Under the pieces are notes generated by a model, which did no database searches, was not told where the DNA came from, and was given only the letters and a program-made list of their open reading frames with translations. Of a stretch of DNA of 64,000 nt, positions 1 through 64,000 are shown in pieces. The stretch is from contig NZ_LT629771.1 of the NCBI RefSeq assembly GCF_900105175.1, positions 4,544,501 to 4,608,500 on the forward strand, read 5' to 3'. Every line of letters starts with the position of its first letter. The stretch's first letter is position 1. The stretch comes from Jiangella sp. DSM 45060 (GTDB lineage: Bacteria > Actinomycetota > Actinomycetes > Jiangellales > Jiangellaceae). A program made the translations under genes and the position numbers.

Positions 1-675
1 GACAACGAGCAGGTCGGCCAGTTGCAGGCCGAGGTGCTGCTGGCCGCCGTCGGCGGCACCGACGGCGAGCTGGTGGTGCTGAACGGCTCGCCCACCGACG
101 ACAACTCGGCACTGTTCCGGCGCGGGGCGCACAGCGTGCTCGACGGCGCCGGGGTCGCCGTCGGCGCCGAGGTCGACGTGCCCGACTGGTCGCCCGACCA
201 GGCGCAGGAGGCCATGGAGCGGGCCCTGACGACGCTCGGCCGCGACCGCGTCGCCGGCGTCTACGCGGCCAACGACGGCATGGCCGGCGGCGCCATCGCC
301 GCGATGAAGGCGGCCGGGCTGGACCCGTTGCCCCCGGTCACCGGGCAGGACGCCGAGCTGGCGGCCGTGCGCCGCATCCTCACCGGCGAGCAGTACATGA
401 CCGTCTACAAGGCCGTGCGCACGCAGGCGGAGGCGGCCGCCGACGTCGCCGTCGGCCTGGCCCGGACCGGCGAGCCGCCGGACGGGCTGCGCACCGGCTG
501 GGTCGACAACGGGCACGGTCGCGTGCCGGCGCTCATGCTGACGCCCGTCGCCGTCACCCGCGACACCATCGCCGCGACCGTGGTCGCCGACGGGTTCTGG
601 ACGGTCGACGAGATCTGCGAAGGGCTGGCCGCCGAGTGCGCCGCCGCCGGCCTGGCCGCGGACGGCGCGCCGTGA
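1..675 (+). CDS. Sugar ABC transporter substrate-binding protein, 5'-truncated by window edge
   Basis: This is the C-terminal 224 residues of a periplasmic-binding-protein-like (Peripla_BP_4, xylose/ribose class) sugar receptor. The frame is open from base 1 to the TGA at 673-675, so the start and signal peptide lie outside the window. It aligns almost motif for motif with the complete receptor at 3215-4297: LNGSP, GAHSV, NPDWSPD-like, GVYAANDG, PPVTGQDAELAA and GEQYMT(V/I)YK all recur. The stop overlaps the GTG start of the downstream permease (GTGA), which indicates translational coupling. Substrate is unknown; the family binds pentoses, glucose or related sugars in the extracytoplasmic space. 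Confidence 0.9.
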   Translation, partial: DNEQVGQLQAEVLLAAVGGTDGELVVLNGSPTDDNSALFRRGAHSVLDGAGVAVGAEVDVPDWSPDQAQEAMERALTTLGRDRVAGVYAANDGMAGGAIAAMKAAGLDPLPPVTGQDAELAAVRRILTGEQYMTVYKAVRTQAEAAADVAVGLARTGEPPDGLRTGWVDNGHGRVPALMLTPVAVTRDTIAATVVADGFWTVDEICEGLAAECAAAGLAADGAP

Positions 676-1823
676 GCGGCTCGGTGTCGCCGGCCCGGCT
701 CGGCCGCTGGGCGCCGCCGGCCGCGCTCGCCGTCATCTGGCTGGTGATGAGCCTGAGCAACCCGCGGTTCCTGTCCGCGGTGAACCTCACCAACCTCATG
801 CTGCAGATCGTCGCCGTCGGCGCCGTGGCGGTGGCCGTCGTCCTCGTGCTGCTGATCGGCGAGATCGACCTCTCCGTCGGCGCGGTGTCCGGGTTCGGCG
901 CGGCCGTCACCGCCGTGCTCAGCGTCAAGCAGGACTGGCCGGCGGTCCTCGCGATCCTCGCCGGGCTGGCGACCGGCGCGCTGGTCGGGCTCGCGCACGC
1001 CGCCATGGTGACGCGGGTCGGCGTGCCGTCGTTCGTGGTGACGCTGGCCGGGCTGCTGACGTGGCAGGGCGCGCTGCTGCTGGTGCTCGGCGACACCGGG
1101 ACGGTCAACATCGACGACCCGCAGCTGGTGGCCATCGCGGGGACGTTCCTGGCGCCGGCCGCCGGGTGGGCGCTGGCCGCGGCGGTGACGGCGGGCGCCG
1201 TCCTGGCGATCGTCGGGTCGCTGCACCGCGAACGCGACCGGCCGGCGCGGCGGGTCTGGCCCTGGGTGGTCGCGGGCATCGGCGCACCGGTGGCGGCCGC
1301 CGTGTTCAACGCCGACCGCGGCGTGCCGCTGGCCGTCGTGGTGTTCCTGCTGCTGCTGGCCGGCGGCGACCTCATGGTCCGGCGCACGAAGCTCGGCCGG
1401 CACGCGGTGGCGACGGGGAGCAACGCGTCGGGGGCGCGGAGGGCGGGCATCGCCGTCGACCGCATCCGGCTGGTGGTGTTCATGCTGGCCTCCGTGCTGG
1501 CCGTCACCGGCGGCATCCTCGCGGCGTCGCGCCTGCTCGCCGTCAACCAGTCGTCGGGCAGCACCGACCTCATGCTGACGGCCGTGGCGGCCGCGGCGAT
1601 CGGCGGCACCAGCCTGTTCGGCGGCCGCGGCACGGTGTGGTCCGCCCTGCTGGGTGCGCTCGTCGTCGGGTCGCTGGCCAACGGGCTGGACCTCATGGGC
1701 GCGTCGTCGCCGATCCGGCTCATCGCCACCGGCCTCGTCCTCGCCGTCGCCGTTGGGCTGGACACCCTGGCGCACCGTGCCGAGGTGACCCCGTTCCGGG
1801 AGCATTCGCGGCCCGGCCGCTAG
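672..1823 (+). CDS. Sugar ABC transporter permease (XylH/RbsC-like)
   Basis: A 383-residue polytopic membrane protein of the BPD_transp_2 family, the channel subunit of a sugar ABC importer. Family hallmarks are visible: GEIDLSVG in an early loop and the GGTSLFGGRG segment with the following helix near the C-terminus. I chose the GTG at 672, which overlaps the preceding stop, over an upstream ATG at 636 that would add an arginine-rich stretch. It pairs with the receptor just upstream. An ATPase for this first module is not present downstream, so it is either upstream of the window or shared with the second module. It is paralogous to the permease at 5185-6438. Confidence 0.9.
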   Translation: MSGSVSPARLGRWAPPAALAVIWLVMSLSNPRFLSAVNLTNLMLQIVAVGAVAVAVVLVLLIGEIDLSVGAVSGFGAAVTAVLSVKQDWPAVLAILAGLATGALVGLAHAAMVTRVGVPSFVVTLAGLLTWQGALLLVLGDTGTVNIDDPQLVAIAGTFLAPAAGWALAAAVTAGAVLAIVGSLHRERDRPARRVWPWVVAGIGAPVAAAVFNADRGVPLAVVVFLLLLAGGDLMVRRTKLGRHAVATGSNASGARRAGIAVDRIRLVVFMLASVLAVTGGILAASRLLAVNQSSGSTDLMLTAVAAAAIGGTSLFGGRGTVWSALLGALVVGSLANGLDLMGASSPIRLIATGLVLAVAVGLDTLAHRAEVTPFREHSRPGR

Positions 1824-1909
1824 CCGTCCGAGGGCGGCTTGCGCGGGGGTGTAGCGTTCACGCTGTGACGTCAACGGGCTTCCGTAACCCCCGGCGGAGG
1901 TGAGCCGAC

Positions 1910-3067
1910 GTGCCTGACGCGACCGGCCCTGGCTCGCTGTCCGCCCTGCGGCTGGCCAACCGGCGGCGGCTGCTGGGAGCGCTGCCGGCCGCGCAGGCGG
2001 TCAGTCAGGCCGAGCTGGCGCGGCTGACCGGACTCGCCCCGGCCACCATCTCCGGGCTGGTCCGCGCCCTCGTCGACGAGGGCGAGCTGGTCGTGCGGCA
2101 GGGCGTGGCGAACGGCCGGCGCAGCCGGCTGGTCGAGCGGGCGCCGGTGCGGCAGCGCTACGGCATCGGGGTCGACCTCGGGCGCACGCACGTCAAGGTG
2201 GTCGCCGGCGCCGCGCCCGGCGACGTGCTGGCCGAGTCGGCCGTCGTCCTCGACGGCGGGCTGCGCCCCGACACCGTGCTCGACGTCATCGGCGCGCTCG
2301 CGGCGTCGGTGCGCCAGGAGGCCGGGCTCACCAGCGCCCAGATCGCCGGCGTCGCCGTCGGGGTCCCCGCGCCCATCGACACCGCGACCGGCGTCGTCAC
2401 CGAGACCGCGATCCTGCCCGCGCTGGTCGGGTTCCCGCTGCGCGACGAGGTGGCGCGGCTGCTCGGCCGGCCGGTCGTCGTGGAGAACGACGCGAACCTC
2501 GGCGCGCTCGCGCTGGCCCGCCGGGCGGGTGCCGGCCGGTCGGTGGTGTTCGTCAAGGTCGGCTCCGGCATCGGCGCCGGCGTGGCCGTCGGCGGCGACC
2601 TGCTGCGCGGCGACTCCGGCGCGGCCGGCGAGATCGGCCACCTCGCGCTCGATCCCGGGCTGTCGGTGGTGTGCCGCTGCGGGCGGCGCGGCTGCCTCGA
2701 GACCGTCGGGTCGGCGGAGTCGGTGCGGACGGCGCTGAGCTCGGCGCTGCAGCGCGACCTCGGACTCGACGAGGTGCTCGGCCTCATCAACGACGGCCAC
2801 CCGGTGGCCGTGCACGTGCTCGAGGACGCCGGCGAGCTGCTCGGACGCGGCCTCGGCTGGCTCGCGATGATCCTCAACCCCGCCGACATCGCGCTCGGCG
2901 GCCCGCTCCTCGCCGCCGGCGACGCCTGGCTCGGCCCCGTCCGCCAGGGCTTCCGCCGGGCGGTGCTGCCCGGCGTGGCCGAGCGGACCCGCGTCGCGAT
3001 CTCGCCGCTCGGTGAGGGCACCGAAGCGGTGGGCGCGCTGGTCGCGTCCCTCACCGCGGGCGAATAA
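1910..3067 (+). CDS. ROK family transcriptional regulator
   Basis: A 385-residue repressor with an N-terminal winged helix-turn-helix (about residues 15-65, LAPATISGLVRALVDEGEL) and a C-terminal ROK sugar-kinase-like domain. The nucleotide-binding motif GVDLGRTHVK and the ROK zinc signature GHLALDPG...CRCGRRGCLE are present. The GTG start at 1910 follows a strong GGAGGTGA at 1896-1903. Proteins of this layout (XylR, NagC, Mlc type) repress sugar uptake genes and release DNA on sugar or phosphosugar binding. Sitting between two sugar ABC modules, it most likely controls one or both. A candidate operator lies in the following intergenic region at 3093-3115. Confidence 0.92.
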   Translation: MPDATGPGSLSALRLANRRRLLGALPAAQAVSQAELARLTGLAPATISGLVRALVDEGELVVRQGVANGRRSRLVERAPVRQRYGIGVDLGRTHVKVVAGAAPGDVLAESAVVLDGGLRPDTVLDVIGALAASVRQEAGLTSAQIAGVAVGVPAPIDTATGVVTETAILPALVGFPLRDEVARLLGRPVVVENDANLGALALARRAGAGRSVVFVKVGSGIGAGVAVGGDLLRGDSGAAGEIGHLALDPGLSVVCRCGRRGCLETVGSAESVRTALSSALQRDLGLDEVLGLINDGHPVAVHVLEDAGELLGRGLGWLAMILNPADIALGGPLLAAGDAWLGPVRQGFRRAVLPGVAERTRVAISPLGEGTEAVGALVASLTAGE

Positions 3068-3092
3068 CTCCCTATTGCTGTCGAAATACGAA

Positions 3093-3115
3093 CGCATAAA
3101 CAAGATGTAAACGCG
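3093..3115. promoter_or_regulatory. Candidate ROK operator/promoter region of the second sugar ABC operon
   Basis: The stretch 3068-3160 is conspicuously AT-rich for this genome. At 3093-3115 lies an imperfect dyad with half sites CGCATAAACA and TGTAAACGCG around a 3-bp centre. It sits 100 bp ahead of the receptor gene and directly after the ROK regulator gene, so it is a natural operator candidate. Binding is inferred from position and symmetry only. Confidence 0.45.
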
Positions 3116-3214
3116 TAATGTATTTGAGCCTTGACGGCAACCTGCCGCCGTTCCACACTCGACCTCACCCGGCCGAGCTGTCGGCGGGGGCTGAACCCAA
3201 AGGAGGGTTTCACC

Positions 3215-4297
3215 GTGCACCAGCCCAATCGACGGGCTGCCGTCTTCGCAGTCCTCGCCCTGGCCGCCGGCGCGCTGGCCGCCTGTGGCGCCAACGAGGA
3301 GAACGGCGGCGGAAGCGACGAGACCGCGGGCGGCGACGGCGGCGCCACCATCGCCCTGCTGCTGCCCGAGTCGGCCACCGCCCGCTACGAGGCGTTCGAC
3401 CGCCCGCTGTTCGAGGCCAAGGTCCAGGAGCTGTGCTCTGACTGCGAGATCAACTACTTCAACGCCGACCAGGACGAGACCAAGCAGGCCGAGCAGGTCG
3501 ACACCGCCATCTCGCAGGGCGTCGACGTCATGGTGCTGGACCCGGTGAACGGCCAGGCCGCGGCGGCGCTGGTGGCCGACGCGCAGGCGGCCGAGATCCC
3601 CGTCATCGCCTACGACCGCTTCATCGAGGGCGCCGACTACTACACCTCGTTCGACAACGAGAAGGTCGGCGAACTGCAGGGCCAGGCGCTGGTCGACGCG
3701 GTCGGCGGTGCGGGCGACGTGCTCATGCTGAACGGCTCGCCCGACGACCCGAACGCGGCCATGTTCAAGTCCGGCGCGCACAGCGTCATCGACGGCAGCG
3801 AGCTCACCGTCGTCGGCGAGTACGACAACCCGGACTGGAGCCCGGACAACGCGCAGGCCTGGACGACGGACCAGCTGGACACCATCGATCCCACGACGCT
3901 GGCCGGTGTCTACGCCGCCAACGACGGCCAGGCCGGCGGCGTCATCGCGGCGCTCACCGGCGCCGGGCTGCCGGCCGACCAGCTGCCGCCGGTGACCGGT
4001 CAGGACGCCGAACTGGCCGCCATCCAGCGCATCGTCGCAGGTGAGCAGTACATGACGATCTACAAGCCGATCAAGGGCGAGGCCGAGGGCGCCGCCGAGA
4101 TGGCCATCTCGATCGTCAACGGCGAGGAGGTCGCCGACACCACCGACTTCCAGGGCGTGCCGTCGCTGATCCTCGACCCGATCGTGGTCACGACCGACAA
4201 CGTCGCCGACACCGTCGTGGCCGACGACTTCTGGACGGTCGAGGACATCTGCACCGACGACTACGCGGACGCCTGCGCGGCCGCCGGTCTCAGCTGA
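3215..4297 (+). CDS. Sugar ABC transporter substrate-binding lipoprotein
   Basis: A 360-residue receptor. It begins at GTG 3215, seven bases after a perfect AGGAGG at 3201-3206. The N-terminus is a lipoprotein signal: basic MHQPNRR, a hydrophobic core, and the lipobox LAAC with Cys at residue 25. An acidic Gly-rich linker follows. The mature part is a Peripla_BP_4 sugar-binding fold with a typical LNGSPDDPNA hinge segment and GVYAANDGQAGG. It captures sugar outside the membrane and delivers it to the permease at 5185. It is the highly expressed member of the operon and is followed by a hairpin (4313-4344) that separates it from the ATPase gene. Confidence 0.93.
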   Translation: MHQPNRRAAVFAVLALAAGALAACGANEENGGGSDETAGGDGGATIALLLPESATARYEAFDRPLFEAKVQELCSDCEINYFNADQDETKQAEQVDTAISQGVDVMVLDPVNGQAAAALVADAQAAEIPVIAYDRFIEGADYYTSFDNEKVGELQGQALVDAVGGAGDVLMLNGSPDDPNAAMFKSGAHSVIDGSELTVVGEYDNPDWSPDNAQAWTTDQLDTIDPTTLAGVYAANDGQAGGVIAALTGAGLPADQLPPVTGQDAELAAIQRIVAGEQYMTIYKPIKGEAEGAAEMAISIVNGEEVADTTDFQGVPSLILDPIVVTTDNVADTVVADDFWTVEDICTDDYADACAAAGLS

Positions 4298-4312
4298 TCC
4301 GTCGAGACGACG

Positions 4313-4344
4313 AGGGTGGCATCGACCCAGGTCGGTGCCACCCT
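4313..4344 (+). terminator. Intercistronic hairpin after the sugar receptor gene
   Basis: A 15-bp inverted repeat: arms 4313-4327 and 4330-4344, with a 2-nt centre and one mismatch that is a G-U wobble in RNA. It lies 15 nt after the receptor stop and 22 nt before the ATPase start. Such hairpins between receptor and translocator genes protect upstream mRNA or attenuate downstream expression, giving receptor excess. There is no U-tract, so partial attenuation is more likely than full termination. Confidence 0.65.
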
Positions 4345-4366
4345 TGACGATGAGGAGATGGTGCCG

Positions 4367-5188
4367 ATGAGCGTCGCCACACACGAGAGCGGTGCGTCCG
4401 CCGCCACGACCGGGCCGGTCCTGGAGCTCACCGGGATCGGCAAGCACTTCGGCGCCGTGCAGGCGCTGGCCGGGGTCGACTTCCAGGTCCACGCCGGCGA
4501 GGTGGTCGCCCTGGTCGGCGACAACGGCGCGGGCAAGTCGACCCTGGTCAAGATCATGTCCGGGGTGTACCAGGCCGACTCCGGCGCGATGCGGGTCGAG
4601 GGCCGCCAGGTGCACATCCACAGCCCGAGCGCCGCGCAGTCGCTGGGCATCGCGACGGTCTTCCAGGACCTCGCGCTCTGCGACAACCTCGACGTCGTCG
4701 CGAACCTGTTCCTCGGCAGCGAGCTGGGGACGAAGGCGTGGATGGACGAGGTCGCCATGGAGAAGGAGTCCTGGCGGCTGCTGCGCGAGCTGGGCGCGAA
4801 GATCCCGACCGTGCGCATCCCGGTGGCCAGCCTCTCCGGCGGCCAGCGGCAGACCGTCGCGATCGCCCGCAGCCTGGTGGGCCAGCCGAAGGTCGTCATG
4901 CTGGACGAGCCGACCGCCGCGCTGGGCGTCGCGCAGACCGCGGAGGTGCTCAACCTCGTCGAGCGGCTGCGCGAGCAGCACCTCGGCGTGGTCCTGATCA
5001 GCCACAACATGGCCGACGTGCAGGCCGTCGCCGATCGCATCGTGGTGCTGCGGCTGGGCCGCAACGAGGCCGAGTTCCGCGCCGTCGACGTCACGACCGA
5101 GCAGCTCGTCGCCGCCATCACCGGCGCGTCGGACAACGTCGTCGCCGAACGCAACGCCCGCCGCGACGCGTCAGGAGGGCCGGCATGA
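4367..5188 (+). CDS. Sugar ABC transporter ATP-binding protein, single NBD
   Basis: A 273-residue ABC ATPase. Walker A is GDNGAGKST at residues 51-59, the Q-loop is FQDLAL, the signature is LSGGQRQ, Walker B is VVMLDEPTAAL and the H-loop is in LISHNMAD. It has one nucleotide-binding domain, unlike the tandem XylG/RbsA type, so a homodimer is expected. I chose ATG 4367 because GAGGAG at 4352-4357 is 9 nt upstream; the ATG at 4358 abuts that site. It energises import through the permease downstream, whose ATG overlaps its TGA (ATGA). A highly similar first module lacks an ATPase in the window and might borrow this one. Confidence 0.93.
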   Translation: MSVATHESGASAATTGPVLELTGIGKHFGAVQALAGVDFQVHAGEVVALVGDNGAGKSTLVKIMSGVYQADSGAMRVEGRQVHIHSPSAAQSLGIATVFQDLALCDNLDVVANLFLGSELGTKAWMDEVAMEKESWRLLRELGAKIPTVRIPVASLSGGQRQTVAIARSLVGQPKVVMLDEPTAALGVAQTAEVLNLVERLREQHLGVVLISHNMADVQAVADRIVVLRLGRNEAEFRAVDVTTEQLVAAITGASDNVVAERNARRDASGGPA

Positions 5189-6438
5189 GCAGGACACAGG
5201 CCGACGAGACCGCGGCCCGGTCCGACCTGATCGACGAGCGGCTGGCTCAGGACACCGGTCTGCGCGGCGCCGCCGACGCGTTCCGCCGGCGGATCCGCGA
5301 CGGCGACCTCGGGCTGCTGCCGGTCGTGATCGGGCTGTTCGTGATCGGCCTGGTCTTCTACCTGCAGGACGTCACGTACCTGTCGTCGAGCAACCTGGTG
5401 AACATCACGCTGAACGCGGTGCCGTACGGCATCATCGCGGTCGGCATCGTGCTGGTGCTGCTGCTCGGCGAGATCGACCTGTCGGTCGGCTCGATCAGCG
5501 GCCTGGCGGCGTCGATCACCGCGGTGCTGGTGGTCAACCAGGACCAGCCGCTCGCGCTGGGCATCCTGGCCGGGGCCGGCACGGGCGCGGCCATCGGCGT
5601 CGCGTACGGGCTCATCTTCACCAAGATCGGCGTGCCGAGCTTCGTCATCACGCTGGCCGGGCTGCTCGGCTTCGTCGGCGTGCAGTACGTGGTGCTCGGC
5701 GACCAGGGCACGATCAACCTGCCGCGGTCGTCGCCGCTGGCGCAGTTCGCCCGCGAGGACTTCCTCAGCCCGGCCGTCTCGTACGTGGTCGTGCTGGCGC
5801 TCGTGGCGCTGTACGCGCTGGTCAGCATCATCGGGATCCGGCGGCGGACGGCGGCCGGGCTGCCGGCGCAGTCGCTGACGCTGGTGCTGGTGAAGTCGGC
5901 GATCCTGCTCGGCGGGCTGGGCTTCCTGACGTACTACCTGAACATCGACCGCGGCTGGGGCTACGCCGTGGTGTTCTTCGTCGGGCTGGTCGTGCTGCTG
6001 GACCTCGTGCTGCGCAAGTCGACGTGGGGCCGGCACCTGTACGCCGTCGGCGGCAACGTCGAGGCGGCCCGCCGGTCCGGCATCAACGTCAACTGGATCT
6101 ACATCTCGGCGTTCTCGCTGACCGGCGCGCTGGCCGCGACCGGCGGCCTGATGTTCCTCGCCCGGCTGACGTCGGTGTCGCAGGCCAGCGGCAGCAACGA
6201 CGTCAACCTGACGGCCATCGCGGCGGCGGTCATCGGCGGCACCAGCCTGTTCGGCGGGCGCGGCTCGGCCTACTCCGCGCTGCTCGGCGTGCTGGTGCTG
6301 ACGGCGATCACCAGCGGTCTCAACCGCATCGGTGTCGACTCGTCGGTCCGCTACATCGTCACCGGAGCGGTCCTGCTGCTCGCGGTGTCGATCGACGCGA
6401 TCGCCCGGCGGGCCCGCGCCAGCAGCGGACGAGGTTGA
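5185..6438 (+). CDS. Sugar ABC transporter permease (XylH-like)
   Basis: A 417-residue BPD_transp_2 membrane protein. AGGAGG at 5173-5178 precedes ATG 5185, which overlaps the ATPase stop. Motifs GEIDLSVGSISG and AAVIGGTSLFGGRGSAYSAL mark the family. Compared with the paralogue at 672 it carries an extra N-terminal cytoplasmic segment of about 35 residues. It ends the operon ROK, receptor, ATPase, permease. A strong hairpin follows at 6446-6481. Confidence 0.93.
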   Translation: MSRTQADETAARSDLIDERLAQDTGLRGAADAFRRRIRDGDLGLLPVVIGLFVIGLVFYLQDVTYLSSSNLVNITLNAVPYGIIAVGIVLVLLLGEIDLSVGSISGLAASITAVLVVNQDQPLALGILAGAGTGAAIGVAYGLIFTKIGVPSFVITLAGLLGFVGVQYVVLGDQGTINLPRSSPLAQFAREDFLSPAVSYVVVLALVALYALVSIIGIRRRTAAGLPAQSLTLVLVKSAILLGGLGFLTYYLNIDRGWGYAVVFFVGLVVLLDLVLRKSTWGRHLYAVGGNVEAARRSGINVNWIYISAFSLTGALAATGGLMFLARLTSVSQASGSNDVNLTAIAAAVIGGTSLFGGRGSAYSALLGVLVLTAITSGLNRIGVDSSVRYIVTGAVLLLAVSIDAIARRARASSGRG

Positions 6439-6445
6439 CTCCGGG

Positions 6446-6481
6446 CCGTCCGGTGGCGCGTGCGCACGCGCCGCCGGGCGG
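6446..6481 (+). terminator. Hairpin terminator after the sugar ABC operon
   Basis: An inverted repeat with 18-nt arms 6446-6463 and 6464-6481 and two wobble mismatches. The central 18 bp (6455-6472) are a perfect palindrome, GGCGCGTGC followed by GCACGCGCC. It starts 8 nt after the permease stop. It lacks a T-run, as is common for actinobacterial terminators. Confidence 0.65.
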
Positions 6482-6502
6482 CCGGATGACTACGATCCCG
6501 GG

Positions 6503-6847
6503 ATGGCTCTGGACCTCTTCCCCGTCATGCCCGTGACGGACTTCGCGGCGGCGACCAACTGGTACGAGCGGCTGTTCGGCGTGCCGTTCGCGTTCCGCGC
6601 CCATGACACCGAGGTGGTGTGGGAGCTGGCCGAGCACCGCTACCTCGCGGTGCACCAGGCGCCCGAGCACGCCGGCCACACCCACGTCACCGTCTTCGTC
6701 GACGACCTCGACGCGCTGGCCGACGGCATCGCGGCGCGCGGCATCGAGCCGGCGGTGCGCGAGACGTACGGCAACGGCGTGCGCAAGTTCACCTACCACG
6801 ACCCCGACGGCAACGAGATCGGCTACGGCGGCGCGCCCGTCTCCTAG
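6503..6847 (+). CDS. VOC family protein (glyoxalase/bleomycin-resistance fold)
   Basis: A 114-residue single-module vicinal-oxygen-chelate protein. The start ATG at 6503 opens MALDLFPVMPV. The two beta-alpha-beta-beta-beta repeats are visible, ending in YHDPDGNEIGY, the usual last metal-ligand strand. Such proteins act as small dimers that bind metals or hydrophobic drugs; function cannot be assigned from the fold. It converges with the exporter permease gene and the two stops overlap by 3-4 bp. Its location next to a drug-type exporter hints at a resistance role, but this is only contextual. Confidence 0.8.
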   Translation: MALDLFPVMPVTDFAAATNWYERLFGVPFAFRAHDTEVVWELAEHRYLAVHQAPEHAGHTHVTVFVDDLDALADGIAARGIEPAVRETYGNGVRKFTYHDPDGNEIGYGGAPVS

Positions 6848-7665
6848 CGGCGGGCCCGGCGGTACTGCCGGACCGCCAGCGGCGCGAACACGACGAGCAG
6901 CAGCACGGGCCAGCCGACCGCCAGCGCCAGCGCGTGCTCCGTCAGCCACGACCCGCCGGGCACGGCGGGATTGCCGAACAGCTCGCGCGTCGCCGCGACC
7001 GTCGCCGACATCGGGTTCGCCTCGGCGACGGCGCCCAGCCAGCCCGGCATCAGCGACGGCGGCACGAACGTGTTCGCGATCATCGCGAACGGCAGCACCA
7101 GCGGGTACAGCACCGACGCGGCGTCGGGCGAGCGGAGCACGAGGCCCACGTAGATGCCGACCCAGATCAGCGCGAACCGCAGCAGCACGAGCAGCCCGAC
7201 GGCGGCCAGCGCGGCCGCCGTCCCCTCGTGCCAGCGCCAGCCGACGAGGTAGCCGCAGCCGACCAGCACCACGAGGTCGGCCATCGCCCGGACGACGTCG
7301 GCGGTGGCTCGTCCGGCCAGGATCGACGACGTCGCGACCGGCATCGTCAGGAACCGGTCGGTGACGCCCCGAGCGCGATCCGTCACCACCGCCGCGACGG
7401 TGTTGACCAGTCCGAACACCATCGTCATGCCGAACAGCCCGGGCAGCAGGTACTCCTTGTGGTCCGCCCCGCCGGGCACCACCATGGCGCTGCCGAACAC
7501 GTAGCCGAACAGCAGCACCGAGATCAGCGGGAACGCCAGCGCGCCCACGACCTCCTCCGGCGAGCGCCACCAGTAGCGCAGGTTGCGCCGGGTCATCGTC
7601 AGGGCGTCGGAGAGCGCGACCCGCAGCCGCTCCGGGCGGGTCCGCGGGACGGTGACCGTGCTCAT
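6844..7665 (-). CDS. ABC-2 type transporter permease (DrrB-like)
   Basis: A 273-residue integral membrane protein of the ABC-2/DrrB class with about six predicted helices and the typical segment RFLTMPVATSSILAGR after the second helix. It is the membrane half of a lipophilic drug or lipid exporter. The ATG at 7665 overlaps the stop of the upstream ATPase gene, so the two are cotranslated. Regulation is probably by the divergent TetR at 8672. Confidence 0.88.
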   Translation of the reverse strand: MSTVTVPRTRPERLRVALSDALTMTRRNLRYWWRSPEEVVGALAFPLISVLLFGYVFGSAMVVPGGADHKEYLLPGLFGMTMVFGLVNTVAAVVTDRARGVTDRFLTMPVATSSILAGRATADVVRAMADLVVLVGCGYLVGWRWHEGTAAALAAVGLLVLLRFALIWVGIYVGLVLRSPDAASVLYPLVLPFAMIANTFVPPSLMPGWLGAVAEANPMSATVAATRELFGNPAVPGGSWLTEHALALAVGWPVLLLVVFAPLAVRQYRRARR

Positions 7666-8603
7666 GCCGCCTCCTCCTTCGTGAACTGGACGAACACCTC
7701 GTCGAGCGTGGGCCGGCGCAGGGCGATGTCGCGGACGGCGACGCCCTCGTCGTCGAGCGCGCGGGCCACCCGGGCCAGCGCCGCGACCCGGTCAGGCGCC
7801 GCGACGCTGACCCGTCCGGCCTGCTGGTCGACCTCGAGCGCGCCGCCGGTGACCCCGGCCAGCACCCGGCCCACCGCCGCGACGTCGGCGGCGTCGCCGA
7901 CCAGCACGTCGATGCGGTCGCCGCGCAGCCGCGACTTCAGCTCGTCGGGCGTGCCACGGGCGATCACGCGGCCGTGGTCGATGACGGTGATCTCGTCGGC
8001 CAGCTGGTCGGCCTCGTCGAGGTAGTGGGTGGTGAGCAGCACCGTCGTGCCCTGCGCGACCAGCGTGCGCACGCCGTGCCACAGCTCGAGGCGGTGGCCG
8101 GGGTCCATGCCGGTGGTCGGCTCGTCCAGGAACAGCACCGGCGGCGCCATGACGAAGCTGATCGCGAGGTCGAGCCGGCGCCGCATGCCGCCGGAGTAGC
8201 CCTTGGGCCGGCGGTCGGCGGCGTCGCCGAGGTCGAACGTCTCGAGCAGCTCCGCCGCCCGGCGCCGCGCCGCTGCAGGGCCGAGCCGGTAGAGCCGACC
8301 GAACATCTCCAGGTTCTCGCGGCCGGTCAGCATCTCGTCGACGGCCGGCTGCTGGCCGACCAGGCCGATGCGGTAACGCACCTCGACCGGGTCGCCGACG
8401 ACGTCGAACCCGGCCACCCGCACCCGGCCGCCGTCCGGGCGCAGCAGCGTCGACAGGATGCGCACGGCCGTGGACTTGCCGGCGCCGTTGGGCCCGAGCA
8501 GCCCGCAGACCGTTCCCGCGGGCACCGTCAGGTCGAACCCGTCGAGCGCGCGGGTGCTCCCGAACGCCTTGGTCAGCCCTTCGGCGACCACCGCTGGTTC
8601 CAT
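7662..8603 (-). CDS. ABC transporter ATP-binding protein (DrrA-like)
   Basis: A 313-residue ATPase of the daunorubicin-resistance DrrA family. Walker A is GPNGAGKST at residues 37-45, the signature is YSGGMRRRLD, and Walker B is LFLDEPTTGMD. The family C-terminal domain follows, ending in RRPTLDEVFVQFT. The full family length is about 310-330. It pairs with the DrrB-like permease downstream. The promoter region is shared with the divergent TetR gene and carries the AT-rich dyad at 8627-8648. The exported compound is unknown. Confidence 0.92.
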   Translation of the reverse strand: MEPAVVAEGLTKAFGSTRALDGFDLTVPAGTVCGLLGPNGAGKSTAVRILSTLLRPDGGRVRVAGFDVVGDPVEVRYRIGLVGQQPAVDEMLTGRENLEMFGRLYRLGPAAARRRAAELLETFDLGDAADRRPKGYSGGMRRRLDLAISFVMAPPVLFLDEPTTGMDPGHRLELWHGVRTLVAQGTTVLLTTHYLDEADQLADEITVIDHGRVIARGTPDELKSRLRGDRIDVLVGDAADVAAVGRVLAGVTGGALEVDQQAGRVSVAAPDRVAALARVARALDDEGVAVRDIALRRPTLDEVFVQFTKEEAA

Positions 8604-8626
8604 CGCTCCTCCTTAGTAGATTCCAT

Positions 8627-8648
8627 AGTATATACTTCAGAATATACT
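8627..8648. promoter_or_regulatory. Candidate TetR operator between exporter and regulator
   Basis: An AT-rich island in otherwise GC-rich DNA carries AGTATAT (8627-8633) and its exact complement ATATACT (8642-8648), separated by 8 bp. The left half is itself part of a perfect 10-bp palindrome AGTATATACT. The dyad lies 24 bp from both divergent start codons, the classic place for a TetR autorepressor site controlling both genes. Confidence 0.65.
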
Positions 8649-8671
8649 TAGCGTACGGGAGAATGACCGTG

Positions 8672-9259
8672 ATGGACGCCACCACCAGCCGCGCACCGGC
8701 GCGCAGGCTCGGCCGGGCCGAACGGCGCGAGCAGATTCTCGACGCCGCCACCTCGGCGTTCGCGCGGGCCGGCGGGTTCGCGCACACCGGCCTCGACGAC
8801 GTCGCGGCCGCGGCCGGGGTCACCCGGATGATCGTCTACCGGCACTTCGAGTCGAAGAACGAGCTGTACGCCGCCGTCATCGACCGCGCCGCCGAGCGGC
8901 TGTACGCCGCGGCCGTCGTCGACGGCGAGATGGACGACGACAGCGTCGCGCGGGTCATCGACTGGGCCCGCTCCGACCCCGACGGCTTCCGCGTGCTGTT
9001 CCGCTACGCCGCCGTCGAACCCGAGTTCCGCGACGGCATCGCCGAGCTCAAGACGTCGATGGCCGCGCACGTGCGGCCCTACGTGGAGGACGGCGCCACC
9101 GACCGCGCGTGGACCGACTGGGCCGCGCGCACCGCGACGGCACTGCTCATCGAGTCGATCATGGCCTGGCTCGACGGCGGGCAGCCCGACCCCGAGCATG
9201 CGACGGCGCGCATCCTGCGCGCCGTCGACCACGCCGTCGAGGCGATCGCCGCGGTGTGA
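8672..9259 (+). CDS. TetR family transcriptional regulator
   Basis: A 195-residue TetR repressor. Its N-terminal helix-turn-helix is RREQILDAATSAFARAGG...GLDDVAAAAGVTRMIVYRHF (about residues 15-60), and the C-terminal ligand domain is all-alpha. The ATG at 8672 is preferred because GGGAG at 8657-8661 is 10 nt upstream; the ATG at 8663 lies only 1 nt from it. It is divergent from the DrrAB-like exporter and presumably represses it from the dyad at 8627-8648. Its stop overlaps the GTG of the GMC oxidoreductase, so that enzyme is coexpressed. Confidence 0.9.
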   Translation: MDATTSRAPARRLGRAERREQILDAATSAFARAGGFAHTGLDDVAAAAGVTRMIVYRHFESKNELYAAVIDRAAERLYAAAVVDGEMDDDSVARVIDWARSDPDGFRVLFRYAAVEPEFRDGIAELKTSMAAHVRPYVEDGATDRAWTDWAARTATALLIESIMAWLDGGQPDPEHATARILRAVDHAVEAIAAV

Positions 9260-10761
9260 ACGGGCCGTCGTACGACGTCGTCGTGGCCGGCTCGGGGGCG
9301 ACCGGTGCGGTGCTGGCCGCGCGCCTCAGCGAGAACCCGTCCCGGCGGGTGCTGCTGCTCGAGGCCGGCCCCGCCTCGGTGCCCGCGGAGCTGCTCGACG
9401 CGGCCACGATGCCGGCCGCGGCGCCCGGCCACCCGGCGGCGTGGGCGTTCCCGACGCGGCTGACGTCGTCGAGGACGGCGGTGGTGCCGCGCGGCCGCGT
9501 CCTCGGCGGGTCGACGACGGTGAACGGCGGCTACTTCGTCCGCGGCACGCCGGCCGACTTCGACCGGTGGGCGGCGCTCGGGAACCCGGCATGGTCGTGG
9601 GAGCGGGTTCGGCCGTTCTTCGCCGCCATCGAGGACGACCACGACTACGGCGACCGGCCGGGGCACGGGCGGGGCGGGCCGGTCCCGGTGCGACGCGACC
9701 CGGTGCCGCACCCGCTGACCTCGGCGTTCTACGCGGCCTGCGGCGAGCTGGGGTTCCCGGCGCAGCCCGACCAGAACGACGGCGGGCCGCCCGGTCACGG
9801 CCCGGTCCCGCTCGCCGTCGCCGGCGGGGTGCGGCAGAGCACGGCGCTGACGTACCTCGCGCCGGCCGCCGGACGGCCGAACCTCACGGTGCTGGGCGAC
9901 GCGGTGGTGCGGCGGGTGCTGTTCGACGGGACGCGGGCGACGGGGGTGGACGTCACGCTCGGCGGCCGGCCGACGCGGGTGCGGGCCGGCGAGGTGATCC
10001 TGGCGGCCGGCGCGGTGCTGTCGCCGCAGCTGCTCATGCTGTCCGGCGTCGGGCCGGCGGCCGCGCTGACGTCGCTGGGCCTCCCCGTCGTCGCCGACGC
10101 GCCGGGCGTCGGCCGCGGCACGTCCGACCACCCGGAGATCACCGTCGGCTACCGCGCCGCGCCGCTGCCGCCGTCGGACGCGCTGCCGCTGCAGGGACGG
10201 CTGGCGTTCACCGCGACCGGGTCGCCGTACGCGGGTGACCTCGAGATCCTGTGCTGGACCCGGCCGCTGGGCACGGTCGTCCCGGGCGCCGGCGACGACC
10301 ACTCGCTGCGGGTCGCTCTGCAGCAGGAGACCAGCCGCGGGACGGTCGAGCTGGCGTCGGCGGACCCGGCCGTGCCGCCGCGGCTGGATCACGGCTACCT
10401 GGCCACGCCCGACGACCGCGCCCGGCTGCGCGAGGGCGTCCGGGTGGCGGTGCGGCTGCTGACGGCGCCGGCGTTCCGGCCGCTGGTGGCGGCGCGTGGC
10501 GGCCCGCCCGACGACGTGCTGGGCGACGACGCGGCGCTGGATCGGTGGCTGCTCGGCCACGTCTGGACGGCGGTGCACCTGAGCGGCGGCTGCGCGATGG
10601 GCCCGGACGGCGTCGTGGACGAGCACGGCCGGGTCCACGGCGTCACCGGCCTGCGGGTCGCGGACACGTCGATCTTCCCGGCCGTCACGACCAGCGGGCC
10701 CGCCGCCACCGCCGTCATGGCCGGGGAGAGATTGGCCGCCCTGATCGAGGCGGAACGGTAA
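9256..10761 (+). CDS. GMC family FAD-dependent oxidoreductase
   Basis: A 501-residue glucose-methanol-choline oxidoreductase. The Rossmann motif VVAGSGATGAVLAARL opens the protein, GRVLGGSTTVNGG is the second FAD signature, and the C-terminal active-site segment HLSGGC is present. The start GTG 9256 overlaps the TetR stop. The middle of the protein (FDRWAALGNPAWSWERVRPFF) resembles MftG-type GMC enzymes linked to mycofactocin, but no mycofactocin genes are in the window. The second catalytic His/Asn position near the C-terminus reads SGPAATAVM, which appears to have Ala where the family has a polar residue. Substrate is not assignable. Confidence 0.85.
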   Translation: MNGPSYDVVVAGSGATGAVLAARLSENPSRRVLLLEAGPASVPAELLDAATMPAAAPGHPAAWAFPTRLTSSRTAVVPRGRVLGGSTTVNGGYFVRGTPADFDRWAALGNPAWSWERVRPFFAAIEDDHDYGDRPGHGRGGPVPVRRDPVPHPLTSAFYAACGELGFPAQPDQNDGGPPGHGPVPLAVAGGVRQSTALTYLAPAAGRPNLTVLGDAVVRRVLFDGTRATGVDVTLGGRPTRVRAGEVILAAGAVLSPQLLMLSGVGPAAALTSLGLPVVADAPGVGRGTSDHPEITVGYRAAPLPPSDALPLQGRLAFTATGSPYAGDLEILCWTRPLGTVVPGAGDDHSLRVALQQETSRGTVELASADPAVPPRLDHGYLATPDDRARLREGVRVAVRLLTAPAFRPLVAARGGPPDDVLGDDAALDRWLLGHVWTAVHLSGGCAMGPDGVVDEHGRVHGVTGLRVADTSIFPAVTTSGPAATAVMAGERLAALIEAER

Positions 10762-10762
10762 T

Positions 10763-10780
10763 GGTTGCTGTAGAGTAACC
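10763..10780. promoter_or_regulatory. Candidate ArsR-family operator
   Basis: A short dyad, GGTTGCT (10763-10769) and AGTAACC (10774-10780), with 4 bp between and one mismatch, lies immediately after the GMC stop and 7 bp before the ArsR start. ArsR regulators with the AHSA1-type partner are usually autoregulated, so this is a plausible operator. The assignment rests on symmetry and position. Confidence 0.45.
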
Positions 10781-10787
10781 GTTGCCC

Positions 10788-11123
10788 ATGAGTAACCAAA
10801 CAGCGGATGCGGCGTTCGACGCCCTCGGCGAGCCCGTGCGGCGGCGCATCCTCGAGCTGCTGCGCGACGGCCCGACGCCCGTCGGCAAGCTGGCCGAGCG
10901 ACTGCCGGTCGGCCGGCCCGCCGTGAGCAAGCACCTGCGGGTGCTCAGCGGCGCCGGGCTGATCGAGCACCGCAGCGTCGGCACCAGGAATCTCTACGCG
11001 CTGGCGCCCGGCGGCCTGGCGGCCGTGCAGCAGTGGCTGGTCCACACGTGGGACGTCGCGCTGGACGCGTACGCGGCGGAGGTCGCCCGCGTCGCGTCCG
11101 CTGATCAGGAGGTGCGGCCATGA
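10788..11123 (+). CDS. ArsR/SmtB family transcriptional regulator
   Basis: A 111-residue winged-helix protein: ALGEPVRRRILELLRDG, then the recognition helix RPAVSKHLRVLSGAGLIEHR and the wing. No cysteine-based metal site is visible, so it is not an obvious metal sensor. Its stop overlaps the ATG of the SRPBCC gene (ATGA at 11120). This regulator plus AHSA1-type partner is a common actinobacterial pair in which the SRPBCC protein probably binds the signal ligand or protects the cell from it. The ATG at 10788 is chosen over a TTG at 10782. Confidence 0.9.
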   Translation: MSNQTADAAFDALGEPVRRRILELLRDGPTPVGKLAERLPVGRPAVSKHLRVLSGAGLIEHRSVGTRNLYALAPGGLAAVQQWLVHTWDVALDAYAAEVARVASADQEVRP

Positions 11124-11596
11124 CCACCGTCCCACCCGTACGCCGTGAGGTGCTGGTCGAGGCCGCGCCGGCGGTCGCGTTCGAGGTCTTCACCGACGGC
11201 ATCGGCCGCTGGTGGCCGCTGGCCGAGCTGAGCGTCCACGGCGGCCGCGCCGGCTCCGTCGGCTTCGTCGACGGCGTCATCGTCGAGCGGACCGGATCCG
11301 GCGACGAGGCGGTCTGGGGCACCGTCACCCGGTGGGAGCCGCCCGGCGTGGTCGCGTTCAGCTGGCACCCGGGCCGGCCGGCGGACGTCGCGGGCCTGGT
11401 CGAGGTCACCTTCGCCGCGGTCGAGGGCGGCACGCTGGTGACGCTGCGGCACAGCGGCTGGGAGTCCTACGCCGACCCTGCCGCCGCCCGCGCCGAGTAC
11501 GACCGCGGCTGGCCGACGGTGCTCGGCCGCTACGGCGGCGAGGTCGCCGCCCGCGCCGTCAGGCCGGCGCCGTCCGGACCAGCTCGGCGCCCTTGA
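11120..11596 (+). CDS. SRPBCC (AHSA1-type) domain protein
   Basis: A 158-residue START/Bet v1-like protein. The strand pattern VRREVLVEAAPAVAFEVFTDGIGRWWPL and the terminal WESYADPAAARAEYDRGWPTVL helix are typical of the AHSA1 subfamily. It forms a hydrophobic ligand cavity. It is translationally coupled to the ArsR regulator. The gene converges with the amidohydrolase, and the two coding regions overlap by 38 bp (11559-11596), so one of the two C-termini could be extended relative to its family. Confidence 0.85.
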   Translation: MTTVPPVRREVLVEAAPAVAFEVFTDGIGRWWPLAELSVHGGRAGSVGFVDGVIVERTGSGDEAVWGTVTRWEPPGVVAFSWHPGRPADVAGLVEVTFAAVEGGTLVTLRHSGWESYADPAAARAEYDRGWPTVLGRYGGEVAARAVRPAPSGPARRP

Positions 11597-12842
11597 CGAC
11601 CCGGCCGTCCTTGACGATCGCGACGAACGCGGTGTCGGGGCGGCCGACCAGCGAGATGTCGGCCACCGGGTCGCCGTCGACCAGCACGAGGTCGGCGAGC
11701 GCCCCTTCGGCGACGACGCCGAGCCGCCCGGGGTACGGGTAGCGCTCCCCCGACAGCGCCAGCAGCTCCGCGTTGCGGATGGTGGCCAGCTGCAGGACCT
11801 CGGCGGGCGAGTACCAGCGCGTCAGCTTGGCCAGCATGGCGCCCTGTCGCTCGGCGAGGCGCGGGTCGAACAGGACGTCGGTGCCGAAGGCGACCTTGAC
11901 GCCGTGTTCGATCGCCAGGGCGAAGGCGGTGTCGGTGCCGGCGACGACGCTCTCCAGCTTGGCCTGGTTCGGCGGGGCGACGGGGTTGAGGTCGGCGTCG
12001 TCGAGGAACGGCTGCAGGCACCACCAGACCCCGCGCTCGGCCATGAGCGCCACGGTGGGCTCGTCGAGCAACTGGCCGTGCTCGATGCAGGCCACGCCGG
12101 CCTCGACGGCGGTGCGCACGGCCTTGGGCGTGTACGCGTGCACCGTGACGTAGGTGCCCCAGTCGCCCGCCGCGTCGACCGCGGCGCGCAGTTCCGCCGC
12201 CGTGTACTGCGCCACGTCGATGGGGTCGTAGCTGGAGGTGACGCCGCCCCCGGCCATGAGCTTGATCTGGGTCGCGCCGTTGCGCAGCTGCTCGCGCACC
12301 GCGCGCAGCACCTCGGGGACACCGTCGGCGATGGCGCCCGCGCCCATGAGCTCGCCGTGGCTGAGGTGGCCGGCCACGCCGCGCGGCACCTCGTAGGGCA
12401 GCCGGAAGTCACCGTGCCCGGCGGTCTGCGAGATGAACGCCCCCGACGGGAGGATGCGCGGCCCGGAGGCGACGCCTTCGTCGATGGCGCGCCTGAGACC
12501 CAACGACGGCCCGCCGACGTCGCGCACCGTCGTGAACCCGCGCATCAGGGTCCGGTGGGCGGCTCCGACGGCGTGCGCGTACAGGTAGCCGAGATCGGCG
12601 GTCAGCGCGGCCTGCATCGGGATGGTGGCGAACGCCGCGTGCCAGTGCGCGTCGATGAGGCCGGGCAGCAGCGTGCGCCCGCTGCCGTCGATGGCGGGGA
12701 CGTCGTCGCGGACCTCGCCCGCGGGCACGACCCGCTCGATGACGCCGTCGCGCACCGTGACGTCCATCGGCGCGGTGAGCCGCCCGGCCTCGCTGTCGAA
12801 CACGACGACGTCGGTGATGAGCAGCGCGTTCGGGTCGGCCAT
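11559..12842 (-). CDS. Amidohydrolase family protein (imidazolonepropionase/prolidase-like)
   Basis: A 427-residue metal-dependent hydrolase with a TIM barrel. Metal ligands are recognisable in order: the HxH of LIDAHWHAA, the lysine in IKLMAGGG that is usually carbamylated, HAYTP, EHGQ and the final Asp in FGTDVLF. Flanking beta-sandwich strands (VVVFDSEAGRL at the start, DLVLVDGDP at the end) complete the urease-like fold. ATG 12842 follows GGGGGAG at a good distance; the upstream ATG at 12875 has no site. Related enzymes hydrolyse dipeptides or cyclic amides. It stands alone, so the substrate is open. Confidence 0.9.
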   Translation of the reverse strand: MADPNALLITDVVVFDSEAGRLTAPMDVTVRDGVIERVVPAGEVRDDVPAIDGSGRTLLPGLIDAHWHAAFATIPMQAALTADLGYLYAHAVGAAHRTLMRGFTTVRDVGGPSLGLRRAIDEGVASGPRILPSGAFISQTAGHGDFRLPYEVPRGVAGHLSHGELMGAGAIADGVPEVLRAVREQLRNGATQIKLMAGGGVTSSYDPIDVAQYTAAELRAAVDAAGDWGTYVTVHAYTPKAVRTAVEAGVACIEHGQLLDEPTVALMAERGVWWCLQPFLDDADLNPVAPPNQAKLESVVAGTDTAFALAIEHGVKVAFGTDVLFDPRLAERQGAMLAKLTRWYSPAEVLQLATIRNAELLALSGERYPYPGRLGVVAEGALADLVLVDGDPVADISLVGRPDTAFVAIVKDGRVVKGAELVRTAPA

Positions 12843-12961
12843 GGTCTCCCCCTGCGTGTCGCCCGGAGCTGCCACTGTAAGGGGTGTCAGGACGCCGGCG
12901 CTGGCGGTTCGGGCCGGACCGCCGCTGCGGACCGCGGTCCGGGCCCGGTGCCGGACCGGCT

Positions 12962-12993
12962 CGGGCCGCCGCCCCGGGGACGACGGCGGCCCG
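12962..12993 (-). terminator. Hairpin terminator of the lamin-tail surface protein gene
   Basis: Perfect 10-bp arms, CGGGCCGCCG at 12962-12971 and CGGCGGCCCG at 12984-12993, with a 12-nt loop. The hairpin begins 6 nt beyond the stop of the gene at 12999-15452, read on the minus strand. Confidence 0.6.
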
Positions 12994-12998
12994 GCCGG

Positions 12999-15452
12999 TC
13001 AGCTCACGCCGTGCCCTCCTCGCCGGGCCCGCATCAGCCCGAGCCCGGCCAGCGCGAGCAGCATCGCGGCCGCGAGCAGCGTCGCGGCAGGAGCGCCGGT
13101 GTCCGGCAGCGCCTCGCCGCCGCCGTCCACGTCGCCCGGGCCGCCTGCACCGCCGCCCGCCTGATCGCCGTCGTCGGCACCGGCGTCGGCGTCGCCGCCG
13201 TCCACCTCGCCCGAGCCACCCTCGGCCGCGCCGCCGTCCTCGTCGCCGGGCTCGCCGGGTTCGCCGGGCTGCTCCGGCTCCGGGCAGGCCAGCGTGCCGG
13301 TCCGCAGCGAATGCCCGTCGGTGTCGTTGTCGTCGGACCAGTAGACCGGCCGCAGCCCGTCCACGCACTCCTCGACCGGCGTGATCGCGAAGCCCTCGGT
13401 GTTGAGGTTCGCCATCCCGGCCGGCCGCGCGATCCGCCCGGTCACCGCGAACGCGCCGTCGTCGCCCACCTCGAGCAGCGCGGACGTGCCGTCGCAGCCG
13501 TCGTCGCAGACCGCCCAGAGCGTGCCGGTGGCGACGTCGAAGTCCAGCGCCATGACGGCGCCCAGCCCCGGGTCCAGCTCCGCGAGCCGGTGCACGTCGC
13601 CGTCGTCGAGCAGCAGGTAGGCGTAGACCAGCCCGGTGCCCTCGATGCCGACGAAGTACACGCCGCCGCCGTGCCCGGCGTAGCCGTCCGGGTCGTACGG
13701 CGCACCGGTCGACGCCTCGGCGAAGCCGAGGCCGGTCAGCACGTCGTCGGGCACCCACTCGACCGCCTCGATGCCGGCGTTCGGGCCGGTCGGCGGCAGC
13801 TCGGGGGTGAGGTCCCACTCCGTCGACGCGGTCAGCTCCGGCTCGGCGCCGGAGACGTCGAAGCGGAGCAGGCTCAGCTGGCTGACGCCGTCGTCGTCGT
13901 TGTCGCGCTCGGTCCCGACGACGACGGAGCCGTCGCCGGTCACCGTCACACCCTCGCCGTCGGGCGTGCCGACGCCGCCCGGGTAGCGCAGCGGCTTGCC
14001 GGCCTCCCAGCCGTCCGCGGCGGTGTCGCGCCAGACGGCGCCGTCCCACTCCAGCCGGTGCAGCTGCCCGCGGCCGTTGTCGACCGCCCACAGGACGCCG
14101 TCCTGGAGATCGAGGCCGCTGAGGTCGCCGTCGAAGTCGCCGGCCTCGTCAGCGACGGTGACGTCCGGCCCGCCGGGCCACGGGCTGCCCGGCTCCGGGT
14201 CCGGGTCGGGCTGCGGCTCGCCGTCGCAGTGGTTCGGCGCACCCTTCGTCGGCGAGGTGGTGGTGCGGAACTCGCCGGTGCCGTCGGGGCAGCGGCCGTA
14301 CGTCGACGCCGCGTGCTCGTCCCACGCGTAGGCGTCGACGAGCGTGCCGTTCGGTGTGTAGACGCGGGCCATGTCGCCGCCGCCGAGGCCGAAGCCGAGC
14401 GCGGCCTCCTCGTGCACGTAGAAGCCGCCGGACGCGATCACCGTCCCGGCCGCGATGGCGGAGAACCGGGTGTCGTCGTTGTCGCGCACCAGCCAGCCGG
14501 ACAGGTCGACCGGCTCCGCGCCGGTGTTGACCAGCTCGATCCAGTCGCCGGGCACGCCGTCGCTGGACTCGACCTCGTTCACCTTCACGACGTCCTGGCC
14601 GGCCACCGGCACGCAGTCGTTCGGCTCGCCGGGCGTCGCCGCCGCCGTCACCGTGAAGGCGCCGAGGCCGTCCGGGCAGCGGCCGGCGCTCGGCTCCGGC
14701 ACCGTCCCCCAGCTGTGCGCATCGGCGATCGCGCCGCTGCCGTCGGCCAGCTCGACGCCGGTCGCCTCGCCCGGCGCGAAGCCGAGCGCGGCGGCCTCGA
14801 TCAGCAGCAGCTCGCCGGGCGCCAGGACGCCGTCCGGCACCGCGTAGCCGTCCTCGGCGCCGGGCGCGCGCACGACGTGCCCGCCCAGCTCGACGTCGGC
14901 GCCGCTCGGGTTGACCAGCTCGACGAACCCGGCCGCGACCTCGTTGACCCGCAGCGGCGACGTGCAGTCGTTGGCCTCGCCGCGGGTCGGCGCCGCCGTC
15001 TGCCGGACCTCGCCGGTACCGTCCGGGCAGCGGCCGTACGTCGTCGCGGCGTGCTCGGTCCAGTTGAGGCTGTCGACCAGGCCGCCGCCCGCGTCGGACA
15101 GCCGGACGGTGTCCGCGGCGCCCAGCCCGAACCCGAACCCGGTGGTGTCGTCCTCGGCCGCGTCGACGACCAGGTACCACCCGGCCGGGATGGCGGTGCC
15201 GGCCGGGAAGACGTAGTCCTCGGGGCCACGGTCCTGGTCGTCCTGCAGCTTCCAGCCGGACAGGTCGACCGTCGTGTCACCCGGGTTGTGCAGCTCCACC
15301 CAGTCCGGGTTGACCCGCTGCGAGACCTCGTTGACGACGACGGCCGGGGCCTGCGGGCCTGCCGCCGCCGGGACGCCGGCCGCCCCCAGCGGGACCAGCC
15401 CCGCCACTGCCAGGACGGCCACGGCCGCCCTCTGCGCCTTGCGCGCGCTCAT
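12999..15452 (-). CDS. Sortase-anchored protein with three lamin-tail domains and a beta-propeller-like domain
   Basis: An 817-residue secreted protein. Residues 1-32 are a signal peptide ending AAAG. Three lamin-tail (LTD) immunoglobulin-like domains follow at about 38-163, 167-280 and 289-409. Each starts (V)NEV, contains a (W)(V/I)ELVN core and, in domains 1 and 3, a GRCPDGTGE turn. Residues 430-740 look like a phytase-like or SdiA-regulated beta-propeller (LSGLDLQDGVLWAVDNGRG). An acidic Gly-rich spacer leads to LPDTG at 782-786, a hydrophobic helix and a basic tail. The protein should be linked to the cell wall by sortase. Start ATG 15452. LTD domains plus propeller are seen in secreted nucleases and phosphatases; no catalytic set is evident here. 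Confidence 0.85.
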   Translation of the reverse strand: MSARKAQRAAVAVLAVAGLVPLGAAGVPAAAGPQAPAVVVNEVSQRVNPDWVELHNPGDTTVDLSGWKLQDDQDRGPEDYVFPAGTAIPAGWYLVVDAAEDDTTGFGFGLGAADTVRLSDAGGGLVDSLNWTEHAATTYGRCPDGTGEVRQTAAPTRGEANDCTSPLRVNEVAAGFVELVNPSGADVELGGHVVRAPGAEDGYAVPDGVLAPGELLLIEAAALGFAPGEATGVELADGSGAIADAHSWGTVPEPSAGRCPDGLGAFTVTAAATPGEPNDCVPVAGQDVVKVNEVESSDGVPGDWIELVNTGAEPVDLSGWLVRDNDDTRFSAIAAGTVIASGGFYVHEEAALGFGLGGGDMARVYTPNGTLVDAYAWDEHAASTYGRCPDGTGEFRTTTSPTKGAPNHCDGEPQPDPDPEPGSPWPGGPDVTVADEAGDFDGDLSGLDLQDGVLWAVDNGRGQLHRLEWDGAVWRDTAADGWEAGKPLRYPGGVGTPDGEGVTVTGDGSVVVGTERDNDDDGVSQLSLLRFDVSGAEPELTASTEWDLTPELPPTGPNAGIEAVEWVPDDVLTGLGFAEASTGAPYDPDGYAGHGGGVYFVGIEGTGLVYAYLLLDDGDVHRLAELDPGLGAVMALDFDVATGTLWAVCDDGCDGTSALLEVGDDGAFAVTGRIARPAGMANLNTEGFAITPVEECVDGLRPVYWSDDNDTDGHSLRTGTLACPEPEQPGEPGEPGDEDGGAAEGGSGEVDGGDADAGADDGDQAGGGAGGPGDVDGGGEALPDTGAPAATLLAAAMLLALAGLGLMRARRGGHGVS

Positions 15453-15630
15453 CGTGCTCCCCCTCGTCGCTACGGCGGCCCCCGGCCGCCCCGGACAGCA
15501 AAGTGGGACGAACTGACCGGACCGGGAAGAACGGATGAACGACGAGCGAACTCGGGTTGCTGGACGATCGAGCATGAAACTGCGACCCGTAGGCATTGTG
15601 ACGCCAGCGGGGCGGCCGCACAGTGGTGCC

Positions 15631-16158
15631 ATGAACGAGATCACGCAGGAACGCACCCGCGCCGGGGCCCGCTGGGACGTCGCTGTCCTCGCCGCGACGC
15701 TCCTGGCGTTGGTGCTGGTCACCGGCCTGAACGTCACCTTCGCCGTGGCCGTCATGCCGAACCTGGCCGGCGCCGACGACCTCACGTTCGTGACGACCCT
15801 GCAGCGGTACAACGACAACCCGGTGTTCCCGCTGAGCTACACCGTCGCGCTGATCCTGACGATCCTCGCGCCGGTCGTGCTGCGGCGGCACGGCGACCGG
15901 GCCGCGACGCGCTGGGCCGTCGTCACGCTGGTGCTCTACGCCGTCGTCGTCGGGGTGACGGCGGTGGTGAACCTCCCGCTGAACGAGGAGATCGACGCCG
16001 CAGGCCTCGGCAGTGCCGCCGGCCTCGCCGACGTCCGCGACCGGGTCGAGGACGCCTGGGCGGCCGCCAACCTCGTGCGCAGCCTGGTGTCGGTCGCGGC
16101 CGTCGGCGCCGTCACGCGCGCCCTCGTGCTGCGGGCGGCGCCCGCGACGGCGCGCTGA
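15631..16158 (+). CDS. DUF1772 family membrane protein (anthrone-oxygenase-like)
   Basis: A 175-residue protein with four predicted transmembrane helices and the family landmark NVTFAVAVMPNL after helix 1 and VVNLPLNEEID after helix 3. Members include anthrone oxygenases and many uncharacterised membrane proteins. The internal ATG 15631 (MNEITQE) is chosen because upstream in-frame codons from 15535 encode a non-membrane, low-complexity leader that the family lacks. It is followed by the AraC-like gene 21 bp downstream. The 178 bp before it, up to the divergent surface-protein gene, hold no feature that I recognise. Confidence 0.75.
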   Translation: MNEITQERTRAGARWDVAVLAATLLALVLVTGLNVTFAVAVMPNLAGADDLTFVTTLQRYNDNPVFPLSYTVALILTILAPVVLRRHGDRAATRWAVVTLVLYAVVVGVTAVVNLPLNEEIDAAGLGSAAGLADVRDRVEDAWAAANLVRSLVSVAAVGAVTRALVLRAAPATAR

Positions 16159-16179
16159 CCAGCGGCGTATTCTTCGCCC

Positions 16180-16881
16180 GTGGAGTTGCGGTTCGAGTCC
16201 CGCGGGTCCGGCTCGCCGTGGGTCGACACCGTGTGGACCTGCGCCAGCGGGCAGGTCGCGCAGATGACCTCCGTCGCCGGCGTGCGCTGGGGCCTGCTGT
16301 TCTGGCAGCAGGACGGCCGCGCGTACGCGGGGGTCACCGGCCCCGAGACCCGCACGAACACCGCGCCGGTGCCGATGGGCGCGAGCTTCGTCGGCATCGA
16401 GTTCGCCGTGGGCACCTCACTGCGGGCCGTCCCCACGGCCGGCCTCGTCGACGGCGGCATCCTGCTGCCCGACGCCACGTCCCGGACGTTCCGCCTCGAC
16501 GGCGCCCGCTGGGAGACGCCGGGCCCCGACGACGCCGAGGCGCTGGTGGCGCGGCTGGTCCGGGCCGGGATCGTCGTCCGCGACTCCCTCGTCGCCGAGG
16601 TGCTGCGCGGCGGCGACCCGGCGGTCTCCGAGCGCACCGTCGAGCGCCGGTTCCGTGCGGCCACCGGGCTCACCCGCGGCGCCGTCCGGCAGATCGAACG
16701 GGCCCGGACGGCGGCCGAGCTGCTGGCCGGCGGCGATCCCGCCGCCGACGTCGTGGCGAAGCTCGACTACTTCGACGAGCCGCACCTGGCCCGGGCGCTG
16801 CGCGCGTACGTCGGGCGCACCGCCGGGCAGCTGCGCGCGGGCGGCAGCGGGGCGATCGCGCTCGACGTCGTCAGCGCCTGA
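16180..16881 (+). CDS. AraC-type helix-turn-helix transcriptional regulator
   Basis: A 233-residue regulator starting at GTG 16180. The N-terminal half is a divergent ligand domain (WVDTVWTCASG, LLFWQQDG). The C-terminal half is an HTH_18 domain: SERTVERRFRAATGLTRGAVRQIERARTAAELL, then VVAKLDYFDEPHLARALRAYVGRT. It lies 21 bp after the DUF1772 gene and may control it. It converges with the DHFR-like gene, overlapping by 11 bp. Target and ligand are unknown. Confidence 0.82.
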   Translation: MELRFESRGSGSPWVDTVWTCASGQVAQMTSVAGVRWGLLFWQQDGRAYAGVTGPETRTNTAPVPMGASFVGIEFAVGTSLRAVPTAGLVDGGILLPDATSRTFRLDGARWETPGPDDAEALVARLVRAGIVVRDSLVAEVLRGGDPAVSERTVERRFRAATGLTRGAVRQIERARTAAELLAGGDPAADVVAKLDYFDEPHLARALRAYVGRTAGQLRAGGSGAIALDVVSA

Positions 16882-17449
16882 CGTCGTAGATGACCTTCAT
16901 GATCCCGTTCGAGTAGGTGTCGAACTCGCGCAGGCTCAGCATCTGCTTGTCGCGGTCGGCCCGGCCGAACGCGCTCGCCCCGGCGCCGAGCAGCACCGGG
17001 AAGACCAGCAGGTTGTACTGGTCGATGAGGCCGGCGTCGCCCAGCCGCCGGGCCAGCTCCGCGCTGCCGTGGATGAAGATCTTGCCGCCGTCGCTCTCCT
17101 TGAGCGCCGCGACCTCCTCGGTCGAGCGCAGGAACGTGATCGGACCCCAGCCGTCGACGGCGGCGTCGTCGGGCAGCGTCGACGACACCACGTACTTCGG
17201 CAGCTCCTTGTAGTCGGCGTGGTCCTCCGAGGACGGCCACGTCGTGGCGAACGACTCGTAGCTGTTGCGGCCGAACATCAGCGCCGACGTCTCGGCGAGC
17301 TCCTCGCCCTTGAGCGACCACGCCTCCGGGACGAACTCGAGGTCCTTGACCACCCAGCCGGCGCTGCGGTGCCCTTCCCCCGGCCCGCCGCCGGGCGAGT
17401 CGACGACTCCGTCGAGCGACATGAAGCCGGTGTAGACCAGGTCACGCAT
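16871..17449 (-). CDS. Dihydrofolate reductase family protein (RibD C-terminal domain)
   Basis: A 192-residue protein of the RibD_C/YwjB group. The N-terminal strand and loop LVYTGFMSLDGVV, the MFGRNSYESF substrate segment and the nucleotide-binding KIFIHGSAELARRL are all present. These are NADPH-dependent reductases of pteridine-like or unknown substrates. ATG 17449 has GAGGAGA 6 nt upstream. The gene is monocistronic. GGGTAC occurs upstream on its strand (17485-17480), but without the upstream box seen at the stress promoters. Confidence 0.88.
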   Translation of the reverse strand: MRDLVYTGFMSLDGVVDSPGGGPGEGHRSAGWVVKDLEFVPEAWSLKGEELAETSALMFGRNSYESFATTWPSSEDHADYKELPKYVVSSTLPDDAAVDGWGPITFLRSTEEVAALKESDGGKIFIHGSAELARRLGDAGLIDQYNLLVFPVLLGAGASAFGRADRDKQMLSLREFDTYSNGIMKVIYDVRR

Positions 17450-17529
17450 GATGTCTCCTCGTACTCGGACGAACTGCTGGTACCCACGCTAGAGCTCGGC
17501 CGCGCCGGCGTCTTGGACGGAACCGACAG

Positions 17530-18480
17530 TCACGTCTGCGCCACGAGCAGCCAGGTCAGGTAGCCGGCGTAGGCCGCGACGAACAGGCCGCCCTCGACGC
17601 GGCTGATGCGGCGGCCCGACACGAACACCGGAATGCAGGCCAGCGCGGCCGCGACCATCAGCAGCAGGTCGCCGCCGAGGATCTCGCCGGGCACCTCGAC
17701 GGCTCCCGGCGCCGCCAGGACCGTGATGCCGAGAATGGCGGCGATGTTGTAGACGCTCGAGCCCAGCAGGTTGCCCAGCGCGATGTCGCGGTCGCCCCGG
17801 ATCGTCGAGAGGACCGTGGTCACCAGTTCGGGCGTCGTGGTGCCGATCGCGATGATCGTCAGCCCGATGACCACGTCGCTGACGCCGAACGCCCGGGCGG
17901 CGTCGACGGCGCCGTCCACCAGCAGCGTGGCGCCGACCAGGACGATCGCGATGCCGGCGACCAGACTCAGCACGGCCCGCCACGGCCCGTTCGGTGCGTA
18001 CTCGGCCTCGTACTCCGCCCGGACGGCGCCGCCCTCGCGCCGGCTGACGCGCAGGATGGCGAGCGTGTACCCGGCCGCGAACAGCACGAGCAGCACGCCG
18101 TCGAACGTGGTGAGACTCCCGTCCAGCGCGAGGACGAGCAGCAGCACCGCTGCCGCCGCGATCATCGGGAGGTCGAACCTGACGATGCGCGTGTCGAGCG
18201 CGATGGGGCTGATCGCCGCGCTGAGGCCGAGGACCAGCAGCAGGTTGATCAGGTTCGCGCCGACGATGTTGCCGACGGCGAGGCCCGCGCTGCCCTGGCG
18301 CGCGGCGTCGATGCCGATGGCCAGCTCCGGCAGGCTGGTGCCGAGCGACACCACCGTCACCCCGACGACGATCGGCGCGAGGCCCAGCCGCAGCGCCAGC
18401 CCCGTCCCGCCCCGGACCAGCAGTTCGGCACCACCCAGCAGTCCGGCCAAGCCGGCGGCGATGAGCAGTGCGCTCGACAC
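17530..18480 (-). CDS. Calcium/sodium antiporter (YrbG/CaCA family)
   Basis: A 316-residue inner-membrane cation exchanger with about ten helices and the two inverted alpha repeats of the CaCA superfamily: VSLGTSLPELAIG and AIGTTTPELVTTV, each followed by (G)N(I/L)(V/L)G(A/S). The conserved acidic Glu of both repeats, which bind Ca2+/Na+, are intact. The GTG start at 18480 abuts the stop of the baeRF-like gene at 18481, so the two are cotranscribed. It probably exports Ca2+ or exchanges Na+. Confidence 0.9.
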   Translation of the reverse strand: MSSALLIAAGLAGLLGGAELLVRGGTGLALRLGLAPIVVGVTVVSLGTSLPELAIGIDAARQGSAGLAVGNIVGANLINLLLVLGLSAAISPIALDTRIVRFDLPMIAAAAVLLLVLALDGSLTTFDGVLLVLFAAGYTLAILRVSRREGGAVRAEYEAEYAPNGPWRAVLSLVAGIAIVLVGATLLVDGAVDAARAFGVSDVVIGLTIIAIGTTTPELVTTVLSTIRGDRDIALGNLLGSSVYNIAAILGITVLAAPGAVEVPGEILGGDLLLMVAAALACIPVFVSGRRISRVEGGLFVAAYAGYLTWLLVAQT

Positions 18481-19602
18481 TCAGAACGCGTATCTGAACA
18501 CGGCCGCGACCGGCCCGCCGCCGGGCACGTCGTCGGCGCGGACGGCCACGACGCGGCCGCCGGCCAGCAGCACCCGGCGGGCGATCTCGTCGGCGACGCC
18601 GTAGCTGGCGGCGTCGTCGGCGGCGGTCGTCACCGCGCCGGACTCCTCGTCGACGTAGCCGGGCAGCTTCTCGTCGATGTCGACGACCAGCGTGTCGACG
18701 ACGCCGTACGTCGCGGCCCGCGCGATGGTCGCGACGTCGCCCGAGGCGCGGCCCTGGTCGAAGCGCCGGCCGAAGAGGTCGCGCAGCTCCGCGAGCTGCC
18801 CGGCGTAGAGATCGTCGAGCACCGTCCGCGCGCTGTCGGCCAGCTCGGCGTCGGTGCTGCCCTCGGGGCTGCCCGCGATGCCGGGGCCGGCCAGGTGCGG
18901 GTAGCTGTTCACCGAGCGGTAGATGGCGTCGAGCGGCTCGGTGGCGGCGAGGATCAGCGGCAGCTCGAGGCCGGTGAGCACGCCGCGCAGCGCTTGGTCG
19001 ACCTTGCGCGCGTACTGGCGCAGCCGGACCTTCTGCCCTTCCGAGCCCTGGATGCGCCCGACCGGCGCGCGGTCGGCGAGCGACGACTTCCCCGCCGCCG
19101 ATGCGGCGTCGGACGGCAGCCCCGGCACGTCGACGGTGAACGGCGGGCCGTCGCGGGTGACCTCGACCAGCCGCACCGACCCGGCCGCGAGCGCGAGCAC
19201 GAACCCGGCCTGCGGGAACGTGACGGCGCGCAGCAGCGGCTTCACGTAGAACCGGTCGCTGACCTCGACGACGCCGGTCAGCTCGTTCGGCAGCCGGAAC
19301 ACCGTCACACCGCCCGGCGCCGCGAACACCGCCAGGCTGCGCGCCTGCTCGGCCCAGAAGTCGTCGTCCTCGACGAGGTCGTCCAGCGACTCCCTGACGT
19401 CGGCGACGGCGCCACGCTCGGCGCCGGCCTCGTCCAGCTGCCGCAGCGCCTCGGCCGCGAGGTTCTTCAGCTCGATCCGTCCGGTCTGAGCCTGCTGCGT
19501 GAGCGGGCTCGTCGGCACGTAGATCGAGACACTGGCGTGGTCGCGCGCCGCGATCAGCCGTTCCAGCTGTGCGCGCGTCGGGATGTCCGTGTGCAGCGTC
19601 AC
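18481..19602 (-). CDS. Bacterial archaeo-eukaryotic release factor (baeRF) family protein
   Basis: A 373-residue protein resembling the baeRF families (3/11-like): N-terminal SVSIYVPTSP, a middle RNase H-fold-like region with FVLALAAGSVRLVEV, and a C-terminal Pelota-like eL30 region ending VVAVRADDVPGG. Family members are thought to act in ribosome rescue or RNA binding; direct evidence is scarce. It starts at GTG 19602 with a poor ribosome site. The stop touches the antiporter start, an arrangement that suggests coexpression. The NmrA gene ends 12 bp upstream, so all three may be one transcript. Confidence 0.75.
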   Translation of the reverse strand: MTLHTDIPTRAQLERLIAARDHASVSIYVPTSPLTQQAQTGRIELKNLAAEALRQLDEAGAERGAVADVRESLDDLVEDDDFWAEQARSLAVFAAPGGVTVFRLPNELTGVVEVSDRFYVKPLLRAVTFPQAGFVLALAAGSVRLVEVTRDGPPFTVDVPGLPSDAASAAGKSSLADRAPVGRIQGSEGQKVRLRQYARKVDQALRGVLTGLELPLILAATEPLDAIYRSVNSYPHLAGPGIAGSPEGSTDAELADSARTVLDDLYAGQLAELRDLFGRRFDQGRASGDVATIARAATYGVVDTLVVDIDEKLPGYVDEESGAVTTAADDAASYGVADEIARRVLLAGGRVVAVRADDVPGGGPVAAVFRYAF

Positions 19603-19614
19603 CTGACCACGGTC

Positions 19615-20496
19615 TCACGGTGTGGACGCTGGGCCAAGCGAAACCAGCAGGTCGCGCAGCGTCTCCTCGACCGGCGTGGTGCAACGCACCGACCGGTCGC
19701 CGCGCGGCTGTAGCAGGCCGCGGTCGTCGGCGTCGAAGAGCTGCACCAGTTCGGCGGCCAGCGCCGGCGGCACACCGGCGTCGCGCAGGACGTCCGCCCA
19801 GGCCGGGCGCGGCACGACCAGCACCTCGACCGGCCGGCCGAGCTCCGCGGCCAGGGCCGCCGCGACCTGCCGCTCCGTGGAGCGGGGCGCGTCGAGGTCG
19901 ACGACCTCGGAGGCCGGCGGTGGGTACCGGAGCGCCTCGGCGACCGCGGCGCCCACGTCGCGGGTCGCGGCCATCGGGATCGCGGCGTCGGCGGACGACG
20001 CGAAGACCGGGAACACGCCCTGCTCGACGACGGCCGGCAGCACGTCGCCGGCCTTCTCCTGGAAGTGCGGCGAGCGGATCGCCGTCACCACCGCGCCGGT
20101 GCCACGCAGGCGGTTCTCCAGGTGGTGCAACCAACGCACCGGCCCGGTGCCGTCCGGCCGGTCGGCGCCGGCTGACGACAGCATGACGACGTGCGGCACG
20201 CCGCTGACCGCGACGCCCTCGGCGATCGCGTCGGCGAGCCGGCGGTGCGCGGCGTCGGGGTCGGCCGCGGCCGGATCGGTGGGCAGCAGGACGAACGCGC
20301 CGCGCGCGCCGGTGAGGGCGGCGGCCAGCGCCGCCGGGTCGGCGAGGTCGGCGACCGCCGCCTCGGCGCCGAGGCTGGTCCACTCCTGGCCCTTGGCCGG
20401 GTCGCGGACGACGGCGCGGACCCGCTCGCCGGCGGCGAGCAGGGCGCGGGCGGTGGCCCCGCCGACGTGTCCGGTGATGCCGGTGATGGCGTACAT
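19615..20496 (-). CDS. NmrA-like NAD(P)-binding protein
   Basis: A 293-residue atypical SDR. The GITGHVGGATARALL dinucleotide motif opens the Rossmann fold, followed by RAVVRDPAKG for the NADP ribose side and VVMLSSAGADRPDG in place of a Ser-Tyr-Lys triad. NmrA-type proteins act as redox sensors or NADPH-quinone reductases. ATG 20496 has AAGGAG upstream. It is divergent from an AraC regulator at 20606, which is the likely controller. Confidence 0.88.
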   Translation of the reverse strand: MYAITGITGHVGGATARALLAAGERVRAVVRDPAKGQEWTSLGAEAAVADLADPAALAAALTGARGAFVLLPTDPAAADPDAAHRRLADAIAEGVAVSGVPHVVMLSSAGADRPDGTGPVRWLHHLENRLRGTGAVVTAIRSPHFQEKAGDVLPAVVEQGVFPVFASSADAAIPMAATRDVGAAVAEALRYPPPASEVVDLDAPRSTERQVAAALAAELGRPVEVLVVPRPAWADVLRDAGVPPALAAELVQLFDADDRGLLQPRGDRSVRCTTPVEETLRDLLVSLGPASTP

Positions 20497-20605
20497 CGGT
20501 CGCTCCTTCCAGTCGGGATCCGATGTGGTCCAGTAGACCGGCGCCTACCGAGACGATCCATAGCTGTTCGCCTCGATAACATGTCTGAACGTCTAGTCTG
20601 GTGGC

Positions 20606-21568
20606 ATGGATGCTCTCGCCGACGTGCTCGACGGCGTCCGCGCCCGCTCGGCGGAGTTCTGCCGGGCGGTGCTCGAGCCGCCGTGGGCGCTGCGCATCGC
20701 CGACGGCGCCGCCCTCGCCCTGGCGACGGTCCTGCGGGGGCACGCCTGGGTCGTCCCGGACGACGGCGAGCCGGTGCTCGTCCGGCCCGGCGAGGTCGCC
20801 GTCGTCCGCGGGCCGCGCCACTACACCGTCGGCGACCATCCCGAGACGGCGCCGTCGCTCACGGTGCTGGCCGGCAACCGGCTGACCACCATGGACGGCG
20901 TCGAGGTGTCGGCCGCCGAGGCCCTGGGCCGGGCGCCGGCCGAGCGGGCCGGTCACGGAAGCGACGACGGCGCCGCCGTCGTCGCCAGCGGCACCTATCA
21001 GGTCGGCGGCGACATCGGGTCGCGGCTGCTGACCGCCCTGCCCGCCGTCGTCCACGTCCCCGCCTCAGCAGCCGTCGCACCGGTGCTCGCGTTGCTCGCG
21101 GCCGAGCTGGAGCGCGACGAGCCGGGCCAGTCGGTGGTGCTCGACCGCCTCCTCGACCTCGCGCTCATCGCCAGCCTGCGCGCGTGGTTCGCCCGCGCCG
21201 AGGCGCAGACGCCGGGCTGGTACCGCGCGCTCAGCGACCCCGTCGCCGGGCCCGCCCTCCGCCTCGTCCACGATGACCCCGCGCACCCCTGGACCCTCGC
21301 CGAGCTGGCCGCCCGCTCCGGCGCCTCACGAGCCGCGTTCTCCCGCCGCTTCACCGCGCTGGTCGGCACTCCGCCCATGACGTACGTGACCGGCTGGCGG
21401 CTCACCGTCGCCGCCGACCTGCTGCGCCAGACCGACGCGACGGTCGAGACCATCGCCCGCCGGGTCGGGTACGCGAACGCCTTCGCCCTGAGCGTCGCCT
21501 TCAAGCGCGTGCGCGGCACCACGCCGCGCCTGCATCGCCGCGGCCGTCCCGTTCAGCCGGGGTCCTGA
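20606..21568 (+). CDS. AraC family regulator with N-terminal cupin domain
   Basis: A 320-residue regulator. Residues 1-180 form a Cupin_6 domain (RIADGAALALATVLRGHAWV, VLVRPGEVAVVRGPRHYTV). The C-terminal HTH_18 starts near WTLAELAARSGASRAAFSRRF and continues TPPMTYVTGWRLTVAADLL to RVGYANAFALSVAFKRVRGTTP. It is divergently placed to the NmrA-like reductase, a very common actinobacterial pairing in which the regulator controls the reductase. The 109-bp gap between them includes a possible -10 TAGTCT near 20595. Confidence 0.88.
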   Translation: MDALADVLDGVRARSAEFCRAVLEPPWALRIADGAALALATVLRGHAWVVPDDGEPVLVRPGEVAVVRGPRHYTVGDHPETAPSLTVLAGNRLTTMDGVEVSAAEALGRAPAERAGHGSDDGAAVVASGTYQVGGDIGSRLLTALPAVVHVPASAAVAPVLALLAAELERDEPGQSVVLDRLLDLALIASLRAWFARAEAQTPGWYRALSDPVAGPALRLVHDDPAHPWTLAELAARSGASRAAFSRRFTALVGTPPMTYVTGWRLTVAADLLRQTDATVETIARRVGYANAFALSVAFKRVRGTTPRLHRRGRPVQPGS

Positions 21569-21581
21569 CCGGGCCGAGCCG

Positions 21582-21606
21582 GCATGCGCGGTGCGGGCGC
21601 GGGTAC
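21582..21606 (+). promoter_or_regulatory. SigB-type promoter of the P450 gene
   Basis: GCAT (21582-21585, within GCATGC), 15 bp, then GGGTAC (21601-21606). Only 9 nt separate the -10 box from the ATG at 21616, so the transcript would be leaderless or nearly so. The pattern matches the GNNT-N14-16-GGGTAC/T consensus that I recall for Streptomyces SigB and recurs several times in this window. Confidence 0.6.
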
Positions 21607-21615
21607 CGAGCGGGC

Positions 21616-22830
21616 ATGGCGATCAGCGGGGACGGCGCGCTCGGGCTGTGGCGGCGGGGCTACGGGTGGGCGAGCGCCGAGCGTGCGGGCCGGGCGGCCG
21701 CGCCGATCCGGTTCCTCGGCCGCCCGTCGGTGGTGGTCGGCGGGCCCGCGGGCGTGTCGCGGTTCTACGATCCGCGGCTGCGGCGCCAGGGGGCCGTCCC
21801 GGCGCCGGTCGGCGACGTCCTGTTCGGCCACGGCTCGGTCCACGGCCTCGACGACGAGCCACACCACCGGCACAAGGCGAGGTACCTGCAGTTGCTCACT
21901 CCCGCCGCCGCCGACGCGCTGCGCTCGAGTGCGCGGCGGGAGTGGGAGCGCGCCGCCCGGGTCTGGGAGCCCGGCCGCCCGGTGGTGCTCTTCGACGTGG
22001 CGGTGCGGGTACTCACGGCGACGGTGCTGCCGTGGGCCGGCGTCGCGGCCGGTCCGGACGGGGTCGAGCGACGTGCCGGCCAGCTGGCGGCGGTGCTGGA
22101 CGGGTTCGCCCGCCCGGGCGTGCCGTACCTGCGCGCCGTCGCCGCCCGGCGCCGCCTGGACCGGTGGGCGTCCGGCCTGGTCCGCGGTGCGCGCGACGGC
22201 GGGCTGCGGGTCCCTCCGGGCACGCCGCTGGACGTCATGGCGCAGGCCCGTGACGCCGACGGGCGGTTGCTGACGCCGCGGGACGCCGGCGTCGCCCTGC
22301 TCAACGTGGTGCGGCCGGCGGTGGCCGTGGCGTGGTTCGTGGCCTTCGCGGCCGTCGCCCTGGCGCACCAGCCGTACTGGCGGGACCGCATCGCCGCCGG
22401 CGACGACGCGGCACTCGGCGCGTTCGCGCGGGAGGTCCGCCGCCACTACCCGTTCGTGCCGGTGCTCGCCGCCCGGGCCCGCGGCGACCAGGACGTGCTC
22501 GGCGTCGACGTCCCGGCCGGCGGCTACGTGGTGCTCGACGTCTACGGCACCGACCACGACCCTGCGCACTGGCCGGACCCGGACCGCTTCGACCCCCGGC
22601 GCTTCCTCGGCCCGCCGCCCCGGCCCGGCACGCTGATCCCGCAGGGAGGCGGCGCCCTGCGCACCGGGCACCGCTGCCCGGGCGAGGACGTCACCCTCGT
22701 CCTGCTCGAGGAGGCCGTCCGCCGTCTGGCGTCGACCCGGCCGGAGCTCCCGGACCAGGACCTGACCGTGGACCTCACCCGCATCCCGGCCCTGCCGCGC
22801 AGCGGGGTGCTGATCGCCGTCGCCCCATGA
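21616..22830 (+). CDS. Cytochrome P450, CYP152-type fatty-acid peroxygenase
   Basis: A 404-residue soluble P450. The haem loop is GHRCPGED with Cys354, preceded by IPQGGG, and the ExxR motif is E273-R276. The I-helix lacks the usual acid-Thr pair and instead carries R233-P234 (NVVRPAVAVAW). That Arg-Pro is the hallmark of CYP152 enzymes, where Arg salt-bridges the fatty-acid carboxylate and H2O2 is used directly. HHRHK at 83-87 fits the family's active-site entry. It should hydroxylate or decarboxylate fatty acids with peroxide and needs no redox partner. A stress-type promoter precedes it, and DUF6098 overlaps its stop. Confidence 0.9.
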   Translation: MAISGDGALGLWRRGYGWASAERAGRAAAPIRFLGRPSVVVGGPAGVSRFYDPRLRRQGAVPAPVGDVLFGHGSVHGLDDEPHHRHKARYLQLLTPAAADALRSSARREWERAARVWEPGRPVVLFDVAVRVLTATVLPWAGVAAGPDGVERRAGQLAAVLDGFARPGVPYLRAVAARRRLDRWASGLVRGARDGGLRVPPGTPLDVMAQARDADGRLLTPRDAGVALLNVVRPAVAVAWFVAFAAVALAHQPYWRDRIAAGDDAALGAFAREVRRHYPFVPVLAARARGDQDVLGVDVPAGGYVVLDVYGTDHDPAHWPDPDRFDPRRFLGPPPRPGTLIPQGGGALRTGHRCPGEDVTLVLLEEAVRRLASTRPELPDQDLTVDLTRIPALPRSGVLIAVAP

Positions 22831-23252
22831 CCCGCGACGACCTGCCGGTCCTGGACTCGCTGGACGACGTCGTGCGGGCGGTCCGCGACCATCCCGGCCT
22901 GCTCGTCCGGTACTCGAACGGCCCGGACGCCGACCGGCGCGACGGGCCGAGCCGCGACTACGAGGCCGGCCTGGACCTGCCGGGCTGGTCGGTCACGACG
23001 CTGCAGCCCGAGCCGTGGTGGCCGCGACCCCCGGCCGACTGGATCGCCCGCCGGCTGTGCAAGTACGACGAGCTGGGCCAGGACGGCCGCTTCCCCTGGC
23101 TGCTCACGGGCCGGGTCGTCGGCGAGGGCCCGGACCACGAGCCACTCGTCACCGACCTCGTCCCGGTGGCCAGGGTGGGCCGCCGGGCGCTCGCCGACGC
23201 CCGGCGTAGGTACGAGGAACGCTTCGACGTCGGACGTGGCTCGGCGGACTGA
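22827..23252 (+). CDS. DUF6098 family protein
   Basis: A 141-residue soluble protein of unknown function. It resembles the actinobacterial DUF6098 group (LVRYSNGPDADR, SRDYEAGLDLPGWSV, PEPWWPRP). The tryptophan-rich centre and the LVTDLVPVARVGRRAL strand are its clearest landmarks. The ATG at 22827 overlaps the P450 stop (ATGA), indicating coupling. No catalytic motif is visible. The neighbourhood (peroxygenase, hemerythrin, Rieske oxidoreductase) suggests a stress or redox function by association only. Confidence 0.75.
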   Translation: MTRDDLPVLDSLDDVVRAVRDHPGLLVRYSNGPDADRRDGPSRDYEAGLDLPGWSVTTLQPEPWWPRPPADWIARRLCKYDELGQDGRFPWLLTGRVVGEGPDHEPLVTDLVPVARVGRRALADARRRYEERFDVGRGSAD

Positions 23253-23268
23253 CGGCGCGCGGGCCGGG

Positions 23269-23294
23269 GCATGCCGCCGCCCCGCCCCGGGTAC
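23269..23294 (+). promoter_or_regulatory. SigB-type promoter of the hemerythrin operon
   Basis: GCAT (23269-23272, within GCATGC), 16 bp, then GGGTAC (23289-23294), 40 nt ahead of the hemerythrin start. It shares the extended GCATGC upstream box with the promoters at 21582 and 51618. Confidence 0.6.
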
Positions 23295-23334
23295 GGGCCT
23301 GGCCAGCCTGGCGCCGACGAAAGGGTGGAAGACG

Positions 23335-23889
23335 ATGAGCGACAGCCGTGACGTGGTGGACCTGATCGAGAAGGACCACCGGGAGATCGAGCGGCTCTTC
23401 GAGCTGCTGCGCACCGACCCAGGGCAGCGCGACCTGGCGGTGACGGAGGTGACGGCGCTGCTGGTCGCGCACAGCCGGGCCGAGGAGGCCGAGGTGTACC
23501 CCGTCGCGCGGGACGAGGCCGGCGAGACCGACGAGGTGGCGCACAGCCAGGAGGAGCATGCCGAGGCCGAGGCGATCCTCGAGCGGCTGGCCGCGATGGA
23601 CGCGCACGACCCGGGGTACGAGGCGGTGCTGCGCGAGCTGGTCGACTCCGTCGGCCACCACGTCGAGGAGGAGGAGAACACCGTCCTGCCGGGCATGCGG
23701 CAGCGCCTCAGCGACGAGCGCCGGGCCGAGCTGGGCGAGGCGTTCCTCGCCGCCCGGGCCGACCACCTCGGTGACCGTCCGGGCGAGGCCACCCGGGCGG
23801 AGCTGGCCCAGCAGGCCCGCAACCTCGGCGTCGACGGCACGTCCGGCATGTCCAAGGACGAGCTGCGCGACGAGGTCACGCCCGACTGA
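23335..23889 (+). CDS. Hemerythrin HHE-domain protein with C-terminal Rho-N/SAP-like tail
   Basis: A 184-residue protein. Residues 10-130 form a four-helix HHE cation-binding domain; the likely di-iron ligands are in DHREIERLF, HSRAEEAEVYP, HSQEEHAEAE and HHVEEEENTVLP. The last 35 residues (TRAELAQQARNLGVDGTSGMSKDELRDEV) look like a Rho-N/SAP-type nucleic-acid-binding helix pair. Hemerythrins bind O2, NO or peroxide through iron. It starts at ATG 23335, preceded by AAAGGG and a stress-type promoter, and leads into DUF6766 and the Rieske oxidoreductase. Confidence 0.88.
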   Translation: MSDSRDVVDLIEKDHREIERLFELLRTDPGQRDLAVTEVTALLVAHSRAEEAEVYPVARDEAGETDEVAHSQEEHAEAEAILERLAAMDAHDPGYEAVLRELVDSVGHHVEEEENTVLPGMRQRLSDERRAELGEAFLAARADHLGDRPGEATRAELAQQARNLGVDGTSGMSKDELRDEVTPD

Positions 23890-23899
23890 AGGGGTCATC

Positions 23900-24274
23900 A
23901 TGCGGAATCTGCGCCGCTGGGGCGCGGTGTACGTCCTGATCCTGTTGTTCCTCGGCTCCTGGCTGGGGCAGTTCTTCACCCAGCTCTCGGAGTTCCGCAG
24001 CGAGCAGCAGGCGCACGGCGAGCCGTTCACCTGGTCGAGCTATATGGCGTCGTTCTTCGCCTCGACGTTCGAGAACTGGCAGAGCGAGTGGCTGCAGCTG
24101 GTCTTCCAGGCCGTCCTGCTGCTGGCCGCGAAGCACCTGCTGTTCCAGGCCGACGCCGAGGACCTGGAGCGGATCGAACGGAAGATCGACACCATCCACG
24201 AGCACGTCGGCGCCGGCAGGCCCGAACCGGCCGAGGGCGACGACGCCGCGATCGGCCCGGAACCACGCACCTGA
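23900..24274 (+). CDS. DUF6766 family membrane protein
   Basis: A 124-residue protein with two predicted transmembrane helices (VYVLILLFLGSWLGQFF and LQLVFQAVLLLAAKHLLF) joined by a loop rich in aromatic residues, EPFTWSSYMASFFASTFENWQSEW, and a charged cytoplasmic tail beginning DAEDLERIERKID. It resembles the DUF6766 group of actinobacterial and other stress loci. Function is unknown. The ATG at 23900 follows the hemerythrin stop by 10 bp, and the Rieske oxidoreductase gene starts 25 bp downstream. Confidence 0.75.
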   Translation: MRNLRRWGAVYVLILLFLGSWLGQFFTQLSEFRSEQQAHGEPFTWSSYMASFFASTFENWQSEWLQLVFQAVLLLAAKHLLFQADAEDLERIERKIDTIHEHVGAGRPEPAEGDDAAIGPEPRT

Positions 24275-24299
24275 CCACCTGCGCCAGAAGGAGACACCG

Positions 24300-25802
24300 A
24301 TGTCGTACTGGCTGGACAGCACCGGCGACCCGCCGCTCGCGCCCTCGCCGCCGGTGAACGCGGACGTCGTGGTCCTGGGCGCCGGCATCGCGGGCATCAC
24401 GACGGCGTACCTGGCGAAGCGGGCCGGGCTGACGGTGACGCTGGTCGAGGCGGACGACCGGCTGGCGGCGGGGGTCACCGGGCACACCACGGCCAAGGTG
24501 ACCAGTCAGCACGGCGCTATGTATGCGCCGCTGACCAGCAGGTTCGGCGCCGAGACGGCACGCGCGTACGGCTCCGGGCAGCAGCTGGCGATCGACTGGA
24601 TCGAGACCGAGGCCGACGCGATCGGCGCGACGATGGACTGGTCGCGACGCGACTCCTACGTCTTCGCCGAGCGGCCCTCGTCCGTCGACGGGCTGCGCCG
24701 CGAGGCCGACGCCGCCGCGGCCGCCGGCCTTCCGGCCACGTTCACCGGCGAGACCGGCCTGCCGTTCGAGGTCTCGGGTGCGGTGCGGTTCACCGGCCAG
24801 GCGCAGTTCCACCCGCGGCGATGGCTGATGGAGCTGGCCACCCGCATCCCCGGCGACGGCGGCACCGTCGTCACGGGCACCCGGGCGCTCGGGCTGACCG
24901 AGGGCGACCCCTGCGTCGTCGAGACCACGGACGGCCCGGTCCGCGGCCGGCACGTGGTCGTCGCGACGCACTACCCGGTGTTCGACCGCGGCCTCTTCTT
25001 CGCCCGGCTGGAGCCGCGGCGCGACCTCGTCGTCGCCGGGTACACCGACGACGGCGACGGCCCGCCCGGCATGTACATCAGCGCCGAGGACCGGCACTCC
25101 GTCCGCACGACCCCGGCGGAGGACGGCCGCACGCTGCTGATCGTCGGCGGCGAGCCGCACCGCGTCGGCGCCCGCACCAGCGTCGCGGACCACTACGACC
25201 GGCTGCGGGCCTGGGCCGCCGAGCGGCTGGGGCTGCGGGAACCGGTCTACCGGTGGCTCGCGCACGACCTCACGACCGTCGACACGCTGCCGTACGTCGG
25301 CCGGTTCCACCCGCGCGCCCGCAACGTCTGGGTCGCGACCGGGTTCGGGCACTGGGGCATGACGAACGGGACGCTGGCGGCACTGCTGCTGCGCGACCTC
25401 ATCACCGGCGTGGAGAATCCGCTGGCCGGCATGCTCGACCCGCAGCGGAGCACCGTCCGGCAGTCGGCGGCGGAGTTCGTCAAGGCCAACGCCTACGTCG
25501 CCGCCCGATTCCTCGGCGACCGCGCCACCGCCCTGGCCGACCGTCACGACCTCGCGTCGCTGCCGCCGGGCCGCGGCCGGGTCGTGCGCGACGGCGTCCG
25601 CGCGGTCGCCGCCTACCGCGACGACGACGGCGGGCTGCGGTGCGTGTCCGCACGCTGCACCCACCTGGGCTGCCTGGTGGTGTTCAACGACGCGGAGAAG
25701 ACCTGGGACTGCCCCTGTCACGCGTCGCGGTTCGGCACCGACGGCCGGGTGCTGGCCGGTCCCGCGGTCCACCCACTGGACACCGTCACCCCGCCCGGCT
25801 GA
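24300..25802 (+). CDS. FAD-dependent oxidoreductase with C-terminal Rieske [2Fe-2S] domain
   Basis: A 500-residue fusion. Residues 22-400 are a DAO-type FAD domain with the dinucleotide motif VVVLGAGIAGITTAYLAKRAG and TGHTTAKVTSQHG. The C-terminal 90 residues are a Rieske domain with cluster ligands CTH (x-L-G-C) and CPCHASRFG. This architecture is recurrent in actinobacterial stress loci; the electron acceptor and substrate are unknown. ATG 24300 follows AGGAGA. It is the last gene of the hemerythrin, DUF6766, oxidoreductase unit. It converges with a decayed SDR gene whose last codons begin about 16 bp beyond its stop. Confidence 0.92.
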   Translation: MSYWLDSTGDPPLAPSPPVNADVVVLGAGIAGITTAYLAKRAGLTVTLVEADDRLAAGVTGHTTAKVTSQHGAMYAPLTSRFGAETARAYGSGQQLAIDWIETEADAIGATMDWSRRDSYVFAERPSSVDGLRREADAAAAAGLPATFTGETGLPFEVSGAVRFTGQAQFHPRRWLMELATRIPGDGGTVVTGTRALGLTEGDPCVVETTDGPVRGRHVVVATHYPVFDRGLFFARLEPRRDLVVAGYTDDGDGPPGMYISAEDRHSVRTTPAEDGRTLLIVGGEPHRVGARTSVADHYDRLRAWAAERLGLREPVYRWLAHDLTTVDTLPYVGRFHPRARNVWVATGFGHWGMTNGTLAALLLRDLITGVENPLAGMLDPQRSTVRQSAAEFVKANAYVAARFLGDRATALADRHDLASLPPGRGRVVRDGVRAVAAYRDDDGGLRCVSARCTHLGCLVVFNDAEKTWDCPCHASRFGTDGRVLAGPAVHPLDTVTPPG

Positions 25803-25817
25803 CCACGACCGCGGCCG

Positions 25818-26455
25818 TCAGCTCCGCCACCACGCCCAGGCGCCGGCGGCAGCGGCCGCGCCGGTCGCGGCAGCGGCCAGGCCACGGCGGTGCCGCGAGA
25901 GCCCGAACTGCGGGCTCCCGGCCGCCGCGCGGCGGCCGAACCGCCCGGTTCGGATTGTCGGCGGCGTGCGGGATCGCCGTCGCGGCCAGCTCCGGCGGGA
26001 AGATCGGCGGCACCGGCTGGGCCCGGTGCGGCAGCCGCGACAGCACCCAGTCGAACTGCGGCGTGTTGACGGCGGAGAGCTGGACCATGGTGACGCGCAC
26101 GTGTGAACGGTCGTGCAGCAGCTCGCACCGCAACGAGTCGTGGAAGCCCTGGATGGCGTGCTTCGCGCCGCAGTACGCCGACTGCAGCGGGATGCCGCGG
26201 TACGCCAGAGCGGAGCCGACCTGGACGATGACGCCGCGGTCGCGGGGGAGCATCCGTTCCAGCGCGGCGCGCGTGCCGTGGACGTAGCCCAGGTACGTCA
26301 CCTCGGTGGTGCGGCGGAACTCCTCCGGCGTGATCCGCATGAACGCCGCCCCGCGCCAGCAGCGCGACCCGGTCACCGCGCCAGGCGAACGCGCGCGCGG
26401 CCGACACCGCCCGATGCCCCGGTCACACCACGACGGTTCTGGCCAGGTCGCTCAT
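25818..26455 (-). pseudogene. Decayed short-chain dehydrogenase/reductase gene
   Basis: Pieces of one SDR protein are spread over all three minus-strand frames. MSDLARTVVV (from ATG 26455) hits TGA. TGASGGVGR follows in a second frame, then RAFAWRGDRVALLARG returns to the first. About 70 codons (strands 3-4, including the NNA motif) are then missing. The body MRITPEEFRRTTEVTYLG to the YCGAKHAIQG catalytic Tyr-Lys and HAADNPN continues in the next frame from about 26345 down. Another gap of perhaps 60 codons leads to SPQFGLSRHRRGLAAAATG and a terminal helix ending at TGA 25818 in the third frame. At least four lesions are needed, so an active enzyme is very unlikely. Confidence 0.75.
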
Positions 26456-26605
26456 CGGTCATTCCCCTCCGCTCGCTGGGCGGCCCCATCAGAGGTCGCT
26501 GCCCCACTGGCTCGCTACCTCTGGGCGGCCGCGCGCATGCCTTGTGGCGGCCGGCCCACCCCTCGAGCGCTCCGGACGTCGTCCGGCGCGGCTTGGCTAG
26601 GCTGA

Positions 26606-28033
<1,428 letters not shown>

Positions 28034-28199
28034 CCGCACCGCACTGCGCGCGCGGTCACGGTCGCAGCCGGCCGCTGCCGCCGGCGATGGCCGCTCGGGC
28101 CCGGAATCGGTCCGGCGTCCGCGGCGGCGATTGGTCCTTCCGGCCGCGCCGGCGCCCGCGGAGGATGGACCGGAGCCCCCGATCCGGAAAGGACAGGCC

Positions 28200-28643
28200 A
28201 TGCGATCGGACGCCGGCGGTGGATTCACGGTGCGTCGCCACTTCGACGCCACGACGGAGCGCCTCTATGCGGCCTTCGTGGAACCGCGCAAGCTCGAACA
28301 GTGGTTCGTCGTGCCCGGCTATCGCACGCCGGCCGACCGGATGCGGGTCGACGCGCGCGCGGGCGGGCGGATGGAGGCGGTCATGGTCTCCGAGGCGGAC
28401 GGCTCCGAGATCCCGTTCGGATTCGAGTACACCGAGCTCGACCCGCCGCACCGCGTCGTCCTCGGGTTCGCCGAGCCACGCGAGCGGGTCACCGTGACCC
28501 TGATCGCCGGCCCCGGCGGATCGGCGGAGCTCACCTACGACTACGTCAGCTGGCCCGCCCCGGCCGACCCGGACGCCTCCCGGCGCGGAGTCGAGGACAT
28601 GCTCGACCTCGTCGAGGCGGGCGTCGAGCGAGGCACCATCTAG
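28200..28643 (+). CDS. SRPBCC (AHSA1-type) protein
   Basis: A 147-residue START-like protein (VRRHFDATTERLYAAFVEPRKLEQWFVVPGYRTPADRMRVDARAGGRM). It starts at ATG 28200 after GGAAAGGA. It stands alone, 166 bp after gdhA. Its TAG stop is formed by the TA target duplication and first G of the inserted element at 28641-28805. Before insertion, the stop would still have been TAG, because the element entered a CTAG that served both this gene and the convergent desaturase. Confidence 0.82.
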   Translation: MRSDAGGGFTVRRHFDATTERLYAAFVEPRKLEQWFVVPGYRTPADRMRVDARAGGRMEAVMVSEADGSEIPFGFEYTELDPPHRVVLGFAEPRERVTVTLIAGPGGSAELTYDYVSWPAPADPDASRRGVEDMLDLVEAGVERGTI

Positions 28644-28805
28644 GGTGTGTCTCCCAAATCCGTGGCCTACTGCGCGACGCCCAGGCGGCGCCTCGCTGCG
28701 TTCTCGTCAGTCGTCATAGAACCCCGCTATGACTCCCTCCTCGGCCTTGCGAGGCATCCACCTGGACGCCGCTCGCTACGGCCGAGATTTGGGAGACACA
28801 CCCTA
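28641..28805. mobile_element. MITE: 161-bp palindromic element with 18-bp perfect terminal repeats and TA duplication
   Basis: Terminal repeats GGGTGTGTCTCCCAAATC (28643-28660) and its exact complement (28786-28803) are flanked on both sides by TA. The inside is itself an imperfect palindrome. GTCATAG/CTATGAC surround the centre, and an inner pair near GCCCAGGCGGCGCCTCG mirrors CGAGGCATCCACCTGG, so the whole RNA would fold into one long hairpin. No transposase ORF fits, so it is non-autonomous. TA duplication and a CTAG target suit IS630/Tc1-like or some IS5-group transposases. It sits in the overlapping stop codons of two convergent genes and could act as a bidirectional terminator. Confidence 0.85.
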
Positions 28806-30065
28806 GCGCCGCCCGGCCTCCAGTTCGCGCCTGGCGCGGCGCAGGGCCTTCGACTCCGGGCTGTTGCCGCGCTGGTAGGGGTCGTCGGGCCGGACGGCGA
28901 GGGTCGCCAGCTGCCGGGCGACGCTGAGCAACTGCTTGGACAGCCGGCCGGTGTTGTACTGCAGCCCGTACTTCTCGACCAGCCGGCGCACGTCCTGGGC
29001 CACCTCGGGGTAGCGGCGGGCCGGGATGTCGGGGAACAGGTGATGCTCGATCTGGTGGCTGAGGTTGCCGGTGAGCACGTGGAACAGCGAGCTGCCGCTG
29101 ATGTTGGCCGAGCCGAGCAGCTGACGCAGGTACCACTGGCCGCGGGTCTCGTTCTCGGCGTCCTCCTTCGCGAACGTCTCGACGTCGGCCGGGAAGTGGC
29201 CGCAGAAGATGACGTTGAACGCCCAGATGTTGCGGATGACGTTGGCGACGGCGTTGCCGCCCAGCACGGCCAGCGGCACCCACCACGCGGTGAACGGCAC
29301 CAGCGGCAGCGTGAGCGCGGGGAAGAGCACGTAGTCCTTGAGCAGCTGGCGGCCGATCTTGCGCAGCGCCCGCTTCCGGCGGGCCTGGAACTCCTCCTTC
29401 GGCAGCCTGCCCGCGAGGTACTCGTCCAGCTCGACGCCGTGGTACATCACGCCCCACTCGAAGACCAGCATGAGCAGGAACGCCAGCGGCAGGTTGAAGC
29501 GGTGGCTGGGGTACCAGGGCTGGTCCTTGTCGATGCGGAACAGGTTGTAGCCGATGTCGCGGTCCATGCCGTGGATGTTGGTGTACGTGTGGTGGACGTA
29601 GTTGTGGCCGTGCTTCCAATCGTGCGCCGGCGCGACGATGTCCCACTCGTACCGCTTGCCGTCGATCATCGGGTCGTTCATCCAGTCGTACTGGCCGTGC
29701 ATGACGTTGTGCCCGATCTCCATGTTCTCGAGGATCTTGGCGAGCGCGAGCAGCGCGATGCCGGCGACGAACACGGGCCAGAAGAACGGGAAGAACAGCC
29801 CGATGCGCCCGAGGATCTCGAAGGCGCGCTGGACCTTGATGACCCGGCGGATGTAGTCGGCGTCGGTCTGGCCGAGGTCGTCGAGCACGCGCTGGCGGAC
29901 GGCGTCGAGCTCGTGCCCGAACTCCTCCAGCTGTTCGTAGGTCATGTACTCGAGGCCGATCGGCGACCGCTTACCGGCGTCGGCGCCGACCAGCGGCTTC
30001 GGCGCTTCGTCGTGGTCGGACGCGCTCAACGGCTCGATCGGTGCGGGCTTGCGCTTGCCGAACAT
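28803..30065 (-). CDS. Membrane fatty acid desaturase (acyl-CoA/acyl-lipid type)
   Basis: A 420-residue integral membrane di-iron desaturase with four hydrophobic stretches. The three histidine boxes are HNVMH, HDWKH/HNYVHH and HQIEHHLFP, as in the DesA3/delta-9 class. It introduces a cis double bond into long acyl chains. ATG 30065 has GAGAGGAC upstream. It lies 21 bp downstream of a ferredoxin reductase gene, the same pairing as mycobacterial desA3 with its oxidoreductase, which supplies electrons. The TAG stop is at the edge of the MITE. It is presumably repressed by the TetR at 31309. Confidence 0.93.
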   Translation of the reverse strand: MFGKRKPAPIEPLSASDHDEAPKPLVGADAGKRSPIGLEYMTYEQLEEFGHELDAVRQRVLDDLGQTDADYIRRVIKVQRAFEILGRIGLFFPFFWPVFVAGIALLALAKILENMEIGHNVMHGQYDWMNDPMIDGKRYEWDIVAPAHDWKHGHNYVHHTYTNIHGMDRDIGYNLFRIDKDQPWYPSHRFNLPLAFLLMLVFEWGVMYHGVELDEYLAGRLPKEEFQARRKRALRKIGRQLLKDYVLFPALTLPLVPFTAWWVPLAVLGGNAVANVIRNIWAFNVIFCGHFPADVETFAKEDAENETRGQWYLRQLLGSANISGSSLFHVLTGNLSHQIEHHLFPDIPARRYPEVAQDVRRLVEKYGLQYNTGRLSKQLLSVARQLATLAVRPDDPYQRGNSPESKALRRARRELEAGRR

Positions 30066-30086
30066 CAGTGTCCTCTCGTTCGCCCG

Positions 30087-31205
30087 TCAGAGGGCCATGT
30101 TCACGTCGCCGACCGGGACGTTGACGCAGATCTTGATCGTCTCGTCGGTGTCGGCGCTCACCTCGCCACTGATGACGTGGCGGACGGCGCCGTGGTTCTT
30201 CTTGACCGCGCAGGTGTTGCAGACGCCCATCCGGCAGCCGAAGTCCGGGCGCAGGCCGGCGGCCTCGGCCTGCCGCAGGATGGTGTCGCCGTCGTTGCCG
30301 ACCACGACGTCGCTCTCTTCAAACGTCAGCGCGCCGGTGGCGTCGGCGGCGTCCGGGTTCGTCGAGGGCACCTTGAAGTGCTCGGTGCGCAGCATCGCGC
30401 CGGCGCCGAGGCGCTCGTAGGTGTCGCGGACCGTCGCGATGAGCCCGGCCGGCCCGCAGACGTAGCTGAGCGTGGCGGCGGGGTCGACGCCGAGCCGCTC
30501 GAGGTGGCCGGCGGTGAACCGTCCCACCAGCTCACCGCCGCCGGGCTCGCGGGTGTAGACGCGGTGCAGCCGCGCGAACCCGGCGCCGGCCAGCTGGTCC
30601 AGCTCGGCGGTGAACATCTCGTCCGCCCGCGAGCGGGCGTAGTGCAGGAACGTCACCCGGCCGCGGTGTCCGGTGTCGCGCAGCGTGCGCAGCATCGACA
30701 TCAGCGGCGTGATGCCGCTGCCCCCGCTGAGCAGCAACAGGTCGTCGGGAACGCGGTCGGGCAGGACGAAGTCGCCGCCGGCCTGGGAGAGATGGACGAT
30801 GGTGCCGGGCGCGAGGTCGCGGTGCACGAACTGCGACACGTAGCCGTCCGGATGCGCCTTGACCGACACGCTGAAGGTGCCGTCGGCGCCGGCGGCCGAG
30901 CTGGACACCGAGAAGCAGCGGATCCGCCGGGTGCCGTCGACCTCGACCCCGAACTGCACGTGCTGCCCCGCGGCGAAGCCGTCCCACGCACCGTTGGGCC
31001 GCAGCACCACCGTGCTCGCCTGCGCGGTGTCGCGGATGACTTCGACGACCCGGGCGCGGACGAGAGCGACGGTGAGCATCGGATGCAGGTGCTCGAGGTA
31101 GTGGTCGACCGAGTGCGGTGAGGTCAACGCCGCCACGGCTCGGGAGCCGAGCATCCTGCGGATGACGCCGATCGCGGCCTCCTCACTCAGTGAACACGCG
31201 TGCAC
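30087..31205 (-). CDS. Ferredoxin reductase with C-terminal [2Fe-2S] domain, desaturase electron donor
   Basis: A protein of up to 372 residues. The FAD domain carries RIRCFSVSSS, the NAD domain LLLSGGSGITPLMSML and CGPAG, and the C-terminal plant-type ferredoxin has CRMGVCNTC with a fourth Cys in IKICVNVP. It transfers electrons from NAD(P)H to the desaturase encoded next. The start is uncertain. GTG 31205 is the longest, but a putative operator (31192-31205) overlaps it, so ATG 31154 (MLGSRAVAALTSPH) is a credible alternative 17 codons in. It is divergent from the TetR gene. Confidence 0.9.
   Translation of the reverse strand: MHACSLSEEAAIGVIRRMLGSRAVAALTSPHSVDHYLEHLHPMLTVALVRARVVEVIRDTAQASTVVLRPNGAWDGFAAGQHVQFGVEVDGTRRIRCFSVSSSAAGADGTFSVSVKAHPDGYVSQFVHRDLAPGTIVHLSQAGGDFVLPDRVPDDLLLLSGGSGITPLMSMLRTLRDTGHRGRVTFLHYARSRADEMFTAELDQLAGAGFARLHRVYTREPGGGELVGRFTAGHLERLGVDPAATLSYVCGPAGLIATVRDTYERLGAGAMLRTEHFKVPSTNPDAADATGALTFEESDVVVGNDGDTILRQAEAAGLRPDFGCRMGVCNTCAVKKNHGAVRHVISGEVSADTDETIKICVNVPVGDVNMAL
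31192..31205. promoter_or_regulatory. Candidate DesT/FabR-like operator, copy 1
   Basis: GAACACGCGTGCAC, identical to the copy at 31270-31283. Its surroundings extend the symmetry to AGTG-n-AC-n-CG-n-GT-n-CACT. It lies at the 5' edge of the reductase gene, between reductase and TetR. Two copies in one short divergent region are best explained as binding sites for the neighbouring TetR regulator. Confidence 0.6.
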
Positions 31206-31269
31206 TCAAATCGTGGGCCGGACGCGCGCGAAACGCAATGGGAACGTCCTGTGACATCGCGCACGAACG

Positions 31270-31283
31270 GAACACGCGTGCAC
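31270..31283. promoter_or_regulatory. Candidate DesT/FabR-like operator, copy 2
   Basis: Second exact copy of GAACACGCGTGCAC, containing the 8-bp palindrome CACGCGTG with CGG/CCG outer arms, 26 bp before the TetR start. The two copies are 78 bp apart, compatible with separate control of the divergent promoters or with looping. Confidence 0.6.
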
Positions 31284-31308
31284 CGGTGACGGCGTTAGGC
31301 TCAGCCTC

Positions 31309-31947
31309 ATGCCCGCCCAGGCCGCCGCACGACAAGCGCAGAAGGAACGCACCCACGAGGCGCTGCTGACCGCCGCTCTCGACCTGAGCCGCCGCTACGG
31401 GTTCGCGCAGATCAGCCTGCGTCAGGTCACCGGCCACGCGGGCGTCGTGCCGACCGCGTTCTACCGCCACTTCGACTCGATGGAACAGCTCGGGCTGGTG
31501 CTGGTCGAGCAGTCGTTCGCGACGCTGCGGCGCATGATCCGCGACGCTCAGCGCGACCCGCACGTCTTCGACAACATCATCGACGCGTCGGCGGCGATCC
31601 TCGTCGACGCGGTGAAGCAGAACCGCGCGCACTTCGACTTCGTGGCCCGCGAACGCGTCGGCGGGTCGCCCGCCGTCCGCCGGGCCATCCAGCACGAGCT
31701 CGACCTCTTCGTGAGCGAGCTGGCGATCGTGCTCGCGCGGCTGCCCCACATCGAGACCTGGAGCAGCGAGGACGTGCAGATGGTCGCGCGGCTGTTCGTG
31801 CGGAACATGGTCTCCCACGCCGAGGAGGTCGTGGACATGCCCGACGGACGTCCCGATCTCGAGGAGCAGATCAGGGACGGCGCGCGGCGCGAGATGCGGG
31901 TCATCGTCATCGGCTTCCGCGACTGGCGCTCGGCGGCGCACCGGTGA
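31309..31947 (+). CDS. TetR family regulator, DesT/FabR-like
   Basis: A 212-residue repressor. The HTH segment RYGFAQISLRQVTGHAGVVPTAFYRHFDSMEQLGLVLVEQSF closely resembles the DesT/FabR group, which senses acyl-CoA saturation and represses desaturase genes. It is divergent from the reductase/desaturase operon and flanked by the repeated operator. It therefore likely tunes membrane unsaturation. It ends 6 bp before the convergent GH84 gene with no terminator visible. Confidence 0.9.
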   Translation: MPAQAAARQAQKERTHEALLTAALDLSRRYGFAQISLRQVTGHAGVVPTAFYRHFDSMEQLGLVLVEQSFATLRRMIRDAQRDPHVFDNIIDASAAILVDAVKQNRAHFDFVARERVGGSPAVRRAIQHELDLFVSELAIVLARLPHIETWSSEDVQMVARLFVRNMVSHAEEVVDMPDGRPDLEEQIRDGARREMRVIVIGFRDWRSAAHR

Positions 31948-31953
31948 CGTCGG

Positions 31954-34899
31954 TCACCGCCCGGCGAGGAAGTGCTGGGCCACCTCCGCGGCGGTCAGGG
32001 CGCGGTCGTACAGCGCCACCTCGTCGAGTCCGCCGTGCAGGCGCCGGCCCCGGTCGTCGCCGCGGGCACCCAGCTTGACGCTGATGTCGGACTGGCCCGG
32101 ACGTACCGTCGTCGCCTGGCGGCCGACCTCGACGCCGTCGGCATAGACGACCATGGTGGCGCCGTCGAACGTGCCCACGACGTGGTGCCACTCGCCCGTC
32201 CCGAGCGGCGTCCGTCCCGTGACGATCGCGGCGCTGCGGGCGTCGAGGACGCCGAACGTGGGCCGGCCCAGCCCGTCGAGCCGGAGCAGGAAGCCGTTGT
32301 ACGCGGGCCCCTCGTAGGACTCCACGACGCCGATGCCGTCACCGGACGCGGGCCGGTCGGCGCGCACCCAGGCCTCGACGGTGAGCTGCCCGTCGGCCGA
32401 GCCCACCTGGCCGACCGGCGCCTCGCCGTAGCCGCCGGCCAGCTCCAGCCCGGCGGACCCGTGGACCGCTCCTTCAGCGCCCCGGACGGTCTCGCCGCGG
32501 GTGCTGCCGGGACTCGTCCCGGTGGCGTCGGCGATCAGCGTGCCCTCGGTCTCCTCCAGTCGCCACCACGCGCTCGGCTCGGCACCGGCGACCACCTCGG
32601 CGTACTCCCCCGCCCCGGCCGGATACAGCCCGGCCGCGAACGTCGCGCCGGCGCCCTCGCCGTCGACCCGGAACACCAGCTGGCCCGGCGCCGCGCCGGC
32701 CGGTGCGCCGACCCGCACGACGTGGCGGCTGGTGATGGGCCGGCCGCCGCTGTCGACGACCACGTCCTGCTGGGACGGCGTGACGGTCCAGCCGTCGGGC
32801 GCGGTGACGGTCAGGGTGCCGCGATACGTCCCGGCCGAGCGCGCGGTGACGTCGACGGCCACCTCGCTGACGCCGCCCGCGACGACGGCCCGCTCGCCGT
32901 ACGGCGCGCTGATGGTGGCGCCGACGGGCGTGGCCGCGATGGCCTCGGCTCGTTCGAGGAACGGCAGCAGCGTGCCCATGGCCACGTGCACCGGCCTGGT
33001 GTCGCCGTTCGGATCGACGGCGCGGACGGCGCGCATCCGCTCGCGCAGCACCACCATGCGCTCGCGCGCGGCGGCAGCGTCGTCGCCGCGGCCGTCGGCC
33101 AGGGCGGTGAGCAGGTCGACGGCCTCCGACACGGCCTGTCCGCCCAGCGCGCTCGCCTCGAGCCACGGCCGCAGCTCGCCGGCCAGCGCGTCCGGGAGGA
33201 CCGGCGCCAGGGAGTCGGCCCGGCCAAGCGCCGCGGCGTGGGCGCGCAGCCGCTCGCCGGGACCGGCGAGGTCGGCGCCCGCGGAGTAGGCCCGCAGGTA
33301 CGCGTCGACGAGACCGGCCAGGCGCGGCCCCATGCGGTCGCTGTGGAAGCCGTCGTAGCGGTGCGCGTCGGCGAACACCTCGAAGTCGCCCACGCGGTCA
33401 CCGGCGAGGCGGGTCAGCACCGCCCGCCACGACCGGTCCGGCACGTAGGCGGCCGGGTTCCAGGCGTAGTCGGCCGCCGTGGCCAGGGACACCTGCGAGG
33501 CGTACTGCTCGCTCATCTGGTTCCACGACACCCCGAGGACCGTTCCGGGCAGGCCGGGCGAGCGGCCCACCACCGGCCCGAGGTGCAGGCGGCCTCGGTC
33601 GTAGTCGTTGACCGGGTAGTTGTCGAACACGATCAGCTCGTGCCGCGGAAACGCGGCGCGCACCTGCTCGACGTCGAGCGGCTCGATCTCCGGCGACATC
33701 ACCGCCGGGCCGGTCCAGTACAGCTGCCAGTTCGCCGACAGGTTCGCATCGAAGACCGACCGGTACGGCGTCGGCTCGTTGGTCCAGTACAGCGATGGGA
33801 TGGTGATGGGCGGGCCGAGCTCGTCGTGCCGGGAGAAGAACCGCTGCTCGAGGTCGGTGAGCACCTCGGTCTGGGCCCGCGCCACCGGGTGGTCCGTGCC
33901 GGCGTAGCGCTCGGTGTCCTCGGCGCAGGTGAACTGCTCGGTGACGTCGTCCCACGAGATGACGAAGCGGGTGACGCCGATCTCGCGCAGCTGTTCGAGC
34001 CGGGCGAGCAGGGCGTCGCGATCGGCCTGGCGGGCGTGGCAGATGCCGGGCGCCGTCCCGCCGTGCATGGGCGCCGCCGGGCCGACGCGGTAGATGAACG
34101 TCACGTGCCGCTCGCGGGCGTAGTCGACCAGGCGTTCCAGTTCGGCCAGTTGCTCCGGCTCGTACAGCTCGCGCCAGGCGCGTCCGGTGGTGCGCGGGTC
34201 GTTCGCCGGGCCGTAGAAGTAGACGTTCATCTTCAGCGCGGCGAGGAAGTCGATCTGGTCGCGACGTGCCTGCCACGACCAGTCCGGGCCGTAGAACGAC
34301 TCCAGCCCGCCGCGGAACGCGAACCCCGGGCCGTCCTCGATCTTCACCGCCGGCAGCGCCGCGTCCTCGAGCGCGGCGAGCTGCCCGAGGGTCTGGGCCG
34401 CGTAGAACAGCCCGGCGTCGTCGCCGGCGAGGACGGCGGACGCGGACGGCCCGCGCAGCGCCCGGGTGCCGAGGAGGTACTCCTCCGCGCCGAGACCGTC
34501 CACGTCGGCGGCGCTCCAGCCGAACGGGTCGAGCTCCTCGACGGCGTCCGCGGCGGACTCGGCGCCGACCAGGTGGACGGTCAGGAGGCCCGGCCCCGGA
34601 CGGTGCCGCTCCCGCAGGCCCTGCGCGGTCAGCGCCTCCCGCACGGCCGTGGCCGTGGCGTCGTCGACGTCGCCGCCGGCCTCGATCGCGAAGAACCGCA
34701 CGCCGAACGGCTGACCGAGCCGCTCGACCGAGCGCGGCGCCGGCTGCAGCAGCTCGAGCGGGTCACCGGCACTCGACGCGGCCGTCCGCTCGGTCGTCAC
34801 GTCCTCGGCGCCCGATGGGCCGGCGGCCGCCGAGGCGGAGAACGCCCCGGCCAGCAGCAGCGGTATCACGACCTGGGCTGCGAGGGTCCGAACCGGCAT
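31954..34899 (-). CDS. Secreted GH84 beta-N-acetylglucosaminidase-like enzyme with C-terminal LamG domain
   Basis: A 981-residue exported protein. Signal peptide residues 1-26 are followed by a GH20b-like domain (about 50-170) and a GH84 catalytic barrel (175-480) with the paired catalytic aspartates D317-D318 in ISWDDVTEQF. An alpha-helical region and an Ig-like NEW3 domain (GTYRGTLTVTAPDGWTVTPS) come next. The C-terminus is a LamG/concanavalin-like carbohydrate-binding domain (AWWRLEETEG to GGLDEVALYDRAL). GH84 enzymes remove GlcNAc from glycoproteins or hyaluronan by substrate assistance. ATG 34899 is preceded by GGAGG. It is divergent from a nucleoside hydrolase, with a perfect palindrome between. 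Confidence 0.9.
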   Translation of the reverse strand: MPVRTLAAQVVIPLLLAGAFSASAAAGPSGAEDVTTERTAASSAGDPLELLQPAPRSVERLGQPFGVRFFAIEAGGDVDDATATAVREALTAQGLRERHRPGPGLLTVHLVGAESAADAVEELDPFGWSAADVDGLGAEEYLLGTRALRGPSASAVLAGDDAGLFYAAQTLGQLAALEDAALPAVKIEDGPGFAFRGGLESFYGPDWSWQARRDQIDFLAALKMNVYFYGPANDPRTTGRAWRELYEPEQLAELERLVDYARERHVTFIYRVGPAAPMHGGTAPGICHARQADRDALLARLEQLREIGVTRFVISWDDVTEQFTCAEDTERYAGTDHPVARAQTEVLTDLEQRFFSRHDELGPPITIPSLYWTNEPTPYRSVFDANLSANWQLYWTGPAVMSPEIEPLDVEQVRAAFPRHELIVFDNYPVNDYDRGRLHLGPVVGRSPGLPGTVLGVSWNQMSEQYASQVSLATAADYAWNPAAYVPDRSWRAVLTRLAGDRVGDFEVFADAHRYDGFHSDRMGPRLAGLVDAYLRAYSAGADLAGPGERLRAHAAALGRADSLAPVLPDALAGELRPWLEASALGGQAVSEAVDLLTALADGRGDDAAAARERMVVLRERMRAVRAVDPNGDTRPVHVAMGTLLPFLERAEAIAATPVGATISAPYGERAVVAGGVSEVAVDVTARSAGTYRGTLTVTAPDGWTVTPSQQDVVVDSGGRPITSRHVVRVGAPAGAAPGQLVFRVDGEGAGATFAAGLYPAGAGEYAEVVAGAEPSAWWRLEETEGTLIADATGTSPGSTRGETVRGAEGAVHGSAGLELAGGYGEAPVGQVGSADGQLTVEAWVRADRPASGDGIGVVESYEGPAYNGFLLRLDGLGRPTFGVLDARSAAIVTGRTPLGTGEWHHVVGTFDGATMVVYADGVEVGRQATTVRPGQSDISVKLGARGDDRGRRLHGGLDEVALYDRALTAAEVAQHFLAGR

Positions 34900-34935
34900 G
34901 ACGACCTCCGTCTGGTGGCGGGCGAGCCGCCCAAA

Positions 34936-34955
34936 ATACCGGACTAGTCCGGTAT
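34936..34955. promoter_or_regulatory. Perfect 20-bp palindromic operator
   Basis: A 20-bp perfect palindrome with half site ATACCGGACT lies 37 bp before the GH84 start and 103 bp before the nucleoside hydrolase start. Length and symmetry resemble GntR/HutC-type or LacI-type operators; the core CTAG is rare in this genome. It probably controls the GH84 gene and perhaps both. The cognate regulator is not adjacent. Confidence 0.7.
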
Positions 34956-35058
34956 AAGGAAGGGCCGAGTTCCGGACGGCGGCGGGTGAAGCCGTGGTGA
35001 AGCCGCGATGAAGACACGGCCGGGCACGATCGTCCGACATCGACGAGAGGACCCCGCC

Positions 35059-36087
35059 GTGGTCACCAGCCGCATCCTCACCCGTGTCGTCCCAGCGCTG
35101 GCCCTCGCGGCGGCGCTCACCTCGGCCCCGGTCGCCGGCCACGCCGACGACGCGGCGACCGATCCCCGCCCACCCGCTGTGATCTTCGACTCCGACATGG
35201 ACTTCGACGACGCGGCGACGCTGGCCTACCTGGCCCAGGAGGACCGGCTCGGCCGGATCGACCTGCGCGCCGTCACCGTGACGAACAACGGCAACGGCCT
35301 GCCCGGCCGGGCCATCCGGCACGCCCGCTGCCTGCTGGAGCGGCTCGGACTGGACGACGTCCCGGTGGCGGACGGCTCCGACACGGCGCCCAACGCGTTC
35401 CCGGCCGAACTGCGCCAGACCTTCGACCGGGTCTTCGAGGACGTCCTCGCCGGCTGCACCGCCAGCGAGGCGCCGTCGCGGATCCGCGCGTCCGAGCTGA
35501 TCCGCTGGATCGTGGCCCTGGACCCGGCCGCCCACGTGATCGCCACCGGCCCGCTGTCCAACGTCGCCGCCGCCCGGCTGGACCCGCACCGCGTCACGTC
35601 GATGGGCGGCGCGGTGCGGGTCGGCGGCAACCTGTGCTGCGGCACCCCGCCCGAGTTCGACGGGAGCCAGGAGTTCAACTACTGGATCGACCCACCCGCC
35701 TCCCGGGCGGCGCTGCGCAGCCTGGCCCGGCTGGTCCCCCTCGACGCCACCAACGACGTGCCGATCACCCCGCAGTTCGTCCAGCGGCTGGGCGCCGAAG
35801 GCCGCACCACCGCCGCCGGCATCGTGTTCGGCCTGGTCAGCCACCCCGAGGTCGCGCCGCTGATCGACGCCGGAATCATGTCCTGGTGGGACCCGCTGAC
35901 CGCGATGAGCGTCATCCACCGCGGCATCGTCGGCTTCGAGACGGGACGCCTCGACGTCATCACCACCGGCCCGCAGGCGGGGCGCACCGTGCTCTCACCG
36001 ACCGGCCGGCCGGTCGTGTTCGCGAACGCGGCGAACGCCGCTGACTTCGAACAGCTCTTCCTGAACACCCTCAACGGCAGCCGCTGA
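35059..36087 (+). CDS. Secreted nucleoside hydrolase
   Basis: A 342-residue inosine/uridine-preferring nucleoside hydrolase with an N-terminal signal peptide (ALALAAALTSAPVAGHA), so it acts outside the cell. The calcium site motif appears as FDSDMDFDDAA, a variant of DTDPGxDDA. NNGNG, ATGPLSNVA and the late SWWDPLTA strand also match. GTG 35059 has GAGAGG about 9 nt upstream; the in-frame ATG at 35008 has no ribosome site and would push the signal peptide inward. It splits nucleosides into ribose and base. The adjacent sugar-releasing GH84 enzyme suggests extracellular scavenging. Confidence 0.87.
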   Translation: MVTSRILTRVVPALALAAALTSAPVAGHADDAATDPRPPAVIFDSDMDFDDAATLAYLAQEDRLGRIDLRAVTVTNNGNGLPGRAIRHARCLLERLGLDDVPVADGSDTAPNAFPAELRQTFDRVFEDVLAGCTASEAPSRIRASELIRWIVALDPAAHVIATGPLSNVAAARLDPHRVTSMGGAVRVGGNLCCGTPPEFDGSQEFNYWIDPPASRAALRSLARLVPLDATNDVPITPQFVQRLGAEGRTTAAGIVFGLVSHPEVAPLIDAGIMSWWDPLTAMSVIHRGIVGFETGRLDVITTGPQAGRTVLSPTGRPVVFANAANAADFEQLFLNTLNGSR

Positions 36088-36128
36088 CCCCGAGACATCA
36101 GGTCCACCGCGCGCGAAGGAGCGACTCA

Positions 36129-36632
36129 GTGTTGTCGATCGACGCGGGCCCCTCGACCGCTCGACCCAGGACTCCGCTGATCCACGGCATCATGGCCGTG
36201 ATTCTGGTGGGGCTCCTGTCCACGATGGCGCTGCCGGCAGAAGCGGATCAACCGGCGAGTAGCCCGGCAGCAGGCGAGGTGGGCACGAGCTCGTGGACGC
36301 CGGGACTGAGCCCGTTCTACAGCGCGACGGAACGGGTCTGGCGCGGTCAGGACGGCCCTCAGCGCCGCAGCCTCCTCGAGGCGTGCCCGCTCAGCTACCT
36401 CTGTCTCGCCACGGGCGAAGGCAATGGCCGCCACACCGTCTACTGGCTCCGGGAGTGCCCCGAACGCTCCATCTGGAACTTCATCGATGCCGGCGCGGTC
36501 GTCAACCATCAGACCGGCGGTGCGGTGGCCGGGTTCAGGTACCAGAGCCACTCGCTCTACTGGGCCCTCGGACCGAACAACGTGATCCATTCGATCGACT
36601 GGAAGCCCGTCTGGTACGTCGATCCCTGCTGA
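36129..36632 (+). CDS. Small secreted protein, peptidase-inhibitor I36/crystallin-like
   Basis: A 167-residue exported protein with a hydrophobic signal region (IMAVILVGLLSTMALPAEA). The mature part has one Greek-key-like unit, CPLSYLCLATGEGNGRHTVYWLREC...VVNHQTGG, resembling the actinobacterial I36 inhibitor and beta/gamma-crystallin folds, with four cysteines. GTG 36129 follows AGGAG with 8-nt spacing. It lies 41 bp after the nucleoside hydrolase, so cotranscription is possible. Assignment to I36 is by pattern only. A strong terminator follows. Confidence 0.65.
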   Translation: MLSIDAGPSTARPRTPLIHGIMAVILVGLLSTMALPAEADQPASSPAAGEVGTSSWTPGLSPFYSATERVWRGQDGPQRRSLLEACPLSYLCLATGEGNGRHTVYWLRECPERSIWNFIDAGAVVNHQTGGAVAGFRYQSHSLYWALGPNNVIHSIDWKPVWYVDPC

Positions 36633-36675
36633 GATCAGGCCTGGGCCGGACCGCCCGGAGCCGTCACGAATCGGG

Positions 36676-36717
36676 CGATGGCGTGCTCCCCGCCCCGAGC
36701 CGGGGAGCACGCCATCG
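36676..36717. terminator. Strong bidirectional terminator between convergent genes
   Basis: Perfect 17-bp stem (36676-36692 with 36701-36717) and an 8-nt loop, centred in the 103-bp gap between the convergent secreted-protein gene and the giant adhesin gene. It can serve both directions; T follows on the plus side (GTTCTC). Confidence 0.85.
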
Positions 36718-36735
36718 TTCTCGGTGGTGCGTCGG

Positions 36736-39700
36736 CTAGTCGCCGCTGACGGACGATCCCGTCGCGTGACGGCGGCCGCGTCGCACCGCCACGCCGGCGG
36801 CGCCGGCGAGCAGGACGATCCCGCCGAGCAGCGCCACCGTGCCCGCGTCGGTACCGGTGTCGGGCAGCGACGGGTCGTCGTCCGGCGACGGGTCGTCGTC
36901 CGGCGGCGGCGGGGTGTCGGCGCCCGTCATGGTGTGCTCGGTCTGGCAGTCCGGGTTTCCGTCGGCCGCCTCGACGCAGACACCGCGGTCGTCGTCGGTG
37001 GTGACGACGTTGTGCAGCGTGCCGTCACCGTCGTCGGTCACGGTCACCGAATAGGTGATCGTCACCGTCTGGCCGACGGCCAGGTCGCCGTCCCACCGCA
37101 GGGTGGTCCCGTCCCGGCTCACCTCACCCGACGACGCCACGGCGTCGTCGTTGTAGGTGGCGTCGTCGGCCACCTGCGACAGGTCGTCCTCGACCCAGGC
37201 GCCCTCCACGGCCGCCGCGCCGACCTGGGTCACGGTGATCGTGTAGGTGACGGTGTCGCCCGCCTCGACCTCCGACCCCGGAACCGGGTCCGACGTCTTG
37301 GCGTAGGTGTACTCGCCCTGGCGGTGATCGGTGGTGCAACCCTCGTTGCCGTCCTCCGCGGGCACGCACACACCCTCGTCGGTCGGATCGGTGACCACGT
37401 TCACCAGCTCGTCGTCGCCCTCGCCGACGGCATTGGCCGTCACCGAGTAGGTCAGCGTGACGACCTGCCCCACCTCCAGGTCACCGGTCCAGGTCAGCGT
37501 CGGCTCCTCGTAGGACACCTCGCCGGAGTCCGCGGCCGCGTCGTCGTTCCACACGGCGTCGTCCAGGACGGCCGCGAGGTCGTCCTCGACGGTGGCGCCC
37601 TCGACCGGCGCGTCGCCGACCTGGCTGATGAGCACGGTGTAGGTGATCACGTCGCCCTCGGCGACGACCGAGCCCGGAACCGGGTCCGACGTCTTGGAGT
37701 ACGTGTACGAGCCGTTGATGTGCTCGGTCGTGCACGCCTCGTCCTGACCCGCCGCCGGCACACACTCGCCCGGTGTGGTCACGACGTTCTCGAGGTGCCG
37801 GTTCCCCTCCGCGGTCACCGTGACCGAGTAGGTCACCGTCGCCACGTCGCCCTGGCCGAGCTCGCCCGACCAGGAGAGCATCGGTTCCTCGAACGACGCC
37901 TCCCCGGCCGACGCGGCGAGATCGTCGTTCCACGTGGCGTCGTCGAGGACGTCGGACAGATCGTCCTCGTACGACGCCGTCACGTCGGCGATGCCGATGT
38001 GCGTCGCGGTCACCGTGTAGGTGATCACGTCGCCGACGTCCACCGTGGAACCGGTCTCCGGGTCCGACGTCTTCATCACCTGGTAGTCGCCGAACACGTG
38101 CGTGGTCTGACAGTCCGGGTTCTGATCCGGCGCCGGCACGCAGATCCCCTCCAGGCAGTCCGGATCATCATCGGCGCAGACCGACCCGACCACGTTGTGC
38201 AGCTGCCAGTCGCCGTCCCCGGTGACCGTCACCGAGTAGGTGAGGTCGACGACGGCGCCGACGGCCAGGTCACCGCTCCAGTGCAGCGTGGGCTCGGTGT
38301 ACGACACCTCGCCGGAGGAGGCGACGGCATCGTCGTTCCAGGTCGCGTCGTCCAGCACGCCGGTGAGGTCGTCGTCGAGGAACGCCCCCGTGACCGCGCC
38401 GTCGCCCTTCTGGATCACCTGGACGTGGTAGGTCACCACGTCGCCGATGCCCACTGTCTCGCCCGGAGCCGGGTCAGCGGTCTTGGACACCGTGTAGTAG
38501 CCCAGGACGTGCTCGGTGCCGCACGACTCCTCGTCCACGCAGCCCGGCGAGGTCACCTGGTTGTCGAGGAACTTGTTGCTGTCGCCCTGCTCGAGCTCGC
38601 TGGCGTCCTTCACCGTCACCGAGTACGTGATCGTGGCCGTGCCACCGACCGGGATCGTGCCCTCCCAGTCCAGCACGCCGTCGGTGAACGTCGCCGTGCC
38701 GATGTCGGCCGACACGTCGTCGTTGTAGGTGGCGTCGTCCAGCACGTCGGTCATGTCGTCCGAGAGCACCGCGCCCGCCGGCACCGGTCCCTCCTGGGTC
38801 ACCGCCACCGTGTAGGTGATCGTGTCCCCCGGCTCGACCGTCGCCCCGTCCTCCGGGTCCGACGACTTCTCCACCGTGTAGTCCGTGACGACGAGCGCCG
38901 CCGAGGTGCGCATCACCAGCTCGGTGTGCTCCGCCCGCGCCTGAGCCCGGTTGACGTACACGTCCTGCGGCTGCGCGCCGTTCGTGGTGATCGGCACCTG
39001 GAAGGAGAACGACCCGCCGGACGGCAGCTCCGGCCCGATCACCCGGATCGCGGTCGGCTGCTCCGGCCGTGTCGTGCTCCAGCCGACGGTGTTGCCCGAC
39101 GGGTCGCCGGCGGCGCCGTTGGACGCGTCGGCCGGGTCGTCGGTCAGCGTCGCCGGGTCGGCGTCGGTGTAGTAGACGGTCCCGCCGTCCGGCAGCACGA
39201 CGTCGTCCAGCGTGTAGGTCCCGTTGAACGAGGTGCCCCGCTGGTCGCCGTTGTACGGGAGGATGTCGATCGTGTCGGTGAACGCCTGCGCGTAGGGGTC
39301 GAACGACTCGATCGTCACCGTCCACGAGCCCGAGCCCACGCCGTCGCCGCCGACGTTCGGGATGTACTCGACGTCGGAGGTCTTCAGGATCGTCGTGTAG
39401 CCGTCCGTCGAGACCGCCACCTGCGCGTCGTCGTCGGCGCTGACGTCGCCGTAGGTCGCCACGACCGTGTTGGTGAGCCGCGATCCGGGCTCGACGGACG
39501 AGTCGGCGACGGCCTGGTAGGTGAGGTCGTGCGGCTCGTTGGTGGCCACACCGTCCAGGGTCCAGGTCAGCACGAACCGGCCCGAGCCGTCGGGCGTCAC
39601 CACGGGCTCGGGATCGGCCGACCCCTCCACGTACGTCATGCCCGGCGGCAGCGTGTCGACGAGCTGGTAGCCGTCGACGGTCGGCGGGATCGCGCCGGTT

Positions 39701-41526
39701 CCGTTGGCCGAGTAGGTCAGCGTGAAGTCGACCGGGATGCCGGGCGTGATGACGCTCTCCTCGGCGGTCTTCGTCACCGCCGGGGTGGCACCGATCACGT
39801 ACAGGACGTCGCGGCCTGAGCCGATGTACGGGTAGCGCATGCCCGGCGTGCGCGGGCCGCTGCCGTCGGACGGGTCGAGGGTCCGGCTCGGCCGGGACCA
39901 CTCCCCGTTGATCGCCACCTCACCGAACTCCCAGATGTCCTGGCCGACCGGCGCGTCGTCGTCGACCGCGAAGTGCACCTGCAGCGGCACGTTGGCCGTC
40001 CCGGCGACCGCGGAGAAGGGGTACGTCGCCCGCACGGCCTTCACCGTGGAGAGGTCGGCCGGCTCGGTCGTGGTCCACCCGCCCGGGTCGGTGACGCAGC
40101 TGAAGCCGTTCGGGTCGTAGCCGCCGCTACCGGGGGTCACCGACGCGTGCGCGCCCACGTAGTACTCGACGGTCGCACCGGGAACCGAGGGACCACCCCA
40201 GGACAGCCAGAGGTCGTAATCGGTGAACGTCACGTAGGCGGTGTCGAGGATGACGCACTGGCTGATGATGTCGGCGGGCGCGTAATCGCCCTGGCCGAAG
40301 CTGTGGACCGTCGTGGCGTCGACCATCGTTCCGGGCGAGACCTTGAACTGGTTGCTCCACCACGACGGCACCTGCACGCCTGAGTACTCCGGGCGGTACG
40401 CGTTGCTCCAGCCGCCCCGGGTCCAGGTCTTGCTCGAGACGTTGTTCGACGGGTCGTCCTCCGACGTCTCGCCGGCCGGCGACGTGTAGGTCGGGACGTC
40501 CGACGTCAGGGTGATGCTGTCGTTCTGGACGCCGGTGACCCGGAACCAGACCGAACCGCTGGCCACGGCCTGGGTGTCGGTCGGCAACGGCCGGCCGGTC
40601 GAGTCGTGGGTCGGCACCTGGACACGGGAGTAGTCGATCCCGGTCAACGTCAGGGTGAAGGTGGTCGGGCCCGTCTGCGTCAGGGTACAGCCGTCGACGA
40701 ATGGCGCGGTCTGCTCGGCCGCGTGGGTGTCGTCGGACCAGGGATGCCCGATGGCCCCGGCCGGGTTCCCGGCGGCGCCGCCGCCGAACGCGGAGCAGGC
40801 GTTCGGACCCACCGCCAGCGCCGCCCCCGTGCCGGTGCTGGTCGTGAGGGTGTAGGTGACGGAGTCCGGACCCGGGTCGCTGCCCGCCCCCAGGAACAGC
40901 GTCCACTCGAGGTCGAGGTCGACGAAGTCGTCGTCGCCATAGGCGACACCCGCGGTGGACGAGCCCCAGGCGATGTCCATCTCGAACGGGTTGTCGATCG
41001 GGATCGGCGGAACCTCGGCGGTGAGCCCGTCGATCGTGCCGATCGCGCTCACCTCGTCGCCGGTCTCGCCGTCGACCTCGATGCCCGTCTGGACCACGAC
41101 GGCGGTCCCCTCACGATGGGTGCCGAGGTTGCACAGCAGCCTCCGGCCGTCCGCCGAGATCTCCGACACCGGGTCGACGTCACTGGTCAGGCAGGCCTCG
41201 GGAACGGCCTCGAAGCGGCCATGGGCCAGCGTGACCGTGAAGTCGACGTTGTCGACGTCCTCGTTGCCGGGCGCCTCCTGGTCGTCGTTGACGTTCACCC
41301 GCCATTCGGCGACCACCGGGTCACCCGACGCCGCGACCTCCGGCGGATCGATCCATTGACCGGTGATCTCGTACACCGGCGCCGCCGCGGCCACTCCGGT
41401 GCTCGCGATCGCCATGCCGGTCGACGACGTCACCATCGCCAGCGCGGCCGCGAGGCCACGGTGCGCGCGACGCCGCCGCGCACCATCGCCACCACGGATA
41501 TCTGACTTGATCGGTCCTGCGGACAT
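36736..41526 (-). CDS. Giant sortase-anchored repeat adhesin (DUF11/isopeptide-type repeats)
   Basis: A 1,596-residue surface protein. The signal peptide is residues 1-about 48 (RGLAAALAMVTSSTG...GVAAAAP). An N-terminal region of about 700 residues has beta-rich, acidic sequence with several cysteines. Two DUF11-like domains follow (PAVTKTAEESVITPG and ILKTSDVEYIPN), then five tandem domains of about 130 residues (880-1531). Each of these has K(T/S)(S/A)DP, a GD-ITYTV strand, (L)DDATWNDD, TYSVTV and a Cys pair before (T)TEH. A Pro/Asp stalk leads to LPDTG at 1554-1558, a membrane helix and RRGRRH. ATG 41526 follows GGGGAGG. It should be wall-linked by sortase; the ligand is unknown. Confidence 0.9.
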   Translation of the reverse strand: MSAGPIKSDIRGGDGARRRRAHRGLAAALAMVTSSTGMAIASTGVAAAAPVYEITGQWIDPPEVAASGDPVVAEWRVNVNDDQEAPGNEDVDNVDFTVTLAHGRFEAVPEACLTSDVDPVSEISADGRRLLCNLGTHREGTAVVVQTGIEVDGETGDEVSAIGTIDGLTAEVPPIPIDNPFEMDIAWGSSTAGVAYGDDDFVDLDLEWTLFLGAGSDPGPDSVTYTLTTSTGTGAALAVGPNACSAFGGGAAGNPAGAIGHPWSDDTHAAEQTAPFVDGCTLTQTGPTTFTLTLTGIDYSRVQVPTHDSTGRPLPTDTQAVASGSVWFRVTGVQNDSITLTSDVPTYTSPAGETSEDDPSNNVSSKTWTRGGWSNAYRPEYSGVQVPSWWSNQFKVSPGTMVDATTVHSFGQGDYAPADIISQCVILDTAYVTFTDYDLWLSWGGPSVPGATVEYYVGAHASVTPGSGGYDPNGFSCVTDPGGWTTTEPADLSTVKAVRATYPFSAVAGTANVPLQVHFAVDDDAPVGQDIWEFGEVAINGEWSRPSRTLDPSDGSGPRTPGMRYPYIGSGRDVLYVIGATPAVTKTAEESVITPGIPVDFTLTYSANGTGAIPPTVDGYQLVDTLPPGMTYVEGSADPEPVVTPDGSGRFVLTWTLDGVATNEPHDLTYQAVADSSVEPGSRLTNTVVATYGDVSADDDAQVAVSTDGYTTILKTSDVEYIPNVGGDGVGSGSWTVTIESFDPYAQAFTDTIDILPYNGDQRGTSFNGTYTLDDVVLPDGGTVYYTDADPATLTDDPADASNGAAGDPSGNTVGWSTTRPEQPTAIRVIGPELPSGGSFSFQVPITTNGAQPQDVYVNRAQARAEHTELVMRTSAALVVTDYTVEKSSDPEDGATVEPGDTITYTVAVTQEGPVPAGAVLSDDMTDVLDDATYNDDVSADIGTATFTDGVLDWEGTIPVGGTATITYSVTVKDASELEQGDSNKFLDNQVTSPGCVDEESCGTEHVLGYYTVSKTADPAPGETVGIGDVVTYHVQVIQKGDGAVTGAFLDDDLTGVLDDATWNDDAVASSGEVSYTEPTLHWSGDLAVGAVVDLTYSVTVTGDGDWQLHNVVGSVCADDDPDCLEGICVPAPDQNPDCQTTHVFGDYQVMKTSDPETGSTVDVGDVITYTVTATHIGIADVTASYEDDLSDVLDDATWNDDLAASAGEASFEEPMLSWSGELGQGDVATVTYSVTVTAEGNRHLENVVTTPGECVPAAGQDEACTTEHINGSYTYSKTSDPVPGSVVAEGDVITYTVLISQVGDAPVEGATVEDDLAAVLDDAVWNDDAAADSGEVSYEEPTLTWTGDLEVGQVVTLTYSVTANAVGEGDDELVNVVTDPTDEGVCVPAEDGNEGCTTDHRQGEYTYAKTSDPVPGSEVEAGDTVTYTITVTQVGAAAVEGAWVEDDLSQVADDATYNDDAVASSGEVSRDGTTLRWDGDLAVGQTVTITYSVTVTDDGDGTLHNVVTTDDDRGVCVEAADGNPDCQTEHTMTGADTPPPPDDDPSPDDDPSLPDTGTDAGTVALLGGIVLLAGAAGVAVRRGRRHATGSSVSGD
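36934..38886 (-). repeat. Five tandem ~390-bp domain repeats in the adhesin gene
   Basis: Five consecutive coding repeats of about 130 residues each. They differ from one another in sequence but keep KxSDP, ITYTV, DD(A)xxNDD, (S)GEVS...LxWxGDL, VTxTYSVT and a C-terminal CxxxH-like Cys. Intermediate divergence suggests old duplication with occasional homogenisation, and recombination could change copy number. Confidence 0.8.
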
Positions 41527-41914
41527 AGTGCCTCCCCACCCACTACGAAAAACCGAACACATTGCCCCCCGGCAAGCCGCCGAAACGCGCCGGAATACCT
41601 GTGCGACCGGCCCGGATCGACGGCGCCCAGCTTTACAGGAAGCCGCACCAGGCCGCAGGAATGCGGCGCAATTGCACCGCTCTGGCCAGGGTGTTTCTGG
41701 GTTGAGAACCGGGGTGAATGAGGGTGAGGACCGGGTGAGTTCATTCATCCATTCGGCCGAATTCGGCGCCACCGACGCCCGGAACTGATACCTCATTGAC
41801 CACGACGTCGAGCCGCTCACCCCGGCTCACCCCGCCCGGCGTCGCACCGGCCGCCCGACTCGGCGGATCCCGGTAGAGTCGCCCCAACCCATCGACCCGA
41901 TCGTGAGGTACGAC
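41527..41914. promoter_or_regulatory. 388-bp divergent regulatory region between adhesin and LuxR genes
   Basis: No gene is seen here. Two overlapping perfect 12-bp palindromes, ATTCGGCCGAAT (41751-41762) and GCCGAATTCGGC (41756-41767), lie near the middle. Three GGGTGA direct repeats (near 41712, 41722 and 41733) and TGAATGA/TCATTCA inverted elements occur just beside them. These are good candidates for regulator sites, for instance for the adjacent LuxR protein. No clear -35/-10 pair is evident. Confidence 0.5.
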
Positions 41915-43426
41915 GTGAGTGCTCGAGAACTCGCCGAGATCGTCGCCGACGGTCGTTGGGACGATTTCGCGACACTGTGCGACAACACGTTCTTCCGCAT
42001 GTCGCTGACCTGCCCCGCGGAACTCCAGGACACGCTCGAGACGGCGCCGGAGGAATGGATCCGGCGCCATCCCCGGCAGTACTACGCCCGCGCGGGACTG
42101 CGAGCGATCAACAAGCGCTTCTCCGTCTTCGAGACCGAGCCGCTCGAGGTGTTCACGGCGTGGGTCGCCGAACAGGACCCGGTGCTGACGCGTGACGCCG
42201 TCACCCTGCTGATCGCGCAGTTGCAGTACCGGCGCTTCATGGGCCAGTTCGACGAGGCCCTGCAGGTCGCCCGGCAGATCGAGCAGGCGATCGAGACCTC
42301 GACGGACTACGTCGACTTCGACGACTTCGTGGCCTGCATGTTCTTCCCGATCGGGGCGACCAGGCTGATGACCGGCGACCTCGCGGGCGGCATCGCCGCG
42401 TTCAGCTCCGCGCTGCGCTGGAGCCGGCACTGGCGGCCGCACCCGGCGGAGCGGCACGCCCGCAACTACCTGGCCACCACGCTGGCCCTGGCCGGCGACT
42501 ACCGCGCCGCCGCCGAGCTGGTCGATCCGGACGAGCCGGTGCGCCAGTCCGACCCGGGCACGCTCGCGTTCCTGTACGAGTGCGGCGGCGCCTTCGGCCC
42601 GGCCCTGATCGCGCTCGGCGCGTACGACCGCACGCGGACGGCGTCCGCACTGGAGCGCCTCGACGATGCCGCCCGATCCGACGAGTTCTGGTGGCTGGGT
42701 GTGCACGCCCAGGCACTGTGGCAGCTCCACTGGGGCGAACCGCAGGAGGCCGCCGCGCTGATCGAGCGGTCGCTGCTGACCTTCCGGGAGCTCGCGCCGG
42801 CCGGGTCGATGGCACGCACCCTGCTGGTCAGCGACCTCGCCGACACCTATCAGGCGCTGGGGCTGATCGATCGGGCCATGAACCTGCTCGACCAGCCCGA
42901 CACCGCCGGCGACGCGCCCTGGACGCTCATGTCGCGGGCGCGCCTGCACAACCTGACCGGCAACCCCCGCAGCGCCCTGGACCTGCTCGGCACCGACGGC
43001 GTCCGCACGGCGTTCCTCCCCACCCCGGCGTCGTGGCACCTCATCCGCGCCAACGCCTACCACCTGCTGCGCAACGACGAGCGGGCGAACGAGGCGCTCG
43101 GTCACGCGGCCGCCGCCATCACCAAGCTCGGCGATCGCCTCGCCGTCGCCGAATGCGCCGCCGAGCTCCGCGACCGCCTCGCCGCCCTCGTCGACGATCC
43201 GCCTGACACCCGCACGCTCTACCGGCACCAGCGCTCGGCCCAGCTCACCCGCCGCGAGCTGGAGGTCCTGCTCGCCCTGCGCACCAAGACGTCGGTCCGC
43301 GACATCTCCGAGCAGCTGTTCCTGTCGCCGAACACGATCAAGACCCACCTGCGAAACCTCTATCGCAAGCTCGGGGTCAACACCCGCGAGGAAGCCTTGC
43401 AGGCCACGCGCAAGCTGGAGTTCTGA
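41915..43426 (+). CDS. LuxR family regulator with TPR-like sensor region
   Basis: A regulator of about 503 residues. The first 430 residues are all-helical with TPR-like pairs (MGQFDEALQVARQIEQAI, TLALAGDYRAAAELV, DLADTYQALGLIDRAMNLL). No Walker A or STAND ATPase is present, unlike the large LAL proteins at 52314 and 55150. The C-terminal GerE-type HTH is QLTRRELEVLLALRTKTSVRDISEQLFLSPNTIKTHLRNLYRKLGV. GTG 41915 has GAGG 7 nt upstream; GTG 41903 is four codons earlier. It is divergent from the adhesin gene and most likely controls it. Confidence 0.85.
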   Translation: MSARELAEIVADGRWDDFATLCDNTFFRMSLTCPAELQDTLETAPEEWIRRHPRQYYARAGLRAINKRFSVFETEPLEVFTAWVAEQDPVLTRDAVTLLIAQLQYRRFMGQFDEALQVARQIEQAIETSTDYVDFDDFVACMFFPIGATRLMTGDLAGGIAAFSSALRWSRHWRPHPAERHARNYLATTLALAGDYRAAAELVDPDEPVRQSDPGTLAFLYECGGAFGPALIALGAYDRTRTASALERLDDAARSDEFWWLGVHAQALWQLHWGEPQEAAALIERSLLTFRELAPAGSMARTLLVSDLADTYQALGLIDRAMNLLDQPDTAGDAPWTLMSRARLHNLTGNPRSALDLLGTDGVRTAFLPTPASWHLIRANAYHLLRNDERANEALGHAAAAITKLGDRLAVAECAAELRDRLAALVDDPPDTRTLYRHQRSAQLTRRELEVLLALRTKTSVRDISEQLFLSPNTIKTHLRNLYRKLGVNTREEALQATRKLEF

Positions 43427-43457
43427 CAGCGACAGATGAGCGGTCCGGTCGAGGTCG

Positions 43458-43664
43458 CTACGGCTTCAGCTTGTCCGGCAGCACCTTGTGAGTGCCGTCG
43501 CACCACGGCTGGTCGGTGGACTTGCCGCACCGGCAGACGGCGCTGACGGGGCGGGTGGTGCGGTGCGCCCGGCCGTCGGCGTCGGCGACGACGTGCTCGC
43601 CGCGTAGCAGCAGCGGCCCGCCGGGGCAGACGATGACGTCGGGGTGCTCGATGCGGTCCGTCAT
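43458..43664 (-). CDS. CDGSH-type iron-sulfur protein
   Basis: A 68-residue protein with one CDGSH zinc-finger-like [2Fe-2S] motif: CRCGKSTDQPWCDGTH, three Cys and one His ligand. These small proteins carry a labile redox-active cluster used in iron or electron transfer and stress sensing. The ATG at 43664 overlaps the stop of the haem-oxygenase-like gene, so the pair is translationally coupled. The same pairing occurs widely in actinobacteria. Confidence 0.92.
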   Translation of the reverse strand: MTDRIEHPDVIVCPGGPLLLRGEHVVADADGRAHRTTRPVSAVCRCGKSTDQPWCDGTHKVLPDKLKP

Positions 43665-44608
43665 GCCGCCACGCTCCGGTCCGCGAGCCAGCGCCGGGCG
43701 AACCGGTCCTCCAGCCCGAGACAGGTCAGCGCGCCGAACACCACCTCCGGAGCCTGGGCCGGCTCCTCGGCGACCAGCGCCCCGCAGATGGTGCGGACGG
43801 CGAGCTGCTCGTGCACGGCGTCGGCCTCGACGTGCTCCTCGTAGTAGGCGATCATCTCGGCCGGGAGCCCGAGCCGTTCCAGGCCCTGCGCCATCCGCCG
43901 CGACGGCAGCGAGCTGGTCGCCTCGAACGCCGCCAGATGACCGAGTGCCGCGCCGCGCAGCCGGCGGTGCAGCCCGAACAGCGACATCGCGTTGTTCTGC
44001 GCCAGCACCTCGACCGGGACGTCGTCGATGTAGGCCCCGTAGTCCGAGCGCAGGCCGGTGGCGTCGAGGCCGCGGACGAACAGGTGCGAGTGGAGCCGGT
44101 TCGGATCGCCGCAGCCGTACTCGTCGTACTGCAGCTCCATCAGCGCCGCCTTCGGCCCGGTGCTCAGCCGCGGCACCACCCACGCCGTCGGGTCGGCCTC
44201 CTTGAGGTGGTAGATCGTTCGATGACGCAGCAATTCCAGCGTCTGCTCGACGGTGGCGTCGCGCTGCACGAACGACGCGACGGAGGCGCCGTCGAACCCG
44301 TCGATCAGCTCGAACAGGGCGTCGGCGAACGGCTCGGAGAGCTCCGGCGGCGGGAACGACTCACGCAGCTCCGCCTCGAACCGGCGTTCCAGGACGCGGC
44401 GCAGCGTCAGCAGCTCCGGCTCCCATTCCAGTTCGTCGCCGACGTCCTCGAAGCCCCGGTAGGACAGCTCGTACAGCACCCAGAGACTCAGCTGCCGGTC
44501 GGCGTCGTCGGTGGCGGGGACGGCGGCCAGCCCGGCCGTCGCCGTCCCCTCGTGCAGGGCGGCCGCCAGTGCCTCGCTGAGCTCGCCCCGTGCCTTCGGT
44601 ATCCGCAT
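43661..44608 (-). CDS. Iron-containing redox enzyme family protein (haem-oxygenase-like di-iron fold)
   Basis: A 315-residue protein of the haem-oxygenase-like di-iron (HDO) superfamily. The helix ELQYDEYGCGDPNRLHSHLF and the late helix IAYYEEHVEADAVHEQLAVR carry the Glu/His/Asp residues expected for two irons. Characterised relatives activate O2 for unusual lipid or amino-acid oxidations; this one's substrate is unknown. ATG 44608 lies 9 nt after the -10 box of a SigB-type promoter, so the message may be leaderless. The coupled CDGSH protein is a plausible electron donor. Confidence 0.85.
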   Translation of the reverse strand: MRIPKARGELSEALAAALHEGTATAGLAAVPATDDADRQLSLWVLYELSYRGFEDVGDELEWEPELLTLRRVLERRFEAELRESFPPPELSEPFADALFELIDGFDGASVASFVQRDATVEQTLELLRHRTIYHLKEADPTAWVVPRLSTGPKAALMELQYDEYGCGDPNRLHSHLFVRGLDATGLRSDYGAYIDDVPVEVLAQNNAMSLFGLHRRLRGAALGHLAAFEATSSLPSRRMAQGLERLGLPAEMIAYYEEHVEADAVHEQLAVRTICGALVAEEPAQAPEVVFGALTCLGLEDRFARRWLADRSVAA

Positions 44609-44617
44609 GCCCGGCTA

Positions 44618-44642
44618 ATACCCGCGCACGAGCGCGGGATGC
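44618..44642 (-). promoter_or_regulatory. SigB-type promoter of the HDO/CDGSH operon
   Basis: On the minus strand GCAT (44642-44639), 15 bp, then GGGTAT (44623-44618), 9 nt before the ATG at 44608. Spacing to the start codon is the same as at the P450 and methyltransferase promoters. Confidence 0.6.
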
Positions 44643-44646
44643 ACCG

Positions 44647-45453
44647 TCAACGCGGCGCGACCGCCGGTGCGATGCTGGCGCGGAGCTGGCCGAGGATGCG
44701 GGCCAGCAGCCGCGACACCTGCATCTGGGTGACGCCCAGCTCCTCGCCGATCTCCTGCTGCGTCAGCCCCTTGAAGAAGCGCAGGTAGAGGATGCGCCGG
44801 TCGCGTGGCTTCAGCTCCCGGCAGGCCGGGCCGAGCACCGTCACCGCGTCCGCGCGGGCGAAGCCGTCGTCGTCCTCGCCCAGTGCCTCCGCGAGCGGGG
44901 TGTCGTCGTCGCTCATGCGGTAGTCGATGGACGCGGCGGTGAAGCACTCGCGCGACGCCTCGGCCTCGCGGACGTCCTCGACCCCGACCCCGAGATGCCC
45001 GGCCAGCTCCGACGCCGTCGGCGCCCGGCCCTGGTCCTGCGACAACTCCGTCCGGGCCGCCGTCACCGCCGCCGCGAGCTCCTGCACGCGCCGCGGCGGG
45101 CGCACCGTCCACCCGTGGTCGCGGAAGTAGCGCTTCACCTCGCCGCTGATCGTCGGGACCGCGAACGAGACGAAGTCCTTGCCGCGGCCCGGGTCGAACC
45201 GCCGGACCGCGTTCACCAGCCCGAGGTTGGCCACCTGCAGCAGGTCGTCGCGCTCGATGCCGCGCCAGTAGTAGCGCCGCGCGATGGACTCCGCCAGCCC
45301 GAGATTGAGCACGACGACCTCGTCCAGCAGCCGCAGTCGCTCGCCGCCCCGGGCGCCCACAGAGCGCTCCAGCAGCTCCATCGTCAGTCGCTCGTGGTCG
45401 TCATGGTTCTGGTTCTGGTGTCGAATGCCGTGCGTCGCAAGTGCCTGGCGCAT
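44647..45453 (-). CDS. SigB/SigF-type RNA polymerase sigma factor
   Basis: A 268-residue sigma-70 group 3 protein. Region 2 is LNLGLAESIARRYYWRGIERDDLLQVANLGLVNAVRRFDPGRGKDFVSFAVPTISGEVKRYFRDHGWTVRPPRR. Region 3 follows, and region 4 is RDRRILYLRFFKGLTQQEIGEELGVTQMQVSRLLARIL. ATG 45453 has GGAGAGG about 9 nt upstream. No anti-sigma or anti-anti-sigma gene is adjacent. SigB/F proteins of actinobacteria direct osmotic, oxidative and developmental stress genes from GNNT...GGGTAC/T promoters, several of which lie around this gene. Confidence 0.92.
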   Translation of the reverse strand: MRQALATHGIRHQNQNHDDHERLTMELLERSVGARGGERLRLLDEVVVLNLGLAESIARRYYWRGIERDDLLQVANLGLVNAVRRFDPGRGKDFVSFAVPTISGEVKRYFRDHGWTVRPPRRVQELAAAVTAARTELSQDQGRAPTASELAGHLGVGVEDVREAEASRECFTAASIDYRMSDDDTPLAEALGEDDDGFARADAVTVLGPACRELKPRDRRILYLRFFKGLTQQEIGEELGVTQMQVSRLLARILGQLRASIAPAVAPR

Positions 45454-45747
45454 GAGATGCACCCTCTCCAGAGATGGAGCAAACGTGGCGAGTTTCTTGA
45501 CCACGCCCATCCACCGAACCACGGTGACCGGTTCGTTATCAAGCCCAACTGGACAGAAAGGTCCGTCTGCCCCTGGGCCGGTGCCGGGATCGGGCCTCTG
45601 CCCGGTCGCCTCCCACCCTGCATACATGGGCTTTCACCTGCATCGATGGCGACCAGCGCGGCTCGGCCGGCGCCGAACCCGGGCCCGTCGAGGATGACGC
45701 CGCCCAGTACGGACCACCGCCGTCGAACGCGGCGGCTCCGGCCCCGC
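45454..45747. other. Intergenic region upstream of the sigma factor gene
   Basis: About 290 bp without a convincing gene between the divergent sigma factor and FMN reductase genes. A 6-bp inverted repeat CGAACC (45515-45520) and GGTTCG (45530-45535) with a 9-nt spacer is the only clear dyad. No GGGTAC/T box faces the sigma gene, so it is not obviously autoregulated through the shared promoter type. Confidence 0.4.
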
Positions 45748-45771
45748 GTATGCCGCAGCCGCTCGGGGTAC
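45748..45771 (+). promoter_or_regulatory. SigB-type promoter of the FMN reductase gene
   Basis: GTAT (45748-45751, within GTATGC), 14 bp, then GGGTAC (45766-45771), 27 nt ahead of the GTG start at 45799. Confidence 0.55.
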
Positions 45772-45798
45772 GGGTCCGTCCACCGGAAGGGAGCAACC

Positions 45799-46401
45799 GT
45801 GAAGGCCGTGGTCCTGAACTGCACGCTCAAGCCGTCGCCGCAACCGTCCAACACCGGCGCGCTGGCCGACGTCGTTGCCGGATTCCTGGGTGAGGACGGC
45901 GTCGAGGTCACCGCGTTCCGGCTGGCCGACCTGAAGGTCCCGCCCGGCGTCCAGACCGATCTCGGCGACGGCGATGACTGGCCGCGGGTCCACGACGCGA
46001 TCCTCGCCGCCGAAATCCTGGTCGTCGCCAGCCCGACGTGGGTGGGGCGGCCGTCGTCGCTGGCGCAGCGAGCGGTGGAGCGGATGGACGCGATGATCTC
46101 CGAGACCGCTGACGACGGCCGGCCGGTCGCGTTCGACAAGGTCGCCGGCGTCGTCGTCACCGGCAACGAGGACGGCGCGCACCACGTCATCTCCGAGCTG
46201 TGCGGGGCGATGATGGACATCGGGTTCACCATCCCGGCGCAGGCGTGGACCTACTGGCACCTCGGGCCCGGCCCCGGCCCCGACTATCTGGACGAGACCA
46301 AGGGCCACGACTGGGCGCACACCACCGGCCGCACCATGGCGGCCAACCTGGTTGCGACCGCCTCGGCGCTGGCCGCGTCGCCGCTGCCGTCGCCGGCCTG
46401 A
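45799..46401 (+). CDS. NADPH-dependent FMN reductase / flavodoxin-fold protein
   Basis: A 200-residue flavodoxin-fold protein: VVLNCTLKPSPQPSNTG binds the FMN phosphate, VVASPTWVGRPSSLAQRAVERMD is the isoalloxazine loop, and GVVVTGNEDGAHHVISELCG is the next strand. Such enzymes reduce flavins, quinones or nitro compounds with NAD(P)H. GTG 45799 follows GGAAGGGAG. It is monocistronic and converges with gvpK. Its promoter has the SigB-like boxes, in keeping with a stress role. Confidence 0.88.
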   Translation: MKAVVLNCTLKPSPQPSNTGALADVVAGFLGEDGVEVTAFRLADLKVPPGVQTDLGDGDDWPRVHDAILAAEILVVASPTWVGRPSSLAQRAVERMDAMISETADDGRPVAFDKVAGVVVTGNEDGAHHVISELCGAMMDIGFTIPAQAWTYWHLGPGPGPDYLDETKGHDWAHTTGRTMAANLVATASALAASPLPSPA

Positions 46402-46408
46402 CACGGGC

Positions 46409-46702
46409 TCAGTCTCCCAGCAAGGTGCCGAGCGGGCCGAGGTCGAGGTCGAGGTCGCGGACGGTCAGCCCGTACCGGCCGCGCAGCTCGGCCATCGCCT
46501 CGTCCAGCCGCAGCAGGGCCTGGCCCAGCGCCTCCACCTGATCGTCGTCGAGGTCGCCCTCGTCGACGCGGCGCAGCGCCTGCCGCTCCATCAGCTGCCG
46601 GATCAGCTCGACGACCGTCAGGACGAGCTTGAACAGGTCCCGCTCGACGGAGTCCGCGTCGGCGTCGATGCGTTCCGGCAGGACGGCGGGCGGCCGGGTC
46701 AT
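46409..46702 (-). CDS. gvpK: Gas vesicle protein GvpK
   Basis: A 97-residue GvpK. The conserved core PERIDADADSVERDLFKLVLTVVELIRQLMERQALRRVDEGDL is followed by a C-terminal helix EALGQALLRLDEAMAELRGRYGL. GvpK is a minor gas-vesicle assembly factor. It is the last gene of the cluster; its ATG overlaps the gvpS stop by 4 bp. It converges with the FMN reductase gene, 7 bp apart. Confidence 0.93.
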   Translation of the reverse strand: MTRPPAVLPERIDADADSVERDLFKLVLTVVELIRQLMERQALRRVDEGDLDDDQVEALGQALLRLDEAMAELRGRYGLTVRDLDLDLGPLGTLLGD

Positions 46703-46881
46703 CGCCGCTCCTCCGCCCGGATCGAGCGGATCAGCGCGTGCAGCCGGACCTCCACCAGGTCGACGCCGGCGAGGGAGATGACGATGTCGCCGGAGAGCAC
46801 GACGCCGGTGCCGAGCAGCCGGTCGAGCAGGTCGACCAGGGCGATCCGCGCGCCGTCGGGCGGCGCCGGGGCGAGCGTCAC
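46699..46881 (-). CDS. gvpS: GvpA-family minor gas vesicle protein (GvpS-like)
   Basis: A 60-residue GvpA-fold protein (IALVDLLDRLLGTGVVLSGDIVISLAGVDLVEVRLHALIRSI). It lacks the C-terminal extension of the main shell protein. By position (between gvpL and gvpK) it corresponds to GvpS of Streptomyces clusters, thought to nucleate or cap the shell. It overlaps both neighbours by 4 bp. Confidence 0.85.
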   Translation of the reverse strand: MTLAPAPPDGARIALVDLLDRLLGTGVVLSGDIVISLAGVDLVEVRLHALIRSIRAEERR

Positions 46882-47660
46882 GACTCCTCCTCCACCGTGA
46901 CGAACGAGTACGCTGGCCAGGGTCCGGCCAGCTCGAACCGGCAGTCCGGGTGCCGGTCACGCAACGCCTCCACCGTGGCGGCGAAGGCGTCCGCACCATC
47001 GAACGGCACGAGGTAGGCGCCGTTCAGGCACATCGGGGTGTCGTGACCGGTCAGCCGCTGGTCCTGGGCAGCGAGCCGGCGGGCGTCGGCGGCCTGCCGG
47101 GCCAGCTCCTCGTGCACCTGGCCGGCCACCGCCGTCGCATGGGCGAACGCGTCGCCGCGGGCGGAGGCGGCCGCTTTCCGGCGGGTCAGGTAGGCCGCGC
47201 CGGCGCCCGGCGCGCCCGGCGCCGGCTCCGCGTCGGGACGCGGCTCCACCGGCTGCGGCGCGTACACCTTGACGCTCCACTCGGCCCGCCCGGCGACCTC
47301 CTCCAGCGCACTCCGGAAGCCGTCGTGCCAGCGATCCAGCCGGCCGCGGACGGCGTCGTCGTCATCGACGATGGTGCCCAGCCGCAGCGGCGCCACCGGC
47401 GCCGCGCCGGCGACCCCGGCCACGACGGCGTGGTGCGCCCGCGCCGCCGTCTCCAGCCAGGCGAGGTCGGCGAGGTTGCGGGCCAGCCGCTCCTCGCCGA
47501 ACGCACCGTCCGGTCCGACGTCGACGGTGCCGACGACGGCCGCGAGGTCGCGGTGGCGCACGAGGCGCACCGGTTCGTCCGCCACCCCGCGCAACCCGCC
47601 GACGACGTCGTCACCGACCGGCGCCGCGATCGCGTACAGGTAGCAGGCGGTCTCACTCAT
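46878..47660 (-). CDS. gvpL: Gas vesicle protein GvpL (GvpL/F family)
   Basis: A 260-residue GvpL/GvpF-family protein: N-terminal ACYLYAIAAPV and a middle VAPLRLGTIVDDDDAVRGRL. The C-terminal module VHEELARQAADARR...MCLNGAYLVPFDGADAFAATVEAL...ELAGPWPAYSFV is typical. These proteins bind GvpA-type subunits and start assembly. It overlaps gvpJ by 8 bp. One of two GvpL/F paralogues in the cluster; the other is at 48390. Confidence 0.92.
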   Translation of the reverse strand: MSETACYLYAIAAPVGDDVVGGLRGVADEPVRLVRHRDLAAVVGTVDVGPDGAFGEERLARNLADLAWLETAARAHHAVVAGVAGAAPVAPLRLGTIVDDDDAVRGRLDRWHDGFRSALEEVAGRAEWSVKVYAPQPVEPRPDAEPAPGAPGAGAAYLTRRKAAASARGDAFAHATAVAGQVHEELARQAADARRLAAQDQRLTGHDTPMCLNGAYLVPFDGADAFAATVEALRDRHPDCRFELAGPWPAYSFVTVEEES

Positions 47661-47928
47661 CGCGCTCCTCGCCGCTGGACAGCATCGGGTCGCGACGCCA
47701 CCAGTCGATGCCCATCTCCTGGGCCTTGTCGACCGACGCCACCAGGAGCCTGATCCGGATCGTCAGCAGCTCGATGTCGAGCAGGTTCACCCGGATGTCA
47801 CCGGCGATCACGATCCCCTTGTCCAGCACCCGTTCCAGGACGTCGGCGAGGTTCGCCGGCTGCGGCGGCGCGGCCAGCGCCGACCCGTACGGCCGGGTCA
47901 GCGGGGCGCGTTCTCGGGCCTGCGTCAT
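47653..47928 (-). CDS. gvpJ: GvpA-family gas vesicle protein GvpJ
   Basis: A 91-residue GvpA-fold protein (NLADVLERVLDKGIVIAGDIRVNLLDIELLTIRIRLLVASVDKAQEMGIDWW). The IDWWRRDP ending and position upstream of gvpL identify it as GvpJ, a minor shell component affecting vesicle shape. ATG 47928 has GAGAGGACT upstream; the longer reading frame to 48003 would run into gvpO and is rejected. Confidence 0.88.
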   Translation of the reverse strand: MTQARERAPLTRPYGSALAAPPQPANLADVLERVLDKGIVIAGDIRVNLLDIELLTIRIRLLVASVDKAQEMGIDWWRRDPMLSSGEERDE

Positions 47929-47932
47929 GAGT

Positions 47933-48187
47933 TCAGTCCTCTCTCGACGCGCCGCGGGTGTAGCGCCGCACGCGCCGGTAACCGGTGAGGTCGCCGTCCT
48001 CATCGAGGTCGACGGCGTACTCGGCCAGCAGGTCGGTGGAGCGCGGGATCCGCTCCAGCTCGAGCACCTCGACCCGCACCCGCCAGCCGTCGTCGGTCCG
48101 GTGGATGCCGGTGACGGCCTCGGCCGTCCGCCCGCTGAGCGTGGCCAGTTGCTCGACCGCCCGCTCGGCCGCTTCCGTCGCCTTCAC
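47933..48187 (-). CDS. gvpO: Gas vesicle protein GvpO
   Basis: An 84-residue GvpO. Landmarks are LATLSGRTAEAVTGIHRTDDGWRVRVEVLELERIPRSTDLLAEYAVDLDEDGDLTGYRRVRRYTRG. GvpO is essential for vesicle formation in several systems, though its biochemical role is unclear. In Streptomyces clusters it usually leads the operon. Here it sits between gvpG and gvpJ. Its ATG overlaps the gvpG stop. Confidence 0.93.
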   Translation of the reverse strand: MKATEAAERAVEQLATLSGRTAEAVTGIHRTDDGWRVRVEVLELERIPRSTDLLAEYAVDLDEDGDLTGYRRVRRYTRGASRED

Positions 48188-48402
48188 AGCAACCGCCCGA
48201 TCAGCTCGTCCTCCATCGCCGCGGCCTCCTCCTCCGAGAGCAGCCCGGCGGCGCGGGCCTGCTCCACCTGCTCCAGGGCCTGGCGGACGGCGACGGGGTC
48301 GCGGTACTGCCGCTCGGCCTCGTCAGCGACCAGCCGGGCCGCCGCGACCGCCCCCCGCACGGACGCCAGCGGCCAGGTGACCAGTACGGTCAGGACACCC
48401 AT
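48184..48402 (-). CDS. gvpG: Gas vesicle protein GvpG
   Basis: A 72-residue GvpG. An N-terminal hydrophobic helix ([22 protein letters not shown]) is followed by a charged coiled helix (EAERQYRDPVAVRQALEQVEQARAAGLLSEEEAAAMEDELIGRL). It helps aggregate the Gvp complex during assembly. It overlaps gvpF by 13 bp and gvpO by 4 bp. Confidence 0.9.
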   Translation of the reverse strand: MGVLTVLVTWPLASVRGAVAAARLVADEAERQYRDPVAVRQALEQVEQARAAGLLSEEEAAAMEDELIGRLL

Positions 48403-49184
48403 GGGTCGTCACCCGGTACGAAGTCGTACGGTGCCGTCGGCCCGACCAGCCGGATCCGGCCCCGCCCGGTGAGGTCGCTCGCCGCCTGTTCCACGGCCCG
48501 TTCGAAGGCGTCGCGCCGCTCGTCGGCGACCAGGAACGCGATGTCGGCGAGGTAGTCGATCTCGCCCGCGGAACGGACGTTCCAGTCGGCGGCGGCCGGG
48601 GCGAGCAGGTCGAGCAGCGCCGCGCTGTCGGCGTCGCGCTTGAGCTCCAGTGCCCGCGCGACCAACTCGCCCAGCCGGATCCGCTCGGTCCAGCTCGCCT
48701 CGACGCTCTGGTCGCGGGTGCGCTCGCGCAGCGCGGCGATGTCCGCGTACTCCGCGACGATCTCGGCCAGCACGGCCTCCTCGTCGTAGCGGGCCCGGAC
48801 GATGAACTGGCGGCAACCCGCCAGCTCGTCGAGGACCGCTGCGAAGTAGTCCGCGTTCGGCGCCAGCAACTCGGCCACGATGGCGTCCGTGTCGGACACC
48901 ACGGAACCGAACCGCACCGGGATCACCGCGCAGCCCAGCGCCAGCGTGTCCGTCACGCGGCTGTGCGCGAGCAGGTCGTCGCGCCGCCCGAATACGCGGC
49001 CGGTGGCGATCTTCCCGGTCGCGGCGGCCACCGGGCCGTGGGCGACCAGCTCGACGCCGCCGTCGTCGATGCCGGTGAGCTCGTCCGGCACGGGCGCGCC
49101 GACCGGCACGACGGCGTACACGTAGTGCGCCGTCGGCACGGCCGTGTGGCCCTCCATCGTCGGTGCTACCTGCGTCGTCCTCAT
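48390..49184 (-). CDS. gvpF: Gas vesicle protein GvpF (GvpL/F family)
   Basis: A 264-residue GvpL/F protein ([57 protein letters not shown]). GvpF binds GvpA and prevents its aggregation before assembly. The ATG at 49184 overlaps the gvpA stop (ATGA). It shows all family blocks and normal length. Confidence 0.93.
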
Positions 49185-49597
49185 GCGTTCTGACTCCTCC
49201 GGCGGCGAGCGGTGGCCTTCTTGGCCGGCCGCCGCCGCTCCTCGTCCTCGTCGTCGTCGCCCGTGATGGCGTCCTTGATGCCCTCGATGGCGCCGGACGT
49301 CTTGCCCTTGGCGGCCTCGTGCACGCCGTCGCCCATCAGCTCGGTGAGGTCCTTGCCGCCGTGCTCGTACAGGTCGAGCCGGTTGGTGGCCTCGGCGAAG
49401 CGCAGATAGGTGTCGACGCTGGCGATGACGATGCGGGCGTCGATGGTCAGCAGTTCGATGCCGACCAGCGAGACGCGCACGTACGCGTCGATCACGAGTC
49501 CCTTGTCGAGAATGATGTCGATGACGTCGGCGAGGCCGCTGGGCGATGGCCGCTGCAGCTGGCCGCCACCGGAACGTCGCTGGTTGACCATCGTCAT
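49181..49597 (-). CDS. gvpA: Gas vesicle structural protein GvpA with basic C-terminal tail
   Basis: A 138-residue main shell protein. The canonical GvpA core is complete: [55 protein letters not shown]. It is followed by a 75-residue extension that ends in [25 protein letters not shown], acidic then strongly basic. Streptomyces-type GvpA proteins also have extensions. ATG 49597 follows GAGGTGA. The protein polymerises into the hollow vesicle wall. Confidence 0.93.
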
Positions 49598-49604
49598 GTC
49601 GTGA

Positions 49605-50639
49605 TCACCTCTCGGTCTCCTCGTCCTCTTCCAGCTCCTCGTCCTCTTCCGGCTCCTCGTCCTCCTCCGGCTCCTCCTCGAGCTCCTCCTCGTCGCCGAG
49701 CTCCTCCTCGTCGCCGAGCTCCTCCTCGTCGCCGAGGTCCTCCTCGTCCTCCGCGTACTCGTCGTCGTAGGCCTCGTCCTCCTCGGCCTCGCGCTCGCGC
49801 GCCTCCTCGTCGGTCTCCTCGACCTCGCCCTCGTGGATCTCGCCGCGCCAGCCCTCGACCTGGTCGGGGTCGCGCAGGAGGTGCACCATGACGTGGCGGC
49901 GGAAGTGCTTGAGCTCCAGCCGGGCCCGGCGGCCAGGCGCCCGCCAGAGGTTGCCGGTGCGCTCGACCAGCCCCTGGGGGTAGTACTCGAGCACGACGAC
50001 CACCCTGGTCAGCCGCGGCGCCAGTTCGTGGAACGTCACGGCGCCGTCGACGTGGCCCTTCTCCCCCGCCGAGCGCCAGACGATCAACTCGTCCGGCACC
50101 TGCTCGAGGATGGTCGCCGACCACGTGCGGTGCGACCAGAACACCTGCGCCTTGAAATCCAGCTTCTCGTCGGACTTCTGCTCGACGCTCTCGACCTTCT
50201 TCATGAAGCCGGCGAAGTCCTGGAACTGCGTCCACTGGTCGTAGACGACGCGGACCGGGGCGCCGATGTCGATCTCCTCGACGATGTTCGTCGAGCGGGT
50301 CGCCTTGTCACCCTTGGTGCCCCCGTTCGAGCCGCCGCGGGAGAAGGCGCCCGCGACCTTGTCCTTGACGCCGCCGACGGCACCCTTGACCGCGCCGGTC
50401 AGCCCGTCCTTCGCGGCACCCGCGACAGCGGCGCCGCCGATCGGGCCGCCGCCGGCGATGTCGTCGAGTTTGTCGGTGGCCTTGCCGATACGCTCACCGG
50501 CGGACTTCATCGCCCACTCGCCGAGCGACGTGAGCCCGTTCTTCGCCTCGTCCTTGAGCCGGTCCAGCGGCAACTCGTCGAGCACGCCGCGCAGGCTCTG
50601 CTCCGGGCGGGCATCGGTCTCGGTGTCGGTGCGTGCCAT
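49605..50639 (-). CDS. Gas-vesicle-cluster SRPBCC protein with long acidic tail (GvpZ-like)
   Basis: A 344-residue protein. The N-terminal 110 residues are helical and Gly/Ala/Lys-rich ([22 protein letters not shown]). Residues about 115-255 form a SRPBCC/cyclase-type domain ([34 protein letters not shown]). The last 85 residues are almost only Glu and Asp, with GDEEEL repeated in tandem. ATG 50639 has GGGGAGG 8 nt upstream; the GTG at 50648 abuts that site. Such proteins accompany actinobacterial gas vesicle genes (the gvpY/gvpZ positions), with unknown roles. It precedes gvpA by 7 bp. Confidence 0.8.
49680..49751 (-). repeat. 18-bp tandem repeat encoding GDEEEL
   Basis: Three perfect 18-bp units (49680-49697, 49698-49715, 49716-49733; unit GAGCTCCTCCTCGTCGCC on the plus strand) and a fourth degenerate one (49734-49751). 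They code for Gly-Asp-Glu-Glu-Glu-Leu in the acidic tail. Perfect identity suggests recent slippage and likely length variation between strains. Confidence 0.85.
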
Positions 50640-50644
50640 GCGGG

Positions 50645-51238
50645 TCACCTCCCCGAGCCGGCGCGCGAACGGCCGGACGACGCGGTCTTCTTCGCCGCCC
50701 GCTTACGGGCCGGCTTCTCCTTGCGCGACGACTCCTTGCGCGACGACGCCGAGCGCTTGGCCGGCGCCTTCTTGGCGGCGCGCTTGCGCGGCCGCTTCTC
50801 CTCGGCGGGCTCTTCCTCGGCCGCTTCCTCTTCGGCGGGCTCTTCCTTGGCCGGCTCCTCCTCGACGTCCTCGACGTCCTCGGCCTCGTCGGAGTCGCGG
50901 CCGCCGCTGATCGGGGTCCGCTCGGTGACCGCGCCGGTCAGCCGATCGGATCGGTCTCGGATGGAGTCGCTGAGCTGGTCGATGCGCTGACCCACCACGC
51001 CGACGGCGGCGCCGCGGGCGGCGGTGTACAGCGTCGTGCGGACCTGGTCGGTGAGCTGCGCCAGCTCGGGGCGGCTCTCGACGAGCTCGCCGGCCTGGCG
51101 CAGCATGCCGCGTGGATCGGTGGCCAGTCGCTTGCCGGCCAGCATGCTGCCGACCGCGATCGCCAGCTTCAGCCGCTTCCTGCGGCCGAGAATGTAGCCA
51201 GTGGCCGCCGCTAAGGCGACCCGGGTAGCCGTGTTCAT
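50645..51238 (-). CDS. Gas-vesicle-cluster protein with histone-H1-like basic tail (GvpY-like)
   Basis: A 197-residue protein. The N-terminus has a glycine-containing hydrophobic helix (VALAAATGYILGRRKRLKLAIAVGSMLAG) that could insert in a membrane or vesicle surface. A middle region AAVGVVGQRIDQLSDSIRDRSDRLTG is helical. A Glu/Ala/Pro stretch (EEPAKEEPAEEEAAEEEPAEEK) then leads to a Lys/Arg/Ala tail (RPRKRAAKKAPAKRSASSRKESSRKEKPARKRAAKK) like bacterial histone H1 tails. ATG 51238 follows AAGGAGG. Genes of this type lie at the head of actinobacterial gvp clusters; function is untested. Confidence 0.75.
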   Translation of the reverse strand: MNTATRVALAAATGYILGRRKRLKLAIAVGSMLAGKRLATDPRGMLRQAGELVESRPELAQLTDQVRTTLYTAARGAAVGVVGQRIDQLSDSIRDRSDRLTGAVTERTPISGGRDSDEAEDVEDVEEEPAKEEPAEEEAAEEEPAEEKRPRKRAAKKAPAKRSASSRKESSRKEKPARKRAAKKTASSGRSRAGSGR

Positions 51239-51289
51239 CGCACCCTCCTTCGGGTGTGGGTTCGTGTCTTCGCCGGCGTTCGCCGCCAG

Positions 51290-51514
51290 TCAGGCGGCCA
51301 GCCGCAGCAGCCGCTGGAGCATCGGGATGCTCGGGTACAGGTCCTCCTCGACCCGCTCCATCAGCAGCTCCGCGTATTCGGCGATGTCGTCGTCCGTGAG
51401 CAGCGCCTCGATGTGGTCGAGCATCGTCGGCGAGGGGTACTGGTCCGCCCCGACCTTGCGCATCAGCGCAGCGAGAACCGCCTTCCGGACCGCTTCCTGA
51501 TTCCGCGTCGGCAT
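51290..51514 (-). CDS. Small helical protein heading the gas vesicle cluster
   Basis: A 74-residue protein that I do not recognise by name. It contains an internal duplication: ADQYPSPTMLDHIEALL and EDLYPSIPMLQRLLRL share (D/E)xYPSxxML and a following amphipathic helix. ATG 51514 has GGAGGG a short 4 nt upstream. It is the first gene of the gas vesicle transcription unit, 51 bp before the GvpY-like gene. The repeat architecture suggests a small adaptor binding two like partners; this is inference. Confidence 0.7.
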   Translation of the reverse strand: MPTRNQEAVRKAVLAALMRKVGADQYPSPTMLDHIEALLTDDDIAEYAELLMERVEEDLYPSIPMLQRLLRLAA

Positions 51515-51617
51515 ATGCCCTCCAGAGCCGATCGAATGTCTCGACGCTGGGCGATTACCACCCCACGACTGCGGCAAACGGGTCGATACGGACCTTCCGG
51601 GCGGACATCTCAGCGGC

Positions 51618-51643
51618 GCATGCGATGGGCGGCGACGGGGTAC
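51618..51643 (+). promoter_or_regulatory. SigB-type promoter of the DUF7218-like gene
   Basis: GCAT (51618-51621, within GCATGC), 16 bp, then GGGTAC (51638-51643), 46 nt ahead of the ATG at 51690. It is the third copy with the extended GCATGC box. Confidence 0.55.
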
Positions 51644-51689
51644 CCGGGCGGGCAACGCGCATCGACCGGATCGACCACGGGAGGTCGCC

Positions 51690-51914
51690 ATGCCCAGCAA
51701 GTCGGCGAACGTCAAGAACGAGAAGCAGTACGAAGCCCTGAAGGACAAGGGCATGTCGAAGGAGCGGGCGGCACGCATCGCCAACTCCCCCGGCGCGTCG
51801 AAGCGCGGCGGGAAACAGAGCGGCTCCGGCGGCGACAGCTCGCAGGGCGGCACCACCGCGCAGAAGAAGAAGGCGGGCCGCAAGGGCGGGAAGGCGGCCG
51901 CCCGCAAGAGCTAG
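51690..51914 (+). CDS. Small basic DUF7218-like protein
   Basis: A 74-residue protein: VKNEKQYEALKDKGMSKERAARIANSP, then a Gly/Ser linker and a Lys/Arg/Ala tail. The KxYEALxxKGMSKxxAAxIANSP block is common in small actinobacterial and rhizobial stress proteins (DUF7218-like). It may bind nucleic acid through the helix and basic tail. ATG 51690 follows GGGAGG. Divergent from the gas vesicle cluster and led by a SigB-type promoter. Confidence 0.8.
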   Translation: MPSKSANVKNEKQYEALKDKGMSKERAARIANSPGASKRGGKQSGSGGDSSQGGTTAQKKKAGRKGGKAAARKS

Positions 51915-52313
51915 CCACGCGAGCCCACCCGGTTGCCCTGGACCACGTCCGGGTCACCGGCCCGCCGCCGGGCGGCACGACCCGCGGGTAGCCCAGGCGG
52001 TCGCGCCTATCGGCCACCTCGGACGTGCGCCGACAACTTGTCCGCGGCACGCGCGAAATGGCGCTCGTCCGGCCGGAGCGGCGTACGGCGAGCGGGCGAC
52101 GAGGGCGCCGGCCGGCACGATGTATGACCTCACGGACTCCTGGACGACCGTCAGATCGTCGACAGGAAGGACTTCTGCTCGGGGGCTCATGGCACGCCAC
52201 TTTCCTCTCGACACCTACTCCTTGAGTGTCTTCCCCGAGCTCAGCGCATGTCCGAGCGCGATAGGCGGCCTCTATCGTGCGCCGGCCGTGCCCCTCCGCT
52301 CGGCGGCGAGTGG
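51915..52313. other. 399-bp region without a confident gene
   Basis: Nothing convincing is encoded here. A minus-strand frame from ATG 52190 (MSPRAEVLPVDDLTVVQESVRSYIVPAG) has protein-like start but degrades into low-complexity sequence and lacks a well-placed ribosome site. No strong hairpin is visible after the DUF7218-like gene. Confidence 0.35.
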
Positions 52314-54959
52314 TCAGAGCAGTCCGCGAGAGCGTGCCACCCGGATGGCGGCGAACCGCCCCGTGACCCCGAGCTTGCGGTACACGGCGCTGAGATGTGT
52401 CTTGGTCGTGTTGATGCTGACTCCGCGCGCTTCCGCGATCTCCCGCACGGAGAGCGGAGAGGGCAGATCCCGCAGCAACTCGAGTTCGCGGGGACTGAGC
52501 GTCCGGCTGGGCGACGAGGCGTCGACGGCTCGGCAGGTCCTCTGTGGCAGCTGGTCGCGCAGGTCGGCGGCGAACGAGTCCGCATGTCCGAAACGCCCCT
52601 GGTGCTCGACCAGGAGCGGCCCGACATCGCCCCAGGCTTCGATGAACGGCCGGCGGAAGTTCCGTGGCGCTGCCCAGTCGAGAGCCCGTCGCAGGGCTTC
52701 GAACGACAGCGCGTCGTTGCCTTGTGCGGCGTCGATGACGGCCGTCAGCACGTTGGCCACGACCACCGTTGTCGCCACGTGCACGGCGACCTCGCCGCGG
52801 ACGACCGGTGCGAGAGCATGGTGCGCCTCACTGATGCGGCCCCGCGCGTATGACAACTGTGCCCGCATCGTGAGCGACTCCGCGCTGTCGGGGAGGTGCC
52901 GGGTCGCCCTCTCGACGGCGTCGACCGCCCACGCGGGCTCGCCCACCGCCAGGGCGAGCCGGATCTCCTGGGGTGTCGCATAGCCCATCAGTGCCGGCGA
53001 CACCTCGTCGATGTGCCGTCCCTGCCAGATGGCCCGGAAGTCCGCCACCGCGCGGTGGCGTGCGGGACCGGTCGTGGCCTCGAAGGTGGCGAGGGCGTAC
53101 ATGCTGCGCACGCCGACCTCGACCTCGACGTTGCCCCGGCCGTCGAGGCAGTGCATGGCCTTGTCCGCGTAGTCGGCCTGAGCGCGGTCGTCGCCGGTCT
53201 GGAACGCCGTCCATGCGGCGAGTAGGTAGGCGTAGGCGAGCCGGGGCGAGTCCGCCCAGCCGCGCGACGTCGCGAACTCGATCGCCTGCCGCGTCCAGGA
53301 CATCGTCGCCGGGAAGTCGCATGCGGCCCCGTTGATGCCGGACAACTGCGACAGCGCGGAGAGAACGAAGGGGTCGTACCGCCCGGCTCGTGCCAGCGCC
53401 AGCGCCTTTTCGAGATCGGCGATCGCACCGGCGTAGTCGCCGCCGCGCATCCGAGCGGGAGCACGGTGGACCAACATGATCAGGTCGACGTCGGCGTCGC
53501 CGGTGCGCTCCCGGTCGGTGAGTCCCGTCTCGCGCAGCGCGCCGGCGACATCGCCGCCCAGCAGCGCGCGTTGCACGACGGCTGAACCCTGCATGGCCGC
53601 CAGCAGGGGATCGCTGGGTGTCGTCTGCTTGTCCAGCACAGTGAACCATCGGTCGACGGCCGGAAGCTCTGCCAGGTCGAGCGCGGCGAGAACGGCGACG
53701 GTGGCGACGGCGGTGTCGTTGCGAACGGCCGGCGCGGCTCGCGCGAGCGCGTCACGCACGACTGGCGCGTGGCCGGACAGGATGAGCCGGAGCCCATGCG
53801 CACGGACCAGGTCGGTCAGGTAGCGGTCGTCGCCGGCCCGCACCGCGTGTTCGAGGGCGACCAGCGGCTGGTCCTGTGCGACGAACCACCGGGCGGTCGC
53901 GGCGTGCTGCGCGCGTGGAGCGTCGACGTCCTCTCGGGCCAGTGTCGCCATCAGGTAGCCGCGCATGAGGCTGTGGTAGCGATACCAGGACGTGTCGCCG
54001 GATTGAACGACCAGTGCGTTCGCCCTGCAGAGCTGGTCGAGCAGTCTGCCGGCATCGACCCGTCCGGACAGCTCGGCGGCCAGTTCGACGGACAGCTGCT
54101 CCGGAGCGCACGTCCTGAGCAGGAAGTCGTACTGATCCGCCGGCAGGTGCTGCACGATCTCCGCGAACAGGTAGTCGCCGACAGCGCCCTGGTTCCCTTC
54201 GAAGTCCGAGATGAAGGCGCCCGTGTCCGGCGCCGCGGCCAGCGAGACCGCCGCGAGCCGCAGACCTGCGGCCCAGCCCTCCGTACGCGCGACCAGACGG
54301 GTGATGTCCGCCTCGCCCAGCGGCCTGCCGAGCCCGGCGAACATCGCCGCCGCCTCGGGCTCGGTGAAGGCGAGGTCGGCCGAACCGACCTCATGGAGCG
54401 CCCCGTCGAGTCGCAGGCGATGCACGCTCAGGCCCGGTACGGATCGGCAGACCAGGACCATGCCGACATCGGGCGGGAGTTCGGCCAGGAACAGGTCCAG
54501 GCCTGCGGTGACGTCGGCATTCCGGATGCGCTGGAGATCGTCGAGCACAAGCCATCGCACCGGACGCACAGCGTGGAGCGCGTCGCTCAGCGCGGAGATG
54601 AACTGCGGCTCGACGCCTTGGCGCGGTGGGCTCAGGCCGTCCAGCCGACGCCGCGCCGCTCCGGACGAGGCCTCGATCAGGGCGTCGATCACCGCGGACC
54701 ACAGCTCGTACGGGCGATCGTCACCGTCCTCGATGGACAGCCACGCCACGGGTTGGCCGCCTTCCTGGGCAGAGCGTGCCCAGTCGGCGACGAGCATGGT
54801 CTTGCCGGAACCGGCCGGGGCACACACCAACGACACCGGATGCGCGCCGAGACCGGTCTCGATCAAGCGTGACCGCTGGACCAGACCCTCGGGAACGCGC
54901 GGCACACGCAGGCGGGTGGGCGTCACGAAGGCTCGCGCACCCGCCTGCTCGTACGCCAT
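52314..54959 (-). CDS. Large LuxR family ATPase regulator (LAL/MalT-type), copy 1
   Basis: An 881-residue STAND-type regulator. An N-terminal AAA-like NTPase has Walker A APAGSGKTMLV near residue 50 and Walker B WLVLDDLQ. A central winged-helix and long TPR-like helical region serves as sensor. A C-terminal GerE HTH (LSPRELELLRDLPSPLSVREIAEARGVSINTTKTHLSAVYRKLGV) binds DNA. ATG 54959 is chosen; the frame is open further upstream, but that part is Arg/Pro-rich and unlike the family. It lies downstream of a second LAL gene on the same strand, which suggests duplication. Confidence 0.9.
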   Translation of the reverse strand: MAYEQAGARAFVTPTRLRVPRVPEGLVQRSRLIETGLGAHPVSLVCAPAGSGKTMLVADWARSAQEGGQPVAWLSIEDGDDRPYELWSAVIDALIEASSGAARRRLDGLSPPRQGVEPQFISALSDALHAVRPVRWLVLDDLQRIRNADVTAGLDLFLAELPPDVGMVLVCRSVPGLSVHRLRLDGALHEVGSADLAFTEPEAAAMFAGLGRPLGEADITRLVARTEGWAAGLRLAAVSLAAAPDTGAFISDFEGNQGAVGDYLFAEIVQHLPADQYDFLLRTCAPEQLSVELAAELSGRVDAGRLLDQLCRANALVVQSGDTSWYRYHSLMRGYLMATLAREDVDAPRAQHAATARWFVAQDQPLVALEHAVRAGDDRYLTDLVRAHGLRLILSGHAPVVRDALARAAPAVRNDTAVATVAVLAALDLAELPAVDRWFTVLDKQTTPSDPLLAAMQGSAVVQRALLGGDVAGALRETGLTDRERTGDADVDLIMLVHRAPARMRGGDYAGAIADLEKALALARAGRYDPFVLSALSQLSGINGAACDFPATMSWTRQAIEFATSRGWADSPRLAYAYLLAAWTAFQTGDDRAQADYADKAMHCLDGRGNVEVEVGVRSMYALATFEATTGPARHRAVADFRAIWQGRHIDEVSPALMGYATPQEIRLALAVGEPAWAVDAVERATRHLPDSAESLTMRAQLSYARGRISEAHHALAPVVRGEVAVHVATTVVVANVLTAVIDAAQGNDALSFEALRRALDWAAPRNFRRPFIEAWGDVGPLLVEHQGRFGHADSFAADLRDQLPQRTCRAVDASSPSRTLSPRELELLRDLPSPLSVREIAEARGVSINTTKTHLSAVYRKLGVTGRFAAIRVARSRGLL

Positions 54960-55149
54960 GCGATCCCGCCCCTCCCGGTCGGTTCGCGTCGGGGCAGCGG
55001 AGCCGTGCGACCCAGGACGAACCTCATGACCTGCGGACATCCCGAGCCTAGCGTGATCGCTCAGCCGATGTGGCGAAGTACGGGCCCTGGTGATCGCCGC
55101 GGCCGGCCACCGCACGAAGGAACGCCGCGGGCCACGGCGCGGGCGCCGG

Positions 55150-57729
55150 TCACACCAGGCCGATCTCCCGGGCCAGGTAGACGGCTTCGCGTCGCGAGCC
55201 GACGCCGAGTTTCCGGTACACGGATTTCAAGTGCGACTTCACCGTGTTGATGCTCACGACGTGGGCGTCGGCGATCTCGCGCAGCGACAACATCGACGGG
55301 AGGTCGCGCAACATCTCGAGCTCCTTGTCGGTCAGCACGAAGCCCGTCCCGCCCTTGTCCTGCTGCTGGGCGTCGGCGCAGGCCAGGACGTCGGATGCGA
55401 ACGACTCGTAGTGGCCGAAGCGCCCGCGGTTGCGGACGAGGAGTTGACGAATCGAGGGCGCGGCGTCGAGCACGCCGCGCATGAGGTGGCTCGACTCCGC
55501 CTGCCGCAGCAGGTTGAGCAGTGCGTCGAGTGTGCGGGCCGGTTCGCCGGCGGCATCGGCCAGATGCGCCGTGAGCGCCCAGGCGACCGCACTCGTCCAT
55601 GGCGCCAGGCATTCGTCGGCGACGACCAGATCGAGTTCCTGCCGGGCTACGCCCTCGTGTCCCTGGTAGACGCGCTTCATCGCCTTGAACACCTGCACGT
55701 CCGGTGTGTCCGGGATGACCTCCTCGGCCCGGCGGATGATCGCGCCGGCCAGATCCAGCTCATGCGAACGGAGGCTGACCATCAGCTGGAAGCAGGCATC
55801 GGCGGCGACACCTGGCGACGGAAGCAGCGGCCACAGCTCGCTGGACGCCTGAAGGTGTCCGACGACGGTGAGATCCAGCCCCGCGCCGGGCGTCGTGGCG
55901 GTCAGGTCGTGGAGGCAGCGAGCGGCAGCGGCGCTGAGCGGATCGGTGTCCGCGTCGGCGACGTCGAGCGCCGACCGTGCGCACTCCGCGGCGACGGAAT
56001 CGTGGCCGCTCTGCCATTCGGCGAACGCCAGCTGGGCGTGGAACTGCGCCAGGCGGGGATGCCGTCCCCAGCCACGCCGGTGGGCCAGCTCGATCGCCTC
56101 GGTTGCTCGTGCGCGGGCGGTAGCGAGATCGGACCTGAACGCGCTGACGGCGCACTGCGCACCGAGTGTCTGGAGCATCAGGAAGTCCAGCCCTCTGTTC
56201 CGGCTGATCTGTGCGATCGCGCAGGCCGCGTCGTCGGCCGAGGCCAGGTCACCGGTCATCGCCAGTGCCATGCTGGCCAGCGACCGCCCGAGGAGCGCGA
56301 CGTCCGGGTCCTCACCTGCCACCAGGTCCAGCGCCGCGAGCGCCTCGTCCACCTCGTCGCGGCTGATCGCGCGGTTCCTGGCCGCCGCCAGCGCGATGAT
56401 CGCGCGGAGCGCGAGGCGCCGTGCCGCGTCGTCGCCGGAAGCGTCCAGCAGGGCGAGGTCGAGTTCAGCGGCCGACAGTTGCTGATCGATCGCGGCGATC
56501 AGCGCCGCCACGCCCGTCACCGAAGGACGGGCCTGCAGCCAGGCCGGTAGCGAGCGCACGATGTCGCTCATCGCCTGGGGGCCGTCGGACATGACGATGC
56601 GCGAGCACGACCGCGTGATGGCCGACTCGACGCGTGGCCAGTCCGTCGCCGCTGCGGCGTGCTGGACGGCGTTGCGAACGTCGCCGGCCCGTTCGAACCA
56701 GTCGATCGCGACGGTGAGCCGGCGCCGGTGCCGGGACTCGTCGCGCCGGCGCGACTCGGCCCGGAGATAGCTGCGCAGGAGTGGATGGAGTTCATACCAG
56801 TCCGGTTCGTCGCGAACGGTGCCGACCAGTGCGTTGTTCTCGACCAGCTGCTCCAGCAGCAGACCGGCGTCCGGCCGTCCGGTCAGCAGGCGGGCGAGGT
56901 CGAGGTTGACGCGCGCGGCGACCGACACGTCGAGCAGGACGTCGATGCTGTCGGAGGGCAGCCTGGACAACACCTCCGCGACGAGGTAGTCGCTCACGGT
57001 TCGGTCCGTACCGGCGAAGTTCCGGACGAACGCGGGTCGATCATCGTGATGGGCCATGGCCAGCGCGGCCAGGCGCAGGCCCGCCGCCCATCCGCCGGTT
57101 CGTCGCAGCAGCGCGTCGAGGTCGTCGTCGGACAGCGTGACGTTCTCGACCGCCAGCAGTGCCTCAGCCTCGTCCCGATCGAAGACCAGGTCGGCGAGCC
57201 GGTACTCCTTCGCCGCGCCCTCCAGCAATCGCGTCGACAGCAGCCCGTGCGGCGTGTAGCGGGCGCCTACGGCGACGCGCAGCGACGGCTGGGCCGCGGC
57301 GAGCAGACGCTCGAGCTGCTCGCGGGTCTGCGCCTGCGACAACTCCTGGGCGTCGTCGACCAGCACCCAGATCGACTCCGGCCAGGGGCGCGGCGAAGCC
57401 AGCCGCTCGGGCACGGTGTCGTTCGCCGGCAGATGCACCACGTCGCTCAGGACCGTCGCGATCGCGCGGCTGCTCGCCGGCGGCGCGCCTGCCCGGATCG
57501 CGGCCAGCAGACCGGGCCAGAGGTCGCCCGTCGTGCCTGCGGGCAAGGCGAGCACGACGTCGCCCGAGGTGCGCCGCCGGCTGAGCCATTGCTCGAGCGT
57601 CGTGGTCTTACCGGCGCCGGGCGGCGCCGACAGGGCGATGATGTTCGCTCCCCCATCGACGTCGGCCGCGATGCGATCGAGCAGACGGCGTCGTTCCACT
57701 CGAGCGGTTGTCGTGTCTGCGGATGTCAC
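55150..57729 (-). CDS. Large LuxR family ATPase regulator (LAL/MalT-type), copy 2
   Basis: An 859-residue LAL regulator beginning at GTG 57729 after GGGAGGTGA. Walker A is APPGAGKTTTL (about residues 35-45), Walker B is WVLVDDAQEL, followed by the MalT-like LSRLPSDSIDVLLDVSVAARVN segment and TPR-like helices. The C-terminal HTH is LTDKELEMLRDLPSMLSLREIADAHVVSINTVKSHLKSVYRKLGVGSRREA. It is clearly homologous to the neighbour at 52314, 190 bp downstream. The activating ligand is unknown. Confidence 0.92.
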   Translation of the reverse strand: MTSADTTTARVERRRLLDRIAADVDGGANIIALSAPPGAGKTTTLEQWLSRRRTSGDVVLALPAGTTGDLWPGLLAAIRAGAPPASSRAIATVLSDVVHLPANDTVPERLASPRPWPESIWVLVDDAQELSQAQTREQLERLLAAAQPSLRVAVGARYTPHGLLSTRLLEGAAKEYRLADLVFDRDEAEALLAVENVTLSDDDLDALLRRTGGWAAGLRLAALAMAHHDDRPAFVRNFAGTDRTVSDYLVAEVLSRLPSDSIDVLLDVSVAARVNLDLARLLTGRPDAGLLLEQLVENNALVGTVRDEPDWYELHPLLRSYLRAESRRRDESRHRRRLTVAIDWFERAGDVRNAVQHAAAATDWPRVESAITRSCSRIVMSDGPQAMSDIVRSLPAWLQARPSVTGVAALIAAIDQQLSAAELDLALLDASGDDAARRLALRAIIALAAARNRAISRDEVDEALAALDLVAGEDPDVALLGRSLASMALAMTGDLASADDAACAIAQISRNRGLDFLMLQTLGAQCAVSAFRSDLATARARATEAIELAHRRGWGRHPRLAQFHAQLAFAEWQSGHDSVAAECARSALDVADADTDPLSAAAARCLHDLTATTPGAGLDLTVVGHLQASSELWPLLPSPGVAADACFQLMVSLRSHELDLAGAIIRRAEEVIPDTPDVQVFKAMKRVYQGHEGVARQELDLVVADECLAPWTSAVAWALTAHLADAAGEPARTLDALLNLLRQAESSHLMRGVLDAAPSIRQLLVRNRGRFGHYESFASDVLACADAQQQDKGGTGFVLTDKELEMLRDLPSMLSLREIADAHVVSINTVKSHLKSVYRKLGVGSRREAVYLAREIGLV

Positions 57730-57917
57730 GCTCGGTCACCTCCCACCAGGAATGACCTGTGCTCTGCCCGCATACAACCGTCCAGCGTGGGGCCGCCACC
57801 AGGAACTCGACCGATTCCGGCGCATTTCCAGAGCTCTTTCACCCGCCAGGGGTGAGGGAGAGCCACCGAACCTGGAGCACGGTGACGACACCGGCACTCG
57901 CTGCGGGGAGGTGGGCC

Positions 57918-58118
57918 GTGCGGTACGAGTTCCTGGTGGCCGGCACCGTCTCGGAGACCGTCGAGGCCGCGTTCCCCGAGCTGACCGTGGTCAGGGCCCG
58001 GGCCGGCGGCACCTCGCTGTACGGCCCGGTCGAGGACGACGCACGCGTCCGCGAGCTCCTGACGCGGTTCGAGGACCTCGGCATCACGGTCGTCGAGATG
58101 CGCCAGCTGCCCGACTGA
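57918..58118 (+). CDS. Small conserved hypothetical protein
   Basis: A 66-residue alpha/beta protein (RYEFLVAGTVSETVEAAFPELTV, GGTSLYGPVEDDARVRELLTRFEDLGITVVEMRQLPD). It reads like an ACT-type or RNA-recognition-like single domain and resembles small proteins common near LuxR and redox genes in actinobacteria; no function is known. GTG 57918 has GGGGAGG at 57905-57911. It is divergent from the LAL regulator at 55150 and may be its target. Confidence 0.72.
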   Translation: MRYEFLVAGTVSETVEAAFPELTVVRARAGGTSLYGPVEDDARVRELLTRFEDLGITVVEMRQLPD

Positions 58119-58169
58119 TCGTGAGCCACGTCTGAGGTGCCGGGGTCGATCGCCAGAACCTCACGCCCG

Positions 58170-59132
58170 TCAGCGGCCGGCCCTCAGCGCCGGAAGGATC
58201 TCCGCGCCGTAGAAGTCGAAGAAGGCGTCCTGGCCGGGCCCGATCTGATTGACGAACACGTCCTGGTATCCGGCGTCGACGTACTCGCTGATCGCCGAGA
58301 TGTGGCGGTCGGCGTCGGGTCCGCAGGCGTGCGAAGCGGCGATCTGGTCGGGGGTCACCATGCTCGACGCCTGCATGATGTGCTCCGGTGTCCGCAGCAC
58401 CTGGGCCAGCTCTCCTGGCAGTTCCTCGTTGGGCCAGAAGTGGTGTGCCGTCCGTGCCGCCTCGTCCGCGTCGGTTCCGTAGCACACCTTCACGCCACCC
58501 TGGGCCGGCTTGCCCGCTCCCCCGGCCGCCTCGAACGTGCTGATCAGCTCGGCGTCGGGCATGGTGCAGATCAGCCCGTCCCCGATGCGTCCGGCCAGGT
58601 CGGCGGCGCCCGGCGCGAAGGCCGAGACGTAGACCGGTGGCGGCGTCTCCGGCCGCGTGTACAGCCGGGCGTGTTCCACCCGGTAGTGCTCGCCCCTGCG
58701 GGTGACCACCTCGCCCTCCCACAGCGCGCGCATGACCTCGACGGCCTCCTCGAGCATGGCCAGTCGCGTCGCGGCGAGTGGCCACGATGCGCCGGTGACC
58801 TGCTCGTTCAGAGCTTCACCGGTGCCGACGCCGAGGACGAACCTCCCCTCCAGCAGCAGCGAGGCGGTGGCGGCCGCCTGCGCGATGATCACCGGATGGA
58901 TGCGCGTGGTCGGGCAGGTGACCGCGGTGGTGATCGGAAGATCCGTCTCGCGCGACAGCGCACCGATCACTGACCAGACGAACGAACTCTGCCCTTGCCG
59001 ATCCGTCCAGGGGTGGAAGTGATCGGAGATCCACAGCGCCTCGAAGCCCGCCTCCTGCGCCCGGGTCGCCTGCCGGATCAGCTCTGACGGCCCCCAGTCC
59101 TCGCTGGCCAGGAAGTAACCGAATCTCGTCAT
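58170..59132 (-). CDS. LLM class F420-dependent oxidoreductase
   Basis: A 320-residue luciferase-like TIM-barrel protein of the F420-dependent glucose-6-phosphate-dehydrogenase-like subgroup: MTRFGYFLASEDWGPSELIRQA, FEALWISDHFHPWTDRQGQSSFVWSVIGAL, LEGRFVLGVGTGEALNEQV and the terminal DVFVNQIGPGQDAFFDFY. These use deazaflavin F420H2 to reduce or oxidise sugar phosphates or xenobiotics. A GGAT-N15-GGGTAC box on its strand lies 90 bp upstream, inside the neighbouring plus-strand frame. Confidence 0.92.
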   Translation of the reverse strand: MTRFGYFLASEDWGPSELIRQATRAQEAGFEALWISDHFHPWTDRQGQSSFVWSVIGALSRETDLPITTAVTCPTTRIHPVIIAQAAATASLLLEGRFVLGVGTGEALNEQVTGASWPLAATRLAMLEEAVEVMRALWEGEVVTRRGEHYRVEHARLYTRPETPPPVYVSAFAPGAADLAGRIGDGLICTMPDAELISTFEAAGGAGKPAQGGVKVCYGTDADEAARTAHHFWPNEELPGELAQVLRTPEHIMQASSMVTPDQIAASHACGPDADRHISAISEYVDAGYQDVFVNQIGPGQDAFFDFYGAEILPALRAGR

Positions 59133-59173
59133 GTGCGGGCTGCCGTCAGTCGTCGGGTCACGTCGGGCACAGT

Positions 59174-59473
59174 GTGGGTGGTCATGTCCCCTCCTCGAGA
59201 CGCACGGCTCACGAGCGGCCGGTACCCGACGCCGGCCACAGCATCCGTCCGCACGAGCACACCTTCACGCTGCGCACCAGCGACGGCGACGAGTTCGTCT
59301 TCGACAGCTTCGAGTGCGCCATCCACCGCTGTGCACCGACCTGCGCTCATTGCGGCTGCAGAGTCATCGGCCACGGCATCCAAGCCGGCGAGCGGGTGTA
59401 CTGCTGCGCCAACTGCGCACAGGAGAGCGGCGTCGGCTCTGTCAGCGACAACGCCGAGCACGCACAGCTCTGA
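59174..59473 (+). CDS. Small Cys-rich protein, metallothionein-like
   Basis: Up to 99 residues. The credible part is residues 25-99: EHTFTLRTSDGDEFVFDSFECAIHRCAPTCAHCGCRVIGHGIQAGERVYCCANCAQESG. It has eight Cys and four His in FxCAIH, CxHCxC, GHG and CCANCA, a pattern found in small actinobacterial metal-binding proteins. It probably coordinates zinc or another metal. The GTG start at 59174 has no good ribosome site and the first 25 residues look non-native, so the true start may be missing or non-canonical. Confidence 0.65.
   Translation: MGGHVPSSRRTAHERPVPDAGHSIRPHEHTFTLRTSDGDEFVFDSFECAIHRCAPTCAHCGCRVIGHGIQAGERVYCCANCAQESGVGSVSDNAEHAQL
59222..59246 (-). promoter_or_regulatory. Possible SigB-type promoter of the LLM oxidoreductase gene
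   Basis: On the minus strand GGAT (59246-59243), 15 bp, then GGGTAC (59227-59222), 90 nt ahead of the LLM start. It lacks the extended GCATGC box and overlaps another reading frame, so it is the weakest of the set. Confidence 0.35.
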
Positions 59474-59496
59474 CCCGGCAACCTCACCGCCCGGCC

Positions 59497-59521
59497 GAGT
59501 CGACGCCGGCCCGCTGGGTAT
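59497..59521 (+). promoter_or_regulatory. SigB-type promoter of the methyltransferase/reductase operon
   Basis: GAGT (59497-59500), 15 bp, then GGGTAT (59516-59521). The GTG start at 59531 lies 9 nt after the -10 box, the same distance as at the P450 and HDO genes, again suggesting a leaderless message. Confidence 0.5.
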
Positions 59522-59530
59522 CGGTGTGAC

Positions 59531-60160
59531 GTGGACGGAGTGCGCGTCGAGCACATGGCCTTCGGATCGCTGTCGATCACCTTCGACGCGACGGTGTTGC
59601 GGCCGCGGCCGTGGACGGTCCACCAGGCCCGGTGGGCGGCCGACCTCATGCGCGACGCGCCACCCGGTCCGGTGCTGGAGTTGTGCGCCGGCGCCGGTCA
59701 GATCGGGCTCCTGGCCGTGGCCGGCAGCGACCGCCACCTGGTGCAGGTCGATGCCGACCCCGTGGCCTGCCGCTACGCCGGTGTCAACGCCGAACGGTCG
59801 GTTCACACGCGGCGCGGCGGCGTCGAGGTGCGCCGAGCCCGCGTCGACGACGCGTTGCGGCCCGGCGAGCGGTTCGCGCTGATCATCGCCGACCCTCCAT
59901 GGGTGCCCACGGTCGCCGTCGGCCGGTATCCGGACGATCCGGTGCACGCCATCGACGGCGGCGCCGACGGTCTCGAGGTGATGCGACGCTGCCTGACGGC
60001 GATCGGCCGGCACCTCGCGCCGGGCGGATCGGCCGTCGTGCAACTGGGGACGCTTCAGCAAGCCGTGACGGCCGGGGAGGACGCGCAGCCGCTGCGGCTG
60101 CTCGCGCTGCGGTCGTACCGGCCACGCGGCGTGCTCGCGCTACTGCGACGATGTCGATGA
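59531..60160 (+). CDS. Class I SAM-dependent methyltransferase (HemK/PrmB-like)
   Basis: A 209-residue methyltransferase. The SAM motif I is VLELCAGAGQIGLLA, motif II QVDADPVACRYAG, and motif IV ADPPWVP, a DPPW/NPPY-type signature of enzymes that methylate amide or amino nitrogen (HemK, PrmB, RlmG relatives). It starts at GTG 59531 without a ribosome site. Its TGA overlaps the ATG of the flavocytochrome-type reductase at 60157, so the two are coupled, although a functional link is not obvious. Confidence 0.85.
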   Translation: MDGVRVEHMAFGSLSITFDATVLRPRPWTVHQARWAADLMRDAPPGPVLELCAGAGQIGLLAVAGSDRHLVQVDADPVACRYAGVNAERSVHTRRGGVEVRRARVDDALRPGERFALIIADPPWVPTVAVGRYPDDPVHAIDGGADGLEVMRRCLTAIGRHLAPGGSAVVQLGTLQQAVTAGEDAQPLRLLALRSYRPRGVLALLRRCR

Positions 60161-61554
60161 ACCCCGAGGAACGCCTCGGCTCGGTGGTGATCTCGCCTGC
60201 CACTTCGGATCTTCTGCGCGACAATGTAGCGATGCGGCGCCACTTTCAGTTGAGCGGCGTGTTCTGGGTGGCCGGATACCTGGTCTTCGTTCTGGCGCCG
60301 CTGTTTGCGCTGCTCACCGGGGCCGTGGGTCCGGCTCGAGATTTCTGGACCGAGTTCTCTGCCGCGATCGGCTATGCCGGGCTGGCCATGATGGGCCTGC
60401 AGTTCGGTCTCACCGCCCGGTTCCGGTGGGTGACCGAGCCGTGGGGCGAGGACGTGCTGTATCACCTGCACCGGCAGCTCTCCTTGGTCGCCGTCGCCCT
60501 GGTCATCGCCCATCCGGTCATCCTGTTCATCGTCCGGCCGGAACTGATCGAGCTACTGAACGTCGTCGATGCGCCCTGGCGCGCACGTTTCGCCGCGCTG
60601 TCCGTGGTGTCGCTGCTGGTGCTGCTTCTGACCTCACTGTGGCGGGCACGTCTGCGGATCCGCTACGAGACATGGCATCACCTGCATGTCGTCCTTGCGG
60701 TCACCGCCGTGGTCACCGGTCTGTTGCACATGGTGGGCTGGGGTTTCTACCTGACCGATCCGTGGAAGCGGGCGCTCTGGATCGCCCTGACGGCGCTCTG
60801 GATCGGTCTGCTGGTCCATGTGCGCGTCGTCAGACCGCTGTTCATGCTCCGCAAGCCGTACACGATCACCGAGGTGCGTCCCGAACGCGGCGACACGACG
60901 ACGCTCGTGATGCGGCCCGCCGGGCACGACGGCTTCCGCTTCGAGCCCGGCCAGTTCGGCTGGCTCACGGTCTGGGGCCATCCGTTCGGCATCACCGGTC
61001 ACCCGTTCTCCTTCTCCAGCAGCGCCGAGGCGCGCGACGGATCGGTCGAGATGTCGATCCGCGGACTGGGCGACTTCTCACGCACCGTCAGGGACATCCC
61101 CGCCGGGAAGCGGGTCTACCTGGACGGCCCCTATGGTGCGTTCACGATCGGCAACCCGGCGGACATGCACGTGCTCATCGCCGGTGGCGTCGGCATCACG
61201 CCGATGATGAGCATGATCCGTACACTGGCCGACCGACACGACGACTGGCCCGTCGTCCTGCTCTACGGGGCCACCGACCAGGAGTCGATCACGTTCCGTG
61301 AGCAGCTCGAGGAACTCGCCGGACGGCTGGCCCTGACCACCGTCTACGTGCTCACCGACCCGCCGTCGGACTGGACCGGCGAACAGGGCTTCATCACCCC
61401 GGACGTCCTGCGGCGGCACGTCCCGCCGCCGTACGACGAGCACGAGTACTTCATCTGCGGGCCACCGCCGATGATGGACGCGATGGAGGCAGCGCTCGCC
61501 CACCTGGGCGTACCGATGTCGAAGTACCACTCCGAGCGCTACAGCTTCGCCTGA
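60157..61554 (+). CDS. Membrane ferric-reductase-like flavoprotein with FAD/NAD domains
   Basis: A 465-residue protein. The N-terminal half has six predicted helices of a ferric-reductase-like/FRE haem-b membrane domain, with candidate haem His residues in LYHLHRQLSLVAV, IAHPVILF, WHHLHVVLAV and LLHMVGW. The C-terminal half is a ferredoxin-reductase module: HPFSFSSSAE for FAD, GGVGITPMMSMIR for NAD(P), and CGPPPMMD. It should pass NAD(P)H electrons across the membrane to iron, O2 or a periplasmic acceptor. ATG 60157 overlaps the methyltransferase stop; ATG 60151 is an alternative. Confidence 0.88.
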   Translation: MNPEERLGSVVISPATSDLLRDNVAMRRHFQLSGVFWVAGYLVFVLAPLFALLTGAVGPARDFWTEFSAAIGYAGLAMMGLQFGLTARFRWVTEPWGEDVLYHLHRQLSLVAVALVIAHPVILFIVRPELIELLNVVDAPWRARFAALSVVSLLVLLLTSLWRARLRIRYETWHHLHVVLAVTAVVTGLLHMVGWGFYLTDPWKRALWIALTALWIGLLVHVRVVRPLFMLRKPYTITEVRPERGDTTTLVMRPAGHDGFRFEPGQFGWLTVWGHPFGITGHPFSFSSSAEARDGSVEMSIRGLGDFSRTVRDIPAGKRVYLDGPYGAFTIGNPADMHVLIAGGVGITPMMSMIRTLADRHDDWPVVLLYGATDQESITFREQLEELAGRLALTTVYVLTDPPSDWTGEQGFITPDVLRRHVPPPYDEHEYFICGPPPMMDAMEAALAHLGVPMSKYHSERYSFA

Positions 61555-61564
61555 GGGAGTCCCA

Positions 61565-61660
61565 GTGCGCCGCATACTCGCCGACCGGCTCGCCATGGCG
61601 ACGGCCGTCGTCATCGTGCTGATGTCTGTGGTGTTCGCCCTGGTGCGCGTCGCGAGCTGA
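61565..61660 (+). CDS. 31-residue single-span membrane peptide
   Basis: A short frame GTG 61565 to TGA 61660 codes MRRILADRLAMATAVVIVLMSVVFALVRVAS: a basic start, one hydrophobic helix and a short basic end. GAGGGAG at 61553-61558 overlaps the reductase stop and is ideally spaced. It could be a small subunit of the membrane reductase, as seen with other cytochrome complexes. Its reality rests on the ribosome site and the transmembrane pattern. Confidence 0.5.
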   Translation: MRRILADRLAMATAVVIVLMSVVFALVRVAS

Positions 61661-61671
61661 CGCAGGCGCGC

Positions 61672-62565
61672 ATGGGGCGGCTGCCCACGACGGGAGGGCA
61701 CAAGCAGATGGAGGCAGCGGCGGCGCGGCGTGCGGTGGACGCAGCGATATCGACGGTCTCATCGCTCGACTTGACGGTCAACGACGCGGTCGTTCTCAGC
61801 GACTCCAATCGGCTCGTCGTTCACCTGACGCCATGCGACATCGTCGCTCGAGTCACACCCGTGACACATTTCGCGAGCGCAGAGCGAGAAGTCGAACTCG
61901 TGAAACGGCTCATGCAGACGGACAGCCCAGTTGCCGCGCTCGAGGCTCGCGTCCACCCACGCGTCTTCGTGCGTGGCGGCTTCAAAATCACCCTGTGGAC
62001 CCACTACGAGCCAGTGCAGGCTCGAGTGCCCCCGCCGGCCGATTACGCGCAGGCGCTCGAGAGTCTTCACGCCGGCCTGCGGCAACTCGACCTCACGACA
62101 CCGCACGTCATGGATCGCGTCGCCGCTACTCAACGAGACGTCGCGAGCCGTGACGTCACCCCCGATCTTGCCGATGCGGACCGGGTGCTGCTCGCCAACA
62201 CGCTGCGCGATCTGCGCCAGTCGATCGTCGACCGGCGCCCTCCCGAGCAGCTACTCCACGGCGAGCCGCACCCGTGGAACGTGCTCAACACGAAGAACGG
62301 GCCACTCTTCATCGACTTCGAGAACACCGCCGAAGGGCCAGTCGAGTACGACATCGCGTGGGTGCCCGAAGAGGTCGGCGAGCGCTATCCGAACGCTGAC
62401 GAAGACGTGGTGGGCGACTGCCGAGGCGTCGTCCTGGCGATCATCGCAACCCACCGCTGGAGCCGCGATGACCAACACCCCAGCGGGAGGCCATCAGGAT
62501 TTGCGTTCCTCGACGCTCTGCGGGACGGTCCGCCCTGGCCGGCGCTCGACGATGTCACCTGGTAG
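61672..62565 (+). CDS. Aminoglycoside-phosphotransferase-family protein, atypical composition
   Basis: A 297-residue APH/choline-kinase-like protein. The catalytic loop is LLHGEPHPWNVL (HGExHxxN in place of HGDxHxxN) and the metal loop is FIDFENTAEG. The nucleotide-binding N-lobe is weakly conserved. The gene has visibly lower GC and more A/T third positions than its neighbours, suggesting horizontal acquisition. ATG 61672 is the longest start; ATG 61708 is a real alternative. The substrate could be an antibiotic, a sugar or a nucleoside; the Glu in the catalytic loop occurs in several functional relatives. Confidence 0.8.
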   Translation: MGRLPTTGGHKQMEAAAARRAVDAAISTVSSLDLTVNDAVVLSDSNRLVVHLTPCDIVARVTPVTHFASAEREVELVKRLMQTDSPVAALEARVHPRVFVRGGFKITLWTHYEPVQARVPPPADYAQALESLHAGLRQLDLTTPHVMDRVAATQRDVASRDVTPDLADADRVLLANTLRDLRQSIVDRRPPEQLLHGEPHPWNVLNTKNGPLFIDFENTAEGPVEYDIAWVPEEVGERYPNADEDVVGDCRGVVLAIIATHRWSRDDQHPSGRPSGFAFLDALRDGPPWPALDDVTW

Positions 62566-62630
62566 CGCCCCGCCGTATGGATCGCGCTGTGGTCGCACCC
62601 GAGCGCCTCTGGGCCAATCCGAGGCGCTGG

Positions 62631-63413
62631 TCACGTGAGGGTGACGGACCGGTCGGCGGCGAGCGGCCCGCGGGCACCACGCAGCAGGTAGACGTCCATG
62701 AGCCAGCCGGCGGCGGACTTCACCGCGGCGCGTGCCTCGTGGATCTCGGCGAGGACGTCGCCGACGCGTCCGGCGACGAGCCGCTCGTGCGGCGTGCCGA
62801 GGTTGGCGCCCCACCAGATGTCCCAGTCGCGCAGGTCGTCCAGGTCGAGGCGCGCGCTCAGCATGACCAGGACGTTGTCCGCCCCCGCGGCGACGGCCTC
62901 GCACAGCCGGCGCGCGGTCGTGACGGTGACCGGCCGGCCGATGTCGTGGAGCACGATCCGGTGCCGCGCGGCCAGGAGCTGCAGGCTCGAGACACCCGGG
63001 ATGACGTCCCACTCGAAGCCGGCGTTGCCGCGCGCGAGCACCTTCTCGACGATGCGGATGGTGGAGTCGTAGAAGGCCGGGTCGCCCCAGACGAGGAACC
63101 CCGCGTCGCCGTCGTGGTCGAGCAGCACCCGCTCGTACGCCGCCGCGCGGGCGTCGTGCCAGTCGGTGACGGCGCCGAGGTAGTCGCCGGTGGCCGCGAC
63201 CGACCGGTCGCGTTCCGGGTCGGGCACCGCCACGACGCGGGCGGCGCCGACGTGGCGGTCGAGCAGCGCCTGCCGGGCGGCGAGCAGCGGGTCGTCCGGG
63301 CCCTTGTCGGCGACCACGAAGTACGCCACCGAGCGCATCGCCGCGACCGCCTCGAGCGTCACCTGCTCGGGGTCGCCCGGGCCGACGCCGATGACGCGGA
63401 CCCGCCTCGTCAC
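62631..63413 (-). CDS. cobF: Precorrin-6A synthase (deacetylating)
   Basis: A 260-residue SAM-dependent tetrapyrrole methylase of the aerobic cobalamin pathway. It methylates C1 of precorrin-5 and releases acetate. The family start RVRVIGVGPGDPEQVTLEAV, the GDPAFYDSTIRIVE loop and WDVIPGVSSLQLLAARH, DIGRPVTVTT and the DWDIWWGANLGTPHERL block are diagnostic for CobF. GTG 63413 overlaps the stop of cobN (GTGA), so it is coupled to the cobaltochelatase gene upstream. Confidence 0.93.
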   Translation of the reverse strand: MTRRVRVIGVGPGDPEQVTLEAVAAMRSVAYFVVADKGPDDPLLAARQALLDRHVGAARVVAVPDPERDRSVAATGDYLGAVTDWHDARAAAYERVLLDHDGDAGFLVWGDPAFYDSTIRIVEKVLARGNAGFEWDVIPGVSSLQLLAARHRIVLHDIGRPVTVTTARRLCEAVAAGADNVLVMLSARLDLDDLRDWDIWWGANLGTPHERLVAGRVGDVLAEIHEARAAVKSAAGWLMDVYLLRGARGPLAADRSVTLT

Positions 63414-64000
63414 GCGCGGTCCTCCAGGTCGCCCTCGACGTCGAGGTAGACCTGCCGCATGGCGTCGAGCACCGCGGGATCCGGGTCGGCCCACAGCTCA
63501 CGCTGGGCGGCCTCGTCGAGCCGCTCGATGATGCCGCGCAGCGCCCAGGGATTGGCCTCCTTCAGGAACGCCTGGTTCTGCTCGTCCAGCACGTACTCCT
63601 TGGCGAGGGCCTCGTACATCCAGTCGTGGACGACGCCGGTCGTGGCGTCGAAGCCGTAGAGGTAGTCGACGGTCGCGGCGAGCTCGAACGCGCCCTTGTA
63701 GCCGTGGCGCCGCATCGCGCCGATCCAGCGCGGGTTGACGACGCGAGCGCGGAACACCCGCGTGGTCTCCTCCTGCAGGCTCCGCGTGCGGACGGCGTCG
63801 GGCGTGGTGGAGTCGCCGACGTACGCCTTGGGGTCCGCGCCGCTCAGCGCGCGCACGGTCGCGACCATGCCGCCGTGGTACTGGAAGTAGTCGTCGGAGT
63901 CGGCGATGTCGTGTTCCCGGCTGTCGATGTTCTTGGCGGCGACGGCGATGCGCCGGTAGTTGGCCCGCATGTCGTCGGCGGCCGGGACGCCGTCGAGGTC
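63410..64000 (-). CDS. cobN: Cobaltochelatase subunit CobN, C-terminal part
   Basis: The last about 196 residues of CobN are visible; the gene continues past the window edge. Landmarks are the MRANYRRIAVAAKNIDSREHDIADSDDYFQYHGGM segment, ALSGADPKAYVGDSTTPDAVRTRSLQEETTRVFRARVVNPRWIGAMRRHGYKGAFELAATVDYLYGFDATTGVV and the conserved end. CobN with CobS and CobT inserts Co2+ into hydrogenobyrinate a,c-diamide using ATP. It is followed by cobF with a 4-bp overlap, marking a cobalamin operon. Confidence 0.95.
   Translation of the reverse strand, partial: DLDGVPAADDMRANYRRIAVAAKNIDSREHDIADSDDYFQYHGGMVATVRALSGADPKAYVGDSTTPDAVRTRSLQEETTRVFRARVVNPRWIGAMRRHGYKGAFELAATVDYLYGFDATTGVVHDWMYEALAKEYVLDEQNQAFLKEANPWALRGIIERLDEAAQRELWADPDPAVLDAMRQVYLDVEGDLEDRA

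Follow-up and report, generated by a model that had tools for sequence, protein, structure and literature searches.

The five-gene run described here is best read as two neighboring general-stress transcription units, each with its own SigB-type promoter, that lie in a rearranged stress island and act in parallel. We put the probability of this reading at about 0.7. The first unit would consist of the P450 and DUF6098 genes, and the second of the hemerythrin, DUF6766, and FAD/Rieske genes. A SigB/F-type sigma factor would transcribe both units in response to osmotic, oxidative, or stationary-phase stress. The P450 would then oxidize fatty acids with H2O2. The hemerythrin would use its di-iron site to bind O2 or peroxide, with a possible role in regulation or translation. 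The FAD/Rieske protein would oxidize some substrate, and the three would act side by side and not in one pathway. The SigB-type stress island that holds both units appears to be often rearranged and in Jiangella would also include sigma-factor, DUF7218, and gas-vesicle genes.

Positions are those of the window, the whole stretch of 64,000 nucleotides that was analyzed (Table 1). The gene content claimed for the run in the earlier note (a CYP152-type P450, DUF6098, a hemerythrin with a Rho_N-like tail, DUF6766, and an FAD/Rieske fusion) was borne out by positions and domain matches. The two SigB-type promoters that it had also claimed gained support, at the level of sequence, from local clustering of the boxes and their conservation in relatives.

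Table 1. Features of the window (feature, position, strand, basis of assignment)
P450, CYP152-type, 404 aa	21616-22830	+	CYP152 structure matches and CypC model
DUF6098 protein, 141 aa	22827-23252	+	Homology and same-strand neighbor counts
Hemerythrin HHE protein with C-terminal Rho_N-like tail, 184 aa	23335-23889	+	Pfam, residue conservation
DUF6766 protein, short, 124 aa	23900-24274	+	Partial Pfam profile match
FAD (DAO) oxidoreductase with C-terminal Rieske domain (fusion), 500 aa	24300-25802	+	Domains, CTHLGC...CPCH motif
GCATG-N14-GGGTA boxes	21582-21605	+	5′ of P450
GCATG-N15-GGGTA boxes	23269-23293	+	Start 66 nt 5′ of hemerythrin ATG
Third GCATG-N15-GGGTA site of the window	51618-51642	+	5′ of DUF7218 gene (51690-51914)
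Sigma-70-type factor	44647-45381	-	Sigma-70 regions 2, 3, and 4
Gas-vesicle gene cluster	46409-51514	-	Pfam Gas_vesicle match for gene 49181-49597

The P450 resembles the CYP152 fatty-acid peroxygenases (SP-alpha, BS-beta, and OleT). It matched the structure of a fatty acid alpha-hydroxylase (3awq; E = 1.3e-76) over nearly its full length (residues 21 to 399), and that of an olefin-forming decarboxylase (4l40; E = 8.8e-72). Arg233-Pro234 and Cys354 were invariant across 14 homologues; we take these residues to be the Arg-Pro of the I helix and the heme-thiolate Cys of the CYP152 motif. His76 presumably occupies the site where OleT has His and BS-beta has Gln. The P450 differs from the known peroxygenases in scoring under the cut-off of the CypC equivalog model NF053744 (327.4 versus 600 bits) and in the overlap of its gene with that of DUF6098, with which it shares 4 nt (ATGA). 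From its membership in the CYP152 family, the enzyme is predicted to use peroxide. CYP152 enzymes are the subject of biofuel and biocatalysis work, and to our knowledge their cellular role is unclear. The FAD/Rieske protein was considered as a redox partner of the P450 and is disfavored for two reasons: its Rieske part, which is probably of high potential, is nearest to b6f-type proteins and has an extra cysteine pair, and few genomes have the FAD/Rieske and P450 genes close together.

Ten Jiangella genomes have a P450 match, and in 6 of them the DUF6098 gene was the same-strand neighbor of the P450 gene. The AlphaFold model of DUF6098 was confident (pLDDT 89.6), and its comparison with the PDB returned no confident fold (best Foldseek E = 0.042; VIA Z of at most 3.9, with unrelated rows tied). 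The term DUF6098 was not found in the literature searched.

The hemerythrin scored above the Pfam cut-off (52.5 versus 25.3 bits), and H15, H46, E50, H75, H109, and E113, which we assume to be the di-iron ligands, were invariant (n = 14). Its Rho_N-like tail was conserved, yet scored under the Pfam cut-off (20.6 versus 24.9 bits). Residues 7 to 143 matched the model of PA2171, a ribosome-binding protein of Pseudomonas according to the available part of PMC13041383. The window protein differs from PA2171 in its extra tail and in its low score (42.8 bits versus a cut-off of 190), and by this score it does not count as a PA2171 ribosome-binding persister protein. The DUF6766 match was limited to positions 5 to 74 of 221, the N-terminal third of the Pfam profile. 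The FAD/Rieske protein contains the Pfam domains DAO and Rieske, with C453, H455, C471, and H474 invariant (n = 16).

GCATG-GGGTA boxes lie upstream of both predicted units. The first pair ends only 10 nt 5′ of the P450 ATG, and the P450 mRNA could therefore be nearly leaderless. The form GCATG-N14-16-GGGTA occurred three times in the 64-kb window, against a mean of 0.07 in shuffles, and none of 100 shuffles contained three or more sites. Across the whole genome, neither this form (12 sites versus 22 for the reversed control) nor the degenerate GNNT-N14-16-GGGTAC (290 versus 332) was in excess; canonical GTTT-N14-17-GGGTA was enriched genome-wide (21 sites versus 3). Since the GCATG and GNNT forms are not enriched genome-wide, the case for the boxes is one of local clustering and conservation. 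Seven of the 12 GCATG sites of the genome were judged to lie 34 to 78 nt 5′ of a gene start, as placed by a home-made gene caller and, for a Ku-like gene, by eye. SigB-type control of the run is supported as a prediction from these boxes. The sigma-70-type factor encoded in the window, which probably belongs to the SigB/F group, is a candidate reader of the promoters. Several relatives have homologues of it close to island genes; it is treated as a candidate because, in the stretches fetched, several of the relatives have not one homologue but two.

In relatives, boxes were found upstream of most P450 and hemerythrin homologues, with divergent spacers. Counts by homology start used tblastn rows of >55% identity beginning no more than 15 residues from the start, and these rows take in two copies from one genome as well as relic copies. 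By this count, a GNNT...GGG(A/T)A site preceded the P450 in 8 of 10 Jiangella rows (4 of 8 by gene-caller start). Sites preceded the hemerythrin in 13 of 16 rows (Jiangella and its family) and DUF7218 in all 10 rows. DUF6766 had a SigB-type site of its own in four of four cases as the head of a unit and in none of five behind hemerythrin. Sites were present in 6 of 12 FAD/Rieske rows, with unit heads and followers not cleanly split, and among six FAD/Rieske homologues outside the family, one had a GGGTA site and one a GGGAA site. Among the remaining called genes of the genus loci, 40 of 418 had a site, compared with 5 of 418 when the pattern was reversed. The sites stay with genes that move, and the island illustrates a regulon held together by promoters that travel with their genes as the gene order changes.

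The host of the run, Jiangella, is a soil actinobacterium. Of the 12 Jiangella genomes, the five-gene order was found in one, that of the window; in relatives, the genes lay apart. A conserved neighborhood had been named beforehand as the check on the claim that the five genes form one system, and on these results the claim fails that check. A P450 match was absent from 2 of the 12 genomes, and no FAD/Rieske match was found in G004. Hemerythrin and DUF6766 were directly adjacent in 4 of 12, one with a damaged hemerythrin. Because the five-gene order is absent from the other Jiangella genomes examined, the genes look like parallel general-stress members and not a dedicated machine, while the recurrence of the P450-DUF6098 pair and the adjacency of hemerythrin and DUF6766 make some coupling possible.

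In the stretches fetched from 11 relatives, 7 had a gas-vesicle cluster or its relic no farther than about 4 kb from one or more of the five genes; in three of these (G002, G007, and G008), the cluster stood between the DUF6098 and hemerythrin genes. Beyond the Pfam-matched gene, the gvp labels in the window's cluster are presumptive. We consider it unlikely that the ancestral unit was a gas-vesicle accessory module (P450-DUF6098-gvp-VOC-hemerythrin-DUF6766) that the window's lineage has since lost at this site. The full order was present in G007, with a damaged hemerythrin, and in G002, as inferred across a contig break. G008 had P450-DUF6098-gvp followed by a shortened hemerythrin, with DUF6766 absent there; in G009, gvp and hemerythrin relics lay near each other; and in G003, G006, and G010, gvp was no more than about 4 kb from one of the five genes. 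However, G004 and G005 show a gvp-free run of P450, DUF6098, and hemerythrin, and the rpoB tree of the eight relevant genomes did not resolve the sequence of events. The module also finds little echo among 78 CYP152 loci outside Jiangella, taken from the matches listed and searched up to 10 kb on each side by tblastn with the window proteins, which can miss distant forms: seven gas-vesicle-cluster genes were tallied, of which six had no match there and one, gene 49605-50639 (assigned to Polyketide_cyc by Pfam), had two partial matches, in L070 and L114. It is likewise doubtful that CYP152 and DUF6098 are an unrecognized partner of the gas-vesicle/general-stress island in Jiangella, in which a SigB-controlled P450, translationally coupled to DUF6098, would make hydroxy fatty acids or terminal alkenes in times of stress.

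In the earlier note, the P450, hemerythrin, and FAD/Rieske protein were proposed to work together in a dedicated system for consuming peroxide or repairing lipids. Cofactor-binding residues were intact in all three, SigB-type sites were common to P450 and hemerythrin, and hemerythrin was present in 9 of the 78 outside loci among the matches listed, all of which would suit such a system. Against it stand the gene-order results and the missing P450 and FAD/Rieske matches in Jiangella, together with the outside loci, where, among the matches listed, DUF6098 was found in 0 of 78 and the FAD/Rieske protein in 2 of 78. M. smegmatis without MsmHr is described in the available part of PMC4295536 as having higher, not lower, H2O2 resistance, and nothing was found in the present analysis that ties hemerythrin or the FAD/Rieske protein to lipid repair. 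SigB-type control stands as a sequence-based prediction, and the dedicated system is not supported and appears improbable. That the genes are chance neighbors without common control, as the unkept gene order and the lack of genome-wide enrichment of the GCATG and GNNT forms could suggest, is very improbable given the excess of strict boxes over shuffles and the conservation of the sites in relatives.

CYP152 genes of several actinobacterial lineages carried such motifs. Among the matches listed, the strict motif lay 5′ of CYP152 in 23 of 73 GC-rich loci, versus 1 of 73 for the reversed motif. For other genes of these loci, the count was 84 of 1031 (reversed, 17), or 80 of 792 (reversed, 13) with an upstream gap of at least 50 nt; the Fisher P values against the P450 (5e-8 and 2e-6, respectively) overstate the excess because loci of one genus are not independent. 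The looser motif preceded CYP152 in 29 of 79 loci versus 4 of 79 reversed (all loci but one, among the matches listed). The locus left out was too short upstream, and six loci of ≤62% GC were left out of the strict-motif count alone. Among the matches listed, 10 of 24 genus groups had any motif, and the P450 motif fraction was higher than that of other genes in 10 groups and lower in 7. Putative SigB-type sites before CYP152 genes are thus recurrent across several actinobacterial lineages but patchy. This pattern is possibly new and would offer stress induction as a role of CYP152 that can be tested directly.

The two-unit reading has parallels in known stress regulons. In the available parts of PMC4694148 and PMC4295536, the M. 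smegmatis SigF regulon has the consensus GTTT-N14-19-GGGTA; according to the former, it includes hemerythrin MSMEG_2415, P450 MSMEG_1775, and FAD oxidoreductase MSMEG_0670, which lies beside hydroxymethyl-glutathione dehydrogenase MSMEG_0671. The likeness to the window run is one of promoter form and of listed labels, and the -35 box differs (GTTT versus GCAT(G) in the window). The word "Rieske" does not occur in the text of PMC4694148. For Streptomyces, the available parts of the sources give nine SigB homologues (PMC8346170) and a SigB-type consensus of GNNTN-N14-16-GGGTAY (quoted in PMC5402319), a promoter form like that of the window boxes; "hemerythrin," "P450," and "gas vesicle" have no occurrences in the main texts of these two papers. 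Papers that treat gas-vesicle genes and stress in Streptomyces together with SigB, at least in parallel, already exist, and the gas-vesicle part is therefore not new in itself.

A similar island was found in another family (L149), where the heme-oxygenase-like gene, the sigma factor, and the FAD/Rieske protein all have homologues. This island presumably also carries topoisomerase-IB-like and zinc-alcohol-dehydrogenase-like genes.

The five genes that the earlier note had proposed as possibly one peroxide-consuming or membrane-lipid repair system behind two SigB-type promoters (a CYP152-type P450, DUF6098, a hemerythrin with a Rho_N-like tail, DUF6766, and a FAD/Rieske fusion) are present as named, apart from small corrections. 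The P450 has the CYP152 signature, the hemerythrin retains all six ligand residues, and the FAD/Rieske protein retains its four cluster ligands. The Pfam score of the Rho_N tail is below the cut-off, yet the tail is kept across 14 homologues; the DUF6766 gene covers only the first third of its profile. The 3' end of the P450 gene runs 4 nt into the DUF6098 gene, and an AraC-type regulator gene on the same strand ends 47 nt upstream of the run. From its partial model match, the SDR gene at the far end is probably a truncated remnant. The baeRF-type gene is another stress-type gene close to the run.

Features of the window discussed in the text
Feature	Position	Strand	Remark
baeRF-type protein	18481-19602	-	few kb from run; near ribosome hibernation factor family, 108.8 bits vs cut-off 330
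GCATG-N14-16-GGGTA site	21582-21605		
Five-gene run	21616-25802	+	
GCATG-N14-16-GGGTA site	23269-23293		
SDR gene, shortened	25786-26340	-	overlaps FAD/Rieske gene 3' end; model positions 99-235 of 334 matched
Haem_oxygenas_2 heme-oxygenase-like gene	43664-44608	-	
Sigma factor gene	44647-45381		
FMN reductase gene	45799-46398	+	
Gas-vesicle (gvp) cluster	46409-51514	-	
GCATG-N14-16-GGGTA site	51618-51642		
DUF7218 gene	51690-51914		

SigB-type control of the run is supported at the sequence level by its promoter boxes. Three GCATG-N14-16-GGGTA sites lie in the window; window shuffles held a mean of 0.07 and reached three in 0 of 100. The whole genome (7.49 Mb, single contig) has 12 such sites, compared with 22 for a reversed-pattern control, so the pattern itself is not enriched genome-wide, and its weight rests on clustering in the window. 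The Poisson probability of 3 of the 12 falling within 64 kb is ~2e-4, computed on sites that a reader had already noticed. The canonical GTTT form gave 21 sites versus 3 reversed, and the degenerate GNNT...GGGTAC form gave 290 versus 332. The GGGTA box ends 10 nt ahead of the P450 start codon (11 nt in J. anatolica), so the P450 mRNA would be nearly leaderless. The GCATG form also occurs in this genome upstream of two genes that, judging from their sequences, are zinc-alcohol-dehydrogenase-like and Ku-like (loci L142 and L141).

Homologues were scanned for an upstream GNNT-spacer-GGG(A/T)A site. By homologue rows, it was found for P450 in 8/10, for hemerythrin in 13/16 (four of these 16 rows come from outside Jiangella), for DUF7218 in 10/10, and for FAD/Rieske in 6/12. 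The hemerythrin site begins 53 to 71 nt ahead of the start in 12 of the 13 site-bearing rows and 34 nt ahead in the other, and its spacer varies in sequence and length. For DUF6766, a site is present in all four cases in which it is the first gene of a unit and in none of the five in which it lies behind hemerythrin (one of the five with an alpha/beta-hydrolase-like gene in between). Of the 418 remaining called genes in the Jiangella loci, 40 carry such a site and 5 carry the reversed pattern; the islands overall are thus rich in SigB-type sites.

While SigB-type control is supported by sequence, a joint five-gene system with a conserved order is not: among 12 Jiangella genomes, all five genes occur together only in the window's own. 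Counted singly, there are P450 matches in 10 genomes (the G010 copy has two in-frame stops), close hemerythrin homologues in 10 (none in G001, a 30% match only in G011), FAD/Rieske and DUF6098 in 11 each, and DUF6766 in 9 at E 0.001, plus pieces of it in both G004 and G010. P450 and DUF6098 adjoin on the same strand in 6 of the 10 P450-bearing genomes. In an rpoB tree, G000 clusters with G004 and G010, and the deeper branches, whose order the tree leaves open, fit either a loss or a gain of gvp at the spot between DUF6098 and hemerythrin.

For the wider comparison, we used the best 80 of at least 501 confirmed relatives from a scan of named genomes with the P450 alignment, with neighbors counted up to 10 kb either side (several contigs were shorter). 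Among the 78 non-Jiangella loci of these 80, DUF6098 was near CYP152 in none, hemerythrin in 9, SigB-like genes in 4, FAD/Rieske in 2, and DUF6766 in 1. Streptomyces loci account for five of the nine hemerythrins, all at a similar distance, and these five may represent one event. In Streptomyces omiyaensis (L103), the P450 shares its locus with FAD/Rieske, heme-oxygenase-like, and SigB-like genes. A SigB-type site precedes CYP152 in 23 of 73 GC-rich loci from the same best 80, with these counts for some of the genera: Pseudonocardia 3/3, Jiangella 2/2, Actinokineospora 2/2, Micromonospora 6/15, Streptomyces 5/28, and Modestobacter 0/3. A single search of the literature library, pairing "CYP152" with "sigma factor", found no paper with both. 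The run reads as an ordinary general stress regulon, with CYP152-DUF6098 possibly a new member of it.

A SigB/F-type sigma factor would read both promoters under stress, and the P450, given its signature, should act on fatty acids using H2O2. Its His76 is at the position held by His in the decarboxylase OleT and by Gln in BS-beta, so alkene formation is possible. According to PMC4295536 and PMC4694148, M. smegmatis MsmHr (MSMEG_2415, judging from primer names) is listed among SigF-dependent genes and acts as a repressor of sigF, and cells that lack it are more resistant to H2O2, which cautions against taking the hemerythrin as a protective scavenger.

The gas-vesicle/stress island is a reshuffled and instructive case. 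The order P450-DUF6098-[gvp]-hemerythrin occurs in G002 (joined over a contig break within one gvp gene), G007, and G008, with DUF6766 next in G002 and G007. Two of the hemerythrins at this locus are damaged: the one in G007 has an internal deletion, and the one in G008 is shortened, with a second, full copy elsewhere. In G004 and G005, P450, DUF6098, and hemerythrin follow one another with no gvp cluster, and an opposite-strand VOC-like gene sits between. In G003, G006, and G010, gvp lies no more than ~4 kb from one or more of the five genes, and in G009 gvp and hemerythrin relics are close together. Hemerythrin and gas-vesicle relics also lie close to each other at 9810-10935 of locus L057, a decayed island copy. 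Contig 1 of G009 has three rpoB matches close to its two ends, one of them broken; the extra matches are either assembly overlap or a real additional copy. In the window, gvp is 20 kb from the run and adjoins the sigma factor and DUF7218 genes. This sigma factor is flanked by the heme-oxygenase-like and FMN reductase genes, homologues of which recur elsewhere next to sigma-factor or FAD/Rieske genes.
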